Source: a virus
IMG/VR virus record: IMGVR_UViG_3300009086_000937
Span: 1 to 23,315 of that record
Strand: one strand, 5' to 3'
DNA length: 23,315 nt
In this document: piece by piece, positions 1 to 23,315 of the stretch
Layout of the letters: every line of letters starts with the position of its first letter
Numbering within the stretch: position 1 is the stretch's first letter
Made by a program: the position numbers and the translations under genes
Notes under the pieces: generated by a model
The model's database searches: none
What the model was told of the DNA's origin: nothing
The model's input: only the letters and a program-made list of their open reading frames with translations

Positions 1-473
1 ATTGTCTTATTGAAAACGTTAATCGTTTTGAAAATAATAACGTTGAAGTCTTCCCCTATGGATTAGGAGAAAAAGAGGGTGAGGTGGATATTTACTTCAC
101 CCCCAGCTGGACAGGACATTCTTCTCATTATAGAAACTTAGACATTTATGCTGGTGTTGGTAAGTACGAAAGAATCCTTAAATGTCAGGTTAGAGCGTTG
201 GACTCATTTGAGTTTGAGAACGTTGACTTCATCAAGATAGATGTTGAGGGTCTCGAACTTGAAGTACTCAGGGGTGCAATGGAAACAATAAAACGGTGGC
301 GTCCTGTCATCACTACGGAAATAAACGCCGATGATCCAGAATCAACCAAAAAATGTGTGGAGATAATCTCTCTATTGGAAGATCTGGATTACGAATATCA
401 ACGTACAATCGGTTCGGACTTCATATGGAGTCCAAAAGAATACGGATATACCTATGGAACTACAACCAATTAA
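1..473 (+). CDS. FkbM-family methyltransferase, C-terminal part (5' end outside window)
   Basis: The reading frame is open from base 3 to the TAA at 471-473, so the gene is cut by the window edge; the GTG at 84 is only an internal codon. The visible 156 residues are the second half of an FkbM-type SAM-dependent O-methyltransferase, a family that commonly methylates sugars in glycan clusters. The signature is VDFIKIDVEGLELEVLRGA, with the acidic residues and DVEG loop of the family, followed by a predicted strand and a C-terminal YEYQ segment. The same motif (VDFIKMDTEG) occurs in the full-length FkbM gene at 20199-20882, so the two are family members within one genome. The SAM-binding glycine motif lies upstream of the window. 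Its presence suggests that more glycan genes lie to the left. The family is clear; the substrate is unknown. Confidence 0.85.
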   Translation, partial: CLIENVNRFENNNVEVFPYGLGEKEGEVDIYFTPSWTGHSSHYRNLDIYAGVGKYERILKCQVRALDSFEFENVDFIKIDVEGLELEVLRGAMETIKRWRPVITTEINADDPESTKKCVEIISLLEDLDYEYQRTIGSDFIWSPKEYGYTYGTTTN

Positions 474-487
474 TAGAGGCAGAATAG

Positions 488-1450
488 ATGTTACTAGAGT
501 TTAGTAAAACGTACAAACCTTTCATGTATCCTTGGGCAGTTGAACTGACAAAGAAACACGAAGAGGTACACTGGGTAGAGGATGAAGCAGAACTCAGTGA
601 AGACGTTCAAGATTGGAAAACTAAATTGACAGAAGAAGAGAAAGAGTTTGTTACTCAGGTTCTTCGGTTATTTACCCAATCAGATGTACAGGTAGGAGAG
701 AATTATCATGAACTCTTGATACCTAAGTTTAAGAATAATGAAGTACGTAACATGTTATCTTCGTTTGCGAACCGTGAGGGTGTACACCAACGTGCATATG
801 CATTGTTGAATGATACACTGGGTCTTGCAGATGAGGAGTATCATGCGTTTCTTGAGTACAAAGAGATGGCGGATAAGATCGACTTCATGAAGGATGGAGA
901 CAGTAGTACTCAGACTGGACTGGCATTATCTCTTGCACAGTCAGTATTTAACGAGGGTATGTCATTGTTTGCATCGTTCGTAATGTTGTTGAACTTCCAA
1001 CGTTTCGGTAAGATGAAAGGTATGGGTACAATTGTTGAGTGGTCTATTCGCGATGAGACTATTCACGTGCAAGGTAATGCAAAACTATTCCGTGAGTTCT
1101 GTGACGAACATCCACGTATCGTAAATGACGAGTTAAAGTCTAAGATATATACTATGGCAAAACAAGCAGTAGATCTTGAGGATAAGTTCATTGCACTCGC
1201 ATTTAAGGGTAATGACGTTCAGGGTCTCACCAAAGAAGAAGTACGAAAGTACATTCGTCATATCGCTGACAGACGTTTACTTCAGCTGGGATTGAAACCT
1301 AAGTTCCGTCAGAAGGATAACCCATTACCTTGGTTGGATTGGGTGTTGAACGGTGCGTCACATGACAACTTCTTTGAGAAAAGGGTGACTGAATACTCGG
1401 TCAACGGAATGGAAGGCGACTGGGGTTGGAACGAGGTCGCTACCGCATGA
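488..1450 (+). CDS. nrdB: Class Ia ribonucleoside-diphosphate reductase beta subunit (NrdB)
   Basis: Small subunit of class Ia ribonucleotide reductase; it houses the diiron centre and tyrosyl radical used by NrdA to make dNDPs from NDPs in the cytoplasm. At 320 residues it is slightly short for the family. The metal ligands are all visible: Asp66 (FTQSDVQ), Glu97 and His100 (REGVHQRAY), Glu156 (SVFNEGMS), Glu190 and His193 (RDETIHVQG). Tyr104 sits seven residues after Glu97, exactly as the radical Tyr does in E. coli NrdB, so a canonical radical enzyme is expected. The C-terminal tail (GDWGWNEVATA) should dock onto NrdA, which is not in this window. The ATG at 488 follows an AGAGG-like ribosome site. 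The overall wording (IPKFKNNEVRNML, YKEMADK) recalls alphaproteobacterial NrdB rather than T4 NrdB; this comes from memory and needs a tree. Confidence 0.95.
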   Translation: MLLEFSKTYKPFMYPWAVELTKKHEEVHWVEDEAELSEDVQDWKTKLTEEEKEFVTQVLRLFTQSDVQVGENYHELLIPKFKNNEVRNMLSSFANREGVHQRAYALLNDTLGLADEEYHAFLEYKEMADKIDFMKDGDSSTQTGLALSLAQSVFNEGMSLFASFVMLLNFQRFGKMKGMGTIVEWSIRDETIHVQGNAKLFREFCDEHPRIVNDELKSKIYTMAKQAVDLEDKFIALAFKGNDVQGLTKEEVRKYIRHIADRRLLQLGLKPKFRQKDNPLPWLDWVLNGASHDNFFEKRVTEYSVNGMEGDWGWNEVATA

Positions 1451-1460
1451 GGATGTACAT

Positions 1461-1592
1461 ATGGAATACGAATACGAAATGGTGTGTGGGGTCTGTGATG
1501 CCTCCACCACACTAATAGTTAAAAACTCCGAAGAGAAGCCTACCCACTGTCCTATGTGTGGTACACCTTCTCAGGAGGAGTGGGAAGATTAA
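1461..1592 (+). CDS. Small zinc-ribbon protein (43 aa)
   Basis: A 43-residue protein starting at ATG 1461, ten bases after the nrdB stop, with a TGAGGA ribosome site. It reads MEYEYEMVCGVCDAS and later THCPMCGTPSQEEWED. The two CxxC knuckles (CGVC, CPMCG) separated by about 20 residues form a four-cysteine zinc ribbon, and the rest is acidic. Tiny zinc ribbons of this type are common in phage genomes; the role is unknown, though binding to nucleic acid or a partner protein is usual for the fold. Its stop (1590-1592) overlaps the next reading frame. The cysteine spacing makes a chance reading frame unlikely. Confidence 0.75.
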   Translation: MEYEYEMVCGVCDASTTLIVKNSEEKPTHCPMCGTPSQEEWED

Positions 1593-2007
1593 TTGGTTAT
1601 TTGAAAACCTGCCCTTTGAACCCGATGAAGACTTTCTAAAAGACTTTGTCGGGTTTGTCTATTGTATCACTGATCCTGATGGTAAGAAATATATCGGGAA
1701 GAAGTTCTTCTGGTCTACTCGCAGATTACCCCCTCTCAAAGGAACCAAACGGAAACGTAAGGTTACCAAACAGTCTGACTGGCGTGAGTACTATGGTAGT
1801 AATGATGCATTGAAGACACTAGTAGAACATCATGGTGGCGACAAATATCATCGAGAGATCCTACGTCTGTGTAAGACGAAGGGAGATTGTTCTTATTACG
1901 AAGCAAAGATTCAGTTCGAGAAAGATGTCTTGTTGAGTGATGATTATTACAATTCCTTTATAGGATGTAAAATCCATGCAAAACATCTAGGAGAACCTGA
2001 TGGCTAA
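1558..2007 (+). CDS. GIY-YIG nuclease-like protein
   Basis: Probable single-domain nuclease of the GIY-YIG fold. In the 149-residue reading from GTG 1558 the motif pieces appear in order: GFVY (32-35) and KYIGKK (44-49) for the two name-giving strands, DWREYYGS (74-81) with the family's basic residue, Glu115 in YYEAKIQ for the metal-binding Glu, and Asn132 in YYNSFIG for the conserved late Asn. Such proteins are frequent in T4-like marine phages as free-standing nucleases. The start is uncertain. GTG 1558 lies inside the zinc-ribbon gene with no ribosome site. The strong AGGAGGAG at 1573-1580 instead points to ATT 1588, which overlaps the zinc-ribbon stop and would begin the protein at INWLFENLPF, close to where I expect homologues to begin. 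The end overlaps the carbamoyltransferase start by 8 bases. Confidence 0.75.
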   Translation: MVHLLRRSGKINWLFENLPFEPDEDFLKDFVGFVYCITDPDGKKYIGKKFFWSTRRLPPLKGTKRKRKVTKQSDWREYYGSNDALKTLVEHHGGDKYHREILRLCKTKGDCSYYEAKIQFEKDVLLSDDYYNSFIGCKIHAKHLGEPDG

Positions 2008-3787
2008 CTTGGCCGCTGCTTATTGGGGTCACGATTCCTCAATATGTTTGTACAACGACCAGACAAGAACGTTTCACATAATAGAGATTGAGAAGTTAAC
2101 AGGAATAAAACACTATAGGGGACATGCAAGAAAAGAAGAACAGAGAGAGATACTAGAGACCGTTTTAGAGATCTCTGAAAAGACTTTGGGTATGAAGAAC
2201 GACTATGATGCATTCATAATCGGTTCATTCGCTGGACATGAAGATTATTGTAGGGATGACAATCTTTCACTTGACCCTGAAATCGTCCAAAGTATCTTCA
2301 ACGTACGTAACATCGAGATGCACAAACGTCACCATCGCGCTCATGCGTGGGGTGCATATGCACAGTCCCCTTGGGTAGGAAAGTCCTGTACTGCGTTAAC
2401 CTTTGATGCAGGTGGAGATGATGGTCACACCCATATGTGGGATTGTCAACCTTGGGTTCTCACGCCCATGAAATGCGGTAACTACGATAGGGACGAAGCA
2501 CCCCAACCGTGGCCATATTACTTTGGTCGCAACTATAACTTAGCCGCTGGACTAGGTTGTCAAAACATGGTCAGTAAGACCGATTCAACTCTAGACATGG
2601 CAGGTAAAGTCATGGGAATGTCTGCGTATGGAAATCGTGATAGTTACCATGCATTCCTAGGTAGAGGTTTGATTAATGAAGATGAAGAAACAACCAACAT
2701 GGTCAACCCAGCATGGATCTGGTATCGAAGTGTGTACAGTTTATCATCATCTAATATGGCGTCAGACGGTGTCATGCGTACCGGTAAGGAAAATGTAAAC
2801 GGCAAAGAATGGATAGCTGAGAATCAGAATGAAACCCCAGAAGAGGTTAATCATTATAACTTGTTTGTCAGTCCTTTTCAGTCCACATGGGAAGAAGAGT
2901 GTGACATTGCTGCGGGTATTCAACACCAACACGAAGAGAACGTTCTACAATATTTACAAGAACCAGAGGTGTGGGATAAGATCTGTCGTAATGGCAAACG
3001 TCTGGTTCTTTCTGGCGGTTGTGCCTTAAACATCCTTACCAATACTCGTATACAGGAAGAGTTGGGTCTGGAGGTATTCGTACCACCAGATGTCACCGAC
3101 AGTGGACTGCCCTTTGGTATGATATGTACATATATGTCAATACATAACAGGCAAGATTTCATTGGTGCAGACATACGTTATGCAGGTCTACCGATATCAG
3201 ACATGCATGAAATGTTTAGTTATCGAAACAAGTTTAGTTCTGCAATCATATCAATAGACCAGTTAGTAGGTCTTTTAAAAGAGGACAAGATCCTTGGTCT
3301 GGTGCAGGGTAATGCAGAGGTTGGCCCTCGTGCGTTAGGTAATCGATCAATCATCTGTGACCCCAAGGGTGCGGATAAGAAGGATAAGGTCAACCTAGTC
3401 AAACGTAGAGAGTCCTACAGACCGTTTGCGCCTATGGTACGACAGGAAGACGCACATATATACTTTGATGCAGGGTCATATGATAACCTAGAGTACATGA
3501 ACTTCAGTGTTAAAGTGCGTGAAGAGTATAAAGAACAACTTGCAGCTGTAACACATGTAGATGGTTCGGCAAGGGTGCAGTCAGTTACCAGAAAGTCAAA
3601 TGCGTTCCTCTACGACCTTCTAGGCGCCTCTGGCGGGGTATTACTCAACACATCCTTCAATGTTAAGGGTAAACCAATACTAAATACATTGAAGGAAGCA
3701 TTTCAAGTACTAGAAGAAACTGCGTTAGATGGATTAGTTGTATATAACAACGGAAAACTTTGTTACTTCAGTACAGAAGTTTTATAA
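2000..3787 (+). CDS. Carbamoyltransferase, NodU/CmcH/TobZ family
   Basis: A 595-residue enzyme expected to transfer a carbamoyl group from carbamoyl phosphate, through carbamoyl-adenylate, to a hydroxyl of a sugar, nucleoside or antibiotic-like acceptor. The N-terminal Kae1-like domain shows AYWGHDSS (7-14), the metal-binding HHRAHAWGAY (111-120), DAGGDD (136-141) and SGGCALN (338-344). The C-terminal YrdC-like part carries GNAEVGPRALGNRS (437-450) and RRESYRPFAP (469-478), both hallmarks of the family. Length is normal and all motifs are intact, so it should be active. ATG 2000 overlaps the preceding gene by 8 bases after AGGAGAACC. Members of this family occur in T4-like marine phages, but their acceptor is not established. 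DNA bases, nucleotides or the glycans made by the island downstream are all possible here. Confidence 0.92.
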   Translation: MANLAAAYWGHDSSICLYNDQTRTFHIIEIEKLTGIKHYRGHARKEEQREILETVLEISEKTLGMKNDYDAFIIGSFAGHEDYCRDDNLSLDPEIVQSIFNVRNIEMHKRHHRAHAWGAYAQSPWVGKSCTALTFDAGGDDGHTHMWDCQPWVLTPMKCGNYDRDEAPQPWPYYFGRNYNLAAGLGCQNMVSKTDSTLDMAGKVMGMSAYGNRDSYHAFLGRGLINEDEETTNMVNPAWIWYRSVYSLSSSNMASDGVMRTGKENVNGKEWIAENQNETPEEVNHYNLFVSPFQSTWEEECDIAAGIQHQHEENVLQYLQEPEVWDKICRNGKRLVLSGGCALNILTNTRIQEELGLEVFVPPDVTDSGLPFGMICTYMSIHNRQDFIGADIRYAGLPISDMHEMFSYRNKFSSAIISIDQLVGLLKEDKILGLVQGNAEVGPRALGNRSIICDPKGADKKDKVNLVKRRESYRPFAPMVRQEDAHIYFDAGSYDNLEYMNFSVKVREEYKEQLAAVTHVDGSARVQSVTRKSNAFLYDLLGASGGVLLNTSFNVKGKPILNTLKEAFQVLEETALDGLVVYNNGKLCYFSTEVL

Positions 3788-3790
3788 ATA
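3783..3790 (+). promoter_or_regulatory. T4-type late promoter (TATAAATA)
   Basis: An exact TATAAATA octamer, the consensus recognised by the T4 late sigma factor gp55, overlaps the stop codon of the carbamoyltransferase. Transcription would begin near 3796-3798, about 20 bases before GTG 3818. It fits the next gene being a late, capsid-associated product. I found no other exact copy near a gene start in this window. Confidence 0.7.
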
Positions 3791-3817
3791 ATATCATACT
3801 ACAATAAGGGTGTATCA

Positions 3818-4492
3818 GTGTTAACTTTCAATCAGTTCCTCCAAGAGGGTGTCAACGACCCCGCAATATTCAAAGCAATCTTTCTCGCGGGTGGGCCAGG
3901 ATCCGGTAAGTCGTTCATTGTCGGTAAGACAGGATTACAAGCTTTAGGTTATAAAGTTGTTAACTCTGATGATGCATTCGAAAATGCCATGAAGAAAGCT
4001 GGTATGGAAATGAATCCAGACAACATCTTCTCACCGAAGGGACAAGAACTTCGCGGTAAGGCAAAGAGACTCACTGGTACGAAAGAAGCCATATATCTAA
4101 AAGGTCGACTCGGTCTTGTGGTAGATGGTACTGGTAAGGATCCAGACAAGATTGCAGAACAGGCAAAGAAAGTGAAAGCACTGGGTTACGATGTCGCAAT
4201 GATTTTCGTAAACACCGATCTTGACACTGCAATCAAACGTGACGCAATGCGAGCACGTACTCTGGGTGCGCCAGGTGTAACCGAGTATTGGAAAGCAGTA
4301 CAACGTAACATTGGTAAGTTCCAACGTATGTTCGGTAAACCTAACTTCTTAGTTGTCGATAACTCTGAGGGTAAGAACTACCAGAAAGAGACACTGACTG
4401 CGTATCGTGACGCGACTAAGTTCACTAACAAACCGGTCGGTAAGAAAGCGAAGAAGTGGATAGAACAACAGAAGAAACGCAAGACAAGATAA
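3818..4492 (+). CDS. Zeta-toxin-like P-loop kinase with a capsid-targeting N terminus
   Basis: A 224-residue P-loop protein. Walker A is GGPGSGKS (25-32), preceded by the hydrophobic strand AIFLA. Later come VVNSDDAFE and LVVDGTGKD, in the places where zeta-toxin and polynucleotide-kinase-like enzymes hold their substrate-binding and Walker-B-like acidic residues. The C terminus is lysine-rich (KKAKKWIEQQKKRKTR). The N terminus, MLTFNQFLQEG, resembles the capsid-targeting sequence of T4 internal proteins (MKTYQEFIAE), and FLQE/G fits the T4 prohead protease rule (L or I, x, E, cut before a small residue). Together with the late promoter just upstream, this suggests a kinase packed into the head and perhaps injected with the DNA. 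GTG is the start because it begins exactly at that motif; the ribosome site is weak. The substrate cannot be told from sequence. Confidence 0.8.
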   Translation: MLTFNQFLQEGVNDPAIFKAIFLAGGPGSGKSFIVGKTGLQALGYKVVNSDDAFENAMKKAGMEMNPDNIFSPKGQELRGKAKRLTGTKEAIYLKGRLGLVVDGTGKDPDKIAEQAKKVKALGYDVAMIFVNTDLDTAIKRDAMRARTLGAPGVTEYWKAVQRNIGKFQRMFGKPNFLVVDNSEGKNYQKETLTAYRDATKFTNKPVGKKAKKWIEQQKKRKTR

Positions 4493-4495
4493 TGC

Positions 4496-4524
4496 TTGAC
4501 AAGGCAACTATATAACTGTATAAT
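4496..4524 (+). promoter_or_regulatory. Sigma70-type promoter
   Basis: TTGACA (4496-4501), a 17-base spacer and TATAAT (4519-4524): a perfect match to the bacterial housekeeping consensus. It begins four bases after the kinase stop and fires toward ATG 4557, giving a leader of about 25 bases. A host-polymerase early promoter for the housekeeping block is the likely role. Confidence 0.85.
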
Positions 4525-4556
4525 GAGCTTCAACACCTTTTAGGATTAATAAGATT

Positions 4557-4994
4557 ATGGCAATAACAGCTATCAAGTACCAAGTGTACGAAACGTTAGA
4601 TAAAGTAACTAAAGCTAAAAGTAGAAAAGATAAAGTATCTATACTACAAAAAGAACAGAGTAATGCGTTAAGAGACGTATTACGAGGTACCTTTGACAAT
4701 GTCATTCAGTGGAACCTACCCACTGGAGCGGTACCGTATAATCCCTCGTCCGAGGAATCTCCTCCTACAACCCTATTAAGAGAACACATGAAGTTCAAAT
4801 ACTTCGTGAAAGGGCTTATGGAGTCCGAGAGATTATCGTCAGTCAAAAGAGAAAAATTGTTCCTTGATATGGTTGAGACAGTACATCCTCGCGATGCAGA
4901 ATTGATCGTCACTATGATTAACAAGCAACCGCCTATGAAAGGCATCACTAAAAAACTGGTAACGGAGGCATTTCCAGATCTACTTCATGAATAA
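4557..4994 (+). CDS. Conserved T4-like phage protein, DUF6433-like
   Basis: A 145-residue soluble protein. I recognise the pattern of a family common in T4-like marine phages (DUF6433, from memory): an N-terminal helix, SILQKEQSNALRDVLRGTFD, a proline-rich central stretch (GAVPYNPSSEESPP), then FKYFVKGL, VETVHPRDAELI and the C-terminal GITKKLVTEAFPDLL. The function of the family is unknown to me. It has no signal peptide, membrane segment or enzymatic motif. It is the first gene behind the strong promoter at 4496-4524, so early expression is likely, and an AGGA ribosome site lies in the leader. The start is supported by its position after the promoter. Confidence 0.75.
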   Translation: MAITAIKYQVYETLDKVTKAKSRKDKVSILQKEQSNALRDVLRGTFDNVIQWNLPTGAVPYNPSSEESPPTTLLREHMKFKYFVKGLMESERLSSVKREKLFLDMVETVHPRDAELIVTMINKQPPMKGITKKLVTEAFPDLLHE

Positions 4995-5025
4995 CATCCC
5001 CCATTAATTCAAGTAAGGAGAGAGT

Positions 5026-5199
5026 ATGGTTGGAAACACTAATCAACTAGAAAGACTTAGGAAAGACTCGCGAGAGTTGGGACATTACATTCATAAACTA
5101 CAAAAGAAGGGCAAAGCAGACATTGCGTATAAAGTCGCTAAACGTCAAACGTTTTTAGAGACTGCAATCAATCAGGCTGAACTTCGACTAAGGGGGTGA
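5026..5199 (+). CDS. Small charged protein (57 aa), T4-like phage type
   Basis: A 57-residue protein beginning MVGNTNQLERLRKDSREL behind a strong AAGGAGAGA ribosome site. It is almost entirely helical by composition, with regularly spaced leucines and many Lys and Arg residues (YIHKLQKKGKADIAYKVAKR). A small helical or coiled-coil protein of this type sits near phoH in T4-like marine phages as I remember them. No known motif is present, so the function is unknown. The ribosome site, the helical periodicity and the tight fit between neighbours support it as a gene. It ends at TGA 5197-5199, directly before a pair of hairpins. Confidence 0.7.
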   Translation: MVGNTNQLERLRKDSRELGHYIHKLQKKGKADIAYKVAKRQTFLETAINQAELRLRG

Positions 5200-5200
5200 T

Positions 5201-5211
5201 CCAGTATCTGG
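5201..5211 (+). other. Short inverted repeat (CCAG-TAT-CTGG)
   Basis: A perfect four-base stem with a three-base loop, starting two bases after the preceding stop codon. It is weak alone but lies directly before the stronger hairpin at 5215-5234, so the two may form one structured element in the mRNA. Confidence 0.4.
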
Positions 5212-5214
5212 AAC

Positions 5215-5234
5215 GGGCTCCTTAATTGGGGCCC
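5215..5234 (+). terminator. Possible terminator or processing hairpin
   Basis: GGGCTCC, loop TTAATT, GGGGCCC: a seven-base-pair stem, six of them G-C plus one G-U pair. It is followed by ATTTCATCTT, which is only moderately U-rich, so termination may be partial. It sits in the 61-base gap between 5199 and 5261, the longest gap in this block. Confidence 0.5.
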
Positions 5235-5260
5235 ATTTCATCTTACTGGACAACATTATT

Positions 5261-5500
5261 ATGCCAACGTACGACATGCAAAATATCAAGACTGGGGAAG
5301 TCACGGAAATGATTATCTCCATATCAAAAATGACCGAGATGGTCGAGTCCGGAGAATGGGCTAATCAAATCAATTCCGCACCGAAAATGGTTACTGGAGT
5401 AGGATCTGTACTCAGTAAGACCAGCGGTGATTGGAAGGACAAACTCAAACAAATCAAATCGAACCAATCTAGGTACGTCAAAAACAGTATCCATGACTAA
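5261..5500 (+). CDS. FmdB-like small protein lacking the zinc cysteines
   Basis: A 79-residue protein that starts MPTYDMQNIKTGEVTEM. The opening MPTYD matches the start of FmdB/CxxC-type regulatory proteins, but here the CxxC knuckles are replaced (MQNIKTGE) and no cysteine remains. Zinc binding must have been lost. The rest (VESGEWANQINSAPKMVTGVGS and DWKDKLKQIKSN) follows the pattern of a small protein that lies upstream of phoH in T4-like marine phages. The function is unknown. There is no good ribosome site; translation begins 27 bases after the hairpin at 5215-5234. Its stop overlaps the start of the next gene by 8 bases (ATGACTAA), a typical coupled arrangement. Confidence 0.7.
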   Translation: MPTYDMQNIKTGEVTEMIISISKMTEMVESGEWANQINSAPKMVTGVGSVLSKTSGDWKDKLKQIKSNQSRYVKNSIHD

Positions 5501-5672
5501 ATGGTGGAGAATCTGGGCCAAGTCTCTAGGGGAGAAGGTCGGAGCCACCGATAAACAGGCAGACAGTGTTGCCGTAATACGAACGGTATGGTGGTTGACT
5601 CACATGGCAACATGTTTGTTCATCATACTAAACGCAATCGCAAACCACGGATGGGGACTCATCGGACTTTGA
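5493..5672 (+). CDS. Small membrane protein (59 aa)
   Basis: A 59-residue protein from ATG 5493: MTKWWRIWAKSLG, an acidic middle, then a single hydrophobic segment from about residue 31 to the end (RTVWWLTHMATCLFIILNA and a Gly-Leu-rich tail). One transmembrane helix with a cytoplasmic amphipathic N terminus rich in Trp and Arg is predicted. The longer frame from 5427 would begin inside the upstream gene, and its extra residues look like shadow sequence (MIGRTNSNKSN), so I reject it. Small one-helix proteins of this form, with RTVWW followed by CLFII, occur just before phoH in T4-like marine phages as far as I recall. Function unknown. Its last 85 bases overlap the annotated start of PhoH. 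Confidence 0.7.
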   Translation: MTKWWRIWAKSLGEKVGATDKQADSVAVIRTVWWLTHMATCLFIILNAIANHGWGLIGL

Positions 5673-6361
5673 AAAGACAACATTCTGAATCCATGAACAT
5701 ACGCATGGATCATTTACGTACTATTGAACCAGTAACAATCAGACAACAAGAGGCATTTGATGCATACAAATCAGGTAATAATCTTGCGTTAGTCGGTACT
5801 GCGGGTACAGGTAAAACATTCCTTGCAATGTACTTTGCACTGGTTGAGATCCTTGATAAGGGTACTCCATACCAATCGTTACACATAATCCGGTCAGCAG
5901 TACCTACCCGAGAGGTGGGGTTCTTGCCTGGCACAATCGAAGAGAAACTACAGGCGTTTACAGGCCCTTACCGTGCAGTGGCTGCGGATCTTTTTGAGGA
6001 TGATCGTGCATATGAGAAGTTAGTTCATAATAAATACATAGAGTTTGAATCGACATCTTATATAAGAGGTATCACATTTGACGACACCATTGTGTTGGTC
6101 GATGAGATGCAAAACTTAAACTTTCATGAACTAGATTCTGTGATTACACGTATAGGAAACAACTGCAAAGTTATCTTTTGTGGTGACGGTAAACAGTCAG
6201 ACTTCAAGACAGATAAAGACAAGAAGGGTATCAGTACGTTCCTAGAGATACTGGAACAAATGAAACACTTCGAAACGGTCAACTTCTGTTGGGAAGATAT
6301 AGTCCGTAGTGGTCTAGTAAGAGACTATATAATGACAAAGGAACACATGGGAATCGCATGA
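5588..6361 (+). CDS. phoH: PhoH-like ATPase
   Basis: P-loop ATPase of the PhoH family, fused to a lysine- and arginine-rich N terminus. Walker A is GTAGTGKT (70-77 in this reading), Walker B is VLVDEMQN (169-176), and RSAVPTREVGFLPG between them is the PhoH-specific stretch. CGDGKQSDF follows, equivalent to the sensor region. The family is related to helicase superfamily 1 ATPases and widespread in marine phages; the biological role remains unsettled (RNA metabolism and phosphate stress have both been suggested). The start is uncertain: ATG 5588 overlaps the membrane-protein gene by 85 bases, ATG 5612 (MFVHHTKRNRKPRMG) by 61, and ATG 5693 would remove the overlap, but none has a clear ribosome site. 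The core from residue 40 is certain. Confidence 0.92.
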   Translation: MVVDSHGNMFVHHTKRNRKPRMGTHRTLKRQHSESMNIRMDHLRTIEPVTIRQQEAFDAYKSGNNLALVGTAGTGKTFLAMYFALVEILDKGTPYQSLHIIRSAVPTREVGFLPGTIEEKLQAFTGPYRAVAADLFEDDRAYEKLVHNKYIEFESTSYIRGITFDDTIVLVDEMQNLNFHELDSVITRIGNNCKVIFCGDGKQSDFKTDKDKKGISTFLEILEQMKHFETVNFCWEDIVRSGLVRDYIMTKEHMGIA

Positions 6362-6382
6362 ACCAATTAAAGGAGAAACGCA

Positions 6383-6625
6383 ATGTCCGATATATTTGAC
6401 TTCGGATTTACTGCGGTAACGGAGGACGAACTAGAAGTCGTCACCACCGAACGCGAGGCTGTGTCTGATACACAAGACCGTTTGGACAAGTTGTTCAATG
6501 CAGTGACCCCACTGTTAAACAACCTCAAGAAGAACCCAGAGAAAGATTATATCCTCTGGCCAAACCGACTGGCGAAAGTAGAACAGTTTGAAGATCTATT
6601 ACAATCAATTTACCAAGGAGATTAG
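6383..6625 (+). CDS. Conserved small acidic protein (80 aa)
   Basis: An 80-residue acidic protein with an excellent AAGGAGAAA ribosome site. It begins MSDIFDFGFTAVTEDELEVV, continues with a predicted coiled-coil helix (DTQDRLDKLFNAVTPLLNNL) and ends with PEKDYILWPNRLAKVEQFED. I recognise the IFDFGFTAV opening and the YILWPNR motif from a protein conserved in T4-like phages, often described only as hypothetical. No catalytic residues are visible. It lies between phoH and the lysozyme gene with spacings of 21 and 2 bases, so it is probably co-transcribed with both. The function is unknown, and the identification as a real conserved gene is firm. Confidence 0.8.
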   Translation: MSDIFDFGFTAVTEDELEVVTTEREAVSDTQDRLDKLFNAVTPLLNNLKKNPEKDYILWPNRLAKVEQFEDLLQSIYQGD

Positions 6626-6627
6626 AA

Positions 6628-7074
6628 GTGAATAGGCAAGAAGTTTTCGAAACATTAAAAGTAGACGAAGGAGTAGAATATGCAATCTATAACGACCATC
6701 TTGGGTATCCAACCTTTGGTGTCGGGCATCTCGTCCTCGAATCAGATCCCGAGCATGGACAACCTGTCGGAACCCCAATCAGTGAAGAAAGAGTCGCAGA
6801 ATGTTTTGACAACGACCTCAATACAGCAATCAGCGAGTGTCATGCTTTATACGGACAGGGCGACTTTGATTCGTTACCAGACGGAGTACAAGGTGTACTT
6901 GTCAATATGATGTTTAACATGGGACGTACTCGTTTGAGTAAGTTCAAGAACTTTAATGCCGCTATTGCAGAGAACGATTGGAAACGTGCTGGAGTAGAAG
7001 GTCGAGATAGTCTTTGGCATCGTCAGGTCACTAACAGAGCTGAACGGTTAATGGTAACTTTAGAAGAGGTTTAA
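6628..7074 (+). CDS. T4-type lysozyme (glycoside hydrolase 24)
   Basis: Muramidase that cuts the MurNAc-GlcNAc bond of peptidoglycan for lysis. The 148 residues contain KVDEGVEYAIYNDHLGYPTFGVGHL, which aligns directly with T4 lysozyme. Glu14, Asp23 and Thr29 keep the exact spacing of T4 Glu11, Asp20 and Thr26, so the enzyme should be active. The second lobe shows GVQGVLVNMMFNMGRTRLSKF, the usual helix of the family, and NRAERLMVTLEEV closes it. There is no signal or anchor sequence, so it would need a holin to reach the wall; none is recognised in the window, although the small membrane protein at 5493 is not excluded. The GTG start has an AAGGAGA ribosome site and lies two bases after the preceding stop. 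Confidence 0.93.
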   Translation: MNRQEVFETLKVDEGVEYAIYNDHLGYPTFGVGHLVLESDPEHGQPVGTPISEERVAECFDNDLNTAISECHALYGQGDFDSLPDGVQGVLVNMMFNMGRTRLSKFKNFNAAIAENDWKRAGVEGRDSLWHRQVTNRAERLMVTLEEV

Positions 7075-7084
7075 CGATTCAATC

Positions 7085-7234
7085 ATGGCGAAGTACACCC
7101 GCTTTGACCCCCGAAACAAGAAGAAAGATCGTCACAAGAAACAGTATCAGAATATGAATGTCGCGGTAAAACATGATAAACCACGGCGAGTAGTTGCAGA
7201 TACATGGGATGATGGAACTGTAAGAGTGAAGTAG
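7085..7234 (+). CDS. Small basic protein (49 aa)
   Basis: A 49-residue protein, MAKYTRFDPRNKKKDRHKKQ followed by YQNMNVAVKH and ending DTWDDGTVRVK. The N-terminal half is strongly basic and the C-terminal half more neutral. The MAKYTRFDPRNKK opening is familiar from short proteins in T4-like marine phages. It fills the gap between the lysozyme gene and the first glycan-island gene (10 and 2 bases away). No clear ribosome site is seen, but an AGAAGAGG lies further upstream, near the end of the lysozyme gene. A nucleic-acid-binding role would fit the charge but is a guess. Confidence 0.6.
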   Translation: MAKYTRFDPRNKKKDRHKKQYQNMNVAVKHDKPRRVVADTWDDGTVRVK

Positions 7235-7236
7235 TT

Positions 7237-8085
7237 ATGAACGAAGTGTATCGTGAACCTATCTCGGGTCAACCCATAAGGGTCAACGAGGATTACGAGA
7301 TAGACTGGCGCGGTACAATTGGTGTCGGGGATATATTGTATGGTCTCAATGCAGCTCACGCATTGTCTAAGATGTACGACCATCCGATTAAAATGAATGT
7401 TTTCTGGGAGCATGATGAGGACTATGTCTACCATTATGAAGACCCAGAAACCATCATTGAACGTACTCACATTCTTGAGGGTATGTACCATAACGCACAT
7501 AACGTTACTGTGAATCATATCTTCAACTCAACGGATGAGGAGATAAAGAAACTACGGTGGCGAGGGTTCGGTCACCAACGACATCAACAGAAGGTACTCA
7601 CCTTTCACCACTGGTTATTCCGTAAAGAGTTATTCCAACGTTCTCGAAACAAAGTAGTGTTCTGGAGACCAACCTTCAATCGAGAGATACCTTCGGGTGG
7701 TAAGAAATGGAAGATGACTTTCTCTGTGAAAGAGTGGGAAAGGATCATCATGTTTCTTGAACTCAAGGGATATGAACTCGTTGAGTTATCCTATCGTACG
7801 CCCGTACGTGAGGCAATATACCATATAAGTACTTCTAAGTTCTGCATCTTCTATGATGGGATGTGGCAGTACATTGCTCGTAACTTTTGTAAACCTGTTA
7901 TCACATTGGGTGGTAGTAGTATTGCAAAGGTACATTCACCGCAGGGTGTTCATTTCAGCAAACCACACGACCCTGACAACTGTTTTTGGGATTACCTATA
8001 TAGACTACCCGAGAACGAAAAACATCTAGAGGGTCGTGCAAGACGTTATAAGAAACAATTAATGGATAAAATAGATGACTTTTAA
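7237..8085 (+). CDS. Putative GT-B glycosyltransferase (GT9-like)
   Basis: A 282-residue protein, the first gene of the glycan island. A glycine-rich loop near the N terminus (GTIGVGDILYGLNAAHAL, 26-43) resembles the acceptor-side loop of heptosyltransferase-like GT9 enzymes. In the second half, VVFWRPTFN, ELVELSYRTP and FYDGMWQYIARNFCKPVITLGGSS look like the nucleotide-sugar half of a GT-B fold, where the substrate-binding loop is followed by a conserved Gly-Gly-Ser. A role in transferring a sugar to a growing glycan is therefore likely, but the family is not certain from sequence alone; a GT-B-like fold without activity is the main alternative. It is soluble, with no membrane segment. It overlaps the next gene, a radical SAM enzyme, by 11 bases. 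Confidence 0.6.
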   Translation: MNEVYREPISGQPIRVNEDYEIDWRGTIGVGDILYGLNAAHALSKMYDHPIKMNVFWEHDEDYVYHYEDPETIIERTHILEGMYHNAHNVTVNHIFNSTDEEIKKLRWRGFGHQRHQQKVLTFHHWLFRKELFQRSRNKVVFWRPTFNREIPSGGKKWKMTFSVKEWERIIMFLELKGYELVELSYRTPVREAIYHISTSKFCIFYDGMWQYIARNFCKPVITLGGSSIAKVHSPQGVHFSKPHDPDNCFWDYLYRLPENEKHLEGRARRYKKQLMDKIDDF

Positions 8086-9055
8086 AATTGATCGTGCAGT
8101 GATTGAAGTGAATGGTGGTTGTAACTACTCATGTTCTATGTGCCCTCAAGACGTACGTACAGGTGGACGACACAAAGACTTCCTCAAGAAAATGTCACTT
8201 CAAGAGTTCGAGGACAACGTAGCAGACTGTGCACAGTACGGTCTACGTGTTGTTAATCTCGATGGTTCCGGTGAAGCAACACTCAATCGCAATCTACCCA
8301 AGTACATCGAAATCGTTAAGAAGTATGGTGCGAAGGCATTCATCTTCTCGAATGGTTATCGTATGGAAGGTAAGTTCATGCGTGACTGCGTAGATGCAGG
8401 TCTTGACTTCTATCGATTCTCTTGGATTGGGTATGATGTCGAAGCATATGATAAGTGGATGTACAACCGTATTGCAGGTAACTTTGATAACACATGGGCC
8501 AAAGTGAAAGAAATGCGGGATTATGTCAAAGAGACGAACAGTGAGTGCGTTGTGTCTACATATCATCTAATCACAGACAACGACAATCTAGACTTTGAGT
8601 TGGATCATTACAAACGTATCGTTGAGGAACTCGATGTCAAAACAGAAATATGGAAGATGCACAACTGGTCGGGTGTCACTGACATCTCTGAGTCTGGTGT
8701 ACGTAAAGGAGCAGTGAAGACTTGCGGAAGACCATTCTCTCCAGACGTAGTAATACGTGCAGGTGGATTGGAAGGCAAGAAGGGTGCTGTCCATCCGTGC
8801 TGTCAAGTACTAGGTAGAGATGAAGAAGCAGTCCTAGGACACACAAGTGAAACTGATATCAAGTCCATCTTCTATGGAGAGGAATATTCTAAACTACGAG
8901 ATCAACACACTTCCGGAGATTATCCTGATTTCTGTAAGTCGTGTGATTTTCTAATAGACGACCCAGAGGTACTAGTGTACACAAACCACGAACGCGATCT
9001 TATGAAGATGCATGGCACTGAGTTCAATCTGCGTGACTATCAGAATGAGGCCTGA
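8075..9055 (+). CDS. Radical SAM/SPASM-type enzyme 1
   Basis: A 326-residue radical SAM enzyme. The cluster motif CNYSCSMC gives Cys16, Cys20 and Cys23 (CxxxCxxC), binding the 4Fe-4S cluster that cleaves S-adenosylmethionine. GSGEATL (64-70) is the SAM-binding GGE-type motif. The C-terminal part holds Cys217, Cys242, Cys243, Cys287 and Cys290 (CGRP, HPCCQV, FCKSC), typical of a SPASM or twitch domain that binds one or two extra clusters. Such enzymes modify peptides or carry out oxidation, epimerisation or dehydration of sugars. Its place among glycosyltransferases favours a sugar or glycan-linked substrate, but that is inference. The other radical SAM gene of the island (10384) is only distantly similar. 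The start has no strong ribosome site and is coupled to the preceding stop. Confidence 0.9.
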   Translation: MTFKIDRAVIEVNGGCNYSCSMCPQDVRTGGRHKDFLKKMSLQEFEDNVADCAQYGLRVVNLDGSGEATLNRNLPKYIEIVKKYGAKAFIFSNGYRMEGKFMRDCVDAGLDFYRFSWIGYDVEAYDKWMYNRIAGNFDNTWAKVKEMRDYVKETNSECVVSTYHLITDNDNLDFELDHYKRIVEELDVKTEIWKMHNWSGVTDISESGVRKGAVKTCGRPFSPDVVIRAGGLEGKKGAVHPCCQVLGRDEEAVLGHTSETDIKSIFYGEEYSKLRDQHTSGDYPDFCKSCDFLIDDPEVLVYTNHERDLMKMHGTEFNLRDYQNEA

Positions 9056-9599
9056 TGTATGGATGATCCAAATGCCTTCTTCTCCGCAATCAATGTATTA
9101 TCGTGGGAGAGTAGAGGAGTCGTGGAATGGATATAACCTCAAGTTCTTTAATGCAATCACTCCAGAAACAATGGAGAGTAAAGGATACTTGCATTTTGGT
9201 AAGAAACGTGATACAATAGAGTTCACACCGACCGAGAAAGCAGTGTGGTATAGTCACGTAGAGTTATGGGCAAAGGCAAGAAAGAAACCAATCATAATCA
9301 TAGAACATGATGCGTTATTGGTAAAACCTATACCCGATCGTATGTGGGATCAACACGATATGATCTGTTTAGGTCATACGGGTAAGAACAAGATAAGACT
9401 GCCTGGCCTTGCATATTACTTAACACCTGGCATCGCAACCAGAATGGTGAATGATGTAAAGGCAATAAAAAAGATTACGTGGAACTCTGATGGTACAATC
9501 CACGGGTACGGTACTAAAGAAGGGGTATTTGAGACTGACCATGTCTATCAAGTACAGAATAGATCTATAGGAACAACAATAGAGCATAAGAAACAGTGA
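9045..9599 (+). CDS. GT25-like glycosyltransferase 1
   Basis: A 184-residue protein of the LOS/LPS glycosyltransferase family GT25. The pattern is a short N-terminal strand (MIQMPSSPQS), a FFNAITPE segment that matches the FDAITPE of the related gene at 16778, EKAVWYSHVELW (64-75), corresponding to the FLSHYxLW block of the other two, and IEHDALLV (86-93), the acidic motif in place of DxD. It is the most diverged of the three GT25 genes here. The longer frame from 9012 would start inside the radical SAM gene; ATG 9045 gives an 11-base overlap like that of the neighbouring gene pair and starts at the natural N terminus. The donor and acceptor sugars are unknown. Confidence 0.8.
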   Translation: MRPDVWMIQMPSSPQSMYYRGRVEESWNGYNLKFFNAITPETMESKGYLHFGKKRDTIEFTPTEKAVWYSHVELWAKARKKPIIIIEHDALLVKPIPDRMWDQHDMICLGHTGKNKIRLPGLAYYLTPGIATRMVNDVKAIKKITWNSDGTIHGYGTKEGVFETDHVYQVQNRSIGTTIEHKKQ

Positions 9600-10387
9600 A
9601 GAGATTAGTATATCAAGTTTGTCTAGGCAAAGCGAAGAACTCAGAACTATACCAGCACTGCATTGAATCTGTAAGTCAGTACTGTAAGAAGTATGGATTC
9701 GTCCATATGGTACAACAAACTCCTGTGTTGAACATACGTCCGGATCCATTCATGAGTAATAGATCGGAGGACTCGTGGAAGAAACACGGTGGGTTCTTAC
9801 CTATCTACGAGAAAGAGAATGCGTTCTGTTACTTGAACGAGTTTGAACAGATTGCGATAATTGACGCAGACATCTATATCCGCGAAGATGCACCAAATAT
9901 CTTTGAGGACTTCGGTACAGACCATGCGTTCGGTGCAGTATGTGAACGCGGCATGAACATATCACAAAGATATGTCGATAAAATCAAGAATTATAGTCAT
10001 ATGCAATACTCGACATTGCAATGTAACAAGGTAGACTTCAAACCAAATGAGCGTGGGTTCGAGTTTTTTAACATGGGTTTGATCTTAATCAACTCATCTC
10101 TGTTCCGTCCCTACCTAAATAACCAAACACCGACAGAGTTCATACAACGGTATGAGTTCATGGACTTCGTTAATGGCATAGGGCCATGGAAATGGTCTAC
10201 TGACCAAACACTACTTAACTTCTTCTTGAAGAAATATAAGATCCCTACTAAACATATGGATCAGAAATGGAACGGGTTATTTACCGCGAACGAAAACATT
10301 GCGACATGTTGTTTCGTACACTTCTTTTTAAAAGATTTGTTGCCGGATAGAGGGGAAAATGTCGCTGCACTCATGGAAATGATATGA
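9596..10387 (+). CDS. GT-A glycosyltransferase 1
   Basis: A 263-residue probable GT-A glycosyltransferase, close in style to GT8. It opens with MKRLVYQVCLG, then CIESVSQYCKKYGF. The metal-binding motif is DAD (90-92) in IAIIDADIYI. Downstream are FEFFNMGLILINSSLF, in which the Asn-x-Gly turn normally binds the donor sugar, and WSTDQTLLNFFL, the conserved Asp-Gln step of GT8-type enzymes, then a late His (FVHFFLKD) that may bind the metal. These parts are in the usual order, so it is likely active. The N-terminal arrangement is shared with the genes at 13825 and 15433. GTG start with a 4-base overlap. Acceptor unknown. Confidence 0.8.
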   Translation: MKRLVYQVCLGKAKNSELYQHCIESVSQYCKKYGFVHMVQQTPVLNIRPDPFMSNRSEDSWKKHGGFLPIYEKENAFCYLNEFEQIAIIDADIYIREDAPNIFEDFGTDHAFGAVCERGMNISQRYVDKIKNYSHMQYSTLQCNKVDFKPNERGFEFFNMGLILINSSLFRPYLNNQTPTEFIQRYEFMDFVNGIGPWKWSTDQTLLNFFLKKYKIPTKHMDQKWNGLFTANENIATCCFVHFFLKDLLPDRGENVAALMEMI

Positions 10388-11496
10388 CACAAAGTTATGA
10401 AGAGAAGACCCAGAAGTACGCAACATGGGGTGACAAGTATCTGCAACACACAGATGTATTGTACTCCATTCAGTACGAAGACACATTTAAACCGATCAAC
10501 ATACAACTATGTTTGTGCGAGATCTGCGATAGTGACTGTCCGTTCTGTTCTGTTGCTGCTCGTCCACTCAAGAGTTATATCCCGTTTGAGAAGATTGAGA
10601 AGTTGTTTGAAGACTTCCATAAGTTAGGTGCAAAGGCAATAGAGATTACTGGTGGTGGTAATCCTATGTTGTATCGTGACAAGGTATCGAAGAAGAACAT
10701 CAACGATGTGGTTCTCCTTGCCGCCAAGTATGGATTCGATGTAGGTATCATTACCAATACAGAGAAGTTAGAACGTCATCTCAGACCAGAGGTATATCCT
10801 CACCTCAAGTGGATACGGGTTAGTCTAATCAAGTTAGATGAGAAGTGTGAACCAGAAGACTATGACTTTGGTTCGTTTCCAAAAGATAAGATAGGACTAT
10901 CGTACATCATCTATGACGGTACTAATGGTGTCCCTGATGCGTTGTCACGTACCAACAAAGCCTATGCAGGTACGACTGTAGAGTCGATCAAGAAGATTGC
11001 GAGGTTGATTGAACTCAATCCAGAGATCAAGTTCTGTCGTCTTGCAGGTAATGCGTTGATTGATGGTGCACAGGTAGAAGTACAGAATCAGTGGAAAGAG
11101 GTTGTTAAACAGATTGATGTGGATAACAAGTTCTTTATCAAGGACATCTGGGATAACGCAACACCGTATGCTGATGGTTGTTATGTGGGTCTTACACGTC
11201 CATACATTGCGCCACATCCCGATGGCGGAGACTATCAAGTGTATGTGTGCACGAGTCACGTACTTGAGAAACGGACATATGACCTAGATTTTTCTCTTGG
11301 GTCTATTGACAATGTGTTAGAAATATGGGATACTTGTAATATACAATACGCAAAAACAGGTGTACCCTATAACATAAGAGGCGCAGGATCTGGTGGTTGG
11401 AAAGAAGCATGTCCCAGCTGTTTTTATTTTAACAACAACAAACTTCTTCACACCGTTGCACAACAGATGAGTGAAGATGATAGGAACTTTGCATGA
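10384..11496 (+). CDS. Radical SAM enzyme 2 with C-terminal cysteine-rich domain
   Basis: A 370-residue radical SAM enzyme. CDSDCPFC gives Cys48, Cys52 and Cys55, the CxxxCxxC cluster motif. EITGGGNP (87-94) is the SAM-binding Gly-rich strand. After a complete barrel-like region, the C-terminal part has CYVGLTRPYIAPHPDG, VYVCTSH and ACPSCFYF, which look like a SPASM- or twitch-type auxiliary cluster domain. It also keeps the SLGSIDNVLEIW segment often seen before the last cysteines of such enzymes. It resembles enzymes that alter sugars or glycan-attached groups only by context, since it sits between a GT-A gene and a methyltransferase, both joined by 4-base overlaps. A role in peptide modification is the alternative. 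Confidence 0.88.
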   Translation: MTQSYEEKTQKYATWGDKYLQHTDVLYSIQYEDTFKPINIQLCLCEICDSDCPFCSVAARPLKSYIPFEKIEKLFEDFHKLGAKAIEITGGGNPMLYRDKVSKKNINDVVLLAAKYGFDVGIITNTEKLERHLRPEVYPHLKWIRVSLIKLDEKCEPEDYDFGSFPKDKIGLSYIIYDGTNGVPDALSRTNKAYAGTTVESIKKIARLIELNPEIKFCRLAGNALIDGAQVEVQNQWKEVVKQIDVDNKFFIKDIWDNATPYADGCYVGLTRPYIAPHPDGGDYQVYVCTSHVLEKRTYDLDFSLGSIDNVLEIWDTCNIQYAKTGVPYNIRGAGSGGWKEACPSCFYFNNNKLLHTVAQQMSEDDRNFA

Positions 11497-12092
11497 TGAA
11501 AGATTCAGATTTCGGTGAAGCATATTATAGTACAGTGAACTATATCGATTTCCTACAACGAGGAGATCGTTACAAAAGACTCGCAGCAGACATCAACGAT
11601 CTGTTGAAGAAGATTGGACTCAACAAAGGCCCTGTATTGGACTTTGGTTGTGCAGTCGGTTTCGTGATCGAAGCAATGGAAAACGAAGGTTACGAGGATG
11701 TGAGTGGTGTTGATATCAGTGAATGGGCGTTAAGTCAGTGTAGGGAGAAAGGACTAGACGTAAGCAACTCTATCGACCCCGATAAAGGATATGGTCTCAC
11801 CTTTGCATTAGATGTATTGGAACATATGAACATGGATCAGGTCTTAGACTTACTTAATGTTTTAGAGACTGAAACCCTAGTGTTCCGAATGCCTATCTGT
11901 GCAGAAGAGGGAGAAGATTATGTTTTGGAATGTTCCAGAAAAGACCGCACTCATCGACTCAGATTGACACGAGAGGAATGGGAGTATGTGTTTAACGAAG
12001 CCGGGTATTACTGTGTCGACCTCAATCTACCTACAATCTATTGTAGTGAGGGAGTTTATTCCGGTTTAGCAATAAGGAGTTACTACCCATGA
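11493..12092 (+). CDS. SAM-dependent methyltransferase (class I)
   Basis: A 199-residue class I methyltransferase. Motif I is VLDFGCAVG (48-56), the acidic residue of motif II is Asp74 in GVDIS, and DVLEH (107-111) is the post-II motif of the Methyltransf_11/23 type. The chain is compact, with a normal fold length for a small-molecule methyltransferase. The N-terminal part (YYSTVNYIDFLQRG) differs from the UbiE family, so the substrate is open; a sugar or sugar nucleotide is most likely from its place in the island. The start ATGATGAAAG overlaps the radical SAM gene by 4 bases. It is a different family from the FkbM methyltransferases at 1 and 20199. Confidence 0.85.
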   Translation: MMKDSDFGEAYYSTVNYIDFLQRGDRYKRLAADINDLLKKIGLNKGPVLDFGCAVGFVIEAMENEGYEDVSGVDISEWALSQCREKGLDVSNSIDPDKGYGLTFALDVLEHMNMDQVLDLLNVLETETLVFRMPICAEEGEDYVLECSRKDRTHRLRLTREEWEYVFNEAGYYCVDLNLPTIYCSEGVYSGLAIRSYYP

Positions 12093-12430
12093 ACTACTAC
12101 TTAATACGTGTCGGTGAGGGTCATTGTGTATACTGTAACGGGGCGCAAGAATCGATAGAAAACTATCTTCTTGCGGGATCAGATGATTCAATCGAAGTGG
12201 TTGACCTTGAAAACCTCACTCTTGAAGAACAAGAAGATCTGATGACTATCGCGGAGACTCAAGACCCCGATTATGTTGGTCAAGTTGAAATCGATCCGTC
12301 ACATGAACTGGCTCGTGCAAAGATACCAAATATGCGGTTGACACCACAATTGTTTACTCATAACGACAATGGTGAGAACTGGGTATATGTTGGTGGATTA
12401 GAAAAGATTACTGAAGCTTGCGGATTATAA
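12089..12430 (+). CDS. Glutaredoxin-like protein (CVYC)
   Basis: A 113-residue protein with a thioredoxin-fold plan. YYLIRVGEGHCVYC places the redox pair Cys13-Val-Tyr-Cys16 after the first strand. LTPQLF (84-89) supplies the cis-proline of the TVP motif, and YVGGLEKI (100-107) the Gly-Gly turn before the last helix. The middle, with a DLENLTLEEQEDL helix and DPDYV, is longer than in standard glutaredoxins. It could supply electrons to ribonucleotide reductase (NrdB lies at 488) as phage glutaredoxins do, or act in the oxidation chemistry of the surrounding radical SAM enzymes. It is the only gene in the island with no obvious glycan role. It overlaps the methyltransferase gene by 4 bases and is followed by a 42-base gap. 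Confidence 0.7.
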   Translation: MNYYLIRVGEGHCVYCNGAQESIENYLLAGSDDSIEVVDLENLTLEEQEDLMTIAETQDPDYVGQVEIDPSHELARAKIPNMRLTPQLFTHNDNGENWVYVGGLEKITEACGL

Positions 12431-12472
12431 TGCATCTATATAACAGTGACGTGATGATTATAGATTATACTT

Positions 12473-13828
12473 ATGAATACAAAACTAATCCTTTTCGATC
12501 TAGACGGGGTGTTAATTGACGCAAAAGACATTCACTACAGAGCATTAAACTATGCGCTCGGTGAAGACTATGCGATCACCCCCGAAGAACATCGAAACAT
12601 ATATGATGGCAGAAAGACCTTAGAGAAGTTAGAATTACTAACCGAACTAAAGGGTCTACCTTCCCAGTTACACGAAGATATATTCCGAAATAAACAGGAA
12701 CTTACAGTAAAAGAACTGGACGGTGTACCTGTAAACCACTCTGCAATAGAACTTATGCAAGAACTTGTTGAACTAGGATACACTATCGGTGTGTGTTCTA
12801 ACTCAATAAAACCAACTGTATACTCTGCGTTAGAGAAGACAGGTTTGTTAGACTACTGCAAAATTGTCCTGTCAAACAATCACGTTAAAAACTCCAAACC
12901 ACACCCCGAGATGTATTGGACAGCAATGTCCATGTACGGATTTCTGCCCGAAGAGACTGTTATCATCGAAGACTCCCCGCCTGGATTGTTGGCGGCAAAG
13001 AGATCTGGTGCATCTTGCATACGTGTTGCAAACCCCACCGAAGTGACCAAAGAAAACATACTACCTAAACTACAGAGATTGGCGAACCCTATGAATAACA
13101 AATGGAAAGATGAAAAACTCAACGTTTTAATACCTATGGCGGGTGCAGGTTCTCGCTTTCAACAAGCAGGGTACACTTTTCCTAAACCCTTGATCGATGT
13201 CAATGGTAAACCCATGATACAGGTAGTGGTAGAGAACTTAGGACTGGACGCAAACTTCATCTTTGTTGTACAGAGAGAACATCGTGAACGTTTTCATCTC
13301 GAAAACATGTTGCCATTGATCGCTCCAAACTGTATAATAGTAGAAGTAGATGAGATGACACAAGGTGCTGCATGTACTGCCTTACTCGCTAAGGATTACA
13401 TAGACAATGATTCCCCTTTGTTCTTTGCAAACAGTGACCAATGGGTCGACTGGAATCCTACACAGTTCATGTATGAGATGCAAGAGACTGCTGCAGACGG
13501 TGGTATAGTGACATTCAAAGCAACACACCCCAAGTGGTCGTTTGCGAAGATAGATGAAAATAACTTTGTGACTGAGGTTGCAGAGAAGAACCCTATCAGT
13601 GACAATGCCACGGTGGGATACTACTACTGGAAACACGGATCTGATTTTGTAAAGTATGCAGAACAGATGATCGAAAAGGACATAAGAGTCAATGGTGAGT
13701 TCTATGTGTGTCCTGTGTTCAATGAAGCAATCGCAGACTGTAAAGAGATACGCACTCACACCGCAAATGGTATGTGGGGTCTGGGTACACCAGAAGATCT
13801 TGAATACTTCCTGAAGGGAAAGACATGA
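12473..13828 (+). CDS. HAD phosphatase fused to a sugar nucleotidyltransferase
   Basis: A 451-residue fusion. The first 205 or so residues form a HAD-superfamily phosphatase of the beta-phosphoglucomutase-like group: nucleophile DLDGV (Asp9 and Asp11), CSNS (Ser109), SKPHPEMY (Lys142) and IIEDSPPG (Glu166, Asp167). From about 214 a nucleotidyltransferase domain starts, with PMAGAGSRF (221-229), FPKPLIDVNGKPMI (Lys238) and ANSDQWVDW, the metal-binding Asp of NDP-sugar pyrophosphorylases. The two together suggest consecutive steps making an activated sugar, for example dephosphorylation of a bisphosphate followed by transfer of an NMP, analogous to heptose activation; the actual sugar is unknown. 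No ribosome site precedes ATG 12473, so the start mechanism is unclear, but the nucleophile at residue 9 fixes the N terminus. Confidence 0.88.
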   Translation: MNTKLILFDLDGVLIDAKDIHYRALNYALGEDYAITPEEHRNIYDGRKTLEKLELLTELKGLPSQLHEDIFRNKQELTVKELDGVPVNHSAIELMQELVELGYTIGVCSNSIKPTVYSALEKTGLLDYCKIVLSNNHVKNSKPHPEMYWTAMSMYGFLPEETVIIEDSPPGLLAAKRSGASCIRVANPTEVTKENILPKLQRLANPMNNKWKDEKLNVLIPMAGAGSRFQQAGYTFPKPLIDVNGKPMIQVVVENLGLDANFIFVVQREHRERFHLENMLPLIAPNCIIVEVDEMTQGAACTALLAKDYIDNDSPLFFANSDQWVDWNPTQFMYEMQETAADGGIVTFKATHPKWSFAKIDENNFVTEVAEKNPISDNATVGYYYWKHGSDFVKYAEQMIEKDIRVNGEFYVCPVFNEAIADCKEIRTHTANGMWGLGTPEDLEYFLKGKT

Positions 13829-14508
13829 GAAATATAATACTACAACACTGGACTGGCCCAATGGGTGAGTTAGAGAAGAAGTCACAGAAGTCTATCAAAG
13901 CATATGCAGAGTTCTGTGGTGCAGACTATGAGTTAGTCACCGGTGATGTCTTTCGTAGTGGATTGAGTTCGCCCTGTCAGAAGATGCATATGTTATCACC
14001 TAAGTGGGATGACTATGATATTGTGGTCATGATGGACATTGACATGTTCACACGTAAAGGTTTGACCAAGAACATCTTTACAGATGATACTGGTGTTGGT
14101 AGACACTTTGGCATTCAACCATCGTTGCGTAAGAAGTTGTGCAATCGTTTCCCTCTGTTAGGCGATGAACGATATCCATACTGGGGTGGTTCAATCTACC
14201 GACTGGAGAAAGATATCAGAATCAAACTCCGTGAACAGATACACGAACATGAGATTAAACAGTTTCATAACAACTACGAAGACGAGGGTATCATGCACCG
14301 TCTCGCAGTACGTGCAGATCTAAAAGAAGATCCCTCATTGTACCTAGATGACGACAAGTGGAACAGATCCTCGTTTGAGGAAAACGTAGATGAAGGATAT
14401 ATAATCCATGTTCGCCGTAAAATGAAGAACACGCCGGGGAGACCATCCCCTAAACAGGATAAGATACTTAACTACAGAAAGTTAGTACAAAAAGGAATAA
14501 TTGAATGA
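13825..14508 (+). CDS. GT-A glycosyltransferase 2
   Basis: A 227-residue GT-A-type glycosyltransferase. The N terminus ILQHWTGPMG is followed by a helix with KAYAEFCGADYELV. The metal-binding motif is DID (71-73) in VVMMDIDMF. The later GIQPSLRKKLCNR, WGGSIYRLEKD and NNYEDEGIMHRL hold the residues expected around the donor site, and IIHVRRKMK near the end places a His where GT-A enzymes often bind the metal. It is related to the gene at 15433, which shares the N-terminal IYQYWDG and KAYAEKIGADY segments, and more weakly to the one at 9596. Starting at ATGAG, it overlaps the fusion gene by 4 bases. Confidence 0.75.
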   Translation: MRNIILQHWTGPMGELEKKSQKSIKAYAEFCGADYELVTGDVFRSGLSSPCQKMHMLSPKWDDYDIVVMMDIDMFTRKGLTKNIFTDDTGVGRHFGIQPSLRKKLCNRFPLLGDERYPYWGGSIYRLEKDIRIKLREQIHEHEIKQFHNNYEDEGIMHRLAVRADLKEDPSLYLDDDKWNRSSFEENVDEGYIIHVRRKMKNTPGRPSPKQDKILNYRKLVQKGIIE

Positions 14509-15440
14509 AGATTATGATCACCGGTATCGCCGGTTTCATTGGTATGCATACTGCACTTAGGTTAAATGAATTGGGTCATGAGGTATTCGGTTTCGACAAC
14601 CTCAACAATTACTACGAACCTCTTCTGAAGAAAGAACGTGTGGCATGTCTACGGGAAGCTGGTGTTGGATTCCGAGTTGGAGATCTTCGTGATAAACTAG
14701 ACTTGACCGATTATGTCAGTAATACCAAACCTGACATGGTAATACACCTTGCCGCGATGGCAGGTGTACGTTACTCTATGAGTAATGCAGGTGAATATAT
14801 CGACACCAACTGTCACGGTACTCTCAATCTTATCAATGCCTGTGAAGCAAGTGACATACAGAACGTTATCTATGCGTCTACATCCTGTGTTATGCATGGC
14901 AATGAACTTCCTTGGGGAGAACCAGACCACCTGTATCCTCAGATCAACCCCTATGGTTATACCAAGGCAATCACTGAGTCGCAGTTCCACATCTCTAAGA
15001 TACCTAATGCAGTTGGTCTACGATTCTTCACAGTGTATGGCCCTTGGGGTCGACCTGATATGGCACTGTTTGATTTCACTAAGAACATACTTGCAGGTAA
15101 ACCGATTACTCTATTCAACAACGGTGATATGCAACGAGACTTTACATACGTTGATGATATCGTACAGGGTATAGAATGTGTAGTCGATAATATGACACCC
15201 CGTGATATGTACTCTATCGGTCGTGGTGAAGTAGTGGAGTTGCAACGATTTGTGGACGCAATCGAAGACTCTTTGGGTAAGAAGGCAATCATTGAGTATG
15301 GCCCTAAACACCCCGCAGATGCAAAGACGACTGCGTCAGATACAACCAAGTTACAGAGTATTGGGTATAAACCTAAGACCTCTATTGAAGAAGGAGTAAA
15401 TAACTTTGTCCAATGGTACCGGAGACATTACGGTGAGTAA
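14505..15440 (+). CDS. NAD-dependent UDP-sugar epimerase (UDP-glucuronate 4-epimerase-like)
   Basis: Extended short-chain dehydrogenase of 311 residues. The NAD-binding motif is TGIAGFIG (6-13), HLAAMAGVRYSM marks the cofactor loop, and the catalytic pair is Tyr150 and Lys154 (YGYTK) with the conserved Ser/Thr at 125-127 (ASTS). TVYGPWGRPDMALF is the signature loop of UDP-glucuronate 4-epimerases, and RDFTYVDDIVQGI that of the wider UDP-hexose epimerase family. The expected reaction inverts carbon 4 of a UDP-sugar, probably UDP-glucuronate to UDP-galacturonate. This supplies a donor for the glycosyltransferases around it. Overlaps are 4 bases upstream and 8 downstream. It is the best defined enzyme of the island. 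Confidence 0.93.
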   Translation: MKIMITGIAGFIGMHTALRLNELGHEVFGFDNLNNYYEPLLKKERVACLREAGVGFRVGDLRDKLDLTDYVSNTKPDMVIHLAAMAGVRYSMSNAGEYIDTNCHGTLNLINACEASDIQNVIYASTSCVMHGNELPWGEPDHLYPQINPYGYTKAITESQFHISKIPNAVGLRFFTVYGPWGRPDMALFDFTKNILAGKPITLFNNGDMQRDFTYVDDIVQGIECVVDNMTPRDMYSIGRGEVVELQRFVDAIEDSLGKKAIIEYGPKHPADAKTTASDTTKLQSIGYKPKTSIEEGVNNFVQWYRRHYGE

Positions 15441-16281
15441 AAATCTAATCTATCAATACTGGGACGGTGAAGTCCGACCATCTGCACAATATGGATCTGA
15501 TTGTATGAAAGCATATGCAGAGAAGATCGGTGCAGATTACATATTCGATCTCAACGCAAACTTTGGTAAGAAGTTTGGATTGGGTAGAGTGACACCATAC
15601 TATGGGTGTTTCAAACCAGTCTTTGACGATGCATTCCTTGAGTATGACAACGTCATGTTTGCGGACACGGATATCTTTCCTCTGGACAAGTGTGATGAAA
15701 ACATTTTCGATACGTTTACAGGTGAACTCGCAATGGCGACAGAACCTCTTCAGACTCAATATCGATTCGACCCTAAACTAAAGAAACAGTGCAACAAGGT
15801 TACGGAGTTGACATGGTCACGTCTGGTTACTGAAAAATATGGTTGTGAAATACCTCTAGATCCAGATGGTAGACCCAAGGTATATAACTCTGGTGTCGTG
15901 TTATACTCCAACGCAGGGTTGCGTAAGTGTCGTGAACAGTTTGAACCCTTCCTACCATACGTAGAGATGGTCGAGAGTGATCCTTCCTGTCGTGGTAAGG
16001 TGTATGGTACAGACCAAGGATACCTCCATGCAATGGCATGTTCTATGGACATTGACTTTGTAGAACTAGATAACGAATGGAATAGATACATCACGTGGTG
16101 TCCCTATGACAATAGTAATTCGTTTGTACGTACCGCAGTAGATCCACGTACAAAGGATACTAAGATGGTACACATACAGATGCGTGGTGCAGACAATCAG
16201 TCAAATGCATGGCATCACACGATTGCAAACAAACCCAAGTCTGATTGGCCTACAATGAATAATGGAACATCTATAGTATGA
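15433..16281 (+). CDS. GT-A glycosyltransferase 3
   Basis: A 282-residue GT-A glycosyltransferase. It begins at GTG 15433 (SKNLIYQYWDGEVRP), which has a GGAGA ribosome site seven bases before it; the longer frame from 15406 has none. The metal motif is DTD (78-80) in VMFADTDIF. VYNSGVVLYSNAGL holds the Asn-x-Gly donor loop and GTDQGYLHAM the conserved Asp-Gln, with MVHIQMRG near the end. The N-terminal region (KAYAEKIGADYIF) makes it a paralogue of the gene at 13825. It overlaps the epimerase by 8 bases and the sulfotransferase-like gene by 4. The donor sugar is unknown; the UDP-sugar from the epimerase is an obvious candidate. Confidence 0.8.
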   Translation: MSKNLIYQYWDGEVRPSAQYGSDCMKAYAEKIGADYIFDLNANFGKKFGLGRVTPYYGCFKPVFDDAFLEYDNVMFADTDIFPLDKCDENIFDTFTGELAMATEPLQTQYRFDPKLKKQCNKVTELTWSRLVTEKYGCEIPLDPDGRPKVYNSGVVLYSNAGLRKCREQFEPFLPYVEMVESDPSCRGKVYGTDQGYLHAMACSMDIDFVELDNEWNRYITWCPYDNSNSFVRTAVDPRTKDTKMVHIQMRGADNQSNAWHHTIANKPKSDWPTMNNGTSIV

Positions 16282-16790
16282 TATATTGCACTGGCATGTC
16301 CCGAACCGGTACTACTACATTCTCTGACTTTCTGAAACGTTATCAAAAGAATGTTATACACTACCCCACATTAGATCAATTGATGATGGGTGTTGGTGAC
16401 GGTGCGTCAGACATTCCGGTGATACCATACTACAAGGAGTTGCATAAGATGAGACCCGACTCTAAGTTTGTGCATCTGACTAGAGAGAACTGGGTTGACA
16501 GTGTAGAACCTTACTTCTTACGTAAGAAGGAAAGGACGTATGGAAGTTACACTATGAACTTACGTACAGATGTTTATGGTGCACCACAGTGGGATCGTAA
16601 GAAGTACCATGATGCTTACAAACGTCACAATGATGACGTGAGAGAGTACTTCAAAGACTCTAAGAACTTTCTAGAGATGAGTATCACTAGTGGAGACACG
16701 CCTGACATCTTGGTAGATTTCTTGGGACTACCTCAGAAAGGTTATCAATTCGGTAAGTCAAATGCGAGAGAAAACACATGGAAAAAGTAA
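16278..16790 (+). CDS. Sulfotransferase-like P-loop protein
   Basis: A 170-residue protein with the fold signature of PAPS-dependent sulfotransferases. MSRTGTTTF (7-15) is the 5'-phosphosulfate-binding loop, seen at the very N terminus after strand MIYCTG. FVHLTREN (64-71) with Ser75 a little later forms the 3'-phosphate-binding motif, where Arg69 and Ser75 are expected to bind PAPS. It is shorter than most sulfotransferases, but compact members of this size exist among proteins that sulfate sugars. In this island it would sulfate a glycan residue. A P-loop protein without transferase activity is the alternative. ATGA overlap with the preceding gene and a 13-base overlap with the next. Confidence 0.75.
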   Translation: MIYCTGMSRTGTTTFSDFLKRYQKNVIHYPTLDQLMMGVGDGASDIPVIPYYKELHKMRPDSKFVHLTRENWVDSVEPYFLRKKERTYGSYTMNLRTDVYGAPQWDRKKYHDAYKRHNDDVREYFKDSKNFLEMSITSGDTPDILVDFLGLPQKGYQFGKSNARENTWKK

Positions 16791-17482
16791 AAGCATTCGT
16801 CATCACTCTGACCGACAACAAAGAGTCAACAGACGCCGCCTCTGAACTTATACTGTCTAATGGTTTGGTGGGTAATGATTTCGTTGTGGAAACATTTGAT
16901 GCAATCACTCCGGAACGTGTCGACAATGAGATGATCCTAGAGGATATCACATGGAACTACCCGTGGGATAAAACACAACTTTGTCTAAAGAGTGGGTTAC
17001 GTAAACACCCGTACAAGACTGTGGACAGAAAGAAACGTATCGCATGTTTTCTGTCACACTACAAACTCTGGAAACGTTGTGCAGAAGTTAATCACCCCAT
17101 TATTATTCTGGAACATGATGCAATCTTCACCAGAAAGGTAGACTTGGTGTTGTTGAATGATGTCGGTTATCAAGGTATCTCTCTCAACGATCCACGGGGT
17201 GCAACACGTAGATCTGAAGCATACCATACCATTCTACAGACAGTTGAAGGTGTTCGTCCTGTACCAATAATTGATACAGATGACGTACCACAGGGACTGC
17301 CTGGCCATTCTGCGTACTACATCAAACCTGCCCTTGCACGTATGATGATCGAGTTGGTCAAAGAGTTTGGTGCATGGCCAAATGACGCATTGATGTGTCG
17401 ACAACTTCTACCGCGCCGTCTTGGGTGTGTTCATACTTACTGTACTCGGGTTCAAGGAACCGTTTCAACTACGACAACATGA
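16778..17482 (+). CDS. GT25-like glycosyltransferase 2
   Basis: A 234-residue member of the GT25 (LPS/LOS glycosyltransferase) family. It begins KAFVITLTDNKES, the N-terminal strand and loop of GT25, followed by VVETFDAITPE, ACFLSHYKLW (89-98) and IILEHDAIF (109-117). The acidic EHDA motif takes the place of DxD. LPGHSAYYIKPALARMM near residues 175-190 is the usual later block. GT25 enzymes transfer galactose or related sugars in LOS biosynthesis, but the substrate of this one is not known. The last residues (RVQGTVSTTTT) overlap the next start by 4 bases. Of the three GT25 genes in the island this one and 18225 are most alike (FLSHYxLW). Confidence 0.88.
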   Translation: MEKVKAFVITLTDNKESTDAASELILSNGLVGNDFVVETFDAITPERVDNEMILEDITWNYPWDKTQLCLKSGLRKHPYKTVDRKKRIACFLSHYKLWKRCAEVNHPIIILEHDAIFTRKVDLVLLNDVGYQGISLNDPRGATRRSEAYHTILQTVEGVRPVPIIDTDDVPQGLPGHSAYYIKPALARMMIELVKEFGAWPNDALMCRQLLPRRLGCVHTYCTRVQGTVSTTTT

Positions 17483-18228
17483 AGACCGCAATCATTGTCG
17501 GTGGACAACTACGGTTGGATGACGCCACTCTCACTCTCTCAATCGATTTACTCAAGGATGCGTTTCCTGACGCAGATCTTTTTCTTACCATATGGAAAGA
17601 TGACTGGAATACTAGACGTGAATTAATAGAGAGTTGGGGTGGTACGGTAGAGGTGATCGATGAGTACGAGATCAACTACCACCCCTATGATGATAACCCC
17701 GCAATGCGTAACACATGGAACTGGCAGAAGAAACTAAAGTTCGATAACACCGAACGTCACATTCACCAGACCAAACAGATCCTCAATCATAATCGTATGA
17801 TGAAGAAGTACGGGGACGGGTACGATGTGATAGTACGGGCACGATACGACTCCATTATTTCTCCTACAGAATCATTTGAATATTACGCAAAGTTGTGTTA
17901 TAATAAACGTAGTGTTATTTCATTCATGAACTTCGGTACAACTGAAGGTAAACGAAAGATGTTTAATAACTACAGAGACCATGATAATAGTGGTCATACC
18001 TATATGGTCTATGATGGCGGTATCATTATACACCATGCAGATGTATGGGATGCGGATTTAGTGGATTCACTACATAATAAGAAAGAGTTACTTGCAGCAG
18101 AGTTTGGATGGTATCAAGTTCTGTTAGAGAACAAGAAGGTCAAGTACCGATGTTATGATGGATCTTCTACCATTACACGATGTGTGAAGAAAGGTGATAT
18201 GCGTATTATTAAAGAGATGATGTCATGA
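17479..18228 (+). CDS. Putative glycosyltransferase-like protein, family uncertain
   Basis: A 249-residue protein starting at ATG 17479 (MKTAIIVGGQLRLDD), which overlaps the GT25 stop by 4 bases; the frame open from 17395 is inside that gene and is rejected. IIVGGQLR at the N terminus, ADLFLTIWKDDW after it, and YDVIVRARYDS in the middle form a pattern I have seen in uncharacterised proteins of glycan clusters, where the Arg-x-Arg-x-Asp lies near a putative donor site. A late TYMVYDGGIIIHHADVW adds an Asp-Gly-Gly turn. The pattern hints at a glycosyltransferase, but I cannot name a family or reaction. No membrane segment is present. Confidence 0.6.
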   Translation: MKTAIIVGGQLRLDDATLTLSIDLLKDAFPDADLFLTIWKDDWNTRRELIESWGGTVEVIDEYEINYHPYDDNPAMRNTWNWQKKLKFDNTERHIHQTKQILNHNRMMKKYGDGYDVIVRARYDSIISPTESFEYYAKLCYNKRSVISFMNFGTTEGKRKMFNNYRDHDNSGHTYMVYDGGIIIHHADVWDADLVDSLHNKKELLAAEFGWYQVLLENKKVKYRCYDGSSTITRCVKKGDMRIIKEMMS

Positions 18229-18878
18229 AGTCATATGTGATTACAGTCATGAATATACCGGAGTCAGTGAAGGCTGCGGAACGGTGTATTGAATCGATGC
18301 CAGAATACAATGTTGAAATGTACGCAGGTGTTACTCCTGAAGATGACCCTATGCAGATCGCAAAGAAAGAAAATATGTCTCTGGGATGGTTCTCACACAT
18401 GGACAAGGAAGAGTTTATCTCTAGACGTGACCGATGTGTCTCTGCGTTTCTGTCTCACTACTCTCTCTGGAAACACTGTATTGCCAAAAACGAAGAGATT
18501 CAGGTATTCGAACATGACGCAGTTCGTGTCGGTAACCTACCTGAGTTCATCAATTATCAAGGTTGTATCTCTTTGGGTCAACCTAGTTATGGGAAGTACA
18601 ATACTCCTACGACACTAGGTACAAACCCGTTGACAAGTAAGAAGTACTTTCCCGGCGCCCATGCATACCGTATCAACCCCAAGGGTGCAAAGGCACTCGT
18701 TGAACACGCAAAGACTCACGCATCACCTACTGACGTGTTCTTAACTACTGCATGGTTCCCGTGGTTGGAAGAATACTATCCGTGGCCTGTCGCTGCCGTT
18801 GATAGTTTCAGTACCATCCAAAATGAGGGTGGATGTTCTGCAAAACATGGTTACAACAAGGACTATAAATTATTATGA
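18225..18878 (+). CDS. GT25-like glycosyltransferase 3
   Basis: A 217-residue GT25 enzyme. The start SYVITVMNIPES is followed by the AGVTPEDD segment, SAFLSHYSLW (73-82), VFEHDAVRV (94-102) and FPGAHAYRINPKGAKAL, the same block order as the GT25 gene at 16778. EHDA again replaces a DxD motif. Having two GT25 enzymes so close, separated by one gene, suggests addition of two different residues to the same chain or two recent copies with different acceptors. Overlaps are 4 bases on both sides. Confidence 0.85.
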   Translation: MKSYVITVMNIPESVKAAERCIESMPEYNVEMYAGVTPEDDPMQIAKKENMSLGWFSHMDKEEFISRRDRCVSAFLSHYSLWKHCIAKNEEIQVFEHDAVRVGNLPEFINYQGCISLGQPSYGKYNTPTTLGTNPLTSKKYFPGAHAYRINPKGAKALVEHAKTHASPTDVFLTTAWFPWLEEYYPWPVAAVDSFSTIQNEGGCSAKHGYNKDYKLL

Positions 18879-19546
18879 TTACAGTATGTTGTGTGTTGTG
18901 GGGAGACAAGTTCTCCGAAGAGTATGTACATAAACTTAAACGTGCAGTAGAAAGAAACACTACTCGACCACATAAGTTTGTGTGTCTGTCTGATCGTAAA
19001 ATTGATGGAGTTGATACTAAGATCCTAGAACCCGGCATGACAGGTTGGTGGAACAAGATTCAATTGTTTGATGGTAAGATTAGTGGTCGTATTGTTTACC
19101 TAGATCTTGACACGATTATCACATCATCGATAGACTGGTTGATGGACTACAACGGTACCTTTATGGGTATTGAAGATCTTGGTGTGGCAAACTCACATCA
19201 ACAACACCTCAAGGGTGTTATGCAGTCGGGTGTGATGGCATGGAGATCTGCTGCGATGGATTGGTTACGTGCAGAGTTCTTCTTTACAGGTGATGATGTT
19301 CTCAAAAGATTTCGAGGAGATGGGGAGTGGTTAAACTCTGTCATAAAGAAACGTGACCTACTACAACACCTGTATCCTAACAAAGTAAAGTCGTATAAGT
19401 ATGAAGTATATCCCGACAGATTAGAAGACACATCGATAATCTGTTTCCACGGGAGACCTAGTGTGATACAAGCACAGAACGAATCGGTTACTACTCCGAT
19501 GAAAACGTATGAACCACAAAGTTGGATTGAGGAATACTGGAAATGA
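18875..19546 (+). CDS. GT-A glycosyltransferase 4
   Basis: A 223-residue GT-A-type glycosyltransferase. It starts MITVCCVLWGDKFS, a strand followed by an aromatic turn, then RPHKFVCLSD. The metal motif is DLD (77-79) in IVYLDLDTII. MQSGVMAWRS contains the Ser-Gly step of the donor loop, GDGEWLNSVI a later Asp/Glu pair, and ICFHGRPSV a C-terminal His consistent with metal or phosphate binding in the family. This arrangement matches a common group of cluster glycosyltransferases and differs from the three GT-A genes with an aromatic-Trp start. It overlaps its neighbours by 4 bases on both sides. Confidence 0.8.
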   Translation: MITVCCVLWGDKFSEEYVHKLKRAVERNTTRPHKFVCLSDRKIDGVDTKILEPGMTGWWNKIQLFDGKISGRIVYLDLDTIITSSIDWLMDYNGTFMGIEDLGVANSHQQHLKGVMQSGVMAWRSAAMDWLRAEFFFTGDDVLKRFRGDGEWLNSVIKKRDLLQHLYPNKVKSYKYEVYPDRLEDTSIICFHGRPSVIQAQNESVTTPMKTYEPQSWIEEYWK

Positions 19547-20202
19547 AAGTTTGTCATGTAATCGGTAATGGTGATAAAGCACAATACTTCAAAGAGAAAC
19601 CCCGTCATGGGATAAAGATTCTTTGTAATATGCCTCCGTTTGAAATGGATCCTAGTGAAGTCTACGCAACATGTATGGTCGACTTTAAGATGATGCAGGC
19701 ACTCACCAAGGGTGAACTTGCACTGGATCAGTATGAGTGGGTATTGGGTACTAGACCTAGGATCTGGATGTACGAGAGGAGTACGTTCTACCTCAAATAT
19801 GCACATCGTGTAAAAGAGTTCTACACTGACGTACCTAAGTATGCAGGTAACGCAACCAATTTCAACTGTGGTCACATGGCAGTCCACTACGCAGCGAAGA
19901 AACATAAAGCAGATGTTATTCACATGTACGGATTCGATACTATCTTCGACTTCAACATGCGTAGTTACACTGATCTAATGTTGATGAGTGATCGTAGTGA
20001 TAACAATAACTACCGTTTGTTAGGTAACTGGAGACCCGTCTGGATGCATCTATTTAACGAGTTCCCTAATACTGAGTTTGTTCTTCATCACAACCACGAT
20101 CACCTGAAGATACCTAAACCTGACAATGTCCGTGTAGAGGTGTACAAGGGTAAGATGAGTAAACTACAGGAACGTGAAGATCCTTCGGATATGTCAAAGT
20201 GA
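19543..20202 (+). CDS. Putative sialyltransferase-like (DUF115/GT42-like) protein
   Basis: A 219-residue protein. It opens VCHVIGNGDKAQYF, a Gly-Asn-Gly loop after a hydrophobic strand, and later carries FNCGHMAVHYAAKKHKADVI and HMYGFD, in which a helix after a Cys-Gly pair is followed by a strand ending in Gly-Phe-Asp. The same layout (Gly-Asn-Gly loop, later Ser/Cys-Gly helix and a Gly-x-Asp strand) is found in GT42 sialyltransferases and DUF115 flagellin-glycosylation proteins. My assignment rests on that layout only. EFVLHHNHDHLK has clustered His residues near the end, which could be catalytic. If correct, a nonulosonate may be part of the glycan, but no nonulosonate synthesis genes are visible here. 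Confidence 0.5.
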   Translation: MKVCHVIGNGDKAQYFKEKPRHGIKILCNMPPFEMDPSEVYATCMVDFKMMQALTKGELALDQYEWVLGTRPRIWMYERSTFYLKYAHRVKEFYTDVPKYAGNATNFNCGHMAVHYAAKKHKADVIHMYGFDTIFDFNMRSYTDLMLMSDRSDNNNYRLLGNWRPVWMHLFNEFPNTEFVLHHNHDHLKIPKPDNVRVEVYKGKMSKLQEREDPSDMSK

Positions 20203-20882
20203 TTTTTAACAATGAAGGTTACGCTTATCCGGATTACCAAAAGACGGATGCGAGATTATGGAAAAATCTATATTTTCCCGGCCCAGCAGAACGTGACCAG
20301 TGGGAGACAGTACTGAAACTCACTCGTAAACGTGACTTCGCCATAGACTTTGGTGGTCATGTTGGTGGTTCTGCTCTCAAGTTTGCAAGTCAATTTAAGA
20401 AGGTTGTCTCGTTCGAACCAGTCCCCGCATTGTTTGAGTGTCTGGAAGAGAACACAAAGAACAACGATCAGATAGAGATCCACAATGTCGGTATCAGTGA
20501 CATCGAGGGTACTGCAACCATCTGGGTTAATAAACAGAATCCCGGCAGTAATGTGATCGAGAACCACCAGACCAAGACACTGATCGAATCTAGATGGAAG
20601 AATCCACGTAGAAAAGAACAGTTTGACGAGACTCAACAGATCATTATTAACACAAGAACTATTGATTCATATGAGTTTGAGGACGTTGACTTCATCAAGA
20701 TGGATACAGAAGGGTACATCATGCAACCCCTGTATGGTATGACTGAGACGTTAAAACGTTGTAAACCCCTACTACAGATCGAACGCAGTTGGGAAGGTGG
20801 GAAGAGTGAACAGTCAAACTATCTACAGAGTCTGGGGTATAGATACAACACTACCATAGATCAAGACGATTTCTTCATATAA
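20199..20882 (+). CDS. FkbM-family methyltransferase
   Basis: A full-length, 227-residue FkbM-type SAM-dependent O-methyltransferase. Motif I is AIDFGGHVGG (48-57), FEPVP (72-76) is the family's second motif, and VDFIKMDTEG (163-172) the signature that follows the SAM pocket. FkbM enzymes methylate hydroxyls on sugars or polyketides. It has the same core signature as the truncated gene at the left edge of the window (VDFIKIDVEG), with similar flanking residues (EFENVDF and EFEDVDF). GTG start with a 4-base overlap; it ends only four bases before the promoter at 20886, closing the glycan island. Confidence 0.9.
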   Translation: MIFNNEGYAYPDYQKTDARLWKNLYFPGPAERDQWETVLKLTRKRDFAIDFGGHVGGSALKFASQFKKVVSFEPVPALFECLEENTKNNDQIEIHNVGISDIEGTATIWVNKQNPGSNVIENHQTKTLIESRWKNPRRKEQFDETQQIIINTRTIDSYEFEDVDFIKMDTEGYIMQPLYGMTETLKRCKPLLQIERSWEGGKSEQSNYLQSLGYRYNTTIDQDDFFI

Positions 20883-20885
20883 TCC

Positions 20886-20914
20886 TTGCCAACATCTCCC
20901 TAACCCTGTATAAT
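20886..20914 (+). promoter_or_regulatory. Sigma70-type promoter
   Basis: TTGCCA (20886-20891), a 17-base spacer and a perfect TATAAT (20909-20914). It lies in the 43-base gap between the FkbM gene and the exonuclease and would drive the exonuclease, heme oxygenase and bilin reductase genes. Transcription should begin near 20921, only five bases before ATG 20926. Confidence 0.8.
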
Positions 20915-20925
20915 GTACACTTACT

Positions 20926-21660
20926 ATGAATAGAGAACCAAGAATGTTCGAACATGTTGATGTAGATCTGGGGTATAAAGACCTCGACACTACCCAGAGT
21001 GAGGATGGCAGACGTTATGTCCTTCCACAAGGCGGTAACTACCCATCCATTACTACAGTGTTGTCTATACTCTCTGAGAAGGGTATCGCAATGTGGCGCA
21101 AACGTGTGGGTGAAGAGGAAGCGAATAAGATCTCTTATCGTGCATCCCAACGTGGCACCGCAGTTCACGAATTGATCGAGAAGTATATCGACAATGACCC
21201 TAAGTATACCAAGGGTTATATGCCTAATATCCATGCAGACTTTCTCAAGGTTAAAGATATACTAGATACTCGTATTGGTAAAGTCTACCTGCAAGAAGCA
21301 CCCCTGTACTCTGATCACCTCAAAGTCGCTGGTCGTGTGGATTGTGTCGCAGAGTTCGATGGCAAACTATCCATCATTGACTTCAAGACTTCACGTAAGA
21401 CTAAACAGAAGGCACACATTAAACAGTACTTCCAACAAGAGACTGCATATGCAATCATGTGGGAAGAACGTACGGGTATGCCAATTACTCAGTTGGTTAC
21501 TATTATTGCAGTTGATGAGGGAGATCCACAAGTCTTCGTTGAACACCGTGATGATTGGTATCCTAAATTACAAGAGACCATAGATAGTTACTATGAACGA
21601 GAAGATAAAAGAAGTGCACGAAAAAGTCGAGAGGATGCCGTTCTCCCAATCTCTCTTTAA
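20926..21660 (+). CDS. PD-(D/E)XK exonuclease (Cas4/RecB-like)
   Basis: A 244-residue nuclease of the PD-(D/E)XK superfamily. RGTAVHELIE (76-85) holds the early conserved His81, QEAPLYS (123-129) an acidic residue, GRVDCV (136-141) Asp139, and IIDFKTS (150-156) the Asp152-x-Lys154 catalytic pair; QETAYAIMW matches the late Gln/Tyr motif. It should cut DNA ends, in recombination or host DNA breakdown. Similar genes are common in T4-like marine phages. The start is uncertain: ATG 20926 would leave a 5-base leader without a ribosome site, while ATG 20944 (MFEHVDV) gives a 23-base leader and reads like the normal N terminus. The last 23 residues are Arg/Lys-rich and share their DNA with the start of the heme oxygenase gene, a 68-base out-of-frame overlap. 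Confidence 0.88.
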   Translation: MNREPRMFEHVDVDLGYKDLDTTQSEDGRRYVLPQGGNYPSITTVLSILSEKGIAMWRKRVGEEEANKISYRASQRGTAVHELIEKYIDNDPKYTKGYMPNIHADFLKVKDILDTRIGKVYLQEAPLYSDHLKVAGRVDCVAEFDGKLSIIDFKTSRKTKQKAHIKQYFQQETAYAIMWEERTGMPITQLVTIIAVDEGDPQVFVEHRDDWYPKLQETIDSYYEREDKRSARKSREDAVLPISL

Positions 21661-22105
21661 GGGTGAACTGACCGACACGCAAAGTATTGCATACATGGTG
21701 AACCAATGGTTCATCTTCCAAGCAATGGAACACAACATCTTCCGACATCTACCACATTCGTCTCTACCACGGTGCGACAAGATCTCAGACTGTGTGCGGG
21801 AACTCGGTGGTAAGATCGATGGGGATCTTATGACCCAAGGAACCGCAAAGTATATCAACTACATTGTGGGTTGTGAAGACGATAAAGACAAGTGGAACTC
21901 TCACGTTTATTTGAACTACATGGCAATGTTGATGGGTGGTCAGATTATTTCCGAAAGTAACCCTGAGATGGAGTGGATGTGGCATTTCTCTGACCGTACA
22001 ACTGCGATCAAATCTATACGCAAACTCAAGGTTGATTGGGATCAAGTCTACCAAGGTTTTGTATATCATGGTGAAATGTTAAAGGAACTCGAAGATGTGG
22101 AATGA
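21593..22105 (+). CDS. Heme oxygenase
   Basis: A 170-residue heme oxygenase, which opens heme to biliverdin IX-alpha, CO and iron using three oxygen molecules and reduced ferredoxin. KEVHEKVERMPF places the proximal heme-ligand His at residue 9, and YMAMLMGGQIIS (109-120) is the distal helix with the Gly115-Gly116 kink that lies over heme. Between them, YMVNQWFIFQAMEHNIF matches the usual heme-pocket helix. It is shorter than cyanobacterial HO1. The start is fixed by the ligand: ATG 21593 is needed to include His9, while the next in-frame ATG (21635) would delete it. It begins within the exonuclease gene and overlaps the bilin reductase gene by 11 bases, so both enzymes of the pathway should be translated from one message. 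Confidence 0.92.
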   Translation: MNEKIKEVHEKVERMPFSQSLFKGELTDTQSIAYMVNQWFIFQAMEHNIFRHLPHSSLPRCDKISDCVRELGGKIDGDLMTQGTAKYINYIVGCEDDKDKWNSHVYLNYMAMLMGGQIISESNPEMEWMWHFSDRTTAIKSIRKLKVDWDQVYQGFVYHGEMLKELEDVE

Positions 22106-22748
22106 TTTTATAGAACTCAAAGATGATCTGATACGTACTATGACATTATACTGTGACAGTCCTAATGTGGCTCACAGAGAAGATCTGGGTCACTACAACT
22201 GGTTCTGGTCGAGTCGCGTACTAGATATGGGTCATGTAAGTGTTGTTGACAAAAGAGATACTCACGGTATCTGGATGATGCACGTCAACGCATACTCTAA
22301 GTCAAAGACTCCGATGCCCATCTATGGGTTCGATGTAGTTTGTTCTAAAAAGAAAGTAACAGGATGTTTCCATGATCTGTCTCCTACAGGATTCAATGAC
22401 ATGAAGATGGAACGTAAACAGGTGGCACGGACACGACCACTTCCCGACTGGGCAAAAGAGATCTTCTCTGAGAACATGATTGCTGCGGGTAACATCAAGG
22501 AAAAGGATGAGTGTCTAGAGTTGTGTGCATTTGGTTCAGAGAACCTTGAACGGTGGTTTGACAAGGCATCAAAGATACCTATGTATTCAGTCATGGATGA
22601 TGCAGAACATTACGAGTTCTGTATGGCACGAGAGAAGTACTGTCACAACCAGTTACAGAACCCCCATAGTTTCAATGTCATGTTGAACCTAGGTTTCCCC
22701 GAAGACTACTTAACTGACTTCAAAACAAACAAACAGTTCCCTTATTAA
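22095..22748 (+). CDS. pcyX: Ferredoxin-dependent bilin reductase, PcyA/PcyX type
   Basis: A 217-residue member of the ferredoxin-dependent bilin reductase family, which reduces biliverdin to a phycobilin by two-electron steps. Comparison with cyanobacterial PcyA from memory: DLSPT (94-98) aligns with the catalytic Asp105 of Synechocystis PcyA, His63 (MMHVNAY) with His88, PMPIYGFDVV with PLFGCDIV, DWAKEIFSE with PWGEIFSE, and YCHNQLQNP with YCQQQQKND. PcyA Glu76, needed for exovinyl reduction, has no match: the corresponding HLE reads HVS (47-49). This fits PcyX, a phage enzyme reported to turn biliverdin into phycoerythrobilin, better than PcyA, which makes phycocyanobilin. It follows the heme oxygenase with an 11-base overlap and precedes a small protein with a 1-base overlap. 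No ferredoxin is encoded nearby. Confidence 0.88.
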   Translation: MWNDFIELKDDLIRTMTLYCDSPNVAHREDLGHYNWFWSSRVLDMGHVSVVDKRDTHGIWMMHVNAYSKSKTPMPIYGFDVVCSKKKVTGCFHDLSPTGFNDMKMERKQVARTRPLPDWAKEIFSENMIAAGNIKEKDECLELCAFGSENLERWFDKASKIPMYSVMDDAEHYEFCMAREKYCHNQLQNPHSFNVMLNLGFPEDYLTDFKTNKQFPY

Positions 22749-22927
22749 TGGTTAGAGTAACTTACAAACATTGGAAGACAGGCATGGTTCTAGAGATAGA
22801 AGGGACTATGCCGGATCACCTCAACAACCCCACTTCAGCAAGAATTGTCGTTTTGACCCATGATGGTATATACGAAGATGTTATAAGAGATACCATTATC
22901 GAGATAAAACAGTCTAAAAAAACCTAA
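22748..22927 (+). CDS. Small protein of unknown function (59 aa)
   Basis: A 59-residue protein, MVRVTYKHWKTGMVLEIEGT, then MPDHLNNPTSARIVV, a strand with LTHDGIYEDVIRDTI, and an EIKQSKKT end. The alternating hydrophobic pattern suggests a small beta-rich domain. Its ATG shares one base with the stop of the bilin reductase (TAATG), so it is translationally coupled to it. I remember similar short proteins in T4-like marine phages, where they are unnamed, which suggests a core gene rather than part of the bilin pathway. No cysteine is present to attach a bilin and no known bilin-binding motif is visible, so I do not propose it as a bilin carrier. Confidence 0.65.
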   Translation: MVRVTYKHWKTGMVLEIEGTMPDHLNNPTSARIVVLTHDGIYEDVIRDTIIEIKQSKKT

Positions 22928-22945
22928 AAAAATGTCATTTAACTG

Positions 22946-22974
22946 TTGACTTTGTTCTCAAAACGTGAGATAAT
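22946..22974 (+). promoter_or_regulatory. Sigma70-type promoter
   Basis: TTGACT (22946-22951), a 17-base spacer and GATAAT (22969-22974). Each box differs from consensus at one position. Transcription would start near 22981, giving a 27-base leader before ATG 23008, which contains a GAGAGAGA ribosome site. It probably drives the gene at the right edge. Confidence 0.8.
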
Positions 22975-23007
22975 TACTATGTAATTTGATGATGAGAGAG
23001 AGAATAT

Positions 23008-23315
23008 ATGACTGTTACTGCGACTTCCAAACCAATAATCTGCGCTTCTGATAGCGAACTAATGTCCACCCTACCGTACACGATTGAGAGTTACACCTCT
23101 TCGTTTATCGACTATGTCCTGTCGTTCTACGGTCACGGTGGTATCTACGACTACGGATACATGTACGATGAGGTAAAACTCGCGACTGAAATCCGTATTG
23201 CACGTTCTTCCGTGAAAGGTGCAACCCCCTTCGAAGCTGACTCTATCGATCGCGAGTATGTTCGTGACATCGTTGCGGAGTTGCGCGAGTCCCAGTTGAT
23301 TAAAGGAGAAATCTA
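23008..23315 (+). CDS. Early conserved phage protein (partial at the 3' side)
   Basis: The gene runs off the right edge after 102 codons, with two bases of the next codon visible. It reads MTVTATSKPIICASDSELM, then YTSSFIDYVLSFYGHGG, IRIARSSVKGATPFEADSID and REYVRDIVAELRESQLIKGE. The ATPFEADxxDREYVRD segment is one I recognise from a short early protein of T4-like marine phages; its function is unknown. The composition changes from hydrophobic and aromatic to charged and helical along its length. The final bases TA would allow a stop as the next codon, so the gene may end right at the edge. It is the first gene behind the promoter at 22946-22974, so it is probably expressed early. Confidence 0.7.
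   Translation, partial: MTVTATSKPIICASDSELMSTLPYTIESYTSSFIDYVLSFYGHGGIYDYGYMYDEVKLATEIRIARSSVKGATPFEADSIDREYVRDIVAELRESQLIKGEI

Follow-up and report, generated by a model that had tools for sequence, protein, structure and literature searches.

A heme oxygenase and a PcyX-related bilin reductase with altered active sites in a T4-like phage

Introduction

Bilin synthesis by phages whose hosts lack phycobilisomes has been called enigmatic (PMC11480375). The locus described here, a viral heme oxygenase (HO) gene followed directly by a gene for a ferredoxin-dependent bilin reductase (FDBR), raises the question in a specific form: is it the pigment, or the breakdown of heme that precedes it, that selection maintains? 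The pair lies in a stretch of 23,315 nucleotides, hereafter the window (IMG/VR record IMGVR_UViG_3300009086_000937). Phage HO-PcyX cassettes are already a published kind, and IMG/VR contains at least 580 stretches that code for relatives of the window reductase, but the window cassette is not an ordinary PcyX cassette. Literature searches on PcyX and bilin reductases in phages returned no report of its reductase type, which carries serine at a diagnostic position (Ser-type); supplements and subscription papers may hold one.

Results and discussion

A conserved gene pair in a T4-like phage

The 11-base overlap between the two genes (Table 1) suggests coupled translation. An overlap of the same length occurs in 23 of the 32 other clade contigs examined, the remainder having spacings of -17, -14, 4, 10 or 105. 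In all 35 contigs with a Ser-type FDBR, the window and one contig reading GHMSIID (L035) included, the HO gene adjoins the reductase gene. Two further contigs (L003 and L004) encode an FDBR protein identical to that of the window, and 34 other viral contigs carry this type of pair, so we reject chance or artefact as its origin. Both genes are under purifying selection: of the 17 comparisons within the clade that yielded a value, 15 gave a dN/dS of 0.03-0.13 and the other two 0.26 and 0.66, while six further comparisons gave no value owing to saturated dS. For trees and counts, we removed short rows (FDBR <180 aa, HO <140 aa) and near copies, meaning sequences contained in another or >95% identical to one of equal length. 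The FDBR set then comprised 89 rows, of which PDB 5owg was one and the other 88 came from 176 loci having a match; the HO set comprised 97 rows, drawn from 178 loci. Several loci are one contig entered twice.

Table 1. Position of the cassette, its diagnostic codons and neighbouring features in the window
Feature	Position	Strand	Basis or remark
Class Ia ribonucleotide reductase small subunit (iron enzyme)	488..1450	+	PF00268, 248.7 bits
Sugar-modification island near the cassette	7237..20882	+	profile scan, 11 genes
PD-(D/E)XK exonuclease gene	20926..21660	+	phrog_298, E 1.4e-77; overlaps HO start by 68 bases
HO gene	21593..22105	+	170 aa; distal-Asp-less ('YLNY') type
His9 codon, proximal heme ligand (hHO-1 His25)	21617..21619	+	His in 97/97 HO rows
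Phe42 codon, replaces hHO-1 Tyr58	21716..21718	+	F 22, M 1 of 23 rows of this type
Asn108-Met112 codons	21914..21928	+	Asn for Arg136, Ala for Gly139, Met for Asp140
Gly115-Gly116 codons, distal-helix kink glycines	21935..21940	+	97/97 HO rows
His159 codon, at hHO-1 Asn210 by hand mapping	22067..22069	+	candidate replacement in distal network
HO/FDBR 11-base overlap	22095..22105	+	ORF coordinates
FDBR gene	22095..22748	+	217 aa; Ser-type, PcyX-like
Ser49 codon, at PcyX Asp55 / PcyA Glu76	22239..22241	+	S in 18/18 distinct clade rows
His63 codon, PcyA His88 equivalent	22281..22283	+	invariant in 65/65 rows of alignment A5
Asp80 codon, catalytic Asp, PcyA Asp105 equivalent	22332..22334	+	invariant in 65/65 rows of alignment A5
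59-aa ORF	22748..22927	+	one base in common with reductase stop; no family match

The exonuclease gene is a flank common to the clade cassettes, being found upstream of HO in 23 of the 25 other Ser-type loci tried and also in three contigs with another reductase (L117, L121 and L122). Among the loci tried, relatives of the 59-aa ORF were present only in L005 (94%) and L006 (87%). The sugar-modification island, of which the scan covered ten genes at 7237-16278 and one at 20199, encodes GT25-like and GT8-like proteins (the latter below cut-off), an NAD epimerase, a fusion of HAD and nucleotidyltransferase, two methyltransferases and two radical SAM proteins. That the window virus, which is marine and uncultured, is a T4-like phage follows from the replication and virion genes of sister contigs: G003 (62 kb, 98% identical to the window) encodes UvsX, a DnaB-like helicase and DNA polymerase, and G004 (86-89% identical) encodes head closure, tail tube and baseplate hub proteins. 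An initial annotation of the window had described an 11-base overlap and a T4-like phage with a sugar island next door; the ORF coordinates, these contigs and the scan of the island bear this out.

The heme oxygenase lacks the canonical distal relay

By Pfam score (PF01126, 41.4 bits against a cut-off of 23), fold and proximal histidine, the first protein is a member of the heme oxygenase family. Its AlphaFold2 model, made from an alignment of 71 HO rows, has a mean pLDDT of 96.2 and matches rat HO-1 with a VIA Z of 20.4 over 170 residues (rmsd 2.2). Equivalents of the heme ligand, His132, Tyr134, Arg183 and the kink glycines are kept in 23 of 23 rows of the window HO type.

The distal site is another matter. 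The canonical HO-1 relay consists of Tyr58, Arg136 and Asp140 (PMC5623701), in place of which the window protein has Phe42, Asn108 and Met112. Across the 74 Asp-type HO rows, tyrosine and aspartate are invariant at the first and last of these positions; in the 23 rows of the window type all three residues are lost, with asparagine in every row at position 108 and M 11, F 10, W 1 and L 1 at position 112. Position 111 reads G 15 and A 8, the equivalent of Gly139 thus being lost in 8 of 23. At position 159 the window type has H 20, Q 2 and N 1, against A 50, N 11, S 9, F 2, C 1 and V 1 in the Asp-type rows. That Asn108 and His159 might act as a replacement proton relay is a guess from the alignment. 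Loss of the GD motif is not peculiar to the clade, Acetobacteraceae HOs being without it as well. A natural HO with its whole distal relay replaced amounts to a mutant for the long-studied question of proton delivery.

Such changes could mean that the protein has no oxygenase activity and is instead a heme-binding or peroxidase-like protein, with the reductase acting on host biliverdin or surviving as a relic. The Asp140Ala variant of human HO-1 is reported to become a peroxidase (PMC5623701), and loss of conserved glycines or of the water network is reported to lower HO activity; the window protein is changed at both the Gly139 and the Asp140 position. However, plant HO-1 is described as active without the same Arg and Asp, through another network. 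The plant-type GmHO-1 resembles the window HO in lacking equivalents of Arg136 and Asp140, but has His150 at the Asp position, which in the phage type is occupied by Met, Phe, Trp or Leu; at other sites the phage type, unlike GmHO-1, has its clade-specific Asn and His. An inactive HO, which we consider improbable, is likewise disfavoured by the purifying selection seen on both genes and by the close linkage of HO to a reductase, whichever of the two types that is (see below).

A reductase on a separate branch, weakly grouped with PcyX

The second protein is a member of the PF05996 FDBR family by Pfam score (35.6 bits against a cut-off of 31) and fold. Its AlphaFold2 model (mean pLDDT 94.6, made from A5, an alignment of 65 FDBR rows) matches PcyA with a VIA Z of 25.1 (209 residues, rmsd 2.1) and PcyX with 21.4. 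By sequence, the best PDB chain is PcyX 5owg (E 1.8e-37), and the NCBIfam model for PcyA (NF002760) is not reached (48.4 bits against a cut-off of 206). Asp80 and His63 align with the Asp-His pair of PcyX and PcyA, which is the catalytic pair of PcyX.

One position sets the protein apart. It is held in PcyA by Glu76, required for 18-vinyl reduction (PMC10151467), and in PcyX by Asp55, called PcyX-specific by Wegner et al. 2024 (PMC11480375); the window reductase has neither, but Ser49. Ser49 is among ten diagnostic FDBR positions that mark the Ser clade. The notion that viral FDBRs all have Asp or Glu here had to be rejected, as Asn (L129), Val (L172) and Lys (L171) exist.

Ser and Asp rows group together, joined by three odd rows, with 88/75 support in a tree of 89 rows, and with 78/88 in a tree of 55 rows from which seven long-branch or repeated outgroup rows were left out and in which Asp rows were thinned to 24. 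In the larger tree, the characterised PcyX sequences (5owg and Mosig) share a fork that excludes the Ser clade, which sits on a long stem of 1.8 changes per column (100/100 support). The window reductase groups only weakly with PcyX. Both enzymes of the cassette fall on a viral branch of their own, and their active sites are altered.

The initial annotation had named His9 and Gly115-Gly116 in the HO and His63 and Asp94 in the reductase as key residues. Inspection of the protein sequences confirms the HO residues and His63, whose PcyA equivalent is His88 (PMC10151467), but not Asp94 as the catalytic residue: it lies in an HDLSPT motif, and the equivalent of PcyA Asp105 is Asp80, in GFDVV. An HO with a PcyX-related reductase likewise holds, but the statement that the pair belongs to the PcyX lineage is not supported as written, given the weak grouping, the long separate branch and the missing Asp55. 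Nor can the statement that PcyX makes phycoerythrobilin be carried over as written to a reductase outside the characterised fork, with Ser for Asp55.

Could the window nonetheless hold an ordinary PcyX cassette, biochemically equal to the characterised marine one, its substitutions neutral? PcyX is the best PDB match by sequence, the Asp-His pair is kept, and the Asp that replaces Glu76 in PcyX was reportedly found by Ledermann et al. in 2018 to take no part in catalysis. Marine PcyX phages (EBK42635, 5owg; Pelagibacter phage Mosig EXVC030M) are, like the window virus, non-cyanophage T4-like phages in which HO is followed directly by FDBR with a small overlap, and the window FDBR is 36.7% identical to that of Mosig. 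They differ in the HO, which in the window is 28.4% identical to that of Mosig over 76% and has lost the distal relay, in Asp55, and in location: the window cassette follows the exonuclease gene whereas that of Mosig lies beside neck genes. The long stem, the ten diagnostic positions and the fact that the HO partner is altered as well count against equivalence, which we regard as possible but on balance not likely.

Exchange of the reductase beside a retained heme oxygenase

The window HO type is also paired with a Glu-type FDBR in L117, L121 and L122. Before the gene junction, the DNA of L117 shares 91% identity with that of L118, L085 and L087; after it the identity is 87-89%, and nothing aligns between the two flanks. 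In L117 a Glu-type FDBR has thus taken the place of the Ser-type one while the HO was retained, so that HO of the window type probably supplies reductases of two types. The three contigs break the pairing of Ser-type FDBR with Asp-less HO from the HO side. Rigidity of that pairing as proof of co-adaptation is weakened in any case: a single change on the respective tree accounts for each state, and the pairing therefore adds no independent evidence.

A comparable system is the freshwater phage PcyA of CB_2 type (PMC11480375), to which viral Glu-type rows such as L131 and L140 may correspond. Like the window, it combines a phage HO with a PcyA/PcyX-line reductase, and the phage is not a cyanophage; CB_2 is said there to lack Asp55 and to make phycocyanobilin, and the window has Ser at that position.

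The natural swap (L117 against L118, L085 and L087) separates 'pigment matters' from 'heme breakdown matters'. If the pigment is the point, the pair would supply the chromophore of a photoreceptor, or of some other protein that binds bilins, in the host. A Bradyrhizobium hemO-pcyA-alaS island with adjacent bphP is reported to make a working phytochrome (PMC11480375), and the reductase is kept beside HO in every Ser-type contig, something that pure iron release would not need. Yet replacement of a PcyX-like by a Glu-type reductase in one phage background probably changes the pigment, unless the host changed too. Candidate acceptors were also missing: none of the 29 clade contigs searched had a GAF match, and none of 41 records a phycobiliprotein above cut-off. 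Fer2 and class I/II aminotransferase (AlaS) matches were likewise absent from all 29 contigs, all records except Mosig and C48C1 being fragments or of uncertain completeness. We hold a chromophore role to be rather unlikely.

Relatives of the phage and the question of a cyanobacterial host

Cyanophages use phage-encoded FDBRs, PebS and PcyA, that share the fold of the window reductase (PebS by structure comparison). T4-like Synechococcus phages are relatives of the window phage, some carry PcyA, and the best matches listed for the window PhoH are Synechococcus phages at 46-50% identity, with S-H38 at 48.0% heading the list, so phycobilisomes kept lit in an infected cyanobacterium have to be considered. 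But the cyanophage enzymes belong to other FDBR lineages, their similarity to the window reductase is weak (29.8% over 45% of the query), and no photosystem core gene was found in 36 of 36 records, again mostly fragments. For four of the five proteins tried, the nearest sequenced phage is C48C1, whose host is not recorded and which is not recorded as a cyanophage; PhoH, being closest to Synechococcus phages, is the exception. The baseplate protein is 39.9% identical to C48C1 and 33.8% to Mosig, and no SAR11 myophage was best for any of the five, which places the window outside the Pelagiphage Mosig/HTVC008M group by this comparison. C48C1 had no HO or FDBR match. We therefore consider a cyanophage-type use very improbable. 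The absence of photosynthesis genes, of a phycobiliprotein and of a ferredoxin, noted in the initial annotation for the window, thus extends to these wider, mostly fragmentary sets, as does that of the GAF domains for which it had proposed a search.

A bacterial origin of the Ser type found no support: one scan of genome contigs gave eight loci with no Ser-type FDBR among them, of which four encode Glu-type PcyA of Acetobacteraceae and four are MAG contigs with Asp, which we take for putative phage sequence. In the class of Falsiroseomonas, 3 of 385 genomes (centre genome included) have a bilin reductase match, two above cut-off; the reductases of the two non-centre genomes did not match the phage profile. 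With sensitivity limited, these results do not prove the Ser type absent from bacteria.

Iron from host heme as a proposed function

The reading that we favour, with modest confidence, is a two-gene auxiliary metabolic cassette in which HO breaks down host heme for iron and the reductase clears biliverdin. We infer enzyme activity, electron donor, product and iron role as follows. HO would cleave host heme to biliverdin, CO and ferrous iron with electrons from host ferredoxin or flavodoxin, running without the Tyr-Arg-Asp relay, probably through a rebuilt network that includes Asn108 and His159. The reductase would accept biliverdin and reduce it with host ferredoxin through its Asp80-His63 pair. 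As it has no Glu, the PcyA 18-vinyl step should be skipped, phycoerythrobilin being the likeliest product and phytochromobilin or 15,16-dihydrobiliverdin alternatives; against the first, absence of Asp55 is offered in one paper as the cause of a lost PcyX-type product (PMC11480375). The likeliest benefit would be iron for ribonucleotide reductase and Fe-S proteins during infection.

The folds, the kept residues, purifying selection, linkage to HO, the reductase swap and the active plant HO-1 are all consistent with this proposal, as are iron-related neighbours. G003 encodes IscU (220.1 bits against a cut-off of 192.4) and an IscA-like protein (150.3 against 150.6), and a DUF454 gene follows FDBR in 14 clade contigs; DUF454 and heme oxygenase are both reported to occur together with T11SS loci, and DUF454 is also reported to increase when iron is restricted. 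Against an iron role, freeing iron from heme requires no reductase, and NifU_N (IscU) is present in only 3 of the 31 Ser-type contigs searched (G003, G026 and G027).

A bolder version is that a marine T4-like phage branch has rebuilt HO without the Tyr-Arg-Asp relay, unlike plants, and combined it with an exchangeable reductase, Ser-type (PcyX-like) in most and Glu-type (PcyA-like) in some, with or without the DUF454 membrane protein. Since the pigment can change while HO and the surrounding genome stay, the selected function would be heme breakdown and iron release, with the pigment a by-product. We advance this version tentatively and think it doubtful as a whole; if true, it would explain the presence of bilin genes in phages whose hosts have no phycobilisomes.

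IscU cannot be called specific to the clade, because six of the nine NifU_N records among the 51 searched are not Ser-type: the contig of L117, four contigs of other cassette types and C48C1. DUF454 is not limited to the Ser clade either; four of the ten DUF454 records among 49 searched are of other types, and in those four the gene lies outside the cassette flanks examined.

The cassette and its classification

The window, a single IMG/VR record of 23,315 bases, carries at its right end genes for a heme oxygenase (HO) and a ferredoxin-dependent bilin reductase (FDBR), which, as the initial annotation had it, overlap by 11 bases (table). AlphaFold2 models of both proteins, built on alignments of viral relatives, are confident (pLDDT 96.2 for HO, 94.6 for FDBR). 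VIA-align superposes the HO model on rat HO-1 with Z 20.4 over 170 residues (rmsd 2.2); for the FDBR model it gives Z 25.1 with PcyA over 209 residues (rmsd 2.1) and Z 21.4 with PcyX over 174 residues (rmsd 2.0). The cassette is real and its kind is already known: published examples include HO-PcyX cassettes from marine phages, the pelagiphage Mosig, and a phage from freshwater whose reductase is a true PcyA (PMC11480375). What makes the present case a new variant is that the active sites of HO and FDBR are both altered and that relatives show a natural swap of the FDBR.

Features of the window and of related viral loci
Feature	Location	Remarks
HO gene	window 21593-22105	same strand as FDBR gene; above Pfam cut-off
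FDBR gene	window 22095-22748	same strand as HO gene; above Pfam cut-off
Radical SAM genes (two)	window 8075-9055, 10384-11496	sugar island
Fusion gene	window 12473-13828	sugar island
DUF454 genes	L033 6629-7048; L039 6629-7051; L118 4143-4574
Swapped segment	L117 3518-4204 vs L118 3518-4587	FDBR exchanged in place, DUF454 lost in L117
IscU and IscA-like genes	contig G003 (locus L189) 12842-13575	adjacent; IscU above cut-off, IscA-like just below
Ferrochelatase (as annotated)	Mosig (L002) 11354-12124	few genes upstream of HO-FDBR pair

The reductase had been placed in the PcyX lineage. It is PcyX-like, in that PcyX is its top solved structure by sequence (5owg, E 1.8e-37), but it departs from PcyX at a diagnostic site: where PcyX has Asp55 and PcyA has Glu76, the window FDBR has Ser49, a substitution previously overlooked. 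As neither of the two diagnostic residues is present, the window pair was filed apart from PcyX, and the reductase is classed, on sequence grounds, as belonging to a putative separate PcyX-like subfamily, the Ser type. In the phylogeny that the initial annotation had proposed, a single branch separates the Ser-type rows (n = 18, non-redundant set) from all others; its support is 100/100, and the stem measures 1.8 changes per column. Glu76 of PcyA has been tied to 18-vinyl reduction (PNAS 2023, PMC10151467), and the same source reports that it is missing from PcyX and pre-PcyA, some of which yield PEB or phytochromobilin; absence of the Glu therefore does not imply inactivity.

Active sites of the heme oxygenase

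His9 and Gly115-Gly116 of the HO and His63 of the FDBR had been correctly identified, but the catalytic Asp of the FDBR is Asp80, not Asp94. Also overlooked were Phe42, Asn108, Ala111 and Met112 of the HO, which replace human HO-1 Tyr58, Arg136, Gly139 and Asp140. The human numbering of the phage sites was placed by hand, in part via HmuO and residues named in PMC5623701. We compared 23 HOs of the window type, which have no Asp140 equivalent (Asp-less), with 74 Asp-type phage HOs. At the Tyr58 site the former have Phe (22) or Met (1), the latter always Tyr; at the Arg136 site, Asn (23) versus Arg (63), Leu (10) or Met (1); at the Asp140 site, Met (11), Phe (10), Trp (1) or Leu (1) versus Asp (74); and at the Asn210 site, His (20), Gln (2) or Asn (1) versus Ala (50), Asn (11), Ser (9), Phe (2), Cys (1) or Val (1). 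The heme ligand and the His132, Tyr134, Arg183, Gly143 and Gly144 sites are conserved in all 23 Asp-less HOs.

The Asp140Ala variant of human HO-1 becomes a peroxidase (PMC5623701). Plant HO-1 is also reported to be without equivalents of Arg136 and Asp140, relying on a different network, and because of this precedent we infer that the Asp-less phage HO is active through a rebuilt distal network, of which Asn108 and His159 may be members.

Distribution and phylogeny

Viral relatives of the FDBR are common, being encoded by at least 580 IMG/VR stretches. Among the loci compared, Ser occupies the key site in 35 contigs, window included, and in all 35 the Asp140 site of the partner HO is Met, Phe, Trp or Leu. 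A motif-based check agreed for 34 of the 35, the odd one out being a mis-hit of the motif. Where the FDBR has another residue (Asp, Glu, Asn, Val or Lys) and the HO partner is readable, the HO has a GD motif, with three exceptions among the loci read. The Asp-less HOs (n = 23, non-redundant set) likewise form one side of a branch (SH-aLRT 99). With one branch each, a single event explains each change, and the pairing of Ser-type FDBR with Asp-less HO is therefore not independent proof of co-adaptation. At the key site of the FDBR, Lys, Val and Asn occur in L171, L172 and L129 respectively, each beside an HO with a GD motif. For eight Asp-type viral HOs (L137, L138, L141-L145, L148) no FDBR was found in the flanking DNA examined.

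Within the Ser-type clade, 17 comparisons yielded a dN/dS value (NG86), and 15 of these fall at 0.03-0.13; in six more, saturation of dS prevented an estimate. Many dS values exceed 1. The outliers are 0.26 (FDBR of L033/L034) and 0.66 (HO of L010/L011, a nearly identical pair).

Replacement of the reductase

In three loci (L117, L121 and L122) the window-type HO adjoins another kind of FDBR, whose key site is Glu; these reductases group together with 99/99 support. L117 DNA is 91% identical to that of L118, L085 and L087 over 3,518 bases up to the HO-FDBR junction, lacks any alignment across the FDBR region, and from base 4204 is again 87-89% identical. Between L117 and L118, protein identity is 86.9% for HO and 31.7% for FDBR. 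Against the PDB, L117 FDBR scores highest with PcyX and L121 FDBR about equally with PcyA and PcyX; as this ranking does not favour PcyA, the basis for the label 'PcyA-like' is the Glu together with scores of 81 and 102 bits against the NCBIfam PcyA model, whose cut-off of 206 neither score reaches. A single HO type thus accompanies two FDBR types, both of which would use its product.

Gene neighbourhood and possible role

In 23 of 25 Ser-type loci tried (window not counted) the HO gene is preceded by a PD-(D/E)XK exonuclease gene, which overlaps it or stands at most about 300 bases away in 17 of the 23; the remaining two loci, L034 and L042, are both short of upstream DNA. In Mosig, by contrast, the HO-FDBR pair adjoins neck genes. 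Part of the clade has a gene for a DUF454 (YbaN-type) membrane protein downstream of FDBR as a third cassette gene (18 loci, 14 contigs, each with a Ser-type FDBR); it overlaps the FDBR end in nine contigs and starts 245 or 890 bases downstream in the others. DUF454 and heme oxygenase are listed among the commonest domains co-occurring near cluster 1 T11SS genes (PMC12282271), and DUF454 is reported to be up in iron-restricted Avibacterium (PMC7970244).

One paper terms the co-occurrence of HO and reductase enigmatic and puts forward, as options, a supply of iron or of chromophores for phytochrome or BBAG (PMC11480375). Our first choice is heme breakdown for iron, with the FDBR clearing biliverdin. 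NifU_N (IscU) occurs in nine of 51 records (three of 31 Ser-type contigs, the contig of L117, four of other cassette types, and phage C48C1); since it also occurs outside the Ser type, the iron role is supported, not proven.

Consistent with the photosynthesis genes, phycobiliprotein and ferredoxin reported missing from the window, photosystem core genes are absent from all 36 records searched (34 window-type-HO contigs, which are fragments, Mosig and C48C1), no phycobiliprotein exceeds the cut-off in 41 records (contigs again fragments), and Fer2 and aminotransferase class I/II have no match in 29 of 29 fragmentary clade contigs. Nor did the bilin-binding GAF domains for which a search had been suggested turn up in these 29. 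The two phycobiliprotein matches below the cut-off both come from a single, very long reading frame in a different type of phage.

Almost the entire window is matched at 98-99% identity by contig G003 (62 kb), and most of it at 86-89% by G004; G003 has genes for UvsX, helicase and polymerase, and G004 has those for head closure, tail tube and baseplate. The closest sequenced phage is C48C1, whose record names no host, for four of five proteins (nrdB 85.5%, exonuclease 62.4%, UvsX 73.4%, baseplate 39.9%), while PhoH is closest to Synechococcus phages (48.0% to S-H38). C48C1 has no HO or FDBR match.

One of the two radical SAM proteins of the window's sugar island has a SPASM domain, and a single gene there fuses a HAD phosphatase to a nucleotidyltransferase. 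In Mosig, the position of the annotated ferrochelatase gene means that genes for heme synthesis and heme breakdown sit together.
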